From contig JAGPVP010000045.1 of NCBI GenBank assembly GCA_018066965.1, positions 1 through 57,116 of the forward strand: DNA of 57,116 nucleotides, written 5' to 3'. The position numbers and the translations under genes were made by a program. This DNA comes from Zhongshania sp. (GTDB lineage: Bacteria > Pseudomonadota > Gammaproteobacteria > Pseudomonadales > Spongiibacteraceae). Under the pieces are notes generated by a model that searched no databases, was not told where the DNA came from, and worked only from the letters and a program-made list of their open reading frames with translations. Position 1 is the first letter of the stretch. Each line of letters opens with the position of its first letter. Positions 1-57,116 of the stretch are shown here, piece after piece.

Positions 1-299
1 CCTATACCTTTGATATTGCAATCGATGTCGTGATCGCCCTCTACCAGCCGACCAATTTTTACTTTAGTGCCAATTTTTGCGGTAGTCGATGTGCCCTTGA
101 TTTTAAGGTCTTTGATAAGAGTCACATAGTCACCTTCGGCAAGTAGGTTGCCGTTGGCATCTTTAACAACGAATTCACTTTCTGTTGCTGTCGTTTCGTT
201 AGGATTCCATTCAAGTCCGCATTCAGGGCACGATAGTATAGATTGTACTTCGTACACATAGCTCGACTCACATTTTGGGCAGGGGGGTAGAGTACTCAT
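1..299 (-). CDS. yjdM: YjdM/PhnA-family zinc-ribbon protein (3' end outside window)
   Basis: The first 99 residues of a small protein of the YjdM (formerly PhnA) family, usually about 111 aa. The C-terminal dozen residues lie beyond base 1. Visible are a zinc ribbon with Cys7, Cys10, Cys24 and Cys27 (CPKC...CPEC) and the family's KV-type beta domain around '[13 protein letters not shown]'. The ATG has a GGAG ribosome site. Despite the old name, the family is not shown to act in phosphonate breakdown, and its role is unclear. It follows the 76-aa gene by 19 bases, so the three leftward genes here are probably co-transcribed. Confidence 0.85.
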
Positions 300-318
300 T
301 ACTTATCTCCTTAATAAT

Positions 319-549
319 TTATAAAAAAACAGTGAAATCACTTAAGCCCAGCGCTTTAATTAATGGGGCTAATGCATTTAAATCTTCTGTGGCGATTGGC
401 TTGTCATCATTGTCTGCAAAAACAAAGGATTTACTATGGTTGTCGCGTAGCATGACAAACCATTGGGATTGATTGCCCGGTCTAATTCGCACCTGTGCCT
501 CTTTCCACGCACCGGTTTTGCCTAAGGCAATGGCATTATCTAGTTTCAT
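319..549 (-). CDS. small conserved hypothetical protein (76 aa)
   Basis: I recognise no named domain. The 76-residue protein has a basic N-terminal half (KTGAWKEAQVRIRPG), a central 'WFVMLRDN' strand, and ends in 'LSDFTVFL', which suggests a small mixed alpha/beta fold. It has no signal peptide or membrane segment. Its ATG lies inside the 3' end of the SulP transporter gene (14-base overlap), pointing to translational coupling and possibly a partner role for the transporter. That link is inferred from position only. The gene is real by frame, overlap and regular composition. Confidence 0.65.
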   Translation of the reverse strand: MKLDNAIALGKTGAWKEAQVRIRPGNQSQWFVMLRDNHSKSFVFADNDDKPIATEDLNALAPLIKALGLSDFTVFL

Positions 550-2278
550 ATGATGTTCCTTTCTTTAGGGCATCTTCAATGGCATCGTCTAGCGTGGGAA
601 ATGATGCGGCTAGAGCGCCTGAAGCTTCTCCTCGTGCTTTTGCTAAGATTTTTAGTGGTTGAAATTGCCAGTTAGAAAAACGAATTGATATTTTATTTTT
701 TTCGCAGTGGTCAATTAATTTCTTGATCGCAGAGAGTCCACCGGCGTCCAAGTAGGCGCTGTATTGTAAGTGTATGATAAGGCCATTAACCTCAACCATT
801 TGGGTAGAAAGTTCTCCGACGATACGATCGGCGGCGGCAAAAAATAAGGGACCTCGAATTTTTAAAACTCTTATATTCTTTGGTGGCTTTGTGTGGACAA
901 AGTCCGGGTTGTTAGTAATGTCGACCACATCTGTTAGTGCGGCAATTTCTTTCATAAATAATAGAGAGGCCAACACGATGCCGGCGGTGATGGCGATGAC
1001 CATATCGAAGAAAACAGTCAGCGATAGGCAGGTCAAAAATACCAGTACATCACTGGTGGGAGAGGAGCGTACCAGTTTTACGGATTTTGCCGCTTCGCTC
1101 ATATTCCAGGCAACCACTATAAGAAGTGCTGCCATGGCGGGCATAGGGATATACGCCAAGATTCGAGCTAGAAGTAACAAGCTGAGTAACACAACTATTG
1201 AATGAACAATGGCTGCAATAGGCGATACGGCACCAGTCTTGAAGTTGGTTGCTGAGCGCGCGATGGCTGCTGTTGCGGTTACGCCGCCAAAGAAAGGAGT
1301 TATCAGGTTACCTAAACCTTGCGCTAATAATTCGCTGTTGGCGCTGTGGCGTTTGCCTGACATGCCGTCGAGTACAACTGCACATAGCAATGATTCGATG
1401 GCGCCGAGCATGGCGATGGCGAAGGCGGCGGGAAGTAGCTCTGAAACTAAGTTCAGGGATAGCCCTAGCGGCTGGCCATCGGCGCCGGGCCTGTTCCAAG
1501 GCCAGTCAAATGTGGGTAAGTAAGGGGGGATGCCAGGCGCTTGTTCACCGCTGGGTAGCAAGTAATGGAAGCGGGAGCCAATGGTGTCCACGTCGATGCC
1601 TTGCCAACTCAAGACAATCCCTAATAGGCAGGCTAATATCAGTGCGGGCAAGTGCGCTGGAATACGGGTGCCAAATCGCGGCCACACAATCATGATGGCA
1701 AGTGTGAACAGGGCTATTGTGAAGCTACCCAAATCGATTTGCTGAAAATGGCTGCTGATGGCGATTAGTTTATCGATGAAGTGTTCCGGCATTTTGTCTA
1801 TTGTCATGCCGGTAAAATCAGTGATCTGTAATACGGCGATCACAATGGCAATGCCGCCCGTAAACCCTAATGTTACTGATTCAGGGATGTACTCAATAAA
1901 GCGGCCGAGTCGCGCGTAGGCCATAGCGACCAAGATGCCACCAGCCATAATTGAGGCCAGCAATAAACCTGCTAAACCATATTTTTCTGCCAGTGGATGC
2001 AAGATAACGACGAATGCAGCCGTTGGCCCAGAAATACTGAAACGACTCCCCCCCGTCAACGCAATGATGGCACCGGCAATAATTGCCGTATACAGACCGT
2101 ATTGTGGTGCTACACCGCTGGCGATAGCCAGTGCCATGGCTAATGGAATGGCAATAATGCCGACGGTTATTCCGGCGATGACGTCTTTGATTAAATCTGC
2201 GCGAGAGTATCCATCGGCAAATGCCTCACGGAGTGCATGCCCGATTCGCAATGACAAAAGATGTGCTCTATGAGACAA
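536..2278 (-). CDS. SulP-family anion transporter with STAS domain
   Basis: A 580-residue inner-membrane anion transporter of the SulP/SLC26 family (sulfate, bicarbonate or dicarboxylate; substrate not readable from sequence). Roughly residues 35-430 are hydrophobic segments, including the family block 'GLYTAIIAGAIIALTGG...ISGPTAAF'. A cytoplasmic STAS domain follows at about 455-570 (LIIHLQYSAYLDAGGLSAIKKL). The start is a TTG preceded by AAGGA at 9 bases; no in-frame ATG fits better. It diverges from pckA and overlaps the 76-aa gene downstream. Homologues include the bicarbonate transporter BicA and the succinate transporter DauA. Confidence 0.9.
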   Translation of the reverse strand: MSHRAHLLSLRIGHALREAFADGYSRADLIKDVIAGITVGIIAIPLAMALAIASGVAPQYGLYTAIIAGAIIALTGGSRFSISGPTAAFVVILHPLAEKYGLAGLLLASIMAGGILVAMAYARLGRFIEYIPESVTLGFTGGIAIVIAVLQITDFTGMTIDKMPEHFIDKLIAISSHFQQIDLGSFTIALFTLAIMIVWPRFGTRIPAHLPALILACLLGIVLSWQGIDVDTIGSRFHYLLPSGEQAPGIPPYLPTFDWPWNRPGADGQPLGLSLNLVSELLPAAFAIAMLGAIESLLCAVVLDGMSGKRHSANSELLAQGLGNLITPFFGGVTATAAIARSATNFKTGAVSPIAAIVHSIVVLLSLLLLARILAYIPMPAMAALLIVVAWNMSEAAKSVKLVRSSPTSDVLVFLTCLSLTVFFDMVIAITAGIVLASLLFMKEIAALTDVVDITNNPDFVHTKPPKNIRVLKIRGPLFFAAADRIVGELSTQMVEVNGLIIHLQYSAYLDAGGLSAIKKLIDHCEKNKISIRFSNWQFQPLKILAKARGEASGALAASFPTLDDAIEDALKKGTSYETR

Positions 2279-2404
2279 GCCAGATTTTCCTTTTCAGGGT
2301 GAGTGGTTATTTAGCTTATTACTATCATCAATTTGGTCTTGCCCCGTGGAGTGGAGATGTCATCGTCATCGCGTTGGGCGCGCTTACTTATGCTAAACGG
2401 GAGC

Positions 2405-2445
2405 ATTGTTAATCATGATAATGGTATTATAATGATATTATCATT
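2405..2445 (+). promoter_or_regulatory. pckA promoter region with palindrome over the -10/start site
   Basis: A TATAAT -10 box lies at 2428-2433 with a weak -35 (TTGTTA at 2407-2412, 15-base spacer). A perfect 7-1-7 palindrome, AATGATATTATCATT, occupies 2431-2445, so it overlaps the -10 box and the expected transcription start. That is the place where a repressor would act. The stretch resembles an AT-rich Fur-type box but is out of register with the Fur consensus, so the binding protein is unknown. Confidence 0.5.
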
Positions 2446-2498
2446 TAACCTTGTTGAAAGTCACATTCATACTAACTCCAGTAAAAGGAACTCTAATC

Positions 2499-4112
2499 AT
2501 GTCTCTCCTCCGATTACAGCAGGCACTTCAGCGCTATGGCATTCATGATCCAGAGGCGATTCTATACAATCCGGACTACGAGACCTTATTCCAAGAAGAA
2601 ACGCGCGCAGAGCTGGAGGGTTATGAGTCGGCGCGTTTAACAAGCAGCGGCGCAGTCGCGGTGGATACCGGTATATTCACTGGCCGCTCGCCAAAGGATA
2701 AATATTTCGTCAAGGACGATACCACCCGCGATACGCTGTGGTGGTCAGATCAGGGTAAGAACGACAATAAGCCGATTACTCAAGAGACTTGGCAATCGCT
2801 AAAGCTGGTAGTAGGCGAGCAGCTTAGCGGTAAGCGCTTGTTTGTTGATGATCTATTTTGTGGCGCGAATCCCGCGAGCCGTTTAAAAGTTCGCTTTGTA
2901 ACAGAAGTTGCTTGGCAGTCTCACTTTGTAAAAAATATGTTCATTCTCCCTTCGGCGGCTGAGCTTGAAAATTTTGAGCCGGATTTCGTCGTGCTGAACG
3001 GGGCTAAGACGGTTAACCCGAATTGGCAGGAGCAGGGTCTGAATTCGGAGAATTTCGTTGCTTTTAATATGACCGAGGGGGTGCAGCTTATTGGCGGTAC
3101 TTGGTATGGCGGCGAAATGAAAAAAGGGCTTTTTTCAGTTATGAATTATCTGCTGCCGCAGAAGGGAATTGCTTCCATGCATTGCTCTGCCAATGTTGGG
3201 CCCGACGGCGACACAGCAATATTTTTCGGACTGTCTGGGACAGGTAAAACGACCTTGTCAACCGACCCCAAGCGCGCATTAATCGGTGACGATGAACACG
3301 GTTGGGATGACAACGGCGTGTTTAATTTTGAGGGTGGCTGCTACGCCAAAACCATCAATCTTAGTCAAGAGCAAGAACCCGAAATATATGCAGCGATCAA
3401 GCGCGATGCATTATTGGAAAATGTGGTTGTTGATGATGCGGGCAATGTCGATTTTTCCGATTCCTCGAAAACTGAGAATACCCGGGTTTCATACCCGATT
3501 CATCACATTGAAAATATCGTCAAGCCGGTTTCTGTGGGTGGCCATGCAAATAAGGTTATCTTCTTAACAGCGGATGCGTTTGGTGTGTTGCCGCCGGTGG
3601 CGCGCTTGACTAAGGAGCAGGCTCGCTACTATTTCTTGTCCGGCTATACCTCTAAGTTGGCGGGTACCGAACGGGGAATTACTGAACCCACGCCAACCTT
3701 TTCGGCGTGTTTTGGTGCTGCATTTTTAAGCCTGCATCCCACCCAGTATGCAGAGGTGCTCAATAATCGCATGGAGCAGTCTAACGCTCAGGCTTATCTA
3801 GTAAATACGGGTTGGAACGGTAGCGGTGAGCGAATCTCTATTAAAGCGACTCGCCGCATTATTGACGCCATTCTAAATGGTTCAATTGAGGAAGCAGAGT
3901 TTACTACGCTGCCTATTTTTGGGCTGCAAATTCCTGAGGCTCTTGAAGGGGTAGATGGCGGCATTATCGACCCGAGGAATACCTACGGAAACGTTTGCGA
4001 ATGGACCGACAAGGCCTCTGCGCTGGCTGCAAAGTTTATCGCTAATTTCAGTCAATTTACGGACACTGCGAACGGTCTTACTTTGGTAGCCGCTGGTCCT
4101 AAGCTAGACTAG
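2499..4112 (+). CDS. pckA: phosphoenolpyruvate carboxykinase (ATP)
   Basis: Converts oxaloacetate plus ATP to phosphoenolpyruvate, CO2 and ADP, the first step of gluconeogenesis from C4 acids and acetate; cytosolic. The ATG at 2499 has AAAGGA 9 bases upstream and gives 537 aa, the normal family length; a further in-frame ATG at 2451 has no ribosome site. Seen are the substrate motif GRSPKDKY, the kinase P-loop [11 protein letters not shown] near residue 245, and the metal site IGDDEHGW. An imperfect 15-bp inverted repeat follows the stop. The gene fits an organism that grows on organic acids and also carries acs and CbrAB. Confidence 0.97.
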
Positions 4113-4125
4113 CGCGAGATGTAAG

Positions 4126-4178
4126 CCAATTTGAAGTGGGTGTTGAGTGCAAGCGATACCTTGCCCGCTTCAAGTTGG
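4126..4178 (+). terminator. long hairpin downstream of pckA
   Basis: Arms at 4126-4140 and 4164-4178 match at 13 of 15 positions, the other two being possible G-U pairs. An inner GCAAG/CTTGC stem falls in the loop. There is no strong T-run after it (only TTTT near 4187), so this may be an RNA-stabilising 3' hairpin rather than a classic intrinsic terminator. Confidence 0.5.
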
Positions 4179-4292
4179 TCAGCTAGTTTTGTGGCATTGC
4201 TGGGGTGTGTTTACGCGCTGCGTGACTTATGAAGTTAATAGCGCTTGTGTATCGTTAGCTGATCGGCTGAATTATTAACTTGTGTGTCGGTG

Positions 4293-4499
4293 CTAGCGTT
4301 TAGATTTTGGACCTCTTGGGGTTGCTGGGCTTGTGCTATAAGTAGCGTCATGTTCAGCGAGGTAGCTGCGAATTAGTTGGCGTACCACCTGTGACGGGGT
4401 GAGATCTTGAGTTGCACAAAGCTTTTCAAACGCCGCTTTCTTAGCCGGATCAATGAGTACAGTCAATCGAGCAGTTTTTGATTCCAAAACGTCCTCCAA
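4293..4499 (-). CDS. ribbon-helix-helix (CopG/Arc-like) DNA-binding protein
   Basis: 68 residues. Residues 10-50 have the ribbon-helix-helix pattern: strand ARLTVLID, helix 'PAKKAAFEKLCATQ', turn 'DLTPSQ', and helix 'VVRQLIRSYLAEH'. The tail is basic (PRGPKSKR). Such proteins bind DNA as dimers through the N-terminal strand and often repress their own gene. No toxin-like gene is adjacent, so an antitoxin role is not supported. An inverted repeat lies upstream at 4529-4570 and could be its operator. Confidence 0.7.
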   Translation of the reverse strand: MEDVLESKTARLTVLIDPAKKAAFEKLCATQDLTPSQVVRQLIRSYLAEHDATYSTSPATPRGPKSKR

Positions 4500-4528
4500 T
4501 TATCATTTAATTATAACTAAATGTTAAT

Positions 4529-4570
4529 ACTAAGGTATCACGTTGTAATGATCCATAAATTTACCTTAGT
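4529..4570. promoter_or_regulatory. inverted repeat upstream of the ribbon-helix-helix gene
   Basis: ACTAAGGTA (4529-4537) and TACCTTAGT (4562-4570) are perfect 9-base inverted arms separated by 24 bases in AT-rich DNA, 30-70 bases before the start of the regulator gene. The spacing is too long for a tight RNA hairpin and fits paired protein-binding half-sites. Confidence 0.4.
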
Positions 4571-4677
4571 TTGAGGTGGCGCTTTTATGCCATGCGAAAT
4601 GAAGCACGGCTCCGGTCACGGGCTCCGCGCCCTTGATAAGCTTATTGTGTTTATTCGGGTGGAGTTCGGTGTGCCAA

Positions 4678-5547
4678 TTACAGCAGTGAGCTGCGAAGCT
4701 CATCAATTTCTTGTTTAGCTTCTGATAAAAACGCTAAGCCTTGTTCTGGGCCTATTTCCTCTAGCCGTAACTTTTTAAATGCGGGCAGCCGAGATAGTTG
4801 TGGCAGTTTGCGGTGACTGCGTTCGGCAAGGTAGGTGTGGTAGCGAGCGACTAAGACAAGGTCGGCTAGGTCGGGCTGCGGAGTTTTGTCTCTCATCCAA
4901 TTTTCGCGGTTAAGGCCAACTAGGACGAGTTCTTCATCGAAGTGCCAATTGTGTAAAATTAGGCCGCTAATTTTACCGGTAAAGTCATTAAGTAGTTGCT
5001 GAATGGTGATCGGGTCTGAGCATAGGCTGGGGAAGGCTTTTAAATTGGCGAGCAGGGGTAGCGCGCCAATGTCTTGAATGAGACCGGCCAACAGCGCGCG
5101 GTCGGGATCAAATCCGCAGTGCCGCGCCATAACATGGGCGAGCGAGGCGGTGTAAACACTGCGCCGCCAAATATCATGCATAGATTGTTTTACCCTGGGG
5201 TCGTGGATTAAAAACAGAGTCTTAAGTGCGTAGCTGGCGGTGAGGTCGCGCGCGGCGTTAAGCCCTAAACGCCGGATGGCGGCAGTAAGGTTGCGCACAG
5301 GGTTGCCGCGGCTGTAGTGAACACTATGGCTAATTTTTAAGAGGTAGGCGCTCAGGCCGGGGTCTTGTTGGATAAGCCGCACAAGATCATCAATGTTGAG
5401 GTCGTCTTGGTTGATTGCAACGCGAACATCTATGGCGATATCGGGCAGGCTGGGGAGTTCTAAGGTGCCTGCGCGCAAGGAGTCCGTGACTATTTTTAAT
5501 AGCTGGGCTTTGGGCGTTAATGTTGAGGCAAGCGCGTCGACGGGCAT
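4678..5547 (-). CDS. HDOD-domain signalling protein
   Basis: 289 residues with an HDOD domain at about 20-220 (LPSLPDIAIDVRVAI, DLVRLIQQDPGLSAYLLKISHS, IRRLGLNAARDL, LIQDIGALPLL). HDOD is a degenerate HD-type helical domain found in regulators of motility, biofilm and stress. It lacks a full set of catalytic HD residues and is thought to act by protein binding. There is no receiver, GGDEF or EAL domain attached, and no signal peptide. It stands alone between convergent and co-directional neighbours. Confidence 0.85.
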   Translation of the reverse strand: MPVDALASTLTPKAQLLKIVTDSLRAGTLELPSLPDIAIDVRVAINQDDLNIDDLVRLIQQDPGLSAYLLKISHSVHYSRGNPVRNLTAAIRRLGLNAARDLTASYALKTLFLIHDPRVKQSMHDIWRRSVYTASLAHVMARHCGFDPDRALLAGLIQDIGALPLLANLKAFPSLCSDPITIQQLLNDFTGKISGLILHNWHFDEELVLVGLNRENWMRDKTPQPDLADLVLVARYHTYLAERSHRKLPQLSRLPAFKKLRLEEIGPEQGLAFLSEAKQEIDELRSSLL

Positions 5548-5646
5548 GGTGAGTCATTATTAAATGAGCGACCCTATACTGTGGGTGCTGCTCGTTTTTT
5601 ACTCAATAGGGGATTGCCGTAGATTGTTTGGGTGGTCGTTGTAGCA

Positions 5647-5679
5647 AAAGCACCGGCCCGCATGGTTGCTGGGCCGGTG
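5647..5679 (-). terminator. intrinsic terminator of ybiT
   Basis: A strong hairpin: CACCGGCCC (5651-5659) pairs with GGGCCGGTG (5671-5679), 9 perfect base pairs with extra GCA/TGC pairing in the loop. On the leftward transcript it is followed by CTTTTGC. It sits 15 bases after the ybiT stop. Confidence 0.75.
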
Positions 5680-5693
5680 TGACTAGCCATTTT

Positions 5694-7289
5694 TTAGCGG
5701 CTGAGGATTTCTTGGTGAGAAAGAAACTCGTCGTAGCTTCCTTGGAAATCAATCAGTTGCTCGTCTTTAATTTCGACAATGCGGGTTGCTAACGACGACA
5801 CAAACTCACGGTCGTGGCTGGCGAAGATCAGCGTGCCTTCGTAGTGCTCTAAGGCTAAGTTGAGCGCCTCGATGGCTTCCATGTCCAAGTGGTTGGTCGG
5901 TTCGTCCATGATCAAGACGTTGGTGTCTTGCATCATGAGCTTGCCGAACAATAGGCGGTTTTTCTCGCCGCCGGAACACACTTTGGCGCGCTTGTTAAAG
6001 TCGTCTGATGAAAATAATAGGCGGCCTAAGGTGGCGCGAACAATCTGGTCGTCGTGTTCTGGTTTGCGCCAGCGGCTCATCCAGTCGAAAAGATTTAGGT
6101 CGTTATCAAAGTCGTCGGTGCTGTCCTGTGGGCAGTAGCCTAAGGTGGCGTTTTCGGCCCATTTAACAACACCTTCGTTGGCGCTTAACTCATTCATTAG
6201 GCAGCGTAAGAAAGTGGTCTTGCCCGCGCCGTTTTCGCCTAATACGGCCAAGCGGGTTCCCGCCTCTAAAATCATGTTGCCTTTTTTGAACAGCACTTCG
6301 TCAAAACCGTGGCCGATGTTCTCAAGTGTTAGGGCTTGGCGGTGAAGCTTTTTGTCTTGCTTGAAACGAATATAGGGCGACTGGCGGCTAGAGGCTTTGA
6401 TTTCATCTAGCTGAATTTTGTCTATTTTCTTAGCGCGTGATGTCGCCTGCTTGGCCTTGGATGCGTTGGCAGAGAAGCGGCTTACGAAGGCTTGTAAGTC
6501 GGCAATTTGCGCCGTCTTCTTGGCGTTCTGGGATTGCATGCGCTCGCGTGCGGCGGTGGCCGCGGTCATAAAATCGTCGTAGGTGCCGGGGTAAACACGC
6601 AGCTCGCCGTAATCGATGTCGGCCATGTGAGTACACACTTCGTTTAAGAAGTGACGGTCATGGGAGATAATGACCATGGTGCTTTTGCGATCGTTAAGCA
6701 CGCCTTCCAGCCAGCGGATGGTGTTGATGTCCAAGTTGTTGGTTGGCTCGTCTAATAGCAAAATATCTGGATCAGAGAACAGCGCTTGCGCGAGGAGGAC
6801 ACGGAGCTTCCAGCCGGGCGAGACTTCACTCATGGGGCCAAAATGTAAATCTAATTCAATGCCCGCGCCGAGTAAGATTTCACCAGCACGGCTTTCTGCG
6901 CTGTAGCCGTCCAATTCCATGAACTGGGTTTCAAGATCGGCTACTTTCATACCGTCTTCTTCAGACATTTCTGGCAGAGAGTAAATGCGTTCCCGTTCTT
7001 GCTTTATTTCCCACAGTTCGGTGTGACCCATGATGACGGTGTCGATGACCGAATATTCCTCAAAGGCGAACTGGTCTTGGTGTAGCTTGCCGATCCGCTC
7101 ATTGGGGTCTAGTGACACATTGCCGGAGCTGGGCTTTAAACTGCCGTCCAGAATCTTCATGAAGGTGGACTTGCCGCAGCCGTTTGCGCCGATAAGGCCG
7201 TAGCGATTACCACCGCCAAATTTAACGGAAATGTTTTCAAAAAGCGGCTTGGCACCAAACTGCATGGTGATATTTGCGGCGGAAATCAA
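5694..7289 (-). CDS. ybiT: ABC-F ATPase, YbiT type
   Basis: A cytosolic ABC-F protein (531 aa) with two ATPase domains and no membrane part. ABC-F proteins act on the ribosome in translation. The sequence closely follows E. coli YbiT as I remember it: [29 protein letters not shown] at the start (Walker [10 protein letters not shown] near 34-42), DEPTNNLD, the linker rich in basic residues at about 245-315, the second Walker [10 protein letters not shown] near 350, and [13 protein letters not shown] with DEPTNHLD. The first signature is degenerate (SPGWKLRV), as in YbiT. The start is TTG at 7289 with TAGG upstream; the first ATG lies eight codons inside the conserved region, so TTG is favoured. 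Confidence 0.93.
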
Positions 7290-7506
7290 TGTTGTATACC
7301 TAATGTGATGAAGTGGAAATAGCTAAAAGAGGACGATGTGCGGGGCGCGTACTATACGGGTTTCTTGGTCTCAGGTCGAGGTATGGCTTGGAATTGACGT
7401 GATAATCAGTGAAAACGATGCCATTCGTGCGATGCGGCGCCATTTACCGCAACCTTAGCGATTGAGCCAGCATGAAATAAGTGAAAGTAGTCCTTTTATC
7501 AGTGAG
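7290..7506. other. intergenic stretch between divergent ybiT and the methyltransferase operon
   Basis: No coding region can be supported here. It should hold the leftward ybiT promoter: a TATAGT-like -10 on the minus strand is visible near 7350, but I see no convincing -35. The right part of the gap is the regulatory element listed separately. Confidence 0.4.
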
Positions 7507-7571
7507 TGTCGTTAATTAACAGCGAAGTCGTCGTGCGCCGCTATTCTAATTTTTGCTGGTCAGCGTAGTTT
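7507..7571 (+). promoter_or_regulatory. AraC-type direct-repeat site and promoter (copy A)
   Basis: TGTCGTTAATTAACA at 7507-7521 is followed 22 bases later by a weaker half-site that keeps GTCGT (7530-7534). A TAGTTT -10 box lies at 7566-7571, 59 bases after the start of the first site. The same element and geometry recur at 12234 and 16574. The site lies 87 bases before the methyltransferase-like gene. Confidence 0.65.
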
Positions 7572-7607
7572 ATGGGTATCTAATAAAACCATAAAAACGA
7601 GGTAGCT

Positions 7608-8399
7608 ATGAATAGTGAGACGAGGGAGCCGGTGCCACTCTGGGCGAGATTCTTTTTGGCCTTTGCCGATATAACCATCTTCAACGCCCCAGGTAAGCCC
7701 TTTATGAAAGTGGCGTGGGCGGTGGATTTACACAAAATATTCACCCTCTTTATTATTTACGGCATGATGAGCTACTACGGCAACTTTAGTGTGGGCGCGT
7801 GGGTGTTTTTGGGCTTGCACGGCATATATGGCTACTGCTGGCTGATCAAAGATTTCGGTTTTCGGGATCATCAATTAGAAAACAAACTGAGCTTTCTAGG
7901 CTTTATAAATCTCTATGTACTATTGATCGCGTGGTATTGGTTGATGCCGTGGTTGTTTATTGCACGCGCGATTGAGCCTTCCGGCTTGGTGCTGTTTTTC
8001 GCGATAGCCATCCATACTCTAGGTGTTGTAACCATGGTGGCTGGTGATGGCCAGCGTCATTGGATTTTAAAGTACCGCAGTCAGCCGGGTCTAATTCGTG
8101 AAGGTATGTACCGTTATACCCGCAATCCAAATTACCTCGGTGAGCTTATGTTGTATGCGGCCTACGCATTGCTCGCTAATCATTGGATTGCTTGGGCTAT
8201 TTACGGGTATATGGCGATTTATTTTCTTGCGCGTATGAAGGGTAAAGATAATGCCATTTCTCGTCATCCCGGCTGGGCAGATTATAAAGCGCAGTCAGGC
8301 TTGGTTATTCCTTGGGCGCTTATTAATGGTCGGGCAGTAATGGATCGCATCTCTAAAAATAATAAGACAGCAACGGAGTCACATTTACATGAAAAATAG
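7608..8399 (+). CDS. integral-membrane methyltransferase-like protein (ICMT/PEMT/steroid-reductase fold)
   Basis: 263 residues with about six hydrophobic segments. The C-terminal block 'REGMYRYTRNPNYLGELMLY' (near residues 165-185) is the cofactor-binding signature of the isoprenylcysteine carboxyl methyltransferase / PEMT / DUF1295 superfamily, which also includes membrane sterol reductases. I cannot say whether it is a methyltransferase or an NADPH-dependent reductase. The ATG has GAGG upstream. It overlaps the next gene by 11 bases. Its promoter carries the same direct-repeat element as the catabolic block at 12-17 kb, so a role in handling the same lipid-like compound is a reasonable inference. 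Confidence 0.7.
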   Translation: MNSETREPVPLWARFFLAFADITIFNAPGKPFMKVAWAVDLHKIFTLFIIYGMMSYYGNFSVGAWVFLGLHGIYGYCWLIKDFGFRDHQLENKLSFLGFINLYVLLIAWYWLMPWLFIARAIEPSGLVLFFAIAIHTLGVVTMVAGDGQRHWILKYRSQPGLIREGMYRYTRNPNYLGELMLYAAYALLANHWIAWAIYGYMAIYFLARMKGKDNAISRHPGWADYKAQSGLVIPWALINGRAVMDRISKNNKTATESHLHEK

Positions 8400-8772
8400 T
8401 CGTGCTTGGCGGGGCTTCTTCCAGTTCTCCGCTATTTTTAATTTTACCGCTGCGTTTGCCATGCTGTTTGCTCCTGAGTTGCTGTTCAAGATTTTAATGA
8501 TGAGCGACACGCTAACGAAGGAAGCCATTCCATGGCTACACCAATTTGCCGGTTTGGTCTTGGTGTTCGGTATGGGGTATTGGGTCATTTCAAGAAATCC
8601 TATGCTCCATAAAGATATTATCTGGATGGGCTGTATAGGGAAAATAGTGGTGTTTTCTTTGGCGTGGATTGATATCGCGCTATTTAATGCGCCAGTGGGT
8701 TTTGGCATTTTGGTAATAGCCGATCTGCTGTTTGCGATATTCTTTGCGATGGTATGGCGAGCTAAGGAATAA
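8389..8772 (+). CDS. small four-helix membrane protein of unknown function
   Basis: 127 residues, nearly all hydrophobic, with four predicted membrane helices (about 11-32, 47-66, 78-97 and 101-122). I do not recognise the family. The start overlaps the end of the preceding methyltransferase-like gene by 11 bases, indicating translational coupling and probably a joint function in the membrane. There is no signal peptide beyond the first helix and no Cys-rich or catalytic motif. Confidence 0.65.
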   Translation: MKNSRAWRGFFQFSAIFNFTAAFAMLFAPELLFKILMMSDTLTKEAIPWLHQFAGLVLVFGMGYWVISRNPMLHKDIIWMGCIGKIVVFSLAWIDIALFNAPVGFGILVIADLLFAIFFAMVWRAKE

Positions 8773-8822
8773 TTTTTTTGCTGGTGAAACTGCGTAGTTG
8801 AGCCGGCTTGGATGACTTTAAT

Positions 8823-8851
8823 ATTAGCTTGGGCCTCTAAACCAAGCTAAT
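8823..8851. terminator. hairpin between convergent genes
   Basis: ATTAGCTTGG (8823-8832) and CCAAGCTAAT (8842-8851) form a perfect 10-bp stem with a 9-base loop, between the ends of the rightward membrane-protein gene and the leftward oxidoreductase gene. No clear T-run flanks it, so termination strength is uncertain. Confidence 0.5.
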
Positions 8852-8888
8852 CCTCGAATCAAACAAACCGGTTCAATCTATTCCCTCG

Positions 8889-10004
8889 TTATAGCCAGGG
8901 GTTATTCATATATCCCAATTTATGGAATTTCTCGATGAGCTCGCGATGACCAAATGCCCCAGCGGCTGACTGAAAACCCACCGCCTTAAGTTCACCATTT
9001 AATAAGCGCTCCGCAGCCTCTGTGCAAATTTCACCTGTAAAGGTGTAGGGCGCATTTAATGATAGCGGGAAAACGGTAGTGACTTGGCGGCCTTGGCCAA
9101 TACAGGTAATCACGGTGCGGTGAATATCTGGGCTGTCTTTGGGCGGCTCTGCGGGCGTCATTTCATCGCCAAACTGATTGGTTAGCGCTTCTTTTTGCTC
9201 TTGGTTCATGCCAACAGATTCTTTGTTAAAGCGATGAATTAACGCAACCACACCCTCTATAATTTCATCACCGAAAGCGGTGAGCACTTTACAGTTGATA
9301 ACACGGTCGTCGTGTTCGTACCAAACCGGCTCGCAGCCACCGCTCCAAGGTAGGGCAAGTGCGGGTTGCGACATATGAGGAGCGGTAATGGTGAAGTGGC
9401 GGTCACCTTGCCATTCAATCATTTCATTATTTTTCAATAAATATTGTGGATTGTTTACCATGCGCAGGAATGATTTTGTAGATGCCTGGGAAGGTAGTGC
9501 ATCATTAATTTGATAACTTAAATCCAAGCTGTCGACACCTTCGGTTTCAAGTACCACTTCAGCCGCTAGCGCACCGGCGCACCACATATAGCTATTGGCG
9601 GGACTTAATAATAGATTCTTTTCGGCGAAGGCTTTTCCGTATTGATTGCGAACCGCAATAACAAAGTCCTGTTCACCGGTGGTGTCCAAATAGTGGCAGT
9701 TGGTTTCAAGACAGGTTTCAACCACTGGCCATGCCAATTGCATAAATGGCCCTGCGACATTGATAACGACTTCAACTTTTTCGAATAAAGGCAGTAACTC
9801 TTCTCGGGTGTTTGCGGCCTGAACAATCGTGGCCGGTGCCTTGCACTCTAGTCGCTCCTCTACGATTGCTAACGACGCCTCTAATTTTTGTTTATTTCTA
9901 CCTACAAAGTAGAAGGGCATATTGCGTTGTGAAAGGCACTCGGCGACTAATTTTCCGGTATAGCCGCTGGCACCATAGATGAGTATGCGTGGTGAATCAG
10001 ACAT
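8889..10004 (-). CDS. saccharopine-dehydrogenase-like oxidoreductase / trans-acting enoyl-reductase-like protein
   Basis: 371 residues with an N-terminal NAD(P)-binding Rossmann fold (ILIYGASGYTGKLVAE, then FVGRNKQKL) and the family block 'VVINVAGPFMQLAWPVVETCLE...HYLDTTGE' near residues 80-115. This superfamily contains saccharopine dehydrogenase and the trans-acting enoyl reductases of lipid synthesis; lysine metabolism is unlikely here. Of two close ATGs, the one at 10004 is spaced 7 bases from GGAG, the one at 10010 only 1 base, so 10004 is chosen. It diverges from an AraC-type regulator across a direct-repeat site. Confidence 0.75.
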   Translation of the reverse strand: MSDSPRILIYGASGYTGKLVAECLSQRNMPFYFVGRNKQKLEASLAIVEERLECKAPATIVQAANTREELLPLFEKVEVVINVAGPFMQLAWPVVETCLETNCHYLDTTGEQDFVIAVRNQYGKAFAEKNLLLSPANSYMWCAGALAAEVVLETEGVDSLDLSYQINDALPSQASTKSFLRMVNNPQYLLKNNEMIEWQGDRHFTITAPHMSQPALALPWSGGCEPVWYEHDDRVINCKVLTAFGDEIIEGVVALIHRFNKESVGMNQEQKEALTNQFGDEMTPAEPPKDSPDIHRTVITCIGQGRQVTTVFPLSLNAPYTFTGEICTEAAERLLNGELKAVGFQSAAGAFGHRELIEKFHKLGYMNNPWL

Positions 10005-10104
10005 GGTCATGCTCCATTATTTTATTGTTAGAAAATTATTTATAGCCATTTCAATAATACGAATGGCGGTGATTTAAAGTATCGAAAGCGCATGATTTTA
10101 AGAA

Positions 10105-10139
10105 TGCGAAATACGGACAGGCGCTTGCGAAATGCGGAC
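10105..10139. promoter_or_regulatory. 21-base-period direct repeat between divergent genes
   Basis: TGCGAAATACGGAC (10105-10118) and TGCGAAATGCGGAC (10126-10139) match at 13 of 14 positions, spaced exactly 21 bases (two helical turns). It sits in the gap between the leftward oxidoreductase gene and the rightward AraC-type regulator, the classic arrangement for an AraC-family operator. Confidence 0.6.
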
Positions 10140-10172
10140 GCCGGTGATAGTTTGAAAAGAAAAGAGCATTGT

Positions 10173-11189
10173 ATGAAGCCAAAATATCATTCCGCAAAAA
10201 CGATACTTTCGCCACTAACGCGTCTGCGTGAAGAGGGTGTTTCGGTTGGTCAGGCTTTAACGGGCACCGGCTTGTCGCTGTCGATTTTGAATAAGCCGGA
10301 ACAGCATGTGAGCTTGAGTCAGGAGCTGATGTTTTTGAGGAATTTGCGCAAGGCTACGGCTAATCCAGCTATTGGGCTAAAAGTGGGGGCGTGCTATCCA
10401 TTAAGCTTATTCGGTATTTATGGTTACGCCTTGATGAGTGCGGCAACGATTAGCGATGCGTTAAAACTCGCCTACGAGTATGTAGAGCTTAGCTTTGCGT
10501 TTTTTGAGCACAGTTTGTCGTTCAGTGGTAATCACGTTGTTATGTGTATGAGCTCGAACGATTACAGTGCTGACGATATCGCCATGCTTAACGAGCGTGA
10601 AATGATCGCCACCCTGATGATTCTTCGCGGTTTGATGGGCGAAGATTTTCGCTTGCACTCGGCAACCTTGCGCAATGCGCCGCAAACGTCGATGTCAGAG
10701 TACGAGAAATATTTTGAATGCCCGGTTAGCTTTAATGCAGACAATAATGCACTGATTTTCTCTGCAGAATTACTTCATATTCCAGTACTGCAGTGCGATA
10801 GCGATACCGCCAGCCTATGTATTGAGCGGTGTGAGCGCTTAAAGGCAAGATTGACAGAGGAATATAATATTGTTGATGAGGTGCGTGAATTAATACTTTT
10901 GCGGCCAGGTTACTTTCCAAATATTGATGAGTTGGCTGGTAAGTTAAATATGTCTGGCCGAACCTTGAGACGTAAGTTGTCTGCGCATGGTGTTGGCTAT
11001 CAAAAAATACTAGATGATTTGCGCTTTGAGTTGTCGAGGGAGTATTTGTATACCACTAATATTAGTGTGGAGCAGATGTCGATATTATTAGGTTATAGTG
11101 ATCCTGCACATTTTTCTCATGCCTTCCGCCGTTGGGCGGGTGTGTCGCCGTCTGATTTTCGCTCGGCGTTTATCGCTGAATCTCGGTGA
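10173..11189 (+). CDS. AraC-family transcriptional regulator (Arabinose_bd / PF12625 N-domain)
   Basis: 338 residues. An N-terminal ligand/dimer domain of the PF12625 type spans about 10-200. The AraC double helix-turn-helix is at about 240-335 (ELAGKLNMSGRTLRRKLSAHG, then 'MSILLGYSDPAHFSHAFRRWAGVSPSDFR'). Starting at 10173 gives the usual length; upstream in-frame codons run through the 21-base direct repeats and lack a ribosome site. It diverges from the saccharopine-dehydrogenase-like gene, the likely target together with itself. It is a paralogue of the next regulator; their 3' ends overlap by 73 bases. Confidence 0.9.
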   Translation: MKPKYHSAKTILSPLTRLREEGVSVGQALTGTGLSLSILNKPEQHVSLSQELMFLRNLRKATANPAIGLKVGACYPLSLFGIYGYALMSAATISDALKLAYEYVELSFAFFEHSLSFSGNHVVMCMSSNDYSADDIAMLNEREMIATLMILRGLMGEDFRLHSATLRNAPQTSMSEYEKYFECPVSFNADNNALIFSAELLHIPVLQCDSDTASLCIERCERLKARLTEEYNIVDEVRELILLRPGYFPNIDELAGKLNMSGRTLRRKLSAHGVGYQKILDDLRFELSREYLYTTNISVEQMSILLGYSDPAHFSHAFRRWAGVSPSDFRSAFIAESR

Positions 11190-12202
11190 CGTAAATCGCT
11201 GGGATTAACGCCGGTCCAGCGCTTATAGGCGTGGCAAAAACTAGATGAGTCTGAGTAACCTAGTCTCACGGCAATTTCTTCAATCGTGAAGGTGGTGCTT
11301 TGCAAATATTCTATTGCTAGGTTGCGGCGCACATCTTCAAGTATATCTTTGTAGCTGCTGCTTTCTGCGCTTAATTTGCGCTGCACGGTGCGCGCAGTCA
11401 TATTTAACCGTTCGGCAATGGTTTCTAGCGTAAAAATTTCTCTGGGCGACGACAAAATATGATTGCGAATAATATCTGAAAATGTACTGTTTCTAGATAG
11501 CTGAGCACATATTTTTTCACATTGATTACCGTATATTCTCGCGGTTTCTGGTTCTGACTGTGCCAGTGATTGGTATAGCAGTTTACTGTCAAAGGCGTAG
11601 TAATTTTCCGCTGAGTTAAAGTGCACTGGGCATTTAAAATAGTCGCTATATACGTCTGCGTATGAGGGCTTTGCCTGCTTTAAATGGACTTCGAGAACGG
11701 GCAGGTCCTGACCGAGGGCTTCTTTAAAAATGGTATGGGACGCAACTAGGCCGCGATCAATCATGTACTGATAACTGCCGCCAAGGTCTCTGAGTTTTTC
11801 TAGGCTGACATAGGCTCGGTCTCCACGCACGGTGGTGTTCCATAGCATATACGTCCATGTCATTAATATATTTTTGTATAGAACGGTCATGCCTGCCAGT
11901 AGGTTTTCGCTGGTCATAATCGCCAGCCCCAGTAATCCGTAGGCCGATAAGTGATAGCGGCCCCCAACGATCAAACCAATTTCGGGAATATTAATTCCGC
12001 GGATAACTTCTGTGGTGAAGCTCAATTCTTGGTGGGGTGTTAGCTCGTAGGTTGGGTCTTCCAATGCCTGTGCGGGAATGCCGGCCACATCTAGCATCGG
12101 TGCCGGATCGAGTTTGTGTTCCTTTAGTAAGGATATCAAGGGGTTGAGCCCGTAGCTTAGGTGTCTAGCGGGTGGTGTGCTTAATGACGACCTTAGCTCC
12201 AT
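11117..12202 (-). CDS. AraC-family transcriptional regulator, divergent from the catabolic operon
   Basis: 361 residues with the same architecture as its neighbour: PF12625-like N-domain (ARHLSYGLNPLISLLKEH...) and C-terminal AraC HTH (ERLNMTARTVQRKLSAES, 'VRLGYSDSSSFCHAYKRWTGVNPSDLR'), plus a basic 22-residue tail. The ATG has AAGAGA about 9 bases upstream. It diverges from the acyl-CoA dehydrogenase gene, with the repeated TGTCGT element in the shared 148-base gap. It is therefore the best candidate for the activator acting at 7507, 12234 and 16574. That assignment is inferred. Confidence 0.9.
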   Translation of the reverse strand: MELRSSLSTPPARHLSYGLNPLISLLKEHKLDPAPMLDVAGIPAQALEDPTYELTPHQELSFTTEVIRGINIPEIGLIVGGRYHLSAYGLLGLAIMTSENLLAGMTVLYKNILMTWTYMLWNTTVRGDRAYVSLEKLRDLGGSYQYMIDRGLVASHTIFKEALGQDLPVLEVHLKQAKPSYADVYSDYFKCPVHFNSAENYYAFDSKLLYQSLAQSEPETARIYGNQCEKICAQLSRNSTFSDIIRNHILSSPREIFTLETIAERLNMTARTVQRKLSAESSSYKDILEDVRRNLAIEYLQSTTFTIEEIAVRLGYSDSSSFCHAYKRWTGVNPSDLRHRDSAINAERKSDGDTPAQRRKA

Positions 12203-12233
12203 CGTTGGATTCTCTTATTATAATTTTAAAGGC

Positions 12234-12299
12234 TGTCGTAAATTAACAATCATATTGTCCTCTGTAAACATCTAACTTCTCAACTTGCACCGATAGTAT
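12234..12299 (+). promoter_or_regulatory. AraC-type direct-repeat site and promoter (copy B)
   Basis: Half-site 1, TGTCGTAAATTAACA, is at 12234-12248; half-site 2, TGTCCTCTGTAAACA, at 12256-12270 (period 22, 10 of 15 identical). A weak -35 (TCTAAC 12271-12276) follows immediately and a TAGTAT -10 lies at 12294-12299 (17-base spacer). The activator site abutting a poor -35 is the class II activation layout. An alternative promoter, TTGCAC (12285-12290) with TAATTT (12307-12312), cannot be excluded. Confidence 0.7.
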
Positions 12300-12350
12300 G
12301 GTCACCTAATTTGGAATATTTATAAAAACCATAAGAATAGAGGTGAGCCA

Positions 12351-13682
12351 ATGTCTACTCAATCAGTCCAAGAAATCGATTTACCCGCTGCCACAGATTA
12401 TAGAAGTTTAGATGCCCCTATTTATTCATGGGACGCAACGCCTAAAGGCAAGCTAACGGTATCTGGTGCGGAAGCGGCCTTGCCTGAACACATTGCTGAT
12501 TTTCAGCAAACGCTGAGAAGTTTTGCGCTCAACGTTATGCGACCTATTGGTATAAAGCTAGATCGTATGACGCCAGAGCAAGTGATTGCTAAGGATTCTC
12601 CATTCTGGGAATTTAGAAAAAAGTATCTGGAGCTTGGCGTGACAGTCGAGGCGCTTGGCGAAATGGAGCCTCAGGAAGCGGCGCTGCTCTTCTCAATTTT
12701 ATTTGAAGAGCTGGGCTACGGTGATGCGGGCCTTGCGATATCGGTTGGTGCGGGAATATTGCCGCAGTGGTTGTGTGCGAAGTTCGGCCGCAAAGATTTA
12801 TTAGACGAGTTCCCAGATGCGGTGCTGGGTTGCTGGGGTATTACCGAGCCAGATCACGGCACGGATATGCTCGACCCAAGCCGTCAAATCGTCTATCCCG
12901 GAAGTTCCTATGGGCGCCCAAACCTAGTTGCAGATTTAACGGGTGATGACATTGTTTTAAACGGTCAGAAATCTGCATGGGTATCTAACGGCGTTATCGC
13001 CGATGTGTGTATTCTTTACTGCGCGGCAGACTCGGGTAATGGCCCATCGGCGACGGAAGGTTGTGCATTGGTGTTTCCAATGAATCTTGTGGGTATTAGT
13101 CGTGGTAAGCCTTTGGATAAGCTTGGGCAGCGAGCTTTAAACCAAGGCGAAATATTTTTCGATAATGTGCGCATCCCTCGCAAATATTTACTGGCAGGAC
13201 CTGAGGATTATCAGCGTGCAGTGTATTGCATTCACGCAGAGGCCAACGCCCTAATGGGCGCAACTTTTACTGGTCTGGCTCAGGCCGCGGCAGATTTAGC
13301 GCTGGATTACGCCCACGAAAGAGTCGCTGGTGGTGTCCAAATTATTCAGCATCAGTCGGTTCGCAGTCGTCTTTTTCATATGTTTAGAAAGGTTGAAATT
13401 TCACGTGCGGTAACTCGGCGCGGCCTCAATTTTAATAATGATCCTCAGCTCGGCACCCCATCGTTGTGTGCGGCGATGTTCTCAAAAACTACCGGCACCC
13501 AAAATGCCTTCGAAGTCACCAGTGATGCCTTGCAGATATTTGGCGGCAATGGTCTGACCAAAGAATATCCCATAGAAAAAATGCTGCGAGATGCCCGCGC
13601 ATCTTTAATTGAAGATGGTTGCAACGAAGTGTTGGCGATCAAGGGCGGCAGCTACCTCATAGATAGCGAAAAACTTTCATAA
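12351..13682 (+). CDS. acyl-CoA dehydrogenase family protein
   Basis: 443 residues, FAD-dependent acyl-CoA dehydrogenase fold. There is an N-terminal helical domain preceded by an extra segment of about 45 residues, then the beta-domain motif 'GCWGITEPDHGTDM' (near 163-176) and 'DALQIFGGNGLTKEYPIEKMLRDAR'. At the usual catalytic-base position of medium-chain enzymes (YEG) the sequence reads 'IEDG', so the base would be Asp or shifted by one. It is the first gene of the rightward block (thiolase and ligase follow within 15 bases each). It probably introduces a double bond into the side chain or ring of a CoA-linked substrate; which substrate is unknown. Confidence 0.88.
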   Translation: MSTQSVQEIDLPAATDYRSLDAPIYSWDATPKGKLTVSGAEAALPEHIADFQQTLRSFALNVMRPIGIKLDRMTPEQVIAKDSPFWEFRKKYLELGVTVEALGEMEPQEAALLFSILFEELGYGDAGLAISVGAGILPQWLCAKFGRKDLLDEFPDAVLGCWGITEPDHGTDMLDPSRQIVYPGSSYGRPNLVADLTGDDIVLNGQKSAWVSNGVIADVCILYCAADSGNGPSATEGCALVFPMNLVGISRGKPLDKLGQRALNQGEIFFDNVRIPRKYLLAGPEDYQRAVYCIHAEANALMGATFTGLAQAAADLALDYAHERVAGGVQIIQHQSVRSRLFHMFRKVEISRAVTRRGLNFNNDPQLGTPSLCAAMFSKTTGTQNAFEVTSDALQIFGGNGLTKEYPIEKMLRDARASLIEDGCNEVLAIKGGSYLIDSEKLS

Positions 13683-13694
13683 GGGGTGGGATCA

Positions 13695-14930
13695 GTGAAA
13701 CAAACTGCTTACGTTGCCGGCGTCGGTATGACGCCGTTTGGCAACGCTATGGATAAAACCCTTAACGAACTGGCGTGCGCTTCTATGAAGGATGCCTTGC
13801 AAGACGCGGGTATCAACAAAGAGGATCTAAATGCCGCGTATATGGGCAATGCTGCGGGGGCGGTGATAACGGGTCAGGTTTGTGTGCCGGGTCAGGTTGC
13901 TTTGCGCAGTATGGGTATTAGCAAAATTCCGGTCATTAATGTCGAGAATGCCTGCGCGACGTCAGCTACTGCATTTCAACAAGCCTGCACCATGGTTACC
14001 TTGGGTGTCTACGATGTGGTCTTGGTCTGTGGTTACGAAAAGCTTTATCACCAAGATAAAAATAAAACATTCTCGGTATTTACCGGTGCGATTGATGTAA
14101 CTCAAACCGACGCCATTGCCGCGCGCTTGCAGGCGCGTAATGACGCCATTGGGCAACCCTTAGATATGTCGGGTGCAGGTAGTAGTCGATCTATCTTTAT
14201 CGATATATATGCAACATGGGCTCGGGAGCACATGCATCAGTACGGCACAACTAGAGAGCAATTGGCGGCGGTGTCTGCCAAAAATTCGGTGCATGGCAGT
14301 TTGAATCCAAAGTCACAATTCCAGAATGTAATCACTATTGAGGACGTCTTGGCGGCACGTGAAGTGGTGGCGCCGTTAACGCTACCGATGTGCGCACCAA
14401 TAGGTGATGGTGCGGCAGCGGTAATTGTTGTTAGTGAAAAATTCGCGAAGAAGATGGGGAAGAAGCGCTGTATTCGCGTCAATGCCTCTAGTCTCCACAG
14501 CGGTTGGGATGTCGGTGAGGGGGAGCGGCCGATGGTGTCTAGCGCCGTATCTGAATTGTATGAGCAGGCTGGCATGGGAGCGGAAGATCTCAATTGTGTT
14601 GAGTTACATGATGCCTCTGCGATATCGGAAATTAAATATTACGAATTTTTAGGTTTGTGTGAAAACGGGGCGGGTGGTGAGTTTGTCGCTAGCGGTGCAT
14701 CGTCATTAGGTGGGCGGGTACCGGTAAATACATCTGGTGGCTTAATGCGTAAAGGCCACCCAATAGGGGCAACCGGCGCAGCACAAATTGTGGAGCTAGT
14801 GATGCAGCTGCGTGGCGAGGCCGGGGCTCGTCAAGTAAATGGGGCTAGGGTTGCTCTCGCGGAAAACGGCGGTGGCTATATTGGAACGGATGCCGCTGCA
14901 TTGGTGCTAAGCATTTTGTCAAAAGAATAA
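13695..14930 (+). CDS. thiolase, SCP2/SCP-x-like acetyl-CoA acyltransferase
   Basis: 411 residues. The nucleophile Cys is in 'VENACATSATAFQQA' (near residue 89), with 'VELHDASAISEIKYYE' near 305 and 'GHPIGATGAAQI' near 355, as in the SCP2-type thiolases that cleave branched or bulky 3-ketoacyl-CoAs, such as sterol side chains. The chosen GTG at 13695 has AAGGGG 8 bases before it; a GTG three codons upstream would sit within the ribosome site. Adjacent to the dehydrogenase (12-base gap) and ligase (13-base gap), it should carry out the C-C cleavage step of the pathway. Confidence 0.88.
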   Translation: MKQTAYVAGVGMTPFGNAMDKTLNELACASMKDALQDAGINKEDLNAAYMGNAAGAVITGQVCVPGQVALRSMGISKIPVINVENACATSATAFQQACTMVTLGVYDVVLVCGYEKLYHQDKNKTFSVFTGAIDVTQTDAIAARLQARNDAIGQPLDMSGAGSSRSIFIDIYATWAREHMHQYGTTREQLAAVSAKNSVHGSLNPKSQFQNVITIEDVLAAREVVAPLTLPMCAPIGDGAAAVIVVSEKFAKKMGKKRCIRVNASSLHSGWDVGEGERPMVSSAVSELYEQAGMGAEDLNCVELHDASAISEIKYYEFLGLCENGAGGEFVASGASSLGGRVPVNTSGGLMRKGHPIGATGAAQIVELVMQLRGEAGARQVNGARVALAENGGGYIGTDAAALVLSILSKE

Positions 14931-14943
14931 GAAGGGATGACAT

Positions 14944-16548
14944 ATGAAAGACCTCAGAATATTGTCAAATTTGATTGAAGATAAAAAAAATTCTAATCCA
15001 AACTTGGATGTGCTGACTTTTGTGAACGTACTGCCCAGTGGAGATTTGGAGCACGAAATACGAACCTACAATGATCTTTGGGAGCAGGGGCAGAGGGTGT
15101 TTTCCGGCTTGCGTAACGAAGGCATGGCGCCGGGTGAAAGTTTTGCGATGGTGATGCAAAATCATCCGGAATTTGTAGATTGCATGGTCGGTAGCTCGCT
15201 TGCTGCTACGGTGTTTGTGCCTATTGACCCGCGCACAAATGGCGAGCGATTGGAGTACATGCTGAGTTGGTCTGATTGCAAAGGTGTTGTTTGTGCAGAC
15301 TATTGTCTTAATGCTGTGTTAGCGGCTTGCAAAAATTTACCACAAATTCGCTGGATATGGGTTTTGCATAGTGGCGAGCTAATAAAATTACCTGCCGGCG
15401 ATTCACGGCTAAGAAAGTGGGCTGACATTGCAGGTGCTCCACTTAAAGAAGTTGAAGGGCGAGTACGCAGTGCCGATGAAACCATGCAGATGTTGTACAC
15501 CTCTGGCACTACCGGCGATCCCAAAGCAATCAGGGCGCCTTATACACGCTATGACGCAGTCTCTTCCATTGGGCCAATGATAGGTCTTGTCGAGAAAGAC
15601 CGTCCTTACACTGGTCTATCTTTTACCCATGCAAATGCGCAGCTCATCAGTTTGGGGAATATTCTGAAAATGGGTTTGCGAGGTGTTATTAGTCGCAAAT
15701 TTACCAAATCGAGATTGTGGGATATTTGCCGTGCTTATGGCTGTACCACCTTTAATTTACTGGGTGGTATGACTACCGCAATTTATAGCGAACCGCTTCG
15801 TGCAAATGATGCGAATAATCCGGTACGTTTTATTTTAAGCGCAGGTATGCCAGCGGCAATCTGGAGGGAGTTTAGTAAACGTTTTGACGTTGAACTTTTT
15901 GAATTCTACGGCGCTGCTGAAGGGGGCATGATGTTTAACCCGCCAGGGGTGGGGCCGATAGGCAGTATCGGCAAGCCACCGCCAAGTTTAATCGCGCGCA
16001 TTATAGATGAAGAGGGTAATACTTGTCCGCCTGGTCAGCGCGGCGAGATTGTATTCGAGGCGGCCAGCGGCGAGGAATTGGCGATTGAATATTATAAAAA
16101 TCCCGAGGCCTCAGATAAAAAAGCCCGCAATGGCGTTTTATATATGGGCGATATTGGCCATCAGGATGAAGATGGCTGGTATTACTTTGATAGCCGCAAG
16201 GGCGATGAGATACGTCGCAATGGTGAGTTTGTTGATATTGCTAAGATAGAAAAAATAATTGCTGAATTTGACGATGTTGAAGATGTGTTTGTTTACGGTA
16301 TTCCTGCCCTAAACGGTGCTCCCGGCGAAAAGGATGTTATTGCGGCAGTAGTGCCGGTTGAAGCTAAGTTGTTTGACCCCGATGTGCTAGTTAGGCATTG
16401 CAGAGAGGTCCTAGGGCGCAATGATCTTCCCAGTTATATTCAAGTTATGTCTGAAATACCAAAGACGGCATCAGAAAAACCGCAATCTAGATTTTGCTAT
16501 GAATATTTTTTAGAGCAAAAAAATCACGTCTATGATGTGGCGTCATAA
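14944..16548 (+). CDS. AMP-forming acyl-CoA ligase (CaiC/steroid-acid-ligase-like)
   Basis: 534 residues. Adenylation motifs in order: 'MLYTSGTTGDPKA' (near 182-194), 'FEFYGAAEGGMM' (near 318), 'MGDIGHQDEDGWYYFDSRKGDEI' (near 403), and the catalytic lysine in 'PKTASEKPQ' near the C-terminus. It would activate a carboxylic acid to its CoA thioester using ATP. The substrate is not readable; relatives act on carnitine-type acids, fatty acids and bile acids. ATG with GGGATGA upstream. Last gene of the first three-gene transcription unit before a second regulated promoter. Confidence 0.9.
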   Translation: MKDLRILSNLIEDKKNSNPNLDVLTFVNVLPSGDLEHEIRTYNDLWEQGQRVFSGLRNEGMAPGESFAMVMQNHPEFVDCMVGSSLAATVFVPIDPRTNGERLEYMLSWSDCKGVVCADYCLNAVLAACKNLPQIRWIWVLHSGELIKLPAGDSRLRKWADIAGAPLKEVEGRVRSADETMQMLYTSGTTGDPKAIRAPYTRYDAVSSIGPMIGLVEKDRPYTGLSFTHANAQLISLGNILKMGLRGVISRKFTKSRLWDICRAYGCTTFNLLGGMTTAIYSEPLRANDANNPVRFILSAGMPAAIWREFSKRFDVELFEFYGAAEGGMMFNPPGVGPIGSIGKPPPSLIARIIDEEGNTCPPGQRGEIVFEAASGEELAIEYYKNPEASDKKARNGVLYMGDIGHQDEDGWYYFDSRKGDEIRRNGEFVDIAKIEKIIAEFDDVEDVFVYGIPALNGAPGEKDVIAAVVPVEAKLFDPDVLVRHCREVLGRNDLPSYIQVMSEIPKTASEKPQSRFCYEYFLEQKNHVYDVAS

Positions 16549-16573
16549 AGTAAATAATAATTAAAAATAATGA

Positions 16574-16639
16574 TGTCGTAAATTAACAGTGAATGGGTCG
16601 GTAATGAGCATTACTGACACTTACATTCAAGGCTAATAT
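16574..16639 (+). promoter_or_regulatory. AraC-type direct-repeat site and promoter (copy C)
   Basis: Half-site 1 TGTCGTAAATTAACA (16574-16588) is identical to copy B. Half-site 2 GGTCGGTAATGAGCA (16596-16610) follows at period 22. A weak -35 TTACTG (16611-16616) abuts it, and a TAATAT -10 lies at 16634-16639 (17-base spacer). From half-site start to -10 is 60 bases, the same as copy B. It drives the transporter gene at 16744 through a leader of about 100 bases. Confidence 0.7.
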
Positions 16640-16743
16640 CAAGTTCAAGATAGAACAGATAAGACTCTTATAGAACGACATAATAATTTTATGTAGAAAG
16701 AATGTTCGCGTTTCTTTTTACAGTAATGGGGTAGTAAACCTTA

Positions 16744-19203
16744 ATGAATACAATAAGAAACAGAATAGCGATGGCTGTTTTGGAGAACCGAAAAGCGGCT
16801 TGGTTCCTATTTGCGGCTGTCACAATATTCTTTGCTATGGGTCTAAAGAATGTTGAATTGAAGACGATATTCTCGGATTTGCTGCCCAAGGATGATCCGT
16901 TTATTCAGGTGTTTAAAGATCATCCTAATTTTGGTAATCCGCTGACCTTCACGCTAATGGTAAAAACCAAGAGTGGTGATATTTATAACGCAGAAACCTT
17001 AGATAAAGTATGGCAGCTTACCCGTGATATCGATTTGTCGCCTGGTGTAGATCACGATCAAATTTTATCTATAGCTTCGGCAAAAGCGCGTTACGCGGAG
17101 GCGACGCCGTTTGGTATAGATGCTCAGCCATTAATGGGCGATTCAGTTCCTGTTACTGAGGAAGAAATTGCTAGGTTCAAAGAGAATGTGCGTAAGTCGC
17201 CCAATGCCCAGCAGTTTCTTATTTCTGGCGACGAAACTGCAACGTTAATATCAGCAACGTTTATAGAGCAGCGTTTGGATTACGGTGAGGCCTTCACTTT
17301 CGTTAAATATCTGGCTGACACTGCTCGGGATGCTAACCACGATGTATATATGGCTGGGCAGCCAGCGTTAACGGGTTGGGTATACGAATACCAGCATCAA
17401 ATGATTGGCATCTTTGGTATTACATTGGGTGCCTTGGTTATTGCTCTTGTGCTTTATACCCAAAACATTGCAGGCGTTGTCACACCCGTTTTCGCAAGTA
17501 TTGTGGCAGCGATTTGGGGTTTCGGTTTTGCAGGTTGGATGAAGCTGCCCATAGAGCCCTTGTTAATGATTGTGCCACTGCTTTTGATCGCGCGATCATT
17601 TAGCCATTGCGTGCAATTTACTGAACGCTTTTACGAAGTGTTCGCACAAGTGGGCGATAAAGTACGGGCAGCCGGCATCACTACTGGGCTGATGTTAGCA
17701 CCGTCGATACTAGGCATTATCACCGACGCGGCAGGTATCTTTTTAATTTCCATTGCGCCTATTCCTGCGATGGAGCGCTTCTCTTTGTTCTGCGGATTTT
17801 GGGCAATGATGTTGGCGCCCACCGGTGTATTCCTTGCGCCGCTGTTGTTGTCGGTATTACCTGCGCCTAAAAATCTCGACAAGATTATTTCTGATGAGTC
17901 GGGTGGTGTGCATGGCAGGGTGAAGTCTGTATTGGCATGGATCGCAACCTTTTCCCAGGGTAAGCGGGCGCGTTATACCACGGTTGTTGTCGTCATTATT
18001 GCGGCCTTTTCTTTCTATCATTCTATGCGTATTCAAATCGGTAATCCCGTCGAAGGTAGTAATCTGCTGTGGGAAGACTCTGAATACAATGTGTCAGTTT
18101 CAGAGATTAATCATCATTTCCCTGGGGTAAATACCCTAGAGGTTATCCTTGAAGCAAAGGATTCAAACAATCCCAATCGGGTGGCTCGTCAGGCTGAAAC
18201 TGTGGCTACCATGTTGCAACTTCAAGCCATTATGGAGGGTGGTGAAAGCGCGCCGCGGGCAACACTTTCCTTTGGTGATTTTTTGATGGACGCCAATCGC
18301 CTGATTTCCGGCGGTCACCCTAAGTGGTTGCCATTGGATAATACCGACTCGGCGGTGAACGCGGCAACGTCGGCGGTACTCATGGGTACTAGCCCAAAAG
18401 CCTACTCTCACGTTGTCGATTTTGAATTACAAAATTCTACGGTATCTTTTTGGTATCCAGACAATAAGCAGGACACCGTCGATCACGCACTAGCCTCCGC
18501 AGAAGCTGCTATCGCCATAGTGGGTATAGATCACTCAGATTTCACCGTTCGCCTTGGTAGCGGCACCATTGCAATACAGCAGGCTATAAATCATGTGGTT
18601 GAGCGTTATCACTGGTTGATTATGGGCTTGCTAAACCTCGTTATTTTGCTGGTGTCTAGCTACGCCTACCGCTCATTGGTAGCAGGTGTGGTGCTGCTAA
18701 TTCCTGTAAACCTTTCCAATATGATTCTCACCACTTGCATGTCCTTTATGGGAATTGGCTTAGATATTAACTCGTTGATGGTGGCGGCAATCGGTGTGGG
18801 CGTTGGTATCGATTACGGTATTTATTTGCTGAGCAGAATGTGTGAGGAATATCAGGAGCGCGAAGATTACGGCGAATCTATCACCGCAGCGCTAACGACC
18901 ACGGGTAAGGCAATTATGTTTACCGCCAGCATCATGCTGATCGGGATTCTTCCTTGGTATTTTCTTTCTGGACTTAAATTCCTCGCTGATATGGGTTTGC
19001 TACTGGTGCTGGTCATGTTGATCAATATGGTTATCGCGCTTGTGGTTTTGCCCTTGCTGGTGTGGCTCATCAAGCCAAAGTTTGTGTCGAGTAAAGACAT
19101 TATGGTTCTAGGTGAAGGGGTAGACATTGCCAAGCTAATGGCGGAAGACGCCGAAAAAAAGCAGGCAATGAATCACAATAATTTAAAGGCCGAAGCACTG
19201 TAA
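16744..19203 (+). CDS. RND/MMPL-family transporter
   Basis: 819 residues, RND superfamily of the MMPL (COG1033) type. One N-terminal helix (about 20-36) is followed by a periplasmic domain beginning 'SDLLPKDDPFIQVF', helices at about 220-370, a second large periplasmic loop, and helices at about 625-800. A proton-relay-type motif 'GVGVGIDYGIYLLSRM' is in the second half. Such proteins move hydrophobic or lipid molecules across or out of the inner membrane and work without a classic MacA/AcrA adaptor; none is encoded here. The downstream genes would provide periplasmic and outer-membrane partners. Direction of transport is not known. Confidence 0.85.
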   Translation: MNTIRNRIAMAVLENRKAAWFLFAAVTIFFAMGLKNVELKTIFSDLLPKDDPFIQVFKDHPNFGNPLTFTLMVKTKSGDIYNAETLDKVWQLTRDIDLSPGVDHDQILSIASAKARYAEATPFGIDAQPLMGDSVPVTEEEIARFKENVRKSPNAQQFLISGDETATLISATFIEQRLDYGEAFTFVKYLADTARDANHDVYMAGQPALTGWVYEYQHQMIGIFGITLGALVIALVLYTQNIAGVVTPVFASIVAAIWGFGFAGWMKLPIEPLLMIVPLLLIARSFSHCVQFTERFYEVFAQVGDKVRAAGITTGLMLAPSILGIITDAAGIFLISIAPIPAMERFSLFCGFWAMMLAPTGVFLAPLLLSVLPAPKNLDKIISDESGGVHGRVKSVLAWIATFSQGKRARYTTVVVVIIAAFSFYHSMRIQIGNPVEGSNLLWEDSEYNVSVSEINHHFPGVNTLEVILEAKDSNNPNRVARQAETVATMLQLQAIMEGGESAPRATLSFGDFLMDANRLISGGHPKWLPLDNTDSAVNAATSAVLMGTSPKAYSHVVDFELQNSTVSFWYPDNKQDTVDHALASAEAAIAIVGIDHSDFTVRLGSGTIAIQQAINHVVERYHWLIMGLLNLVILLVSSYAYRSLVAGVVLLIPVNLSNMILTTCMSFMGIGLDINSLMVAAIGVGVGIDYGIYLLSRMCEEYQEREDYGESITAALTTTGKAIMFTASIMLIGILPWYFLSGLKFLADMGLLLVLVMLINMVIALVVLPLLVWLIKPKFVSSKDIMVLGEGVDIAKLMAEDAEKKQAMNHNNLKAEAL

Positions 19204-19276
19204 TAAACGATTTTTTACTGTGCTTCCACAATGCGCAAGATGACAACAATAAAAGGGTTTATCCCGGAGGAATGTT

Positions 19277-20656
19277 ATGCACATCAAGAAATATGATACC
19301 AACTACAGTCGTCGTCGTTTCATGGAAAATACGATTAAAGGTATTGGCGCGGGCGGCGTGTTAGCGCCACTGTGGCCGCTTATCGCTAATGCGGGAGATG
19401 TTAGTAAGGCTTACCCAGACGAGTTACTGTCTATTGAAATGTACACCAAGGGCAAGGTGAAGCCCGGCGATATTATAACCGCCGATAATGTTGAATATGT
19501 GAAAGAGCTGTTAGACCCAATCGCCTATATGCACGTTAAGGAGATGGGTCGTCGAATTCATATTGTTGAGCCGGTTAAAGATATCAGTCGCATTTTTCCC
19601 ACCGAATACTTAGAGGCGACACTCAAAAATCAAGGTAAGGCTGTCATAGGTAAAGATGGGAATGTGTATACCAAGGCTGGCGAACCTTGGATTGGCGGCA
19701 CACCTTTTCCTGAACCTAAAAATGGGGTTGAAGCGCAATATAATTTGACCCTGAGTTGGGGGCGCCACGATTATTCTCAATATGCAGTGCGCGATTGGGA
19801 TATAGATTCCTCTGGCGAGCTGTCTTATCAATATGATTTTGTGTGGACAGAATTAAATACCACCGCACGCACCGACGGTACGGTTTGGAAGGGTAAAAAG
19901 GATTTACTGCGTTACCAGTCAGTATTCTTTACTGCGCCAAATGATAGTGCCGGTACGTCCTTCTTAAATATTTGGGATTACGACCAACGTAAATTTCCAG
20001 AGTTACATGGCTATATTCCGGCATTCCGTCGTGTTCGCCAGTTCCCCACCAATCAACGTTTTGAACCTTTAGTGCCAGGGATCACGCTATTTTTATCTGA
20101 TGCATGGGCAGCGGGCGATCCACTGCAAACGTGGGGTAATTACAAAATCATTGGTCGCCAACCTATGTTGGGTGCCATTGGGTCTCGGAATTTCCACGGT
20201 GGTTATCACGATAACTGGGAAAAGCCCGTTCATGGTGGGCCAAAGGATCAAACCTTCTTTGATACCTATATGGAGTTAGTGCCCGAGTGCATCGTGCTCG
20301 AAGCCGAGCCAACGGGCTACGCACGTGCGCCGGTAGGTAAAAAGCGTGTTTGGATTGATGTGCGAAACCAGATGTATGTCGGTTACGTTATTTATGATCG
20401 CCGCGGTGAAATGTGGAAGTCGTTTGAGCCGCACTATGCAATGCAGGACAACGACAAAATGACTCGTAATGACGGCTCCCACCCAGCGTGGTCTTGGTCA
20501 AGCGTACACAGTCATGACATCCAATCAAATCGCATGAGTCGCTTTGTGCAAGCGAAGTCAGTGACGGGTGGTTATCAAAGTAATTACGACCCAGGTGATA
20601 TCGATGTCTTCAATAAGTACCTCACTATTCAGGCCATGCAGCGGCTTGGGGGTTAA
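19277..20656 (+). CDS. DUF1329 protein with Tat signal (copy 1)
   Basis: 459 residues. The N-terminus carries a twin-arginine signal, S-R-R-R-F-M at residues 11-16, followed by a hydrophobic stretch ending 'WPLIANA-GD', so it is predicted to be exported folded. The mature part is DUF1329, a family related to the LolA/LolB lipoprotein-carrier fold (conserved 'AYPDELLS', 'PWIGGTPFPEPKNG', 'QRFEPLVPG', 'YDRRGEMWKSFEPHYAM'). GGAGG precedes the ATG. It lies 73 bases after the RND gene. It probably carries a hydrophobic ligand across the periplasm. A second copy is at 23650. Confidence 0.88.
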   Translation: MHIKKYDTNYSRRRFMENTIKGIGAGGVLAPLWPLIANAGDVSKAYPDELLSIEMYTKGKVKPGDIITADNVEYVKELLDPIAYMHVKEMGRRIHIVEPVKDISRIFPTEYLEATLKNQGKAVIGKDGNVYTKAGEPWIGGTPFPEPKNGVEAQYNLTLSWGRHDYSQYAVRDWDIDSSGELSYQYDFVWTELNTTARTDGTVWKGKKDLLRYQSVFFTAPNDSAGTSFLNIWDYDQRKFPELHGYIPAFRRVRQFPTNQRFEPLVPGITLFLSDAWAAGDPLQTWGNYKIIGRQPMLGAIGSRNFHGGYHDNWEKPVHGGPKDQTFFDTYMELVPECIVLEAEPTGYARAPVGKKRVWIDVRNQMYVGYVIYDRRGEMWKSFEPHYAMQDNDKMTRNDGSHPAWSWSSVHSHDIQSNRMSRFVQAKSVTGGYQSNYDPGDIDVFNKYLTIQAMQRLGG

Positions 20657-20657
20657 T

Positions 20658-21608
20658 GTGATTACGGTAGCGAAGATGGCTAAATATACTGCTCCCTTGG
20701 TATTAAGTTTTGCAATGGCGACTGTAAATGCAGCGCCATTGCAGGGCGACATGGTCAATAAGGGGCATGCGCATGAGGCGTTGTTTGGCGTTAATGCCAG
20801 CGCCGATGGCCTTATTGCAGTGGGCGGTGCGGGACAGATAAGTAGCAGCAAAGACGGTATTACGTGGCAGCGGGTAAATGTCGATCTTGCTGGTCGTTCC
20901 TTGCTGGCAGTGTCTGACGTTGGCGGCAATGCCATTGCCGTTGGCCAGCAGGGTGTCATCGTTCGTCGTAATGCAGATACGTGGCAGGAGCAGGAGTCAC
21001 CAACAACGGAGCGTTTGTTTTCGGTCGCCCAAGATGGTGCTGGATTTGTGATTGCCTCTGGTGGTTTCGGGACAGTTCTGCGCTCAGTAGACAGTGGTAA
21101 AAGTTGGGAGAAGTTGCTAATAGATTGGCAAGAATTGATTGGTCAGTCTTACGAGCCCCATGTTTATAACGTTACCGTTGATGGCCGGGGCCGAGCGTAT
21201 ATGGCGGGGGAGTTCGGCATGATTGCGCGCTCCGACGATCAGGGTAAATCTTGGCAAGCATTGCATAGCGGTGATGAGTCGCTATTTGGTTTGGCCTTCG
21301 GTGATCGTGGTCTTGGCTACGCGGTAGGTCAGAGCGGCACCATTCTGCGCAGTGTAGATGGTGGCGACAGTTGGTCAAAAATTGAATCTGGTAGTGATGC
21401 GATTTTATTAGACGTCTCTGTTCGCAGCGATGATCGCGCCGTGGTTACAGGGATTCGTGAGGCCTTGTCGATTGAGGCTGGTGGGCAGCGTGCCGAGCGC
21501 TTAGATAATTCGCAATTATTGGATTCATGGTATTGCGATGTTGGTGTTTATAAAGGTGATTTCTATGTGGTTGGGCAAAAGGCCAATGTTCTAAAACTCT
21601 CTATTTAA
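20658..21608 (+). CDS. YCF48-like beta-propeller protein, exported
   Basis: About 316 residues. A signal peptide (AKYTAPLVLSFAMATVNA) is followed by repeated propeller blades with the YCF48/BNR pattern: 'GQISSSKDGITWQRV', 'GTVLRSVDSGKSWEKL', 'GMIARSDDQGKSWQAL' and 'GTILRSVDGGDSWSKI'. In photosystems YCF48 is an assembly factor; in proteobacteria these proteins sit beside RND, DUF1302 and DUF1329 genes and probably help assemble the complex. The start is GTG 20658, two bases after the preceding stop with GGGGG upstream; ATG 20676 is an alternative that keeps the signal peptide. Confidence 0.82.
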   Translation: MITVAKMAKYTAPLVLSFAMATVNAAPLQGDMVNKGHAHEALFGVNASADGLIAVGGAGQISSSKDGITWQRVNVDLAGRSLLAVSDVGGNAIAVGQQGVIVRRNADTWQEQESPTTERLFSVAQDGAGFVIASGGFGTVLRSVDSGKSWEKLLIDWQELIGQSYEPHVYNVTVDGRGRAYMAGEFGMIARSDDQGKSWQALHSGDESLFGLAFGDRGLGYAVGQSGTILRSVDGGDSWSKIESGSDAILLDVSVRSDDRAVVTGIREALSIEAGGQRAERLDNSQLLDSWYCDVGVYKGDFYVVGQKANVLKLSI

Positions 21609-21632
21609 AATATCTTCTGGAGATTTACGGGT

Positions 21633-23540
21633 ATGAAAAATAATAATCAGCTGGCAACAGCTATTACCCTTGCGACACTCGGATTAAGTAACCCTGCGTG
21701 GTCGGCGAATGGTGAACTATTCGGGATTGATTATAGTTCTAGCGGTTTTATTCGCGTTGAGGCAGCTGCAAAAACAGTTGGCGAAGAAAATCCATTTAAT
21801 CAGCGCGGTAACGTCTTTAATGGCGAAGCAGTCGATCGTAATGGTGGCGTTAATGCCGGTACTTTACTTGGCTTAAATCTGCCGTTCTCTGTTGGTTTAC
21901 CTCTCACTGATTCGGCAACACGTAATGGTGAGCAAGCAAATAATGATTTCAATTTTACCCAAGTGCGCTTGGAGAATACTTTGCAATTGCGCTTCAGCGA
22001 TAACTGGTCGGCCACTGCGAAAATTCGAGGTATTTTTGATGCCGCGCAGTATGATGAATTTGACCCAAGTAGTGTAAATAGTAATGCAGCCGGTTTTCTT
22101 TATGGCGAACCCAATTATTTTGAATACGACGACTATAAAACCGGCGGCGAGCAAAATCGCCTAGAGGTTGCTGGTGATAATTACATGGTCGATTTTCCGT
22201 CGTTATATGTAGATTATCAGAACGGACCGATACTGGTTCGTGCGGGTAACCAGCAAATCGCATGGGGACAGGCTTTATTTTTCCGAGTAATGGATGTCGC
22301 TAATGGTCTAGATTTGCGTCGCCATTTGATTTTAGATTTCGCCTCTGAGGAATACGCGGACGAGCGAATTTCCTCCCCAGCAGTAAGGGTGTCTTACCAG
22401 CTAAACGCTAGTTGGGAGTTAGATATGTTTGCGCAGGCATTTCAGCCAACTATCTACGCTAATCCGAATACCCCTTATAACGTAATACCTAGTCAGTTTA
22501 CTGTGCATGATCGATACAGCGATGCGAATGAAAAAATTAACAGCGGGTTTCGTTTGAAGGGCAATATCGGCGATTTCGGCTTGCAATTTATGTACACCAA
22601 TCGTTACAACCCTGATGGGGTAATTCGCTGGACAGCATCGAATGTAAATCGCGATGCGCCTGGGATCCCCGGCAGCGGCTTAATATTATCTCAGACGCCG
22701 CTTGAAATTGATCCAACCGGTGTGTGGAGCGCTGAGGAGTGGTTTACCTATGCAGGTATGGCAAGGCTGGATGGTGTTGAAGGTCTAAATAAATTAATTA
22801 CAGATTTCCCAGCGTCACAGCTGCTGTTGGCAAGACCGGTAAACGGTATTGCTGCTGCTAAAGAAGAACTCGATTTGTTCTTTATTCTCACCGGCGGTGC
22901 GGGAAGTGTCGTCACAGGCAATGGCATGGGTGGTTTGCGCGGGCATATCGAACGGGAATATAAAAGAGAAGATATTTTTGGTACTGGTTTTAGCTACATT
23001 TTTAGTGGGGAGCCTGGTAGCTGGTTAGACCAATTAATACTTAACTTTGAGGTTTCCTTTACACCGGATCGAGTATTTACTTCGCCAGACCTAGGGCAAG
23101 ATTACCTAGTTGAAGATGAGTATATTTCGGCCTTAGTTTTAGAAAAGTACCAGCGCTTTAGTCGTAGTTTCCCAGCAACTTACTTTGTTTTCCAGTGGAT
23201 GCACCGTACCGAAAGTGATTTGTTCGGTCGTCATTTGAGTGGAATGGGTGGGACAGTGAATAACGCGCCAGAAGGGGTTGATGGCTGGGATGGCTTGGTG
23301 TTGGCTCTACAACAACCTTTCCCCGGCTTAGTATGGCGCGCGGATCTCTCCGTGTTATACGACACTCGCGGTGGAATTTTTGTTCAGCCCGCGTTGAAGT
23401 GGAAGCCGAGCGGCAACTGGAATATTGAAGCTTTCTATACTTATATTGATGACGACATTAGCTCCAATGCCAATGAAAATATTATGCAGACCTTTGATTG
23501 GGCTGAGGAGTTTGGCTTAAGGGTAGCCTACCAGTTCTAA
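21633..23540 (+). CDS. DUF1302 outer-membrane protein
   Basis: 635 residues. A signal peptide ends near 'NPAWSA-NG'. The rest is rich in alternating aromatic/hydrophobic strands with 'GFIRVEAAAKT', 'NTLQLRFSDNWSATAKIRGIF', 'VRAGNQQIAWGQALFFRVMDVANGLDLRRH' and a C-terminal Phe (LRVAYQF), as expected of an outer-membrane beta-barrel of the DUF1302 family. It would be the outer-membrane gate or porin for the hydrophobic substrate handled by the neighbouring RND and DUF1329 proteins. An intrinsic terminator follows the gene although the block continues. Confidence 0.85.
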   Translation: MKNNNQLATAITLATLGLSNPAWSANGELFGIDYSSSGFIRVEAAAKTVGEENPFNQRGNVFNGEAVDRNGGVNAGTLLGLNLPFSVGLPLTDSATRNGEQANNDFNFTQVRLENTLQLRFSDNWSATAKIRGIFDAAQYDEFDPSSVNSNAAGFLYGEPNYFEYDDYKTGGEQNRLEVAGDNYMVDFPSLYVDYQNGPILVRAGNQQIAWGQALFFRVMDVANGLDLRRHLILDFASEEYADERISSPAVRVSYQLNASWELDMFAQAFQPTIYANPNTPYNVIPSQFTVHDRYSDANEKINSGFRLKGNIGDFGLQFMYTNRYNPDGVIRWTASNVNRDAPGIPGSGLILSQTPLEIDPTGVWSAEEWFTYAGMARLDGVEGLNKLITDFPASQLLLARPVNGIAAAKEELDLFFILTGGAGSVVTGNGMGGLRGHIEREYKREDIFGTGFSYIFSGEPGSWLDQLILNFEVSFTPDRVFTSPDLGQDYLVEDEYISALVLEKYQRFSRSFPATYFVFQWMHRTESDLFGRHLSGMGGTVNNAPEGVDGWDGLVLALQQPFPGLVWRADLSVLYDTRGGIFVQPALKWKPSGNWNIEAFYTYIDDDISSNANENIMQTFDWAEEFGLRVAYQF

Positions 23541-23595
23541 TACCTACCCTGCCGGGGCGAGTACTCGGCTTTGTCCGCGTAATTACGGGACCTTT

Positions 23596-23621
23596 CCGGC
23601 GGGATTTCCCGCCGGCTTTTT
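23596..23621 (+). terminator. strong intrinsic terminator inside the gene block
   Basis: CCGGCGGG (23596-23603) pairs perfectly with CCCGCCGG (23608-23615) around a 4-base loop and is followed by CTTTTT. It lies 55 bases after the DUF1302 stop and 29 bases before the second DUF1329 start. There is no room for a new promoter, so downstream genes depend on read-through. Confidence 0.85.
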
Positions 23622-23649
23622 CGTCGGCCCTTCGTCGCTAGGAATCGTC

Positions 23650-25026
23650 ATGGTATTTCACATAAAGCAATACGATCGACATTACGCAAGACGGCAGTTT
23701 TTAAAAAAAACGGCGGGACTTGCCTTGGGCGGCTTACTAATGCCGGTATGGAAGGCAATGGCAAATAATGGCGACTTCACTGCGGCCTATCCTGATGAGT
23801 TGTTGTCGATTGATGAGTACAGTGGCGGTAAATTAAAAGCGGGTGATTACATAGACGCTAGTAATGTAGAGCTAGTTAAAGATTTATTGGAACCCGTTAA
23901 GTATTACCAAATTAAAGAAATGGGTCGTCGTTTACGACTGAGGGAAACGACCCGCGACATAATGAAATTAAGTCCTTGGGAGTATCTTGAGGCAAGCTTT
24001 AAGAATCGTGGACAGGCAAAATTTGATGATAAGGGAAATGTAGTCACATTAGATTGTAAGCCTTGGATTGGTGGTCTGCCTTTCCCTGAAGCAAAGAACG
24101 GCTTGGAATTGTTCGCCGGTTTAACCATGAGCTGGGGCCGGCACGATGCGTCTTTTTACGCCATTCGCGAATACGATTTAAGTCGTGAAGGCAAAGTTAA
24201 TTACCAGTATGAAAATGGCTGGGCTGAATATGCACCCACTGGCAGAGTGGTGTTGCCAGGGGTGTACTGGAAAGGCCATGAAGACAAGCTGCGCTATCAA
24301 AGTGTGTTTTTTTCCGAGCCTGACAGTGTGCGTGGCACGTCGTACTTAAATATATGGCATTACGATCAGAATAAATTTCCTGAACTATATGGCTACATTC
24401 CAGATTTTAAACGTATTCGACGCTTTCCTACCGATCAGCGCTTTGAGCCTTTGGTGCCAGGGTCGAGCTTGTACTTATCAGATGCCTGGGCGGCGGGCGA
24501 CCCACTCCATACATGGGGTAATTACAAAATAGTATCTCGCGGGCCTATGTTGGCTGCGGTGAGCGGCGGTTGGAATTCGGCCAGTGAGAGCTGGGCACAT
24601 ACTACCCACGGCGGTCCTAAAGGCGAGACATTTTGGGATACCGACGTTGAGTTGGTGCCTGAGGCCATAGCGGTAGATGCGGAGCCAACGGGTTTCCCAC
24701 GCGCACCAGTCGGTAAAAAACGCGTATGGTTTGATGCTCGTACTCAGCTACCGCTAGGTATGGTGTCTTATGATAGACGAGGTGAAATTTTCCGTTCTTT
24801 TGATGGCGCTTACGGTCTGTATGAAGACGGTGACAAGCGAGTAATGGACGGCAAACATCCTTATTGGTCTTGGGGTCATGTTCATGCGTTTGATGTGCAA
24901 ACAGGGCAGATGACGCGCCTTGAGCAAATGGCCAGCATGAGTGGTGGTCACAAAATGATGGTGAATGATCAGGATATATACGACCGCTATTTAACCAATG
25001 GCGCGTTGCGGCGCTTAGGTAATTAA
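23650..25026 (+). CDS. DUF1329 protein with Tat signal (copy 2)
   Basis: 458 residues, a clear paralogue of the protein at 19277. The two share 'AYPDELLSI', 'KEMGRR', 'PWIGG.PFPE.KNG', 'SWGRHD', 'LRYQSVFF', 'QRFEPLVPG', 'LSDAWAAGDPL.TWGNYKI' and 'EAEPTG..RAPVGKKRVW'. It again has a twin-arginine signal, A-R-R-Q-F-L-K-K (residues 13-20), then 'LALGGLLMPVWKAMA'. The ATG has GGA 7 bases upstream and comes right after the intrinsic terminator, so its expression is probably lower than that of copy 1. Likely a second periplasmic carrier with different ligand or partner preference. Confidence 0.87.
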   Translation: MVFHIKQYDRHYARRQFLKKTAGLALGGLLMPVWKAMANNGDFTAAYPDELLSIDEYSGGKLKAGDYIDASNVELVKDLLEPVKYYQIKEMGRRLRLRETTRDIMKLSPWEYLEASFKNRGQAKFDDKGNVVTLDCKPWIGGLPFPEAKNGLELFAGLTMSWGRHDASFYAIREYDLSREGKVNYQYENGWAEYAPTGRVVLPGVYWKGHEDKLRYQSVFFSEPDSVRGTSYLNIWHYDQNKFPELYGYIPDFKRIRRFPTDQRFEPLVPGSSLYLSDAWAAGDPLHTWGNYKIVSRGPMLAAVSGGWNSASESWAHTTHGGPKGETFWDTDVELVPEAIAVDAEPTGFPRAPVGKKRVWFDARTQLPLGMVSYDRRGEIFRSFDGAYGLYEDGDKRVMDGKHPYWSWGHVHAFDVQTGQMTRLEQMASMSGGHKMMVNDQDIYDRYLTNGALRRLGN

Positions 25027-25053
25027 CACGTAATTCTATAAGAGGTAAATAAC

Positions 25054-26046
25054 ATGACACAGACTTATAAAGCACTGGTAGCAAAGCGTTTGGACGGAAA
25101 ACTGGCGGTAGGTTTTGAACAGTTGAGTGCGGCCGAAATTGGTGAGGGCGATGTGGAAATTGCGGTTGAGTATTCAACCTTAAATTACAAAGATGGTTTG
25201 GCCATGAGCGATGCCATCCCGATTGTTCAGCAAGACAAATTAATACTCGGTATTGATATGGCCGGTACCGTTGTCAGTTCAGATAACTCCCGTTTCAGTG
25301 TCGGCGATAAGGTTGTATTGAATGGCTATGGCGCATCAGAAACTCATAACGGCGGTTATACCCAACGTTTGCGTACAAAAGGCGAATACTTGGTGAAGCT
25401 GCCGGCAGGTATAAGTACTCGTCAGGCAATGGCCATAGGCACCGCTGGCTACACTGCCATGTTGTCGGTCATGCGTTTGGAACGTCTTGGCGTGGTGCCA
25501 GAGTCTGGTGTTGTTTTGGTAACAGGGGCGTCTGGTGGTGTTGGTACCGTCGCGATTTCTTTGCTGTCTGCCTTAGGGTATCGCGTTACGGCATCGACAG
25601 GCCGAATGGAAGAGGCAGATTTTTTAAAGAGCCTTGGTGCAAGTGATGTTATTAATCGCGCCGAGCTATCTGAGCCAGGTGAAATGATGCAGGCCCCGCG
25701 ATGGGCGGCTGCGGTAGATTCTTGCGGTAGCCATACCTTGGCAAACGTGATTGCGCAGCTGCATTACAGTGGTGTGGTAACAGCCTGCGGTTTGGCTCAG
25801 GGTTTAGATTTACCTAGCAATATGATGCCGTTTGCGCTGCGCAATGTGTCGTTATTAGGTGTGGATTCAGTTCATGCGCCTATGCCTTTACGAGAAGAAG
25901 CGTGGCGCAGATTGGCGAAGGATTTAGATATGGCCAAGCTAGAAAGCTTGTTGGTGAATATCCCCTTTGATGATGTGCCGGCGGCCGCCGGTAAAATTCT
26001 ACAGGGACAAATTCGCGGGCGAGCTGTCGTCGAAATTGGATCTTAG
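25054..26046 (+). CDS. acuI: YhdH/AcuI-type NADPH-dependent enoyl-CoA (acryloyl-CoA) reductase
   Basis: 330 residues, medium-chain reductase without the zinc ligands. Motifs: 'EYSTLNYKDGLAM', 'GIDMAGTV', 'GDKVVLNGYG', 'IGTAGYTAMLSV', nucleotide-binding 'VTGASGGVGTVAISLLSALGY' and 'ACGLAQGLDLPSNMMPFALRNVSLLGVDSV'. It follows AcuI/YhdH along its whole length. Known members reduce acryloyl-CoA to propionyl-CoA. No DMSP-cleavage or demethylation genes are nearby, so here it may reduce an enoyl-CoA made in the local pathway or detoxify acryloyl-CoA. AGAGGT precedes the ATG; it follows DUF1329 copy 2 by 27 bases. Confidence 0.85.
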   Translation: MTQTYKALVAKRLDGKLAVGFEQLSAAEIGEGDVEIAVEYSTLNYKDGLAMSDAIPIVQQDKLILGIDMAGTVVSSDNSRFSVGDKVVLNGYGASETHNGGYTQRLRTKGEYLVKLPAGISTRQAMAIGTAGYTAMLSVMRLERLGVVPESGVVLVTGASGGVGTVAISLLSALGYRVTASTGRMEEADFLKSLGASDVINRAELSEPGEMMQAPRWAAAVDSCGSHTLANVIAQLHYSGVVTACGLAQGLDLPSNMMPFALRNVSLLGVDSVHAPMPLREEAWRRLAKDLDMAKLESLLVNIPFDDVPAAAGKILQGQIRGRAVVEIGS

Positions 26047-26091
26047 TCACCGTTAAATTATTTTAAAAACTAAAATAATAAGGATTCTGTT

Positions 26092-26913
26092 ATGAGTAAT
26101 GAGCTTGCCGTTTTTGGTTTAGAGAGTAAGGTCGCGGTGGTGACGGGTGCCGGCGGTGGTATTGGGGAGGCTTGCGCGCGGATGTTTGCAAAGGCCGGCG
26201 CCGCCGTAATGCTAAGCGATATAAATATAGAGTCTTGCGAGCGCATTGCAGCGGATCTCAATGAGCAGGGCTTGCAGGCGAAGGCTATACGGTTAGATGT
26301 GACGAGTGAGGAAGATTGGGCGGCATTAAAGCTGGCGCTGCAAGATTGGAAAAACCGCTGGGATGTATTGCTTAATAACGCCGGTATTTATATTGGTGGC
26401 TTGCTAGAGAGCAACACCAGTGCGCAGGTAAGTAAGATTAATCAAATTAATATTGAGTCGGTATTTCTTGGTACGCGAGCAGCGGCTGAAAGCATGAAAC
26501 CGGGCGCTGCTTTCGGTCAGGGTGGCTCTATTATTAATTTGTCATCTATTGCAGGTTTGGTTGGCGTGCCTGGTCATAGTATTTATGGTGCAACGAAAGG
26601 TGCGGTTCGCTCTTTAACTAAACACAGTGCTGTAGAGTTTGCCAAATTTGGTTATGGGATTCGTGTTAATTCTCTGCATCCCGGTTTAATAGAAACCGCA
26701 ATGGGCGATCAAGCTTTGCAAGACTTTGTAGACATTGGCGTGGTTGCCAATGTCGAAGAAGCAGCGGCGCTGCTTAAATCGGCAATGATACCGATGGGAC
26801 GTTTGGGCAATGTGCAAGATATTGCGAATGCCGCGTTGTTTTTGGCGTCGGATGCGAGTTCCTACGTGACGGGCATTGAGCTAACAGTCGATGGCGGCTT
26901 TTGCGCTGCGTAA
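26092..26913 (+). CDS. short-chain dehydrogenase/reductase 1
   Basis: 273 residues, classical SDR: cofactor motif 'TGAGGGIGEACA' (near 20-31), 'DVLLNNAG', catalytic Ser in 'IINLSSIAG', Tyr/Lys in 'YGATKGAVR', and C-terminal 'SSYVTGIELTVDGGF'. An Asp at the end of strand 2 (MLSDINIES) favours NAD(H). The closest kinds are 3-ketoacyl and hydroxysteroid dehydrogenases. AAGGA upstream. It pairs with the next SDR, which resembles it over the full length. Confidence 0.88.
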   Translation: MSNELAVFGLESKVAVVTGAGGGIGEACARMFAKAGAAVMLSDINIESCERIAADLNEQGLQAKAIRLDVTSEEDWAALKLALQDWKNRWDVLLNNAGIYIGGLLESNTSAQVSKINQINIESVFLGTRAAAESMKPGAAFGQGGSIINLSSIAGLVGVPGHSIYGATKGAVRSLTKHSAVEFAKFGYGIRVNSLHPGLIETAMGDQALQDFVDIGVVANVEEAAALLKSAMIPMGRLGNVQDIANAALFLASDASSYVTGIELTVDGGFCAA

Positions 26914-26927
26914 TACAAGGAGATTTT

Positions 26928-27698
26928 ATGTCTTGTCAGGGTAAGGTCGCATTGGTTACGGGTGCCGGTGTAGGTATAGGGGAAGCGACATGCAGAGGCT
27001 TAGCCGCAGCCGGCGCTGTTGTTGTGGTTAGTGATATTGATGAGGCGTCAGGCAGTCGAGTTGCGAATGAATTAAATGCTGCCGGCCATCAAGCGATTTT
27101 TATGCGTTTAGATGTGTGTGACGAGGCTCAGTGGCAGGCGGTAGTCGCGGAAATTGTCGCTCGCTTTGGCGGCTTACAGATTTTGATTAATAACGCCGGT
27201 ATCGCCAATATCTGTGGGATTGAAGATGAGACTTTGGCTGGTTGGCGAAAAACCAACACGATCAATAGTGATGCGGTATTTCTTGGTACGCGGGAAGCGA
27301 TCAAGGTGATGAAAGAGTCTGGTGGAAGCATTGTAAATATTTCGTCGATAGAGGGAATTGTCGGTGATCCAATGCTGCCAGCCTACAATGCCAGTAAAGG
27401 TGCGGTGCGCGCGTTTACAAAATCCGTCGCCTTGTATTGCGCAGACAAAGCTTATTCCATCAGAGTCAATTCTGTGCATCCCGGTTATGTGGCCACGCCA
27501 TTAGTAAGTGGCGCCTTGTCGCGGTTAAGCAGTAGCGACGCCGAGGCATTCGCTCAGCGCGTTGTCGCCAGTATACCGATGGGCCGTATGGCAGAAGCTG
27601 CCGAGATTGCCAAGGGTATCGTATTTCTGGCGTCCGATGATGCGAGCTATATGACGGGCTCGGAGTTGATTATGGATGGCGGTTACACGGCGCGTTAA
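26928..27698 (+). CDS. short-chain dehydrogenase/reductase 2
   Basis: 256 residues, classical SDR: 'TGAGVGIGEAT', 'VVSDIDEAS' (Asp, NAD-type), 'LQILINNAG', 'IVNISSIEGIVG', 'YNASKGAVR', and 'ASYMTGSELIMDGGY'. ATG 26928 with AAGGAG upstream is preferred over an in-frame ATG nine codons earlier that overlaps the preceding gene without a ribosome site. A tandem pair of similar SDRs would allow two alcohol/ketone steps, or both faces of one hydroxyl, as in bacterial steroid pathways. Last gene of the rightward block. Confidence 0.88.
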   Translation: MSCQGKVALVTGAGVGIGEATCRGLAAAGAVVVVSDIDEASGSRVANELNAAGHQAIFMRLDVCDEAQWQAVVAEIVARFGGLQILINNAGIANICGIEDETLAGWRKTNTINSDAVFLGTREAIKVMKESGGSIVNISSIEGIVGDPMLPAYNASKGAVRAFTKSVALYCADKAYSIRVNSVHPGYVATPLVSGALSRLSSSDAEAFAQRVVASIPMGRMAEAAEIAKGIVFLASDDASYMTGSELIMDGGYTAR

Positions 27699-27760
27699 CG
27701 TAAAGCCGCTGCCCCCGCGATACAGTCACCGCGGAGTCTCGCTTGAAGGAGTAGCTTGCG

Positions 27761-27766
27761 TATAAT
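27761..27766 (+). promoter_or_regulatory. -10 box (TATAAT) before the small protein gene
   Basis: A perfect TATAAT lies 39 bases before the preferred ATG (27806). No -35 at standard distance is recognisable (TTGAAG at 27743 leaves only 12 bases). A transcript starting 7 bases after the box would begin at the in-frame ATG at 27773. Confidence 0.5.
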
Positions 27767-27805
27767 AGTGCGATGATTGTCTGCCACTATTGTGAGTTAC
27801 TCCCC

Positions 27806-28060
27806 ATGTCTGAAAATACTGAACTTAAATTATCCCCACTGAGCCGCACCATTGAGCAAGATGGTAAAACCCTTCGCGTTGAAATTTGTGCAGATGGTGA
27901 TGGTGCTTGGGTGCTTGAGGTTTTTGACGAGTTTAATAACTCAACAGTATGGGAGGATGCCTTTGAGTCTGACGAAGATGCTTTATTTGAAATAGAGGCA
28001 ACCATACGGGAAGAGGGTATCGATTGCTTGATTGGCCCTGTTGATGGCGGTATGGCGTGA
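27806..28060 (+). CDS. small conserved acidic protein (84 aa)
   Basis: 84 residues, strongly acidic, no signal peptide or membrane helix. The pattern 'LSRTIEQDGKTLRVEICADGDGAWVLEVFDEFNNSTVWEDAF' and 'EEGIDCLIGP' suggests a small beta-rich fold. I know of similar uncharacterised proteins in Pseudomonas relatives but no function. The start 'MSENTE' at 27806 is preferred; an in-frame ATG 33 bases earlier would add 'MIVCHYCELLP'. It is followed closely by folM. Confidence 0.65.
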   Translation: MSENTELKLSPLSRTIEQDGKTLRVEICADGDGAWVLEVFDEFNNSTVWEDAFESDEDALFEIEATIREEGIDCLIGPVDGGMA

Positions 28061-28095
28061 ATGTGAGTGGGCGTGGGGATGGGAATGGAAGCGAC

Positions 28096-28848
28096 ATGTT
28101 TGATGGCGAAGACTCGCCGGTCGCCCTAGTTACCGGCGCAGCTCAGCGTTTGGGTGCTGAAATTTGCCGGCGGCTTCATGCGCGTGGCTATCGTATTATT
28201 ATTCATTACCGGCATTCCGCGGCGGCAGCGAATGACTTGTGTGACGCCTTGAATACTCTGCGACCTAAGTCTGCAGTGACTTTAAGTGCGGATATGAATT
28301 CAATTGCTGATGTTGAGGTTTTGGCCGCTAAGGCTGCATCTCAATGGCAGCGCTTAGATGTCTTGGTCAATAACGCATCTAGCTTTTACCCAACGCCGAT
28401 GGGGTCAGTAACTGAGCTGCAGTGGAATGATTTGTTTGGCAGCAATCTTAAGGGCGCTTTCTTTTTGTCACAGGCTGTGGCGCCTGCTTTGAAGATGGCA
28501 GCGGGATGCATCGTTAATCTTGTCGATATCTACGGTAGTAAACCTTTAAAAAGCTACCCAGCTTATTCTATGGCGAAGGCGGGGGTGGCCATGATGACAC
28601 AATCTTTGGCGCTGGAACTGGCGCCGGATGTTCGTGTGAACGGGGTGTCGCCGGGCGCGATTTTATGGCCGGCAGAAGAAACCGACTACAGTATTCAAGA
28701 AAAGCAGGAGTTGACTCAGCGGGTGCCTTTACAGCGGCAAGGTGAGGCTACTGATATCGCCCAGACGGTGGTGTTCTTGGTCGCTGATGCACCTTATATT
28801 ACGGGGCAAATTATTGCTGTCGATGGCGGCCGCTCGGTGTCGTTGTAG
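28096..28848 (+). CDS. folM: dihydromonapterin/pteridine reductase, FolM type
   Basis: 250 residues, SDR of the pteridine-reductase (PTR1/FolM) type: the cofactor motif is TGAAQRLG with Arg (TGxxxRxG) instead of the usual TGxxxGIG, followed by 'YRIIIHYRHS', 'LDVLVNNASSFYPTP', 'VDIYGSKPLKSYPAYSMAKA' and 'VNGVSPGAILWP'. It reduces dihydromonapterin or dihydrofolate with NADPH in the cytosol. ATG 28096 with GGAAG upstream is chosen; a GTG at 28057 overlapping the previous stop would add 13 residues. It ends before a shared terminator. Confidence 0.82.
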   Translation: MFDGEDSPVALVTGAAQRLGAEICRRLHARGYRIIIHYRHSAAAANDLCDALNTLRPKSAVTLSADMNSIADVEVLAAKAASQWQRLDVLVNNASSFYPTPMGSVTELQWNDLFGSNLKGAFFLSQAVAPALKMAAGCIVNLVDIYGSKPLKSYPAYSMAKAGVAMMTQSLALELAPDVRVNGVSPGAILWPAEETDYSIQEKQELTQRVPLQRQGEATDIAQTVVFLVADAPYITGQIIAVDGGRSVSL

Positions 28849-28956
28849 GTCCAGAAAAGCGATATCTGCTTTGATATAACAGCATATTCTATTTGTCTTT
28901 ACTGCTGAGTATCTTTTCTAGCTTTTGATTTTTTCTTTCATAAACACGTTGAAATA

Positions 28957-28990
28957 AAAACGGGGTGCACGTAGTTGTGCACCCCGTTTT
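28957..28990. terminator. bidirectional terminator between folM and acs
   Basis: AAAACGGGGTGCAC (28957-28970) and GTGCACCCCGTTTT (28977-28990) form a perfect 14-bp stem with a 6-base loop and T-runs on either strand, between convergent folM and acs. Textbook two-way intrinsic terminator. Confidence 0.93.
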
Positions 28991-29005
28991 GCGTTGTGAT
29001 ATCTA

Positions 29006-30943
29006 TTAGCGATTTAGGCGATCTTCAACGAGGTTATCTACCACCGCCGGATCGGCCAGCGTTGACGTGTCGCCTAGCGTATCGAGTTCGTTGGCGGCAA
29101 TTTTGCGCAAAATACGCCGCATGATTTTGCCTGAACGGGTTTTAGGTAGTCCCGGTGCCCACTGGATTAAGTCTGGTTTGGCGATAGGGCCAATCTCTTG
29201 CACGCAGAGTGCGGTGAGTTCTTTTATGAGTTGCTCACTGCCAACGACGTCGTGCATAAGGGTGACGTAAGCGTAAATTCCCTGTCCTTTAAGGTCGTGG
29301 GGATAACCCACGACAGCGGCTTCGGCAACGGCCTCGTGAAGTACCAGCGCGCTTTCTACTTCAGCGGTACCCATGCGGTGGCCCGAAATATTTAGAACGT
29401 CATCAACGCGGCCGGTAATCCAGTAGTCGCCGTCGGCGTCGCGGCGGGCGCCGTCGCCGGTAAAGTAGTAGCCGGGGTGGGTGCTGAAATAGGTTTCGAT
29501 AAGGCGTTGATGGTCGCCATAGACGCTACGGATTTGCCCAGGCCATGAGCGTTTTATCACTAATAAGCCTTCACCGGCACCTTCGATTTCTTTGCCGTCA
29601 GTGTCTAGCAGCGCGGGTTCAACACCAAAGAAGGGGCGGGTGGCCGAGCCGGGCTTCATATCGATGGCGCCGGGTAGCGGGGTGAGCATATGAGCGCCGG
29701 TTTCGGTTTGCCACCATGTGTCTACGATGGGGCAGCGCTCCTCCCCAACAACGCGGTGGTACCACTCCCACGCTTCGGGGTTGATGGGCTCGCCTACAGT
29801 GCCGAGCAAGCGCAAGCTGCTGCGATCCGTTTTGTTCACGAACTCGTCGCCAGCACCCATTAGGGCGCGCAGTGCGGTCGGCGCGGTGTAGAAAATACTG
29901 ACCTTGTGCTTGTCGATCACCTGCCAGCAGCGTGAGGCGTCGGGGTAGGTTGGTACGCCTTCAAATAGCAGCGTGGTACCGCCGTTGGCGAGTGGGCCAT
30001 ACACAATATAGCTGTGGCCGGTAATCCAGCCTACGTCTGCAGTACACCAAAACACTTCACCGTCTTTGTAGTCAAAAACGTATTTGTGGCTCATGGCAGA
30101 TTGCAGCAGGTAGCCGGCGCTGGTGTGCAGCACGCCTTTGGGTTTACCGGTGGAGCCAGAGGTGTAAAGAATGAATAGCGGGGCTTCGCTTTCTACGGCA
30201 ACGGCGGGACAGTCTGCCGATACCTTGGCGACTTCGTCGTGGTACCAGATATCGCGGTCGTCTTGCCAGTTTATGGCGCCGCCGGTGCGCTTTATGACTA
30301 GGCAAGATTCAATGCTAGGACAGTCACGCAGGGCAAGGTCGGCATTGGCTTTGAGGGGGATTTTTTTGCCGCTGCGCAGGCCTTCATCGGCGGTAATGAG
30401 AATTTTGCATTCGGCGTTTTGGATGCGATCTTTAAGTGCTTCTGGCGAGAAGCCGCCAAATACCACTGAGTGAACAGCGCCGATGCGTGCGCAGGCTAGC
30501 ATGGCGTAGGCCGCCTCTGGAATCATTGGCATGTAAATACATACCCGATCACCTTTGGTAATTCCTTGGGCTAGTAGTACATTTGCGAGTTTACAGACGG
30601 CGGTATGGAGTTCGCGATAAGTAATATGACTGGATTCGGCGGGGTTGTCGCCCTCCCAAATAATCGCGGTTTGGTCGCCACGAGTGTCTAAATGACGGTC
30701 TATGCAGTTATAGGCAACATTTAGTTTTCCACCGTCAAACCAGCTTGCTTCGCCTTTTTCAAAGTCGTATCGGTTAACTGTGTGCCAGCGTTTGTCCCAG
30801 CTTAAAAATTCATCTGCTTGGTCTGCCCAGAAGTTGTCGGCATCGTTGAGTGATTGGTGGTACATCTCGTCGTATTGCGCTCGATTAATGTGAGCGCTGG
30901 CGGCGAACGCAGATGGAACGGGATGGACGATACTCTTGCTCAT
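29006..30943 (-). CDS. acs: acetyl-CoA synthetase
   Basis: Makes acetyl-CoA from acetate, ATP and CoA in the cytosol. 645 residues from the ATG at 30943, which has GAGAG 8 bases upstream; an in-frame ATG seven codons earlier lacks a site. Motifs: '[17 protein letters not shown]', '[10 protein letters not shown]', '[24 protein letters not shown]' and '[13 protein letters not shown]', whose lysine is the usual acetylation-controlled residue. In Pseudomonas acs is a CbrAB/Crc- and acetate-responsive gene; here it neighbours the pan genes, and cbrAB lies 6 kb away. The 239 bases upstream show no clear promoter to me. Confidence 0.96.
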
Positions 30944-31182
30944 GACGTTACTCTCTTTATGCATTTGTTATGATTTTTGCTCTGTTGTAAATGCTGGCTA
31001 CGACCAGAAAAGACGATGTCGCTTACTGGCAGGATAACGGCTTGGTCGCGCGGATTGAACCCTAAAATAGACTAATTTTATTTGCAGAAATAAGAATGTG
31101 GCAGGCAGGGCTAATTCGCCGGCAAAGGGCAGCTAAATATCGGGAAGGGATAGTGACAGAGGCGGGCGCCCCTGCCAGAGAA

Positions 31183-31563
31183 TCAGGCGACCTGAACGGG
31201 GATGGCGTTGCTGGCGTGGCTGACAGTATTGTCAGCATTCATATAAATAAGACGCGGCTTGAAGTTGATCAGCTCGGCCTCAGAATATGTAGCGTAGGCG
31301 CAAATAATAATGATGTCATCGACATTTGCTTTATGTGCGGCTGCACCGTTAATAGAAATGATGCCGCTATTGTCTTCACCACGTATAGCATAGGTGGTGA
31401 AGCGCTCGCCATTGGTGACGTTATAAATTTGAATTTGCTCAAATTCACGGATGCTCGACATGTCGAGCAACTTGCCGTCGATGGCACATGAACCTTCATA
31501 ATTAAGTACCGCATGGGTAACGCGGGCTTTATGAAGTTTAGCTTTCAGCATAACTGACTGCAT
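31183..31563 (-). CDS. panD: aspartate 1-decarboxylase precursor
   Basis: 126 residues. Decarboxylates aspartate to beta-alanine for pantothenate. It is a pyruvoyl enzyme: the self-cleavage site Gly24-Ser25 is seen in 'NYEGSCAID'. Other family blocks are '[13 protein letters not shown]', '[11 protein letters not shown]' and the C-terminal 'NAIPVQVA'. The ATG at 31563 with AAGGAA upstream matches the normal N-terminus. It follows panC by 34 bases, so panB-panC-panD run in one direction. Confidence 0.95.
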
Positions 31564-31597
31564 AACGCTGTTCCTTTCTCTCTCGGTCGCTACTGGC

Positions 31598-32482
31598 TTA
31601 GTTAGCAGCCAGCATTCCCCAATCGGCGCTGGGGTTAACATTCAGGGTGACGTTGTCGATCAAGCGCGTGCTGCCAAGTTTGGCGGCGGCGAGTATGACC
31701 ACTTCTTCGGTGTCTGCAGTTACCGGATGCAGGGTACGGGCATCGCAAATAGCAAAATAGTCAGACTCAAGACCGGCCTTGTTGAGACTGGTTTTGGCGT
31801 GCAGCTCTAGATTGCAATAGCTGTCGTAACCGCAGGCGATAGCCTCGCGACATTCCTGTAATACACGATGTAAAACTGGTGCAATTCTACGCTGTTCGGC
31901 ATTTAAATAGCCGTTGCGAGAACTTAGCGCTAAGCCGTCTTCTGCGCGGGCTGTTGCCACACCGATAACGTCTATAGGCATACACAAGTCGCGCACCATT
32001 TTACGGATAACGCTCAGTTGCTGAAAATCCTTTTCGCCAAACACGGCAGTGTCTGGTTGCACAATATTAAATAACTTCGCCACGATGGTTGCGACGCCGG
32101 TAAAGTGTCCGGGTCGGCTTGCGCCACAGTGGTCGTCGGACAGCTCCGGCACAGATACTTTGCTGTGGCTGTCCATGCCTTCCGGGTAAATTTCGTTTAC
32201 ATGCGGAAGGAATAAAAATTGCGCGCCTGCGGCAAACAGTTTTTCTTTGTCTGCGGCCAAGGTGCGTGGATAGCTGCTGAGGTCTTCGTTGGCGCCAAAT
32301 TGCAGCGGATTAACAAAGATGCTGACAACGACGATGTCCGCGTGCTGTTTAGCGCGCTGAACAAGGCGTAGATGCCCGTCATGCAGATTGCCCATAGTCG
32401 GTACAAAGGCGACGGTTTTACCGGCGCGTTTTCCCGAATTAAGAGCGGCCCTTAATGATGCGGCTGTGCTATATGTTTTCAT
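31598..32482 (-). CDS. panC: pantothenate synthetase
   Basis: 294 residues. Joins pantoate and beta-alanine using ATP. Seen are '[16 protein letters not shown]' (HIGH-like nucleotide motif GHL), '[22 protein letters not shown]', '[17 protein letters not shown]' and '[10 protein letters not shown]'. The ATG at 32482 (MKTYSTAAS) is chosen because the conserved region begins there and a GGTGG-type site lies before it; upstream in-frame codons would add an unconserved tail. The 266-base gap before it contains GTTACC repeats described separately. Confidence 0.95.
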
Positions 32483-32676
32483 ACCACCCAACTTCCCAAT
32501 CTCATACTTCGCAGGGCGAAGGTAGTTTGCTGTGAAGTCAGTCCGCGCACACCGCGGGCTGGCGACCAATACACTGGCTATACGGCCTTAAAAACTTGAA
32601 AAGACTGTTCATAATCTGATCAGTTTGGCCAGTGGCGGGCAAGTATGCCCCAATCGGAATTGCCGTTCAATGCTTT

Positions 32677-32730
32677 GGTAACAAAAAATTCACGACTTTG
32701 TTACCTATCAAAACGTTCCCCGAGGTAACA
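32677..32730. promoter_or_regulatory. GTTACC/GGTAAC repeat cluster between panB and panC
   Basis: GGTAACAAA (32677-32685) and TTTGTTACC (32697-32705) are perfect 9-base inverted arms with an 11-base gap; a third GGTAACA lies at 32724-32730. The same GTTAC core occurs three times upstream of the CrcZ-like gene, so this may be a second CbrB-type binding cluster. I found no convincing sigma-54 promoter next to it. Confidence 0.4.
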
Positions 32731-32748
32731 GTTTGGGATTATAAACCC

Positions 32749-33540
32749 TTAGTCAAAACTATGCTCGTCGGCGGGGAAACTGCCGTCGAGGACCGCGCTA
32801 TTATAGCGTTTTAGGGCATCTTCTACACTGCTGCTGCCGTCCGCAAAGTTACGTACAAAGCGTGCGGTCTTTTCGGTGATACCGAGTAGGTCGTGCAGTA
32901 CTAGTACTTGGGCGTCGGTGTCGCTACCCGCACCGATGCCGATAACGGGAATTTTCAGTTGTGCGCTAATGTCGGCAGCCAGCTTGCGAGGCACGCATTC
33001 CAGTACCAGCATGGCTGCGCCAGCGGCTTCTAGCGCGACTGCGTCGGCGAGAATGGCTTTGGCTTGGCTGTCGTCGCGCCCCTGCACTCGGTAGCCGCCC
33101 AATACGTTAACGGATTGGGGGGTTAGACCGAGGTGGCCGCATACCGGAATACCGGCTTGATTCAGCAGCGTTACGCTTTCTGCAAGCCAGCTGCCGCCCT
33201 CAATTTTGACCATATGCGCGCCAGCTCGCATTAGCGTGGCGGCATTGTCGGCACATTGTTGGGCGGTGTTATAGCTGCCAAAAGGCATATCACTAATAAT
33301 GAGCGGTTGCGTGCAGCCACGGGCAACACAGGCTGTATGGTAGGCCATGTTGTCTAAAGTAACGGGTAGGGTGGAATCGCGGCCCTGTAGCACCATGCCA
33401 AGTGAGTCGCCGACAAGAATAGCGTCTATACCTGCTTTTTCGACAAGTTTGGCAAAGCTGGCGTCGTAGCACGTAACCACGGCAAATTTTTCATGCTGTT
33501 GCTTTTTTGTCAGCAGTTTGAGGGTGTTTACCTTGCTCAT
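32749..33540 (-). CDS. panB: 3-methyl-2-oxobutanoate hydroxymethyltransferase
   Basis: 263 residues. Transfers a hydroxymethyl group from 5,10-methylene-THF to alpha-ketoisovalerate, giving ketopantoate. Motifs: '[32 protein letters not shown]', '[12 protein letters not shown]', 'DMPFGSY', 'VKIEGG', '[13 protein letters not shown]', and '[25 protein letters not shown]'. Standard length. It begins 18 bases after the deoxynucleoside kinase gene, in the pcnB-folK-kinase-panB chain. Confidence 0.96.
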
Positions 33541-33558
33541 AGCGGGCCTCGGCGGTGC

Positions 33559-34239
33559 TCAGAAAAATGTGGGGTTAAAGTAATGGCGACCGCTGCGTAT
33601 TTCCAGCACATATTGCAATAATTTCTCATATTGCTGGTCATTGTTGGCAAAGTCGATGTCGCTGGCGTTAATGATCAGTAGCGGTGAGTCGTTGTACGAC
33701 AGGAAGAATTCACTGTAGGCGGCATTTACTCGCTCTAAATAGTCGCCATGTATGCTTTGTTCAAATTGCACCCCACGATGTTGTATTCGTTCTTTAAGCA
33801 CTTTTACCGGCGCTTGTAAGTAAATCACTAGGTCTGGCGTGGGAATGTCGACCTGCACCTGTTGGTAGACTTTTTGGTATAGCTCTAGCTCGTTGGTGTC
33901 GAGGGTGACTTGGGCGAATAAAGGGTCTTTTTGGAATAAAAAGTCGGCGATATGGGTTTGATTAAACATGTCGCTTTGGCGTAAGTCGCTGAGCTGCTGT
34001 GCGCGCTGAAATAAGAAAAACAGCTGGGCTGATAAGGCCGCGTGGCGCTGGTTGGCGTAAAAACGTTCCAGAAAGGGATTGTCTTCGGCTTTCTCAAGCA
34101 GCATTTGGTAGTTAAGTGATTCCGCTAGGCGCCGCACTAGGGTGCTTTTGCCCACACCGATAGGCCCTTCCACTGCGATAAAGCAGGGTGGTTTTTCGGT
34201 ATTGATAATAGGCTCGTTAATTAGTGATCGCTTTATCAT
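33559..34239 (-). CDS. deoxynucleoside kinase family protein
   Basis: 226 residues. The P-loop 'VEGPIGVGKSTLVRRLAE' is near 24-41, with 'LLEKAEDNPFLERFYANQ' and 'PDLVIYLQAPVKVLKERIQHRGVQFE'. This is the dNK/dGK/dAK family that phosphorylates deoxynucleosides in nucleotide salvage, although neighbourhoods with folK and panB are also annotated as kinases of unknown substrate. The start overlaps the folK end by 23 bases, indicating coupled translation. Confidence 0.85.
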   Translation of the reverse strand: MIKRSLINEPIINTEKPPCFIAVEGPIGVGKSTLVRRLAESLNYQMLLEKAEDNPFLERFYANQRHAALSAQLFFLFQRAQQLSDLRQSDMFNQTHIADFLFQKDPLFAQVTLDTNELELYQKVYQQVQVDIPTPDLVIYLQAPVKVLKERIQHRGVQFEQSIHGDYLERVNAAYSEFFLSYNDSPLLIINASDIDFANNDQQYEKLLQYVLEIRSGRHYFNPTFF

Positions 34240-34720
34240 CTGACGCTAAAACCCATAAATTGTCGTTGTCGGAATAGTTCACGTTGGCATTTTCGCCTAG
34301 ATAGTGGCGAAGTAGCTCAGCTGGCGCAATATCTGCGAGTGGACGAAGGACGAAGTCTCTATCGAACATTCGTGGATGTGGAATGATTAGGTCGCTTGTG
34401 TGGATGTTTTCTCTGCCGTACAGAAGTAGGTCGAGATCAAGGGTTCTGGCGGCCCAGCGGGTATTACGCTGCCGATGATGCCGGGCTTCAATGGCTTGTA
34501 GGGCGGAGAGCAGATCGTGTGCATTCAGGCTGGTATCAATGGCGATGACGGCATTGACGTAATTGCCTTGTGTTCCTGGGCCTATAGCGATTGAGCCGTA
34601 AAGGCGAGATTGCGCAATGATGTGGCAGTCAGGCGTAACGGCAATCGTCTGTATTGCCGTTAATACCTGCTGCTTTGGCTGATCTAAGTTACTGCCCAGC
34701 GCAATGTAACTGCGGATCAT
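34217..34720 (-). CDS. folK: 2-amino-4-hydroxy-6-hydroxymethyldihydropteridine pyrophosphokinase
   Basis: 167 residues. Transfers pyrophosphate from ATP to the pterin alcohol in folate synthesis. Motifs: 'SYIALGSNLDQP', 'GNYVNAVIAIDT', 'RWAARTLDLDLLLYG' and 'LIIPHPRMFDRDFVLRPLADIAP'. The ATG at 34720 overlaps the pcnB stop by four bases (ATGA), so translation is coupled to pcnB. Confidence 0.95.
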   Translation of the reverse strand: MIRSYIALGSNLDQPKQQVLTAIQTIAVTPDCHIIAQSRLYGSIAIGPGTQGNYVNAVIAIDTSLNAHDLLSALQAIEARHHRQRNTRWAARTLDLDLLLYGRENIHTSDLIIPHPRMFDRDFVLRPLADIAPAELLRHYLGENANVNYSDNDNLWVLASDDKAITN

Positions 34721-36093
34721 CGCGGTTTGCGAGGGCTGCGTCGGCGTCGAGGTGCGCGCGGCTTTTCTCCGGCAGGGACTTGCGTGAGCATAGCGCCACG
34801 TGTGTCTGCATGAGCCTCTTGAAACGCTAGCCACCATTGGCCCAGCCCAGCTTCAACTTCACCGGCTTGTTCGCGTAGTAGTAGGAAGTCGAAGCCCGCG
34901 CGGAAATAACGATGTTCCAGGAGCTGTTCTGCGCGCTTACCGGTGCGGCGGGTGAGTCGGCTTTGTAGTTCCCATATGTCACGCATTGGCAGCGAGAAGC
35001 GTTTGGGAATGGCAACGGTTTGCTGCTGCTTGTGCAGTACGCGTTCGGCCGCTTGGTGAAGCGCCGGGATTTCCGGTACTCCGCTATCAAGAATTTCTTT
35101 GTAGACTTTTTTTACCACTGGCCACAGCAGTACCGCGTAGATAAAGGCCGGCGTAACGGGCTTGCCCTCTGCAATTCTAGCGTCGGTATTAATAAGGCCC
35201 TGTTGAATAATTGCTTCTGTTGCCGGCTCGTGTTGATTCAGCATTTTTTGTGTTGCGGGGAATAGCGGGCTGAAGAGGCCGTAGCGCTGCATTAGCGCGT
35301 AGGTTTGAATCCCTTGACCAGACATGAGTAGCTTAATGACTTCGTCAAACATGCGCGCGGCGGAGATGTCTGTGAGCAGGGGCGCTAAACGCTTGAGCGG
35401 CTCTTCGGTATGCTGCTCTATATCGAAATTGAGTTTTGCGGCAAAGCGGACAACCCGCAGCATGCGAACTGGATCTTCGCGATAGCGGGTTTCTGGATCG
35501 CCAATAATGCGGATGAGTCTTTGTTCCAGGTCGCGCATGCCGCCGACGTAGTCGTAAACGCAAAAGTCGCGGCTGGAGTAATAAAGGGCATTTATGCTGA
35601 GGTCGCGGCGGGCAGCATCCTCATCAATTGAGCCGTAGACATTGTCGCGGGTAAGCATGCCGGATTCGGTACGGGCGGAGTGCTTACTGCGCTGGACGCT
35701 GGTGCTGGGCGCGTCGTGACCGCCTCTAAAGGTGGTGACTTCAATGATTTCGCTGCCAAAGCGGACGTGGACGATACGAAAGCGGCGGCCGATGATACGG
35801 CTGTTGCGGAATGTGCCGCGCACCTGCTCTGGTGTCGCATTGGTGGCGATGTCAAAATCTTTGGGTTGGCCGCCCAAGAGTAAGTCTCGCACGCCGCCGC
35901 CAACCAAGTAGGCTTCGAAACCTTCTTCATTGAGGCGTCGAATAACTTTGATAGCGGCGTCGCTGATATTCTTGCGGGAAACGCAGTGCTCGTCTCGCGG
36001 GATTATAGTCACGGAGCTTGGCGCGTATTGGGTGGGTTTGGAAAATCTGCCGGAGAGCTTTTTCCAGAGCCCGGTCACTGAGCTAGATGTCAT
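34717..36093 (-). CDS. pcnB: poly(A) polymerase I
   Basis: 458 residues. Adds 3' poly(A) tails to RNA, marking it for decay. The nucleotidyltransferase core is at about 55-190: 'YLVGGGVRDLLLGGQPKDFDIATNATPEQV', 'RNSRIIGRRFRIVHVRFG' and 'RDNVYGSIDEDAARRDLSINALYY'. The C-terminal domain has 'LPMRDIWELQSRL', 'HRYFRAGFDFLLLREQ' and a very basic tail (PRRRRSPRKPR), typical of bacterial PcnB. It follows cbrB with the CrcZ-like gene between, as in Pseudomonas. The ribosome site at the 36093 ATG is weak, so the exact start is uncertain. Confidence 0.93.
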   Translation of the reverse strand: MTSSSVTGLWKKLSGRFSKPTQYAPSSVTIIPRDEHCVSRKNISDAAIKVIRRLNEEGFEAYLVGGGVRDLLLGGQPKDFDIATNATPEQVRGTFRNSRIIGRRFRIVHVRFGSEIIEVTTFRGGHDAPSTSVQRSKHSARTESGMLTRDNVYGSIDEDAARRDLSINALYYSSRDFCVYDYVGGMRDLEQRLIRIIGDPETRYREDPVRMLRVVRFAAKLNFDIEQHTEEPLKRLAPLLTDISAARMFDEVIKLLMSGQGIQTYALMQRYGLFSPLFPATQKMLNQHEPATEAIIQQGLINTDARIAEGKPVTPAFIYAVLLWPVVKKVYKEILDSGVPEIPALHQAAERVLHKQQQTVAIPKRFSLPMRDIWELQSRLTRRTGKRAEQLLEHRYFRAGFDFLLLREQAGEVEAGLGQWWLAFQEAHADTRGAMLTQVPAGEKPRAPRRRRSPRKPR

Positions 36094-36230
36094 TGAGTTC
36101 TATGGTTAGCCGATAAATATTATGAAGCCGGTATTCTAGCACAGGCATATTTGTAGTGTTGTTAAACGAATGATGGAATTTTAATAGCTAAAGGTGTTCG
36201 AAAGAGTGTCTGCAAAATAATTTGGAAGGG

Positions 36231-36347
36231 TAAAAACGAAGAAGGGGAAAACAATGTCTTCCCCACCCAGGTCTCTTTGCTTATGTATTATTATTATTCT
36301 TACTCTGTTTTCTTATTATTATTTTCATTTTTTATTATTCTTCGCTC
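36231..36347 (-). ncRNA. crcZ: CrcZ-like small RNA (Hfq/Crc decoy)
   Basis: An unannotated small RNA expected between cbrB and pcnB. Reading leftward from about 36347 the transcript would have clusters of A-rich AAnAAnAA motifs (plus-strand 36284-36343, e.g. GAATAATAATAATACA on the RNA strand), the signature of RNAs that titrate Hfq with Crc and so relieve catabolite repression. It would end at a hairpin (36244-36264: GGGGAA/TTCCCC with three further pairs) followed by a T-rich run (TTCTTCGTTTTT). About 115 nt is shorter than the roughly 400 nt of P. aeruginosa CrcZ, so the 3' end may lie further left. The start is inferred from the sigma-54 promoter. Confidence 0.8.
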
Positions 36348-36355
36348 CCAATGTA

Positions 36356-36373
36356 GAGCATATGCCGTGCCAG
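36356..36373 (-). promoter_or_regulatory. sigma-54 promoter of the CrcZ-like RNA
   Basis: On the minus strand the sequence reads CTGGCACGGCATATGCTC, with -24 GG and -12 GC separated by exactly 10 bases. It matches TGGCACG-N4-TTGCW at all but one of the defined positions. CbrB, encoded immediately upstream, is a sigma-54 activator. Confidence 0.9.
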
Positions 36374-36447
36374 TTTTTGTTTTTCTTTAAATATCAACAG
36401 GTTGGCTAATTTACGGTTCTCTTTAAGGCTTTGCAATTTTGTGAATT

Positions 36448-36494
36448 GTTACCTTAATAAACGCCCTTTGTTACGATCCTTTGTCTCTGGTAAC
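36448..36494 (-). promoter_or_regulatory. CbrB-type upstream activator sites
   Basis: Three GTTAC-core elements on the plus strand: GTTACC (36448-36453), GTTAC (36470-36474, 22 bases on) and the inverted GGTAAC (36489-36494). They lie about 100-150 bases upstream of the inferred CrcZ start and begin 13 bases after the cbrB stop, the expected place for enhancer binding. TGTTAC-like subsites are described for CbrB in Pseudomonas as I recall. Confidence 0.7.
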
Positions 36495-36506
36495 GCTTGC
36501 CTGCGT

Positions 36507-37949
36507 CTATGCTCCAGAGCGCGAACTCACTTTCTTTCGCGGAATACCTAAGCGTTGACGGCGCTCCCACAGGCATTTCCTACTTACGCCAAGTTTTTGT
36601 GCAAGTTCGGTTTCGCTCATAGAATCTTGGTGTTCTAGGACGAAGCGCTGGAAATAGTCTTCTAAAGAAAGGTCTTCACTAGGGTCTGCATGAAGAGGCT
36701 TGCGGCGCTCAGATGTGCTGCTGCCATTGTTGCTTGTGGGGCGGGCTGGCGGATCGTTGCGGCGGCCGCGAATTTGGCTGATATCAACGAGTTCTAGGTC
36801 AATGTCGAGTAACTCGTTATCTATTTCTTTGCGATCACATAGTATGACTGCCCGCTCGATAGCGTTTTCCAACTCTCGAATGTTGCCAGGCCAAATATAG
36901 GTGGTAATCGCTTGAATTGCTTTGGGGCTGAAATGCATTAGCGGCTTTTTCATTTTCTCGCAGCGATTCTTTAGTAGCGTTTCAGCCAGTTCAAGAATGT
37001 CTTTACCACGCTCCCGCAGAGGTGGTAATTCTAGTTTCATCACGTTTATGCGGTAGTACAGATCTTCCCGGAAGCGTCCGGAGTGGGCCATTTCTTTTAA
37101 GTCACGGTGGGTTGCGCAAATCAATCTAACGTTAACCTTGATAGATTCTACTGAGCCAATACGGCGAATCTCGTCTTCTTGAATAAAACGCAATAACCTC
37201 GCCTGAGCCTCTAATGGTAGCTCGCCAATCTCGTCAAGAAATAGTGTGCCGCCGTCGGCTGCTTCGATAAGGCCTGTACGGTTGGTGTTTGCGCCAGTGA
37301 ATGCGCCTTTTTCGTAGCCGAACAATTCCGACTCAATTAAGGTTTCTGGAATGGCTGCGCAGTTTACGCAAATAATGGGTTTGCCGTTGCGCGTGCTTTG
37401 GTTGTGGATGGCGCGCGCGACTAGCTCTTTACCGGTACCGGTTTCACCGTGAACTAAGATTGTGGCATCGGTAGGAGCAGCCCTGCGAATGTGGTCATAA
37501 AGCTGCTGCATTGCTTTACAGCTGCCAATCATGCCGTTGGCATCGGCGATTTGCTTGCGCTGACTGCTGTTGGGTTCGGGGGCGCTGGTTTGGCGTTCGC
37601 TGTTGGTGCTGAGAATAATGCGCGCCACGGTTTCTAGCATTTCATCGTGATCAAAGGGTTTGGCGATATAGTCAATAGCGCCCTTTTTCATGGAGTCAAC
37701 GGCAGACTTGAGGCTGGCGTAGCTGGTCATAATCAGCACGGGGGCATCAGTTTTACTGATGAGGTCGGTGCCCGCGGCGCCTGGGAGACGTAAATCGCTG
37801 ATGATTAACGAGTAGTCGTTGACATTGTAAGTGCTCAGCGCTTTTTGTACGGAGTTGGCTTCATCCACCTGATAGTCATTTCGTTCGAGCAGACGCCGCA
37901 GCGCGAGGCGGATAACATCTTCGTCTTCGACTATTAGGATCTTGGGCAT
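36507..37949 (-). CDS. cbrB: CbrB, sigma-54-dependent response regulator
   Basis: 480 residues, NtrC family. The receiver domain (1-120) has the phospho-acceptor Asp in 'LIISDLRLPGA' and 'VLIMTSYASLKSAVDSMKKGAIDYIAKPFDHDEML'. The AAA+ domain (about 145-375) has Walker A 'GETGTGKE', the sigma-54 contact loop 'GAFTGAN' and 'DGGTLFLDEIGELP'. The C-terminal Fis-type HTH is 'SETELAQKLGVSRKCLWERRQRLGI'. It controls carbon/nitrogen balance and CrcZ. ATG 37949 is spaced 6 bases from GGAG and is preferred over the adjacent ATG at 37952. It lies 81 bases after cbrA. Confidence 0.95.
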   Translation of the reverse strand: MPKILIVEDEDVIRLALRRLLERNDYQVDEANSVQKALSTYNVNDYSLIISDLRLPGAAGTDLISKTDAPVLIMTSYASLKSAVDSMKKGAIDYIAKPFDHDEMLETVARIILSTNSERQTSAPEPNSSQRKQIADANGMIGSCKAMQQLYDHIRRAAPTDATILVHGETGTGKELVARAIHNQSTRNGKPIICVNCAAIPETLIESELFGYEKGAFTGANTNRTGLIEAADGGTLFLDEIGELPLEAQARLLRFIQEDEIRRIGSVESIKVNVRLICATHRDLKEMAHSGRFREDLYYRINVMKLELPPLRERGKDILELAETLLKNRCEKMKKPLMHFSPKAIQAITTYIWPGNIRELENAIERAVILCDRKEIDNELLDIDLELVDISQIRGRRNDPPARPTSNNGSSTSERRKPLHADPSEDLSLEDYFQRFVLEHQDSMSETELAQKLGVSRKCLWERRQRLGIPRKKVSSRSGA

Positions 37950-38030
37950 CATTTTCTCCGTGGGTTCGTTCAGCTATTACCGAACAGGCGGCGCGTAGCC
38001 GAACAACATAACGCGATCAGCGGAATAATT

Positions 38031-40988
38031 CTAGTTTGGCTCGGGCTGGCTTAACAAGAGCCGGATATGAATGCGGGTGCCGTGGGTACTGAACTCAGGC
38101 ACGGGGCTTTCAATGCTGATGTCGCCACCGAGGTCATTAATAATGTTGTAAACCAGCGCGAGACCCAAGCCGGTGCCTTTACCGGGCTCTTTGGTGGTGA
38201 AAAAAGGCTCGAATATTTGGTCTTGCAGCTTTTGATCAATGCCGGTGCCGTGATCTGTGACCGTAATATGGGCGCCAGCGTCATCAATTTGCGCGTTGAT
38301 GGTAATCATTGCATCGTCGGGGCTGGCGTCTCGTGCATTAGACAGCAAATTGATGAAAACCTGTGTTAATCGCTGATTGTCGCCCGCCACAATAATATCG
38401 CTGGGGCAGTCATTGTTGTAGTTGATTTGGCGTGCTTCGTTGTCGAGACTCAGTAACTGCACAGCTTCTGAAACACAGTTCCGCACGTTGACCGCTTCAG
38501 TTGCTTGAGTGCGGGCTTCTCTGCCGGTGTGGGCAAAATTGACTAAGCTGTGAACAATGCTGCTGATGCGCTGGGTTTGCTTAACAATTTGCGATGCGGC
38601 TTCGAGGGTTTCTGGGTTTTCGGTGTCGTAGCGTAAGTTTTGAGCAAGGCAGGCGATGCCGGTAACCGGGTTGCCAATTTCGTGGGCGACACCGGCCGCT
38701 AAGCGACCAATTGAAGCAAGCCGTTCTTGGTGGGTAAGTTCGTGCTCAAGTAATTGGGTGTCGGTGATGTCTTCGACAACGACGATGAGCTCATCGCGGC
38801 CCAGCATTTGCGATTCAGTGCGATGTAAATTAAGCCAGCGCAAGCCCTTGTCGGTTTCTACGCAGAATTTGCTGCGGTGCAAATCGCTACTCGCTAAAAA
38901 GCTAATCAGACAGTTCGCCCACGGTTCAGGTAGGCCGGTGAGGCGTGAGCCGGTAACCGCGTTGGACTTTATGGCGGTAATGTCGGCCATCGACATATTC
39001 CACAGCAATATTTCTTGGTCTCGCCCAAGCGCACATACGCCAATTGGTAAGTCTTCAAGGGTTTGACGATGGTAGCGGCGCAGACTGTCGAGGTCGGCGG
39101 CAAGGCCGGTTAAGTTGGCTTGATAGCGCTCAAGCCTTTCTTCTATATAGGTAATGTCTTCGCTGTCGCCCAAAATACTGTCGGTGTAGGGGAGCGCTCG
39201 GTCAATGACCCGTCTGGCGCTGGATGGCCCAACCAGTGACGAAAGGTTAATTTCAATTCGGTCGCGGATGCGTCGTAAAGCGTAGGGGCGGGTTTCTAGC
39301 TCGTTCAATTGTAGCTCATCTAGCGCGCGTCTAAATTCCTGCTCAGCGGCATGATCTCCCAGTGTTTCTTGTAGGCGCAGTTTAATTTCACCTGCGGTTT
39401 GCAAATTTAAAGTATGGCGACTAGGGCGATTTAAGTCGTCTAGGGTACATGCTTCTGCGGCGCTGCGCTCCTCTGCAGAGGTCTCGCTAAATATTGAAAC
39501 GACAATAAAAAATGCACTATTGGCACCGAGTGACAGGCTGGCAATTGCAACCCAGAACAGGTCTTTGTCCACCTCGTTGATATACAGGTAGCTAAAGTAG
39601 TCGGGGTGGTAATTACTGAACATGGGGATTAGCAGTCCCAGCGTCCAAATAACAAAGCCTGCTGTTAGACCGCTGATGAATCCGCTGCGATTGGCGCGTG
39701 GCCAGTAAAGTACGGCTAAAACTCCAGGCAAAAACTGTAGGCAGCCGCTGGCTGATGCCATGGTGAGATTGGTAAGGGTTTGGGTGTCGCCTATGAGTTC
39801 ATAAAAAATAAAGCCAATCAAAATGATGGCGCAGATGAGTAGTTGCCGAGTCATTAATAGCCAGCGATAGATATCGACATTGCGACCTTTGGGGCGGAGC
39901 ACGGGTAGAACCAGATGATTTAGGCTCATAGATGCTAATGCGAGGGTGGTTACAATGATGGCACCGCTGGCTGCCGATAAGCCGCCGAGGTAAATCAGGG
40001 TAGTTAGCCATAGCTTGTCTAGGTTTAGTGATAAGCCAAGGGCGAAATAATCTGTTGCTATGGTTAATCCAGAGGCCTGCCCTGCCCAGAGTATAGGTAA
40101 CACGGGCAGGCTCATAATAAGCAAGAAAAGTGGCAGCCCCCAGCTGGCGGTAACAAGGTTTTTGCGGCTGGAGTTTTCGGCAAATAACATGTGAAATACA
40201 TGAGGCATGCAGACCGAGGCAGCAAAGAACATGATTAACATGAGCCTGCTGGTGTCGCCTGATTGCGGCGTGGCTAGCTTGTGTAATATTTCTGGATGGC
40301 TGTTCAGCCATTGCTGTAAGCCGCCAAAGCCGCCAAATACTGAACCAACCGCAATGAAGCCAATTAATGTAATGGCCAGCATTTTAACAATAGATTCAAA
40401 GGCTAGGGCAACAACTAGCCCCCGATGGCTGTCTTTAGAGGCGAGGTTGCGCGAGCCAAATAAAATAGTGAATACCGTAATTACCACGCAAAAAAGCAGC
40501 GCGCTTAGATTTTTGAAGGTGGAGTGATCTGCATTTAGCGCGTCGCCGACATTTAAGATAAGCGTGGATTCAGCGACTATTTTTATTTGAATGGCGAGTA
40601 GTGGCCAGACTGAAAGCGCTAAAAATAACGTCGCTAGTGAGCCAGCCCAAGAGCTGCGAAAGCGGAAGCTAAGTAAATCGGCCAGCGAGTTAAGTCGGTA
40701 GCTCTTACATATCTGATGCAAGGGCGCTAGCAGTATGGGCAGAAGTATTAGGGCGGCAGATATGCCAATGTAATAGTTGAGAAAGCTGTAGCCGTAACGT
40801 TCAGCAAAACCAACGGCACCATAAATAGCAAAGCCGCTGGCGTACACGCCCAGCGACAAGACGTAGATGCTGGGATGGTTGACCAGACGCGAGGGTAATA
40901 GTTGGCGCTCGGTGGCATACGCAATCGCAAACAGTAGCAATAAATAGCCGATGCCAACAAAAAATAGCGTGTTGAGGCTAAGTGTCAT
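38031..40988 (-). CDS. cbrA: CbrA, sensor histidine kinase with SLC5-type transporter domain
   Basis: 985 residues, close to P. aeruginosa CbrA. The first half is a sodium:solute-symporter-like domain with about 13 helices (to about residue 500). There follow a linker, a PAS domain (about 650-740: 'LEDLPIGVCALGRDQEILLWN'), the HisKA box 'RLAAGVAHEIGNPVTG' and an ATPase domain with 'NLLSNARDAS', 'DHGTGID' and 'GKGTGLGLALVYNI'. It phosphorylates CbrB. The ATG at 40988 is chosen; a TTG 33 bases upstream is possible. No ribosome site is visible, but the start lies inside the 3' end of cbrX (11-base overlap), so translation is probably coupled. Confidence 0.95.
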   Translation of the reverse strand: MTLSLNTLFFVGIGYLLLLFAIAYATERQLLPSRLVNHPSIYVLSLGVYASGFAIYGAVGFAERYGYSFLNYYIGISAALILLPILLAPLHQICKSYRLNSLADLLSFRFRSSWAGSLATLFLALSVWPLLAIQIKIVAESTLILNVGDALNADHSTFKNLSALLFCVVITVFTILFGSRNLASKDSHRGLVVALAFESIVKMLAITLIGFIAVGSVFGGFGGLQQWLNSHPEILHKLATPQSGDTSRLMLIMFFAASVCMPHVFHMLFAENSSRKNLVTASWGLPLFLLIMSLPVLPILWAGQASGLTIATDYFALGLSLNLDKLWLTTLIYLGGLSAASGAIIVTTLALASMSLNHLVLPVLRPKGRNVDIYRWLLMTRQLLICAIILIGFIFYELIGDTQTLTNLTMASASGCLQFLPGVLAVLYWPRANRSGFISGLTAGFVIWTLGLLIPMFSNYHPDYFSYLYINEVDKDLFWVAIASLSLGANSAFFIVVSIFSETSAEERSAAEACTLDDLNRPSRHTLNLQTAGEIKLRLQETLGDHAAEQEFRRALDELQLNELETRPYALRRIRDRIEINLSSLVGPSSARRVIDRALPYTDSILGDSEDITYIEERLERYQANLTGLAADLDSLRRYHRQTLEDLPIGVCALGRDQEILLWNMSMADITAIKSNAVTGSRLTGLPEPWANCLISFLASSDLHRSKFCVETDKGLRWLNLHRTESQMLGRDELIVVVEDITDTQLLEHELTHQERLASIGRLAAGVAHEIGNPVTGIACLAQNLRYDTENPETLEAASQIVKQTQRISSIVHSLVNFAHTGREARTQATEAVNVRNCVSEAVQLLSLDNEARQINYNNDCPSDIIVAGDNQRLTQVFINLLSNARDASPDDAMITINAQIDDAGAHITVTDHGTGIDQKLQDQIFEPFFTTKEPGKGTGLGLALVYNIINDLGGDISIESPVPEFSTHGTRIHIRLLLSQPEPN

Positions 40989-41154
40989 TGCGGCGCTGTT
41001 GGTTGAGGCTGATAAAGACAAAAATGATGATTAGCAGCCATACCACATGATGGCGATACCAAAGGTTACTGGCGTCATTGAGCCAGCGGCCAAGAGCCGG
41101 TGCATAAATAAATGTAAACGTTGCTAATAGCAGTAGGGAAGAGTGAATTTGCAT
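40978..41154 (-). CDS. cbrX: CbrX-like small membrane protein (58 aa)
   Basis: A 58-residue protein too short for routine calling. It has an N-terminal hydrophobic stretch (LLLLATFTFIYAPAL), a central polar part (GRWLNDASNLWYRHH), a second helix (VVWLLIIIFVFISL) and a polar tail. Two membrane spans are predicted. Its stop overlaps the cbrA start by 11 bases. A small gene, cbrX, in this position and overlap with cbrA is known in Pseudomonas. Only a weak ribosome site is seen. Function unknown; it may set the level of CbrA by coupling. Confidence 0.75.
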   Translation of the reverse strand: MQIHSSLLLLATFTFIYAPALGRWLNDASNLWYRHHVVWLLIIIFVFISLNQQRRNDT

Positions 41155-41230
41155 GATGACCGCGGGGTTTTCATTGTCGAACTGATGTTACTGGAGCTAC
41201 TGTGAAACTGCAAAACATTGCGCTGGGTAC

Positions 41231-42100
41231 TTACAAGCTAAGTGCGGTTTGCCTTGGAATTTGATCGACACGCCAATGCTCGACGGCCCATTGCAGTAGC
41301 TCTGTAATACCGAGCTCACCTGGCGGTGGAGTTTGCTGTAAATAGTGCAGCACTTGGTGAAGGTTTTGTTTGGCGAGTTGATCGTCTATGGCGGGGGCAA
41401 AGCTCTGTTTACTCAGTTTGTGGCCGTCATCGCCGACGATAACCGGCAGATGAAGGTAGCGAATGGGTCCTAGCGACAGCGCGTGCTGAAGATGGAGTTG
41501 CCATGCGGTGGCGTCGAGTAAGTCTACGCCACGCACAATATCACTAATATTTTGCTCTGCGTCATCTACAACGACTGCCAGTTGGTAGGCATAAAGTCCG
41601 TCACGGCGTTTTAGTACCGGGTCGCCTATCTGATCTATTGTGTAGTGTTGTGCTCCCTGAACACGATCTACAAATCCAGTATTGGCTTGGCGGATCTTTA
41701 GGCGAATAGCGGCGTCACCTGCACTGAAGGGTTGAATGCATTGGTCTGGGTGTACTCCGTTATTTTTGGCGAGCTGGGCGCGTGAGCAGCTGCAGTAATA
41801 GGCCTGTTGATTATCTAGCAATTGCGTTAGCGCGGCTTCGTAGCTATTGCTGCGCTGGCTTTGCCAAAGTACCTCGCCATCCCAACTAAGGCCGTGGGCG
41901 ATGAGACTGTTGATGATTAAATTGGCGGCATCGCGCTGTTCGCGGGGCGGGTCTATGTCTTCTATGCGTAATAACCATCGGCCGCGATTAGCGCGGGCGT
42001 CAAGGAAGCTGGCTACTGCGGTAAGTAAAGAGCCGAGATGTAAGGGGCCGCTGGGAGAGGGGGCAAACCGGCCAATATAGCCGGTGTTCGAGACTGACAT
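41231..42100 (-). CDS. gluQ: glutamyl-Q tRNA(Asp) synthetase
   Basis: 289 residues: the catalytic half of glutamyl-tRNA synthetase without the anticodon-binding part. It attaches glutamate to queuosine-34 of tRNA(Asp). Seen are 'RFAPSPSGPLHLGSLLTAVASFLDAR' (HIGH-like), 'RIEDIDPPRE', the zinc-binding 'YYCSCSRAQL...DQC' and 'DDGHKLSKQS' (KMSKS-like). It is next to dksA, a pairing conserved in many gammaproteobacteria. A weak AGG precedes the ATG. Confidence 0.95.
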   Translation of the reverse strand: MSVSNTGYIGRFAPSPSGPLHLGSLLTAVASFLDARANRGRWLLRIEDIDPPREQRDAANLIINSLIAHGLSWDGEVLWQSQRSNSYEAALTQLLDNQQAYYCSCSRAQLAKNNGVHPDQCIQPFSAGDAAIRLKIRQANTGFVDRVQGAQHYTIDQIGDPVLKRRDGLYAYQLAVVVDDAEQNISDIVRGVDLLDATAWQLHLQHALSLGPIRYLHLPVIVGDDGHKLSKQSFAPAIDDQLAKQNLHQVLHYLQQTPPPGELGITELLQWAVEHWRVDQIPRQTALSL

Positions 42101-42116
42101 AACAAGCCTGTCGATG

Positions 42117-42139
42117 TGGGCGGCAGGTCTTGCCGCCCA
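42117..42139 (-). terminator. hairpin between dksA and gluQ
   Basis: TGGGCGGCA (42117-42125) and TGCCGCCCA (42131-42139) form a perfect 9-bp GC-rich stem with a 5-base loop, in the 45-base gap after dksA. No T-run follows, so it is probably a partial terminator or processing hairpin that lowers gluQ expression relative to dksA. Confidence 0.55.
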
Positions 42140-42145
42140 TGCGGA

Positions 42146-42583
42146 TTAACCGCGCTCTTGGCGCTCTTTGATTTCGTCGAGTGTTTTGCAATCGATACAC
42201 AAAGTTGCTGTCGGTCTGGCTTCTAGACGCTTAATGCCAATGTCTACGCCACACGTGTTGCAGAAACCATAGTCGTCTTCGTCAATTAGATTGAGAGTTG
42301 AATCAATCTTCTTGATTAACTTCCGCTCGCGATCGCGGGTACGTAACTCAAGACTGAACTCTTCTTCCTGGGTGGCGCGGTCTGCGGGATCAGGAAAATT
42401 AGCTGCTTCGTCTTTCATATGACTTACAGTACGGTCAACTTCTTCCATTAGCTCAGCTTTCCAGCTAAGCAAAATCTGGCGAAAGTGCTCCTTCTGATTT
42501 TCGTTCATGTATTCTTCGCCCTTTTTTTCTTTATAAGGAACGAAGGTCTTTAAATTCTCAGGTGTACTCTGCTGTGCAGGCAT
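42146..42583 (-). CDS. dksA: RNA polymerase-binding transcription factor DksA
   Basis: 145 residues. Binds the secondary channel of RNA polymerase and works with ppGpp on rRNA and amino-acid promoters. The coiled coil has the tip Asp residues in '[14 protein letters not shown]'. The zinc finger is C-x2-C-x17-C-x2-C ('CNTCGVDIG...CIDC'). The ATG at 42583 with GAGGG upstream gives the normal length. It is divergent from the aminotransferase gene. Confidence 0.95.
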
Positions 42584-42789
42584 GGCTGGCCCTCTTCTGT
42601 ACAAGCCGTTAACCGCAAACTGCGGACATGCGCGACGACGCTCTGTCGCCAAACCGGCAAAACTACCAGATATGTCCCGCTTGCGCTACACGAAATTCAT
42701 CTTAAGTGCATCTCATAGCCTGTTACGGTGATGTTAAGGTGTTGCGGATAAAGCTACACTCCCATTTTTACTCAATAGAGAAAGTATAG

Positions 42790-43950
42790 GTGAATAATTC
42801 CTTTGCGCGCCGACTTGCAGATATAGAGCCATTTAGAGTGGTCGAGGTATTAGCTCGGGCCAAGCAATTGGCGGCGGCGGGGCGAGATATAGTGCATATG
42901 GAAGCGGGCGAGCCAGATTTTAGTACGGTGGCAGCGGTTGTGAATGCCGCGAAGGCATCCTTGGATCGTGGCGAAACCCACTATACGCCGGCAGCGGGTA
43001 TCCCAGAATTGCGGCAGGCAATTTCGCGCTATTACCTTACTGACTATGGCTTAGACATTGCGCCGGAGCGAATCATGATTACGCCGGGTGCATCTGGCGC
43101 TTTGTTGTTATTGGCGGGTTTATTGGTTAATCCCGGCGATGGCATGCTGATGACTGATCCGGGCTACCCCTGCAATCGGCATTTTTTGCGTTTGGTGGAG
43201 GGTGAGGGACAGTTGGTGCCGGTGGGACCAGAGGACTGTTTCCAGCTTAGTGCCGAAAAAGCTGAGCAATATTGGCAAGCCAATACCAAGGGTATTATGG
43301 TCGCGTCGCCGGCAAATCCGACTGGCGAAATTTTAACTGCAACTCAGCTGCGAGATCTGCAGTCACTGTGTGAGCGCAAAAATGGCTATTTGGTTGTCGA
43401 TGAAATTTATCACGGCTTAAATTACGGCGTAGACGCCCCCAGTATTTTAGCCATCACCGATAAAGCCTTTGTGATTAACAGTTTTTCAAAATATTTTGGT
43501 ATGACCGGGTGGCGCTTAGGCTGGTTAGTTGCGCCAGAAGAAGCAGTGCCGCATTTGGAAAAGTTAGCTCAGAACTTTTTTATATCCATGTCTACCATGG
43601 GGCAATACGCCGCTTTGGCTGCTTTTGAGCCTGAAACTAGAATAGAGCTAAATCGGCGTCGCGATGAATTTGCTGCGCGGCGTGATTATTTGCTACCGGA
43701 ATTGCGGGATTTGGGTTTTGATATTCCGCACTGCCCTGCAGGCGCTTTGTATTTGTATGCGGGTATTGAGCGATTTAAAACCACTAGCCAGCAGCTTTGT
43801 TTGGATTTGCTAGAAAACCACGGTATTGCGATCACCCCAGGCGAGGATTTTGGGCGGTATAAGGCCGATCAGCACGTGCGCTTTGCATACACTACTGGAC
43901 TGGCGCGTTTAGAAGAGGCCGTGGCGCGTCTGCGTCGTTTGTATGCTTAG
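42790..43950 (+). CDS. PLP-dependent class I/II aminotransferase
   Basis: 386 residues, fold-type I. Motifs: 'GEPDFST', 'HYTPAAGIPELRQAIS', 'TPGASGALLLLAG', 'DPGYPCNRHF', 'ASPANPTGEIL', 'VVDEIYHGLNYG', and the PLP lysine in 'INSFSKYFGMTGWRLGW'. The last residues keep the substrate Arg region 'HVRFAYT'. Substrate unclear (aspartate/alanine/aromatic type). The start is GTG at 42790 with AGAGAAAG upstream. It is divergent from dksA and convergent with the haemoglobin gene. Confidence 0.9.
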   Translation: MNNSFARRLADIEPFRVVEVLARAKQLAAAGRDIVHMEAGEPDFSTVAAVVNAAKASLDRGETHYTPAAGIPELRQAISRYYLTDYGLDIAPERIMITPGASGALLLLAGLLVNPGDGMLMTDPGYPCNRHFLRLVEGEGQLVPVGPEDCFQLSAEKAEQYWQANTKGIMVASPANPTGEILTATQLRDLQSLCERKNGYLVVDEIYHGLNYGVDAPSILAITDKAFVINSFSKYFGMTGWRLGWLVAPEEAVPHLEKLAQNFFISMSTMGQYAALAAFEPETRIELNRRRDEFAARRDYLLPELRDLGFDIPHCPAGALYLYAGIERFKTTSQQLCLDLLENHGIAITPGEDFGRYKADQHVRFAYTTGLARLEEAVARLRRLYA

Positions 43951-43957
43951 GCGTGTT

Positions 43958-44386
43958 TTAAATGTTGGGGTTAAACAGCTGAACGCCGTCTAGCTTAGTG
44001 TTCCTTGGTGCTTTTTGTTCCAGTGCGGTTGCCATTGAGCCTGCGATACGTGTGGCGCGGGCTTTCATCTTCGCACAGTTTTCTCCCTCAAAGTGCTGGT
44101 CGATATTATGGTTTAGCAAGTATAGCCAGCGGGAAAAGTGATGCTGAGTGAGCTTAGCTTGCCGGTGTATATTTTGGTGGCGCTCAAAAAGTTGGCCGTG
44201 ATAATTTGCTTCGCCGAACAGCAGTTGAGCCCAAAAGTCGATGACTCTGGGTAGGTGATGTTCCAGCGAAAACGGTATGATGTCGTTGAAATAAAAACCG
44301 ATGATGGGGTCGGCTAATACATCTTGATAAAAATACCTAAGTAATTTTTCAAGATCATGGCGGTCAGTAATATCTGGTTTCGTCAT
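43958..44386 (-). CDS. group III truncated haemoglobin
   Basis: 142 residues, 2-over-2 globin of group III: 'LLRYFYQDVLADPIIGFYFND', 'HLPRVIDFWAQLLFGEANYHGQLFERHQNIHRQAKLTQHHFSRWLYLL'. A proximal His lies in the 'LTQHHFSRW' helix. These proteins bind oxygen, NO or CO; physiological role uncertain (NO/nitrosative stress in some bacteria). It ends 7 bases from the aminotransferase stop and is divergent from a NUDIX gene with an inverted repeat between. Confidence 0.88.
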   Translation of the reverse strand: MTKPDITDRHDLEKLLRYFYQDVLADPIIGFYFNDIIPFSLEHHLPRVIDFWAQLLFGEANYHGQLFERHQNIHRQAKLTQHHFSRWLYLLNHNIDQHFEGENCAKMKARATRIAGSMATALEQKAPRNTKLDGVQLFNPNI

Positions 44387-44432
44387 TGCTATACATTCAC
44401 TTTACGCGGCAGGGTCAGGCCGTTGTCTGTGG

Positions 44433-44474
44433 GTGCTAATATGTAAATGATTTGTAGAGCGGTAATGTTAGCAC
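44433..44474. promoter_or_regulatory. inverted repeat between the haemoglobin and NUDIX genes
   Basis: GTGCTAATAT (44433-44442) and ATGTTAGCAC (44465-44474) are inverted with one mismatch, separated by 22 bases, in the 125-base divergent promoter region. Possible paired operator half-sites; regulator unknown. Confidence 0.35.
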
Positions 44475-44517
44475 GAGCGCAACCACGTGATGTTGGCTCG
44501 GGTTAAAGGGGTTGGTA

Positions 44518-45114
44518 TTGATAGGTAAAGCATTGGAGGCGGTGGCGCTTCAGCACATTATAGAGCGCTTAGATAAGTTTAAGCCTCGTCAGCGCTGGTG
44601 GCGGCGCTGGGTGAAGCGCTCCGCAGTCGCACTTATTATGCGCGAGCTAAACGATCACATTGAAATCTTAATGATTAAGCGAGCTGACCGTGAGGGTGAT
44701 CCTTGGTCGGGGCACATGGCATTCCCCGGTGGCAGAATGGATCGCGGCGATGTGACGGGCTTGCGCACCGCAATGCGCGAGACCGAGGAAGAAATAGGTA
44801 TCTATCTAGATAAAGCGGGTCACTGTATTGGCAGGCTGTCAGACATCGTTAGTCGGCCGCACTCGGGCCGTCAGCCAATGGTAATCACCCCCTACGTGTT
44901 TAAATTGCATACGGCGGTTAGCATAGAAGCAAACCATGAAGTCGCCGAGGCGGTTTGGATTCCCCTGAGCTTTTTAATGGATCCCAAGCAGCGCGAAACG
45001 ATGGAGCTGCGACGGGGTAAGTTGGCGATGACCTTGCCGTGTTACAACTACGGTAAACGTCGTATTTGGGGCATGTCTTTAAAAATGTTAGATGAGCTAC
45101 TCAGCCTCGTTTGA
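44518..45114 (+). CDS. NUDIX hydrolase, CoA-pyrophosphatase-like
   Basis: About 198 residues. The NUDIX box is 'GGRMDRGD...AMRETEEEIGI' (near 70-98), preceded by 'DPWSGHMAFPGG', a pattern typical of CoA/ADP-ribose pyrophosphatases (NudL type). A following 'SRPHSGRQPMVITPYVF' supports the CoA-pyrophosphatase group. It hydrolyses nucleoside diphosphates linked to another group. The start is most likely TTG at 44518, 6 bases after AGGGG; another TTG at 44512 touches that site. Its 3' end overlaps the convergent secreted-protein gene by 18 bases. Confidence 0.82.
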   Translation: MIGKALEAVALQHIIERLDKFKPRQRWWRRWVKRSAVALIMRELNDHIEILMIKRADREGDPWSGHMAFPGGRMDRGDVTGLRTAMRETEEEIGIYLDKAGHCIGRLSDIVSRPHSGRQPMVITPYVFKLHTAVSIEANHEVAEAVWIPLSFLMDPKQRETMELRRGKLAMTLPCYNYGKRRIWGMSLKMLDELLSLV

Positions 45115-45816
45115 CTCGTTTGAATTTGTCGGTAGCTCGATTTTCTCAAGTCGGCTGGGTGGGCGAAAATCTAGCTCGTCAGCATCGGGTAGCGGATTGC
45201 GTTGCTGCTCCCAAAGATGAACTTTGGTTTCGTTGAGTAATTGTCTGGCGCGGGTTTGGGGTTTTACCGCTTCGGCGATAGCCGCGTCCGGCAGTATATT
45301 TTTCATCCATGCCTCGAATACAGGCATGATGACGGGCGTCTTTTTGGTGTCTAGATATTGCCAGCGCGAGCCATCTAGAATATTACCCGACACCCGCTGC
45401 TGTTTCACAGGCAGCCAGTAAACCCCGCAGCTAGATAAGCTAAAGTCATCTTGGCGGCCAAAGCTGATATTCGCTTTAAAGGGGTTGAAGGCGTCGGCGG
45501 GGGGGTTGTCGATGCGTTTAAGAGCCATAACCCAATGGCTGCCTGGCGTGAATTGCTCAGCGTCTGGGCGGCATAAATCGTCTTTCTTCCCCCAAATTCG
45601 AATTTGTTCGCGGTATTCGCTACCTTGGAAAACAGTATCTACGATGAGATCAAAGCCATTGCCCTGCGCGGCACCCACTTCGCCGTAAACCACTAAGTCT
45701 GTATCGGCGTAGACTGATTTAAAGGGGCCTTCCCATAAACATTCGCAGGCGAACGCGACTGGGCTAATAAGGAGTCCGGCAATAAGTGGTAGCGCTTTCA
45801 ACATAGAGCTTTTCAT
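45097..45816 (-). CDS. exported protein with TIMP/NTR-like Cys-x-Cys N-terminus
   Basis: 239 residues. A signal peptide (LKALPLIAGLLISPVAFA) is predicted to leave a mature protein beginning 'CECLWEGPF', then 'SVYADTDLVVYGEV' and 'LIVDTVFQGSEYREQIRIWG'. A mature N-terminal Cys-x-Cys followed by a 'DLVV.G.V' strand is how tissue-inhibitor-of-metalloproteinase / netrin-like OB folds begin. Later Cys are in 'DDLCRPD' and 'SSCGVYWL'. This assignment is by eye. The alternative, a lipoprotein, lacks an ideal lipobox (VAFAC). Function unknown. Confidence 0.6.
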   Translation of the reverse strand: MKSSMLKALPLIAGLLISPVAFACECLWEGPFKSVYADTDLVVYGEVGAAQGNGFDLIVDTVFQGSEYREQIRIWGKKDDLCRPDAEQFTPGSHWVMALKRIDNPPADAFNPFKANISFGRQDDFSLSSCGVYWLPVKQQRVSGNILDGSRWQYLDTKKTPVIMPVFEAWMKNILPDAAIAEAVKPQTRARQLLNETKVHLWEQQRNPLPDADELDFRPPSRLEKIELPTNSNESNEAE

Positions 45817-45876
45817 TTTGAATGGTGTTTCAGTAGTGAAGATATTGGCTTGCGAATAACTAAGACCATGTTAAAC

Positions 45877-45906
45877 AAAAAAGGCGCAATATTTTGCGCC
45901 TTTTTT
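45877..45906. terminator. intrinsic terminator after the outer-membrane protein gene
   Basis: AAAAAA-GGCGCAA (45877-45889) pairs with TTGCGCC-TTTTTT (45894-45906) around a 4-base loop: strong and usable on both strands. It separates the barrel gene from the secreted-protein gene. Confidence 0.95.
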
Positions 45907-45924
45907 GTGTTTTTTTGGTGAAGA

Positions 45925-46662
45925 CTAAATGTCGATAACCACACCTAAGAAGTAACCATCTACAGTGACGCTGGCTTCTTCATCGTCATCTTCAAGGTCA
46001 ACATCGAAGTTGCGGTAGCCCAGCTCAAGTCCGACGACGCCGAATTCATAGCCTAGACCAAGGCTTATATCGGTGATTTTATTGTCGCCATAAGAAATGA
46101 CATTGGCGAGGGCGGAGGCATACAGTCCAGTAAGCGGCAGGTCAAAACGTGCGTTGATGTAGCCCATCGGAACTGGTGCGTCGAGCTCGATAGAGCCATC
46201 ACGACCGGCGGCTGCTAAGCGAACTTCGCCATCGAACATACGTACGGTTAAACCGACGTCAAGATTCACCCAGTTGTCTAGGATTTCATAGTACAAGGTA
46301 GCATCGGTATGAGTTAAGTCGGTGGTTGAGTTTACAGACTCCCCTGCGGTGTAGTCCTTGCCGTCAAATGAAAAGTCGCGTGATATTTGGTTGGTCTCGC
46401 TGATATCGAGATCAGTGCGCTGTAGGCGAATATTAGGCAAAACGGGTACTGGGTGCTCTAGGGCAACGTAAAAGCTTTTGCCGGTTTCATCGTCATAGCC
46501 TAGGTCCTTGTTCATATCTACGCTTTGTGAGCCTGCTTTAACATCGCCGTCCCAGCTTTGCTTCCACATATAAGCGCCAGCGCTAGCACCGACGATGTCG
46601 GCTTGGGTGGCAACAGATGCACTTGCTGCGAGTATTGCCAAGGCTATCAGTCGTTTTTGCAT
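45925..46662 (-). CDS. TIGR04219-type outer-membrane beta-barrel protein
   Basis: 245 residues with signal peptide (LIALAILAASASVATQA-DI). Beta-barrel-like alternation follows: 'GASAGAYMWKQSWDGDV', 'SFYVALEHPVPVLPNIRLQRTDLDIS', 'DATLYYEILDNWVNLDVGLTVRMFDG', and a C-terminal 'FLGVVIDI'. It fits the TIGR04219 family of short outer-membrane proteins; function unknown. It lies 67 bases after hemB and ends in a strong terminator. Confidence 0.8.
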   Translation of the reverse strand: MQKRLIALAILAASASVATQADIVGASAGAYMWKQSWDGDVKAGSQSVDMNKDLGYDDETGKSFYVALEHPVPVLPNIRLQRTDLDISETNQISRDFSFDGKDYTAGESVNSTTDLTHTDATLYYEILDNWVNLDVGLTVRMFDGEVRLAAAGRDGSIELDAPVPMGYINARFDLPLTGLYASALANVISYGDNKITDISLGLGYEFGVVGLELGYRNFDVDLEDDDEEASVTVDGYFLGVVIDI

Positions 46663-46729
46663 GGTAGATCCCCTGTAGTAGTTGTTTTATCCGCGTTAAC
46701 GATAAGCGGTCTGTATGACAGCGTAAATA

Positions 46730-47743
<1,014 letters not shown>

Positions 47744-47749
47744 CTACTC

Positions 47750-49033
47750 TCAGCGCAAGGTTTTAAAAACGTGTTCGGCAATATCTAGGGTCTCTTCAAT
47801 ATCGGCGTCGCTGTGCGCCGATGACAAAAAGCCCGCTTCATAAGAGGCGGGAGCAAGATAAACGCCACCTTCTAGCATGCCGTGGAAAAAGCGGTTAAAG
47901 CGATCGGTGTCGCAGGCCATTACTTGTTGGTAGTTAGTGATATGTTCGGCTTCGGTAAAGAATACCCCGAACATGCTGCCAACGTGATTGCTGGTCATGG
48001 CGATTCCGGCGGCTTTAGCACGTTCTCTTAAGCCGTTTATGAGCATATCGGTCGCACGGAAAACCGGCTCGTAAAAACCGTCTTTTTCGATGTGCTTTAA
48101 CATACAAAGACCGGCGGCCATCGCAATGGGATTGCCAGAGAGCGTTCCCGCTTGGTAGACCGGTCCGCTAGGCGCGATGTATTCCATGATTTCACGCTTG
48201 CCACCGAAGGCTGCCACCGGCATGCCACCGCCAATAACCTTGCCTAGGCAAGTGAGGTCTGCGCTCACACCGTAATAGCCTTGTGCACCTTGTAGGCCAA
48301 GGCGGAACCCTGTCATTACTTCATCAATAATGAATACCGCACCGCTTTGGTCGCAACATTCTCTTAAGCATTCTAGAAAACCTGGGATGGGGGGGACGCA
48401 GTTCATGTTGCCGGCAACGGGCTCTACAATAATGCAGGCAACTTGTTCGCCGTATTCGGCAAAGGCGGCGCGCACGCCATCGATGTCGTTGTAGCTCAGG
48501 GTGATGGTGTGTTCTGCCAATGCTGCGGGAACACCGGGTGAACTGGGTACCCCCATGGTCAACGCGCCGGAGCCGGCTTTAATCAGCAATGAATCTGAGT
48601 GACCGTGATAGCAGCCTTCGAATTTGATGATTTTGTCGCGATTGGTATAGCCGCGTGCAAGACGAATGGCGCTCATGGTGGCTTCGGTGCCGGAATTAAC
48701 CATACGAACCATGTCCATGCCGGGCATGATACTGCAGAGCTTTTCGGCTAGTTGGGTTTCTATTTCTGTTGGTGCGCCAAAGCTGAGGCCTTTTTGCAGT
48801 TGTGCGGTGACGGTGGCGATGACATCTGGGTGGGCGTGACCGAGTAGCATGGGCCCCCACGATAATACGTAGTCGATGTATTTTTTGCCTTCAACGTCAA
48901 AAAGGTAAGGCCCTGAAGCGTGGTCGATAAATTTTGGGGTGCCACCGACCGCTTTAAATGCGCGCACCGGACTGTTAACGCCACCGGGAATACGGTGACG
49001 GGCGGTTTCAAATAATTGCTCAGAGCTAGTCAT
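47750..49033 (-). CDS. hemL: glutamate-1-semialdehyde 2,1-aminomutase
   Basis: 427 residues, PLP enzyme of the C5 haem pathway converting glutamate-1-semialdehyde to 5-aminolevulinate. Motifs: '[18 protein letters not shown]', '[16 protein letters not shown]', '[13 protein letters not shown]', '[13 protein letters not shown]', and the PLP lysine in '[17 protein letters not shown]'. It lies between hemJ and hemB, reading leftward, so three haem steps are grouped. Confidence 0.97.
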
Positions 49034-49114
49034 AGAAGAATCTTAATAATAAAAAATGTAAGTGGGCATTATCTCGCGCTAGGTAAATTATCGCCAGTGC
49101 GGGGGTGGCTGGCC

Positions 49115-49534
49115 TCAAAAGGGTTTGAGTACCACTAAAAGCACAATCGCAAATAAGGCGATAACAGGTGCTTCGTTAAACCAGCGATAAAATACGTGCT
49201 GGCGCTGATTTTGGTCATTGGCGAATTTTTTAACTAAGTGGCCGCAGTACAGGTGGTAGGCAATAAGGCCGGCTACAAAAAGTAATTTCAGGTGCAGCCA
49301 GCCAGCGCTGAGATAATAGTCCATGTTTTGCGCAATAAGTAAGGCGCCGAACAAAATGGTTAATACCGCGAACGGGCTTATAAAACGATAGAGTTTACGC
49401 TCCATGACTTTAAGGTGGTCGCGGGTGGCTTGATCTTCTGCCATCGCGTGGTATACGAAGAGCCTGGGCAGATAAAAAATACCGGCAAACCAGCAAATAA
49501 CCGCGATGATGTGAAAGGCTTTTAGCCAAAGCAT
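49115..49534 (-). CDS. hemJ: protoporphyrinogen IX oxidase, HemJ type
   Basis: 139 residues, four membrane helices, UPF0093/HemJ family. It oxidises protoporphyrinogen IX in the membrane. Conserved parts are 'KAFHIIAVICWFAGIFYLPRLFVYHA' (His8), 'RKLYRFISPFAVLTILFG', 'GWLHLKLLFVAGLIAYH' (with the conserved Lys) and 'RWFNEAPVIALFAIVLLVVLKPF'. It lies upstream of hemL (81-base gap), which supports a haem role. It is divergent from the ClC gene. Confidence 0.88.
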   Translation of the reverse strand: MLWLKAFHIIAVICWFAGIFYLPRLFVYHAMAEDQATRDHLKVMERKLYRFISPFAVLTILFGALLIAQNMDYYLSAGWLHLKLLFVAGLIAYHLYCGHLVKKFANDQNQRQHVFYRWFNEAPVIALFAIVLLVVLKPF

Positions 49535-49708
49535 GACGATGTACCTAAATTGTTAGTGCGAGGGGCTGTGGTAAAATCACATTTCCGGGTGCTGGGTGTT
49601 GCCAGTGAATTAGCATACAATATCTGTCTGCCAATTGCGGCCCGCCGCATTAATTTTTATCTAGCGCATTCTCATTAAGCTCTGCTGCCTGCACAGGCCT
49701 CTTATTAC

Positions 49709-51130
49709 ATGACCGCGAATAGTAAACGTACTCAGACTGCCCGTAGACTTCGTCTGTGGTGGACGCTGGGCAATCGTCATACGCGTCGCCAGTTAGGCAC
49801 CATCGAAGACTGGAAAACTCGCGGCGTGTTTTGGTTCGGTGCCTTAACGGTTGGCTTGGTTATTCAGGGCTTTGCTTGGCTGTCAGAAGAAAGTTTTTCG
49901 CTGACGGAGCAAATGTTTGATCGTTACCCCTATGCTTTTTTATTGATCACCCCGTTTGGTCTGATGGCCATTGTGTGGGTGATGAATTTAGGCGGTAAAG
50001 CTGCCCGTGGCAGTGGTATTCCGCAGGTATTGTTGGCGCATAAGCAAAGCTACCATTGGTTGCGGGTGCCATTTCTTTCTTTGCGAGTGGCAACACTGAA
50101 AGTATTGCTGACCTGTGCGGGCTTATTGGTGGGTGCAACGGTTGGGCGAGAAGGGCCGAGCGTTCATGTTGGCGCCGCGCTAATGTATAAATTTGGCACA
50201 TGGGCCAAGTTAAAGCAGAAACAGGTAGAGAGTAGCTTAATTGTAGCGGGGGGCGCGGCCGGTGTATCGGCTGCTTTCAACGCGCCTTTGGCGGGTATCG
50301 TGTTTGCGATTGAAGAGTTACAGCAATCGATGGAGGCGAGAACCACCGGCACCTTTATTATGGCGATTATTCTCTCGGGGGTGGTCGTATTAGCCTTCGC
50401 TGGGCACTACAGCTATTTTGGCGTTCCAGATGTAACTGCGCTGCCTTTGGCCGATTATCCTTATATTATTGGCGTGAGCGTAGCTTGTGGCTTATTAGGC
50501 GGTTTGTTTAGCTTGTTTCTAGTGCAGGGTAATCGTGCAATTGCGCCGTTTGTGATGAAGAGTCCGCTGCGAGTCGCGTTTATAATAGGTATCTTCTTGG
50601 CGGGCATGGCAATTCTGTCTGGTGGCCTGACTATGGGTAGTGGCTACGTTGAGGCGAAGGCTCTGTTAGCAGGAGAGGCTGAGGGAAGTTGGTTGACCGC
50701 TGGTGGCAAAGTGTTAGCGACACTGCTGACCTATTTTAGCGGCATACCTGGCGGCATTTTCTCTCCAAGTTTGGCCGCCGGTGCAGAACTTGGTTCGGCG
50801 ATGGGCCCCATGTTTCCCCAGGTGCCTGCGGTGTCCTTAATATTGGTTGGTATGGCGAGTTATTTTGCTGGCGTGGTTCAGCGGCCAATCACTGCATTTG
50901 TTATTGTGCTGGAGTTGACCGGCAATAATCACGATATACTGCCAGCTCTCATGGTCAGTGCACTTGTCGCAACAGCGGTGTCAAAGCTGGTGATGACGGA
51001 GCCGGTTTATCATGTGTTGGCGAGAGATTTAGTGCGCGGCTGGGATTACTTGCTGCGTGAGAAAGAAGAATCAGAGTTGGTGGCGGCAACTGATGAAGCG
51101 GTTGCGGATCAAAAGAATGAACAGCGCTAA
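49709..51130 (+). CDS. ClC-family chloride/proton antiporter
   Basis: 473 residues, inner-membrane ClC protein. Selectivity motifs are seen in order: 'GSGIPQ' (near 100), 'GREGPSVH' (the gating Glu), 'GVSAAFNAPLAGIVFAIEELQ' (carrying the internal proton Glu), and 'GIPGGIFSPSLAAGAELG'. Both glutamates of E. coli ClcA are present, so exchange of chloride for protons rather than channel activity is expected. No CBS domains. It ends 15 bases before argC, possibly in one transcript. Confidence 0.92.
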   Translation: MTANSKRTQTARRLRLWWTLGNRHTRRQLGTIEDWKTRGVFWFGALTVGLVIQGFAWLSEESFSLTEQMFDRYPYAFLLITPFGLMAIVWVMNLGGKAARGSGIPQVLLAHKQSYHWLRVPFLSLRVATLKVLLTCAGLLVGATVGREGPSVHVGAALMYKFGTWAKLKQKQVESSLIVAGGAAGVSAAFNAPLAGIVFAIEELQQSMEARTTGTFIMAIILSGVVVLAFAGHYSYFGVPDVTALPLADYPYIIGVSVACGLLGGLFSLFLVQGNRAIAPFVMKSPLRVAFIIGIFLAGMAILSGGLTMGSGYVEAKALLAGEAEGSWLTAGGKVLATLLTYFSGIPGGIFSPSLAAGAELGSAMGPMFPQVPAVSLILVGMASYFAGVVQRPITAFVIVLELTGNNHDILPALMVSALVATAVSKLVMTEPVYHVLARDLVRGWDYLLREKEESELVAATDEAVADQKNEQR

Positions 51131-51145
51131 AGGAGGAATATTCAG

Positions 51146-52186
51146 GTGCTAAAAGTTGGAATAGTGGGTGGTACTGGTTACACCGGAGCTGAATTGCTGC
51201 GTTTATTGTCTACCCATGCTGAGGCAGAGGTGGCAATGATTACTTCGCGCGCTGAAGATGGCGTCGCGGTTGATGAGTTATTTCCGAGTTTGCGCGGAGC
51301 AATTGATTTACGTTTTACCGCCCCAGATGTGAAGGCGCTGGCGAGTTGCGATGTGGTGTTTTTTGCGACGCCTCACAATGTTGCTATGAATATGGTGCCG
51401 GAATTACTTGCCGCGGGAACCCGTATCATCGACCTGTCTGCGGATTTCCGGATTAGCGATGCCGCGTTGTGGTCAAAGTGGTACAACGAAGAGCATGCCT
51501 GTCCGGATGTGTTGGCGACGGCGGTTTATGGTTTGCCCGAGCGCAATACCGATAAGATTCGCGACGCTAAGTTAATTGCCTGTCCAGGCTGTTATCCAAC
51601 GGCGATAGAGTTGGGTTTGATTCCCTTGCTTGAGCAAAAACTGGTTGATCCCAAGCGCTTGATCGCGAGTGCGGCGTCAGGTGTGAGCGGGGCGGGACGT
51701 CAGGCGAAGATTGATAATATCTATGCGGAGCTATCGGAAAGCTTTAAGGCTTACGGTGTTGCTGGGCATCGCCACTTGCCGGAAATTGAGCAAGAGTTGG
51801 CATTGGCGGCTGGCGGCCTAGTAGGGCTGACGTTTACACCGCATTTATTACCGCAGGTGCGAGGCATTCACGCAACCCTGTTCTCGGAGCTACTGGACCC
51901 AGCTGTGTCCTTGGATGAGCTGCAATTTATGTTTGAAAAGCGTTACGCCGATGCGCCTTTTGTCGATGTAATGCCTTTGGGCAGTTTGCCGCAAACACGC
52001 TCAGTACGTGGTGCTAATACCTGCCGCATCGCTGTCTATCGTCCGCAGAATCGAGACACCGTGGTGGTGTTGTCGGTCATCGATAACTTGGTGAAGGGGG
52101 CTTCCGGTCAGGCGATTCAGAACATGAATATTATGTTCGGCTTACCAGAAACGATGGGGCTACAAGGTTTGGCATTGCTACCTTAA
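51146..52186 (+). CDS. argC: N-acetyl-gamma-glutamyl-phosphate reductase
   Basis: 346 residues. NADPH-dependent reduction of N-acetylglutamyl phosphate in arginine synthesis. Rossmann motif '[18 protein letters not shown]'; catalytic Cys in '[15 protein letters not shown]'; later '[11 protein letters not shown]', '[16 protein letters not shown]' and '[11 protein letters not shown]'. The start is GTG with a perfect AAAGGAGG 9 bases upstream. It is followed by erpA with its own promoter. Confidence 0.96.
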
Positions 52187-52204
52187 TATGCGGTTTATGG
52201 GTAA

Positions 52205-52238
52205 ATACTTGACTGTTTTAGTCGGAAAAGCCGATAAT
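52205..52238 (+). promoter_or_regulatory. erpA promoter overlapped by an IscR type-1-like site
   Basis: -35 TTGACT (52209-52214) and -10 GATAAT (52233-52238) with an 18-base spacer. Bases 52205-52229 match the E. coli IscR type-1 consensus (ATASYYGACT-RWWWY-AGTCRRSTAT) at 22 of 25 positions, including both GACT/AGTC arms. The site covers the -35, so [2Fe-2S]-IscR should repress erpA when clusters are plentiful. Confidence 0.8.
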
Positions 52239-52250
52239 TGCTTTAATTGC

Positions 52251-52266
52251 GGTGCAAATTTGCACC
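52251..52266. promoter_or_regulatory. perfect 16-bp palindrome in the erpA leader
   Basis: GGTGCAAATTTGCACC is its own reverse complement with no loop, 13 bases after the -10 box and 22 bases before the ATG. Lacking a loop, it is more likely a protein-binding site than an RNA hairpin. Binding protein unknown. Confidence 0.5.
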
Positions 52267-52287
52267 TATGTAGTAGTGAGGTGATAT

Positions 52288-52641
52288 ATGTCTGCGGTTG
52301 AACAATTCACACCGTCAGTACTAACGTTGACGGATAAAGCGGTGGCCAAGGTTAAAAACTTGGTTGAGTCTGAGTCTAATGACGACTTGAAGTTGCGCGT
52401 ATTTGTTACCGGGGGTGGTTGTTCGGGATTTCAGTATGGCTTCACCTTTGATGAAATCGCAGAGGAAGATGACACTCTGGTTCAGCGCGATGGCGTGACT
52501 GTACTTGTTGATCCATTAAGCTATCAATATATTGATGGTGCTCAGGTCGATTACACCGAAGGGCTAGAAGGCTCTCGTTTTGTAGTGACTAATCCTAATG
52601 CCAGCACCACTTGCGGCTGCGGATCTTCATTCTCGGTATAA
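52288..52641 (+). CDS. erpA: iron-sulfur cluster insertion protein ErpA
   Basis: 117 residues, A-type Fe-S carrier. The three conserved Cys are in '[12 protein letters not shown]' and the C-terminal '[11 protein letters not shown]'. It delivers [4Fe-4S]/[2Fe-2S] clusters to target enzymes. GAGGTGAT precedes the ATG. The order argC...erpA-anmK-mepM-tyrS matches Pseudomonas. The promoter carries an IscR-type site. Confidence 0.96.
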
Positions 52642-52650
52642 AACGGTATC

Positions 52651-52678
52651 GGCCTGGCAATCGTCAGGCCTTCTCTTT
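52651..52678 (+). terminator. intrinsic terminator of erpA
   Basis: GGCCTGGC (52651-52658) pairs with GTCAGGCC (52663-52670), 8 bp with one G-U, tetraloop AATC, followed by TTCTCTTT. It lies 10 bases after the erpA stop, before convergent anmK. Confidence 0.75.
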
Positions 52679-52735
52679 GCAATATCTCTTCTGATTTTTT
52701 GCGTACTTTTCTTTGTATCCAGTTATTCGTGGGCT

Positions 52736-53857
52736 TTACGCGGGATAAATGGCGCCGAGTATTCGTGGCCCATCTGCGCCAGTAACGGCGGCAATATTGC
52801 CGGGTAAGTTATTTAGAGTTTGTTTGGCTAACCACGCAAATGCCACGGCTTCGACCCAGTCAGGCGGAATGCCAAGCTCTTGTGTGTCGCTTACTTTACG
52901 TGAGGGCAGAAGCGCGCTGATACGCTTGCGAAGTGCCAGATTTGCACTGCCACCACCACAGATGAAAACTGGCGTGTTGCTCCCAGAGGACTTTTCTATG
53001 GCATCACAAATACTGCGTGCGGTGAGTTCCAGCAGCGTTGCCTGTACGTCTTCGGGTGCTATTGCTGGAAAATGCGCTAATGCACTCTCGACGATGCGCA
53101 TATTGAATTGTTCGCGGCCGGTGCTTTTGGGGCCGGTTTGGGCGTAATACGCAGTTTGTAAAAAGTGTTCTAAAAGCGTGGTGTTTACCTGACCGCTGGC
53201 CGCCCAGTTGCCATCGCGATCAAAGTCTTGCTGCAGACAGGCATTTATCCAGCCATCCATTAATACATTGCCGGGGCCGGTGTCGAAGCCGGTCACGTCG
53301 CCATTTTGTTTGAGCAGAGTGATATTGGCCATACCGCCGATATTTAAAATAATTCGATCTTCGGTGTTGCTTGCAAATACCGCGGCATGAAATGCAGGGA
53401 CCAGCGGCGCGCCTTGTCCTGCCGCAGCGATATCGCGACGACGAAAGTCTGCGACGGTGGTGATGCCGCATAGCTCGGCGATGGTATTGGGGTCGCCAAT
53501 TTGCAGAGTGAAGGCATGGTTGTGATGGCGCTCCGCGTTAGGCGGGCGATGCCGTACAGTTTGGCCATGGCTGCCAATTGCATTTATATCGGTAGTTTTA
53601 ATATTTGCGCTTTTGCAAAGCTGGAGTGCGGCATTGGCAAAAACGCGGCCGATTTCGCGGTCAGTTCTACCGAGTAGTTCTATTTCATCGTGGCTTGCTG
53701 CGCAAAGCTGGAGTATGTCGGCTTTTAATTCAGCGGGCAGCTGGGCTGAAATACTGTGCTCAAAAATGACGTTGTCATTTGCATCAACGCTGATCAGCGC
53801 CGCATCAATACCGTCGAGGCTGGTGCCGGACATTAGCCCTATGTACTTTAAGTCCAT
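52736..53857 (-). CDS. anmK: anhydro-N-acetylmuramic acid kinase
   Basis: 373 residues. Phosphorylates and opens 1,6-anhydro-MurNAc released from peptidoglycan, giving MurNAc-6-phosphate. Motifs: 'IGLMSGTSLDGIDAAL', 'IGSHGQTVRH', 'TLQIGDPNTIAE', 'VADFRRRDIAAAGQGAPLVP', 'LNIGGMANIT', 'GFDTGPGNVLMD'. The ATG overlaps the stop of the upstream peptidase gene by one base (TGATG), so wall cleavage and recycling genes are translationally coupled. Confidence 0.96.
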   Translation of the reverse strand: MDLKYIGLMSGTSLDGIDAALISVDANDNVIFEHSISAQLPAELKADILQLCAASHDEIELLGRTDREIGRVFANAALQLCKSANIKTTDINAIGSHGQTVRHRPPNAERHHNHAFTLQIGDPNTIAELCGITTVADFRRRDIAAAGQGAPLVPAFHAAVFASNTEDRIILNIGGMANITLLKQNGDVTGFDTGPGNVLMDGWINACLQQDFDRDGNWAASGQVNTTLLEHFLQTAYYAQTGPKSTGREQFNMRIVESALAHFPAIAPEDVQATLLELTARSICDAIEKSSGSNTPVFICGGGSANLALRKRISALLPSRKVSDTQELGIPPDWVEAVAFAWLAKQTLNNLPGNIAAVTGADGPRILGAIYPA

Positions 53858-55212
53858 CAGCCAGCGTCGATATTGTTATAGTTGCGTTGAGCTGCATAGG
53901 TTTTGAGCTGCAGTTGCATGCCGGATATTTGGTTTTTAAACGTAACCATTTCGCCGCTGTTAACTTTGGTTGGCGGCGGTAGTTTGGACACGATAGTCGC
54001 GGGGTTGCGGTGTACGCCGTTAACTAAAAATTCGTAGTGAAGGTGCGGTCCTGTGGCGTAGCCGGTTGATCCTACCCAGCCGATAGTTTGGCGCTGTCGA
54101 ACGCGCTCACCGGTCGATACCGCGCGCTTATGCAAGTGAAGATACTTAGTCATATAGGCTTCACCGTGTTTGATGAACACATAGTTGCCATTGGCTTTGG
54201 AGTAGCCGGCCTGAGCGACGCGGCCATCGCCAGCTGCATAGACCGGTGTGCCGCGTGGCGCGGCGTAGTCTATGCCGCGATGGGGACGCACTGTTTTGAA
54301 TACGGGATGTAAGCGCTGGGGATTGAAGCCAGAGCTGATGCGCGTAAAGTCGAGTGGCGCCCGCAAGAACGCCTTGCGCATGCTTTCGCCACTCTCTGAA
54401 AAGTAGTCCACTTCACCCTTGGTATTAATGTAACGATATGCCTCAAACGAGCGACCCTGGTTAAAATATTGCGCCGCGAGGATTTGCCCACTGCCTAGGC
54501 GCTCTCCATTTAAGTAGAGCTCTTCATATATAACGATGAAGTAATCATCTTTGCGAACGTCGTAAACGAAATCTAAAACGCCGCCGAAAATATTGGCGAG
54601 CTCCATGATGATGCTCTGATTCACGCCGGCGTCTTGTGCTGCCTTGTAAAGTGACGACGTAATGGTAGCGCTGGCAACGCGCTGCCGAATTTCAGGTGTT
54701 TCGGCTAGCTCGGTGGTGCCAAAGCCCGTTACACCGCGTTCAAAAACAAGGCTGTTGAGCTTGTCTACTTGATAGCTCATTGCCGCGAGCTTACCGCTGT
54801 CGTCCATTTGAAACGAAAGCGTTTGGCCTGGGCGAATTTTATTCAATGCTTTAGCTTTGGGAGCGGTGGTTAGTAATTCATGCAGATCTTGTGGTGTGAG
54901 GTTGGCGCGGCTAAATATGGTGGAGAGCGAGTCCCCCGATTTTACTTGCACTTCAGCCCACGGTTTTTCGGTTTCTTCTATTGTTGTTACTGCTGCTGCG
55001 GGCGTCGTTGGATTATTTGCTGATCTTGTGGGGCTCAGCTCTAAGTTTAAGGGGATGGCGGTGCGTTTGGCTTCAGCATTTTCGCCGGGCAGTAATAATA
55101 GCGACAGTCCAAGTGCGATAAGCGTTGATGCAGCAAGAGCCAAATGGCGTCGCGGAAATTTGCCGTTAAAGCCTTTACGAACGGCGTGCCTTTTGGGTAT
55201 CCATTTTTGCAT
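53857..55212 (-). CDS. mepM: M23 peptidoglycan endopeptidase, MepM type
   Basis: 451 residues. A membrane anchor or signal segment lies at about 25-45 (LALAASTLIALGLSLLLLPG). A LysM/OapA-like region at about 85-140 has 'VKSGDSLSTIFSRANLTPQDLHELL' and 'IRPGQTLSF'. The M23 domain at about 300-410 has zinc ligands in 'RPHRGIDYAAPRGTPVYA' and 'TGPHLHYEFLVNG'. It cleaves DD-crosslinks in peptidoglycan in the periplasm. Position between anmK and tyrS matches P. aeruginosa MepM (PA0667). The ATG at 55212 is chosen; the ribosome site is weak and an in-frame ATG 48 bases upstream exists. Confidence 0.92.
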   Translation of the reverse strand: MQKWIPKRHAVRKGFNGKFPRRHLALAASTLIALGLSLLLLPGENAEAKRTAIPLNLELSPTRSANNPTTPAAAVTTIEETEKPWAEVQVKSGDSLSTIFSRANLTPQDLHELLTTAPKAKALNKIRPGQTLSFQMDDSGKLAAMSYQVDKLNSLVFERGVTGFGTTELAETPEIRQRVASATITSSLYKAAQDAGVNQSIIMELANIFGGVLDFVYDVRKDDYFIVIYEELYLNGERLGSGQILAAQYFNQGRSFEAYRYINTKGEVDYFSESGESMRKAFLRAPLDFTRISSGFNPQRLHPVFKTVRPHRGIDYAAPRGTPVYAAGDGRVAQAGYSKANGNYVFIKHGEAYMTKYLHLHKRAVSTGERVRQRQTIGWVGSTGYATGPHLHYEFLVNGVHRNPATIVSKLPPPTKVNSGEMVTFKNQISGMQLQLKTYAAQRNYNNIDAG

Positions 55213-55454
55213 AATTCTAATACTACATGCCTGTTGGTGGTTTTTTGTGCAGTATAACAAATGTACTGCGCGCTTGAAGCCCGTAAAAACCGAAACTTAA
55301 AGTAGATTCTAGCTTGAGTGCGCCGGCCTGTCAGCTTTTGCCGGTTTGCATTTGTTGTCGGTTGTTGTATCTTGCCGGCTCTTCGGTATTTTCTTAACTT
55401 TGCAGGTCATCTAAATAAAGTGGTTTGCGCTTCTTAATATATGAAGGTCGGTGT

Positions 55455-56756
55455 ATGACAGCAGTAAACGCAGATTTACTCACAGAATTAGACGCGAGAG
55501 GTTTGGTCGCGCAAATGACCGGCGAAAATGGTTTGTCCGAGTATCTGTCTGGGGGTGTGCGCACTTTATATTGCGGCTTTGATCCTACTGCAGACAGCCT
55601 TCATATTGGTCATCTTGTACCACTGTTGGCATTGCGTCGTTTTCAGCAGGCTGGTCACAAGCCAATAGCGTTGGTTGGCGGTGCGACTGGCCTTATTGGT
55701 GACCCAAGCTTTAAAGCGCAGGAGCGGCAGTTAAATACGCCGGATGTTGTTGCGAATTGGGTCGATCGCCTAAAAGCGCAGGTTTCGCGATTTATTGATT
55801 TTGACTGTGGCGACAATTCGGCCGAGGTTGCTAATAACTTAGATTGGTTTGGGCCTATGTCTGCGCTGGAGTTTTTGCGCGATATCGGCAAGCATTTCTC
55901 TGTAAACACGATGGTTGCCAAGGAATCGGTGAAGCAGCGTATTAATAGAGAGGGTTCGGGGATCTCCTTCACCGAGTTTAGTTATTCTTTATTGCAGGGA
56001 ATGGATTTTTCCGAGTTATATAAAAGATACGGTTGTACCTTGCAGTTAGGTGGCTCTGATCAGTGGGGTAATATTATCGCGGGGGTGGATCTCACTCGTC
56101 GCCAGCATGGTGCTGCTGTTCACGGCCTAACTATGCCGCTGGTAACTAAAGCCGATGGCACAAAATTTGGTAAAACGGAGTCCGGCACCATTTGGCTTGA
56201 TCCGGCTAAAACCTCACCGTACGCCTTCTACCAGTTCTGGCTTGGCACTGCTGACGCAGATGTTTATAAGTTCCTACGCTATTTTACCTTTTTGTCTCTT
56301 GCGGATATCAATGCTATTGAAACGGAGGATCGCGAAGTGGGGCGCCCAGCTGCGCAGCGTGTGCTTGCTGAAGAAATGACGAAGTTAATTCACGGTGCCG
56401 ACGAGTTGGCTGGTGCGCAGCGTATTACCGAGGCGCTGTTTTCTGGTGAGTTGACGGAATTGTCTGCAAGCGACTTCAGGCAATTGCAGTTAGACGGGTT
56501 GCCGACTGCCGAGTTGGGGCGCGATGATTTGAAAGATAAGCCATTAACCCAGCTGCTTGCGGATATAGGTATGGGTGTTGGCAAGCAAATAAAAGACGCA
56601 TTGGGTCGCAATGCCGTATTGATTAATGGTGTCGCGGTTGGTCTGGCGGACAATATGAGGCTGGAGGATGTGTTTTCTGACGCATCGGCATTGTTCGAGA
56701 AGTACTACCTCGTAAAGTTAGGTAAAAAGAAATATCAGCTAGTGGTGATTAAGTAA
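55455..56756 (+). CDS. tyrS: tyrosyl-tRNA synthetase
   Basis: 433 residues. Charges tRNA(Tyr). Motifs: '[19 protein letters not shown]' (HIGH), '[13 protein letters not shown]', '[29 protein letters not shown]', '[14 protein letters not shown]' (KFGKT) and a C-terminal S4 RNA-binding domain ('[15 protein letters not shown]'). ATG 55455 with AAGG/CGG upstream begins the usual N-terminus; an in-frame ATG ten codons earlier has no site. It is followed by a ribosomal RNA promoter region, as in Pseudomonas. Confidence 0.96.
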
Positions 56757-56857
56757 GCAATTTGCTTATTTAATCGCCGTTAAGTGGTTGATAAATAACC
56801 GAAGTGAGTGGTTTTTGTACGTCGGTAAATGTTTTTAAAATTCTTTGTAAAAGTGTG

Positions 56858-56885
56858 TTGACTCCCATCGCGGTATCTCTATAAT
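56858..56885 (+). promoter_or_regulatory. rRNA operon promoter P1
   Basis: -35 TTGACT (56858-56863), 16-base spacer, -10 TATAAT (56880-56885), followed by the GC-rich discriminator GCGCCTCCTC typical of stringently controlled rRNA promoters. Confidence 0.88.
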
Positions 56886-57116
56886 GCGCCTCCTCAACTG
56901 CTGACGCGGACTTCACCGAGGTGAGGGAAGCGGATTTAAGAAGCGGTTGAGGTGGTAAGAAAGTTTAAAAAACTACTTGCTACTGAGGATGAAGTATATA
57001 TAATACGCCTCCTCGCTTAAGGGCAACAACTTAAGCAAAATCAAAACCCTGGCGGTTTTGAGTTATTTAAAAACAAGAGATTAGATAATTCGTGTGGGTG
57101 CTTGTTGGTTGAGATT
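56886..57116 (+). other. rRNA operon leader; 16S gene expected just beyond the window
   Basis: No coding region. After P1 a long-range stem can form: 56892-56902 with 56942-56952 (10 of 11 paired plus one G-U). P2 follows, then GCTTAAG/CTTAAGC (57015-57021 with 57030-57036), a boxB-like hairpin, and CAAAACC/GGTTTTG (57042-57048 with 57054-57060). The last bases (TTCGTGTGGGTGCTTGTTGG) are the typical sequence just before 16S rRNA in Pseudomonas-like bacteria. The mature 16S start is not inside the window. Confidence 0.82.
56977..57004 (+). promoter_or_regulatory. rRNA operon promoter P2
   Basis: -35 TTGCTA (56977-56982), 16-base spacer, -10 TATAAT (56999-57004), discriminator ACGCCTCCTC. The stretch from the -10 box through CGCCTCCTC repeats P1 except for one base. 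Confidence 0.82.

Follow-up and report, generated by a model that had tools for sequence, protein, structure and literature searches.

What would a five-gene array, with a part for each layer of the Gram-negative envelope, be doing inside a run of catabolic genes? The question is raised by a window of 57,116 nucleotides from Zhongshania sp. (the whole stretch of DNA that was analysed), in which Pfam matches between positions 16744 and 25026 give, all on the forward strand, the order RND/MMPL, DUF1329a, YCF48, DUF1302, DUF1329b. These are an inner-membrane RND/MMPL transporter (16744..19203), a predicted LolA-like carrier with a Tat-type signal (19277..20656), a YCF48-like propeller whose leader is Sec-type by eye (20676..21608), a predicted outer-membrane barrel of the porin type (21633..23540) and another predicted carrier of the LolA-like type, again with a Tat-type signal (23650..25026). 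The first-pass annotation had assigned one part to each envelope layer, and all of these parts are confirmed in the array, with PF07044 (DUF1329) scores of 216.7 and 188.1 bits against a gathering cut-off of 23.1 and a DUF1302 protein that passes the gathering score of PF06980. The RND protein has TIGR00921 (HAE3) as its top NCBIfam match, at 157.9 bits and under the cut-off of 351.9. Its second half carries D690-Y691 (alignment of 76 + 21 relatives), and the first-half stretch matching this pair, helix numbers having been assigned by motif, holds no Asp but R284, S287, H288 and Q291 instead.

The array is flanked by catabolic genes of the same run and strand, identified by Pfam unless stated otherwise. 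Upstream lie an acyl-CoA dehydrogenase (12351..13682; same cluster in 18/97 loci of the clade defined below), a thiolase of the lipid-transfer type (13686..14930; 22/97), for which the top NCBIfam match, 'lipid-transfer protein', is under its cut-off, and an AMP-binding acyl-CoA ligase (14944..16548; 15/97). Downstream are an AcuI/YhdH-family enoyl(acrylyl)-CoA reductase (25054..26046; 13/97; TIGR02823, 401.9 bits against a cut-off of 297.25) and two short-chain dehydrogenases (26092..26913 and 26901..27698, the latter with an approximate start codon). Two AraC-type regulators precede the run, one on the forward strand (10092..11189, Arabinose_bd + HTH_18) and one on the reverse strand, divergent from the catabolic genes (11117..12202).

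Sequence searches against solved structures returned only weak matches for DUF1329a (9tp6, E 0.021; 2pli, E 0.44) and two unrelated-looking entries for DUF1302 (E 0.093 and 0.23), so that fold models were needed; they cover DUF1329a and DUF1302. The former is modelled as a LolA/LolB fold, a half-open beta-barrel spanning about residues 146-458, which bears out the LolA-like carrier fold proposed earlier, and the latter as a porin-type outer-membrane barrel into which a helical stretch is inserted, roughly at residues 366-421. Beyond the predicted common fold, DUF1329a differs from LolA and LolB in having some 100 extra residues that separate its leader from the LolA-like portion, and in a leader that is Tat-type where theirs is Sec-type; the array also shows no lipoprotein partner.

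RND proteins are mostly exporters, and the DUF1302 model resembles the exporter AlgE too, both of which favour a reading in terms of efflux or tolerance: the RND protein would export hydrophobic substrates or toxic pathway intermediates, with DUF1329 and YCF48 as adaptors in the periplasm and DUF1302 as the exit channel. However, the DUF1302 model is that of a porin, and the 50 matches listed for it include no TolC-type channel. None of the five array proteins matches an adaptor family, and a Pfam scan of 20 proteins from the array and its neighbourhood gave no match to a membrane-fusion protein or TolC-type channel, the partners expected in a tripartite HAE1 pump. The published record, cited here from the available portions of each paper, bears on both sides. 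Efflux is the reading given for AmeABCD of Castellaniella defragrans, where an ameABCD deletion made cells less tolerant of monoterpenes and, under CCCP treatment, increased their net Nile Red influx (PMC6394551), and a betaproteobacterial regulon study proposed a role in coping with toxic aromatics (PMC6449761). In relatives, by contrast, the transposon and fitness phenotypes consist in a loss of growth on the substrate: growth on monoterpenes needs ameB, as told of a transposon mutant in PMC6394551, and related Pseudomonas putida genes are required for growth on Tween 20 (PMC10866462). As arrays also multiply beside differing catabolic genes (see below), we regard efflux as possible but doubtful.

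The same literature bears on the trans-envelope conduit that the first-pass annotation had suggested. The parts of the array do fit such a conduit, but the idea is not new for these four families, having been published for AmeABCD, for P. putida PP_0765/0766/2018/2019 and for a 'Nanopod' cluster (PMC6394551, PMC10866462, PMC13101534). AmeABCD likewise combines DUF1302, DUF1329, COG4447/YCF48 and a HAE3-type RND protein and adjoins hydrocarbon-degradation genes (PMC6394551); its order is DUF1302-DUF1329-YCF48-RND with one DUF1329, whereas the array reads RND-DUF1329a-YCF48-DUF1302-DUF1329b with two. Because of this difference in order and DUF1329 number, on which the contrast rests ('Tat-type' describes the copies of the array only), we treat the array as a variant and do not place it in the Ame lineage. 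In P. putida, PP_0765 (DUF1302), PP_0766 (DUF1329), PP_2018 and PP_2019 embody the same conduit idea, and co-folding gave weak contacts of DUF1329 with both barrel and transporter and a strong PP_2018-PP_2019 contact (PMC10866462); there the gene pairs are apart by locus numbers and include one DUF1329, unlike the contiguous array with two. The benzene 'Nanopod' cluster of ORM2 co-encodes DUF1329, YCF48, MMPL and a porin-like protein, as the array does, with DUF1329 giving the most spectra (158 versus 106, 65 and 60); it differs in belonging to Desulfobacterota, in its single DUF1329 and in that the available portions of the paper contain no Tat claim that we found (PMC13101534). Nanopod or vesicle biogenesis, suggested by the cluster name, was set aside: neither DUF1329 nor DelCs14_1722 was found in the available portions of PMC3958437, and for that reason the impaired growth on phenanthrene said to follow DUF1329 deletion is cited on the account of PMC13101534 only and carries no weight in our argument.

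In none of the published literature found did we meet a Tat-type two-carrier variant. Both DUF1329 proteins had been described as carrying twin-arginine signals, at residues 12-13 and 14-15, and comparison with relatives strengthens this description. The Tat consensus is an S/T-R-R-x-F-L-K-like motif in the n-region; the motifs here are SRRRFM in DUF1329a (R12-R13 codons at 19310..19315, forward strand) and ARRQFLKK in DUF1329b (R14-R15 codons at 23689..23694, forward strand). A twin arginine is present in 87/87 clade representatives (85% identity) and in all 157 clade rows (156 by pattern and one, L141, by eye), clade membership having been set by profile score and not by RR, whereas only 1/74 DUF1329 rows outside the clade reads as Tat-type. 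It could be argued that the arginines are decorative, ordinary Sec signals having a basic n-region that happens to contain two of them: Sec signals too have basic n-regions, 15 of the 74 outside rows have RR anywhere in the first 70 residues as called, and TatC has no match in the window's assembly (84% complete; it is present in 20/20 relatives). Yet RR never varies, whereas the residue after it does so freely (4.32 bits of information at positions 12 and 13 versus 0.72 at position 14), F or L follows RR-x as in the Tat consensus, and RR-x-[FLIVM] occurs in only three outside rows (L015, L050 and L179), the first two with strongly hydrophobic, Sec-like cores by eye. The h-regions of the clade are also less hydrophobic (hydropathy 1.52 +/- 0.21, n=157) than those of Sec-type relatives (2.14 +/- 0.27, n=57, the rows with the anchor motif out of 73; Mann-Whitney p 4e-24, a statistic that ignores kinship among sequences). 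A decorative RR is, in our judgement, very improbable indeed. As far as sequence can tell, both DUF1329 copies belong to one clade fixed on Tat-type leaders. As to the ligand or cofactor that the first-pass annotation had imagined bound before export, no invariant or nearly invariant cysteine was found among the columns of a 69-row alignment. L035 (564 aa) was rejected as a Tat-type candidate, its pattern match lying only inside an over-long N-terminus.

In trees built by a quick method, with SH-aLRT support only and long-branch warnings, all 157 rows form one DUF1329 clade (SH-aLRT 100), within which a 63-row clade (99) contains 58 of the 60 positional b copies; as judged from this tree, DUF1329a and DUF1329b derive from one old duplication. 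The order RND-a-YCF48-DUF1302-b is common in gamma-, beta- and alphaproteobacteria, and the 77 RND proteins of such arrays form, with one from a broken array, a single group of 78 (100).

Catabolic neighbours were seen at 71/97 clade loci (107 before those with identical C-terminal 300 aa were removed) versus 4/34 Sec-type loci, a set that leaves out L035 as beyond the length filter. The association with CoA ligase, dehydrogenase and thiolase noted in the window recurs in distant genomes; close relatives are over-represented, since the named loci are the best 80 of 398 found. Frequent neighbour clusters such as L110:1-1722 and L085:11228-12310 were taken as antisense shadow frames, having no Pfam match. 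Some low-contamination relatives of the same genus have more than one array, either two or, as in G147 and G156, three, adjoining differing genes, and the megaplasmid of Methylibium petroleiphilum PM1 carries two. In each of the 9 genomes whose arrays are a-only, PF07044 matches number from 4 to 20 when short matches are counted. From a list of 19 a-only candidates we removed L085, whose b copy overlaps within a long frame, L133, where b precedes DUF1302, L136 and L144, in which neither RND nor YCF48 was seen, and the rearranged L152. The multiplication of arrays, their differing neighbours, the plasmid copies and the extra PF07044 matches make up a pattern of dedicated routes. Contigs C120 and C102 were considered as further array copies of the window's own genome; the RND protein of C120 is 95% identical to that of the window, with similar flanks. 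Both were set aside because the assembly is 6% contaminated and their nearest tree rows are G150/G151, whereas that of the window is G148.

These data also bear on an envelope-lipid exporter of the HpnN/BstA kind, in which the RND protein and the carriers would deliver one of the cell's own lipids to the outer membrane, the adjoining enzymes making or modifying it. LolA carries lipoproteins outwards, and the RND protein has distant sequence matches to HpnN, MmpL3 and BstA, but their scores (30.6/751.85, 29.3/1400 and 20.8/1400 bits) fall far short of the curated cut-offs. The enzymes have a degradative look, and a clade match is absent from 8 of the 21 same-family genomes, which makes a poor fit to a housekeeping lipid; we hold this reading to be improbable.

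We therefore lean towards reading the array as an Ame-related system that has two Tat-dependent carriers and serves the uptake of a hydrophobic, CoA-activated growth substrate. The hydrophobic acid suggested by the first-pass annotation would be a candidate only. A steroid is no more than hinted at as substrate, Azoarcus Aa7 being a bile-acid degrader, and we do not claim it. Uptake direction, substrate class, hand-over order, the function of YCF48, any influence of the hairpins described below and actual Tat dependence, all of which we infer, would combine as follows. Both DUF1329 carriers would fold in the cytoplasm and leave via Tat. The substrate would enter through the DUF1302 barrel and be picked up by periplasmic DUF1329 (LolA fold), possibly in two relays with DUF1329b near the barrel and DUF1329a near the pump, and be handed over to the RND protein, on which YCF48 would serve as a scaffold. 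NPC2, a soluble carrier, passes sterol from the lumenal side to NPC1, a member of the RND superfamily; by analogy only, the RND protein would use the proton gradient to move the substrate into the inner membrane, the CoA ligase would trap it in the cytoplasm and the neighbouring enzymes would then oxidise it.

Two further features of the array may concern the dose and export of the carriers. A terminator-like hairpin followed by CTTTTTC lies in the DUF1302-DUF1329b gap of the window (23596..23615, forward strand). Such hairpins follow DUF1302 in 28/52 gaps and DUF1329a in 18/61, and none was found after RND (0/69) or YCF48 (0/62), counts that cover gaps of 30 to 400 nt, the ends of which depend on estimated gene starts. 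As internal terminators, the hairpins would reduce the dose of whatever genes follow, which in the window means DUF1329b. Ahead of its RR, DUF1329a has an 11-residue leader, M-[HR]-I-[RK]-K-[YF]-D-x-[DN]-[YF]-[SG], constant in length in 52/53 copies (90 of 108 copies, 53 a and 37 b, had a clear position). These residues are as conserved as the mature protein (in a comparison of the 30 a, 33 b and 54 Sec rows left after thinning at 80% identity), which looks odd for a signal peptide, while their codons vary silently. Given this fixed length and mature-level conservation despite silent codon variation, the leader might be more than an export tag: a retained peptide docking the carrier on an RND/YCF48 complex, or one read by a dedicated factor that gates export until the carrier is folded, paired with b or loaded. 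The idea is speculative and on balance unlikely; if true, it would make a Tat-gated lipid or substrate shuttle, and we know of no LolA-type carrier that is one. The Tat-fixed clade, the a/b framing order, the conserved a leader and the hairpin positions are apparently unpublished, as we did not find them in print.

Little is understood of how Gram-negative bacteria bring very hydrophobic nutrients through two membranes and the periplasm. The clade offers a compact module, repeated and in part carried on plasmids, in which each part has a testable role, and it occurs in genera known for hydrocarbon degradation. As a clade of LolA-type carriers that all bear Tat-type leaders, it would also be a rare instance where the route of export itself may tell how a lipid carrier is readied.

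The first-pass annotation had placed five genes at 16744-25026, and both the positions and the families named are borne out by Pfam. On the forward strand they encode, in order, an RND/MMPL protein, a first DUF1329 carrier (DUF1329a), a YCF48 protein, a DUF1302 protein and a second carrier (DUF1329b). The twin arginines (RR) it reported were verified at residues 12-13 of DUF1329a and 14-15 of DUF1329b. The YCF48 start lies more likely at 20676, giving a Sec-type leader, and the DUF1302 N-terminus also reads by eye as Sec-type, so that only the two DUF1329 proteins would be Tat-type among the exported proteins of the array. DUF1302 (21633-23540) carries a helical insertion at about residues 366-421, within the barrel sequence.

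DUF1329 was surveyed with the PF07044 profile in two samples, 143 genomes for the class and 249 for the phylum. Full-length matches form two groups, one scoring high (about 300 to 560 bits) and one lower (about 140 to 260 bits). The latter includes both the window's clade and some Sec-type proteins, loci L031 and L033 among them. Short LolA-like hits scoring below 60 bits are also numerous. Rows were assigned to the window's clade on profile score, without regard to RR. Every one of the 87 representatives and of the 157 rows has RR (L141 judged by eye, the other 156 by pattern), and the tree unites the 157 in a single clade (support 100) that excludes the 34 Sec rows. Among 74 N-termini read outside the clade (34 full-length rows plus 40 from the phylum sample), 15 have RR somewhere among the 70 N-terminal residues of the called protein and three match RR-x-[FLIVM] (L015, L050 and L179), but only L179 appears Tat-type by eye (DRRSFVKG). 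L179 is a high-scoring canonical DUF1329 from another class of the phylum, and this leader of its own, as read by eye, suggests that Tat-type leaders arose more than once. Within this sampling, a predicted Tat-type leader marks one DUF1329 clade and is never absent there.

Several features favour Tat over Sec for these leaders: RR itself is fixed while the residue after it is free, F or L comes next, and hydropathy of the h-region is lower than in Sec relatives (1.52 vs 2.14). On the other side, a search of the window's assembly gave no TatC; as that assembly is 84% complete and all 20 relatives searched have TatC, we read this as an assembly gap. Judged from sequence, Tat-type leaders on DUF1329a and DUF1329b are well supported.

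The leader of DUF1329a is unusual. The 12 residues up to RR score 3.36 bits vs 3.24 for the mature part, equally conserved, compared with 2.25 vs 3.27 bits in copy b and 1.48 vs 2.56 in Sec relatives, whose signals fall well short of their mature parts in conservation. When start codons closer than 6 residues to RR are passed over, the next one upstream is exactly 11 residues away in 52/53 a copies. Position -9 is I and position -7 is K in 52/53, and position -5 is D in 51/53. Synonymous codons vary at these conserved positions while the residues are kept, so the constraint acts on the leader peptide. Residues 1-27 of the DUF1329a model have low confidence, placing the leader outside the monomer's core. 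In the expected stretch, 32/53 a and 25/37 b copies have a peptidase-like A-x-[AS]; with a looser form of the motif the counts are 46/53 and 36/37. The leader may be a retained anchor or a cleaved signal.

The order RND-a-YCF48-DUF1302-b was cleanly read in 53/97 loci. Nearly all copies downstream of DUF1302 (58/60, the exceptions being L138 and L154) group together in a 63-row clade (support 99); the pair is old, and b arose from the stock of a copies. No b was found after DUF1302 in 14 arrays with at least 5 kb of sequence there (L084, L087, L088, L092, L094, L095, L097, L098, L107, L108, L121, L125, L126 and L148). Nine genomes with such arrays have 4 to 20 PF07044 matches each, all types together, so a partner may lie elsewhere. 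Sec-type arrays read DUF1329-YCF48-RND in 15/34 loci, with other orders in L038, L049 and L071; in L011 to L013 DUF1302 lies upstream, which is the ameABCD order as given in PMC6394551. Judged from sequence, the pairing of a and b carriers is well supported.

Terminator-like hairpins, counted where a perfect stem has 6 or more pairs and a T-rich tail, are found in 28/52 DUF1302-DUF1329b gaps and 18/61 DUF1329a-YCF48 gaps, but in none of 69 RND-DUF1329a or 62 YCF48-DUF1302 gaps; shuffled gaps of the same base content give 0.2 to 0.5 per set. Within the window's family the counts are 18/21 and 6/11, vs 10/31 and 12/50 outside it, and the stems vary in sequence and place among loci. The window has CCGGCGGG-ATTT-CCCGCCGG at 23596-23615 in its DUF1302-DUF1329b gap and no hairpin in its DUF1329a-YCF48 gap of only 19 nt. 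The case comes from this cross-locus comparison, since a scan of 12100-29100 yielded terminator-like sites at shuffle level (19 vs 18.5). We read the hairpins as putative attenuators or 3' stabilisers, which would result in unequal gene doses. In the ORM2 proteome (PMC13101534) DUF1329 has 158 spectra and the MMPL protein 60. This agrees with an excess of carriers, although spectral counts are approximate and the genes are ordered differently there.

In the RND tree, Tat-array proteins form one fully supported group of 78 rows, one of which carries a Sec label and belongs to a broken array. An Asp-Tyr pair in the second half (D690, Y691) is present in 76/76 array RNDs and 21/21 Sec-array RNDs, neither set having an Asp in the matching first-half stretch. 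MmpL3-type pumps use the pair in both halves, and coupling may therefore be asymmetric here. Both sets keep S287, H288 and Q291 without exception, while R284 is invariant in array RNDs (76/76) and kept in only 5/21 Sec-array RNDs.

The same-strand run around the array encodes an acyl-CoA dehydrogenase, a thiolase and an acyl-CoA ligase upstream, and an AcuI/YhdH-type reductase and two short-chain dehydrogenases downstream; the nearest named locus, in Zhongshania aliphaticivorans BC9_2A, shows 98% to DUF1329a. Of ten catabolic families, one or more lies near the array in 71/97 loci (61/97 without the zinc-type reductase) vs 4/34 Sec loci; the families were chosen from Tat loci, and Sec loci are shorter. 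One frequent setting is that of the window, also found in Azoarcus and Aromatoleum; another has hydantoinase A genes (25/97 loci), also beside Tat-type arrays in Solimonas. Parvibaculum arrays combine hydantoinase A and B with an ACAS_N-type ligase, which we take to be acetoacetyl-CoA-synthetase-like; one guess for these hydantoinase settings, which recur in L109, L110, L112, L118, L119, L123, L124 and other loci, is a ketone-carboxylating pathway.

Clade DUF1329 occurs in 13/21 genomes of the host family, so the module is accessory. The window's assembly has two more arrays, on contigs C102 (RND 56 to 57% identical to the window's, DUF1329a 47%, DUF1329b 59%) and C120 (RND 95%, similar flanks); C120 and C102 correspond to loci L008 and L009. 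Contamination is 6.07%, and in the trees the nearest rows of both are those of genomes G150/G151 while the window's is that of G148; the two arrays may well belong to a second strain in the bin and were therefore given no weight. Firmer evidence for several arrays per genome comes from relatives at about 1% contamination, with two in G146, G150, G151, G154 and G162 and three in G147 and G156. On contig C31 of the window's assembly (L010), a short LolA-like protein adjoins two distant RND genes, another RND-carrier pairing. Genomes G409, G410 and G405 have 14 to 20 PF07044 matches each, an expansion. The megaplasmid of Methylibium petroleiphilum PM1 (RPME01), typed as conjugative, bears two converging Tat-type arrays (L195, 15599-34406) with SRR in 4/4 DUF1329 leaders. 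One has all five parts annotated; in the other the DUF1302 annotation covers 459 aa rather than 616, and an IS3 element comes after it.

The conduit itself is already known: AmeABCD (PMC6394551), a P. putida set (PMC10866462), the ORM2 benzene 'Nanopod' cluster (PMC13101534) and a betaproteobacterial regulon study (PMC6449761) all describe a four-part system, read there as transporter, efflux or tolerance. In the literature searched, mostly without subscription papers, we found neither a joint mention of 'twin-arginine' with DUF1329, PF07044, COG4447 or COG1033 nor a Tat-fixed paired-carrier class with this leader and these hairpins. Of the two directions of transport, uptake is in our view the likelier for this putative route.
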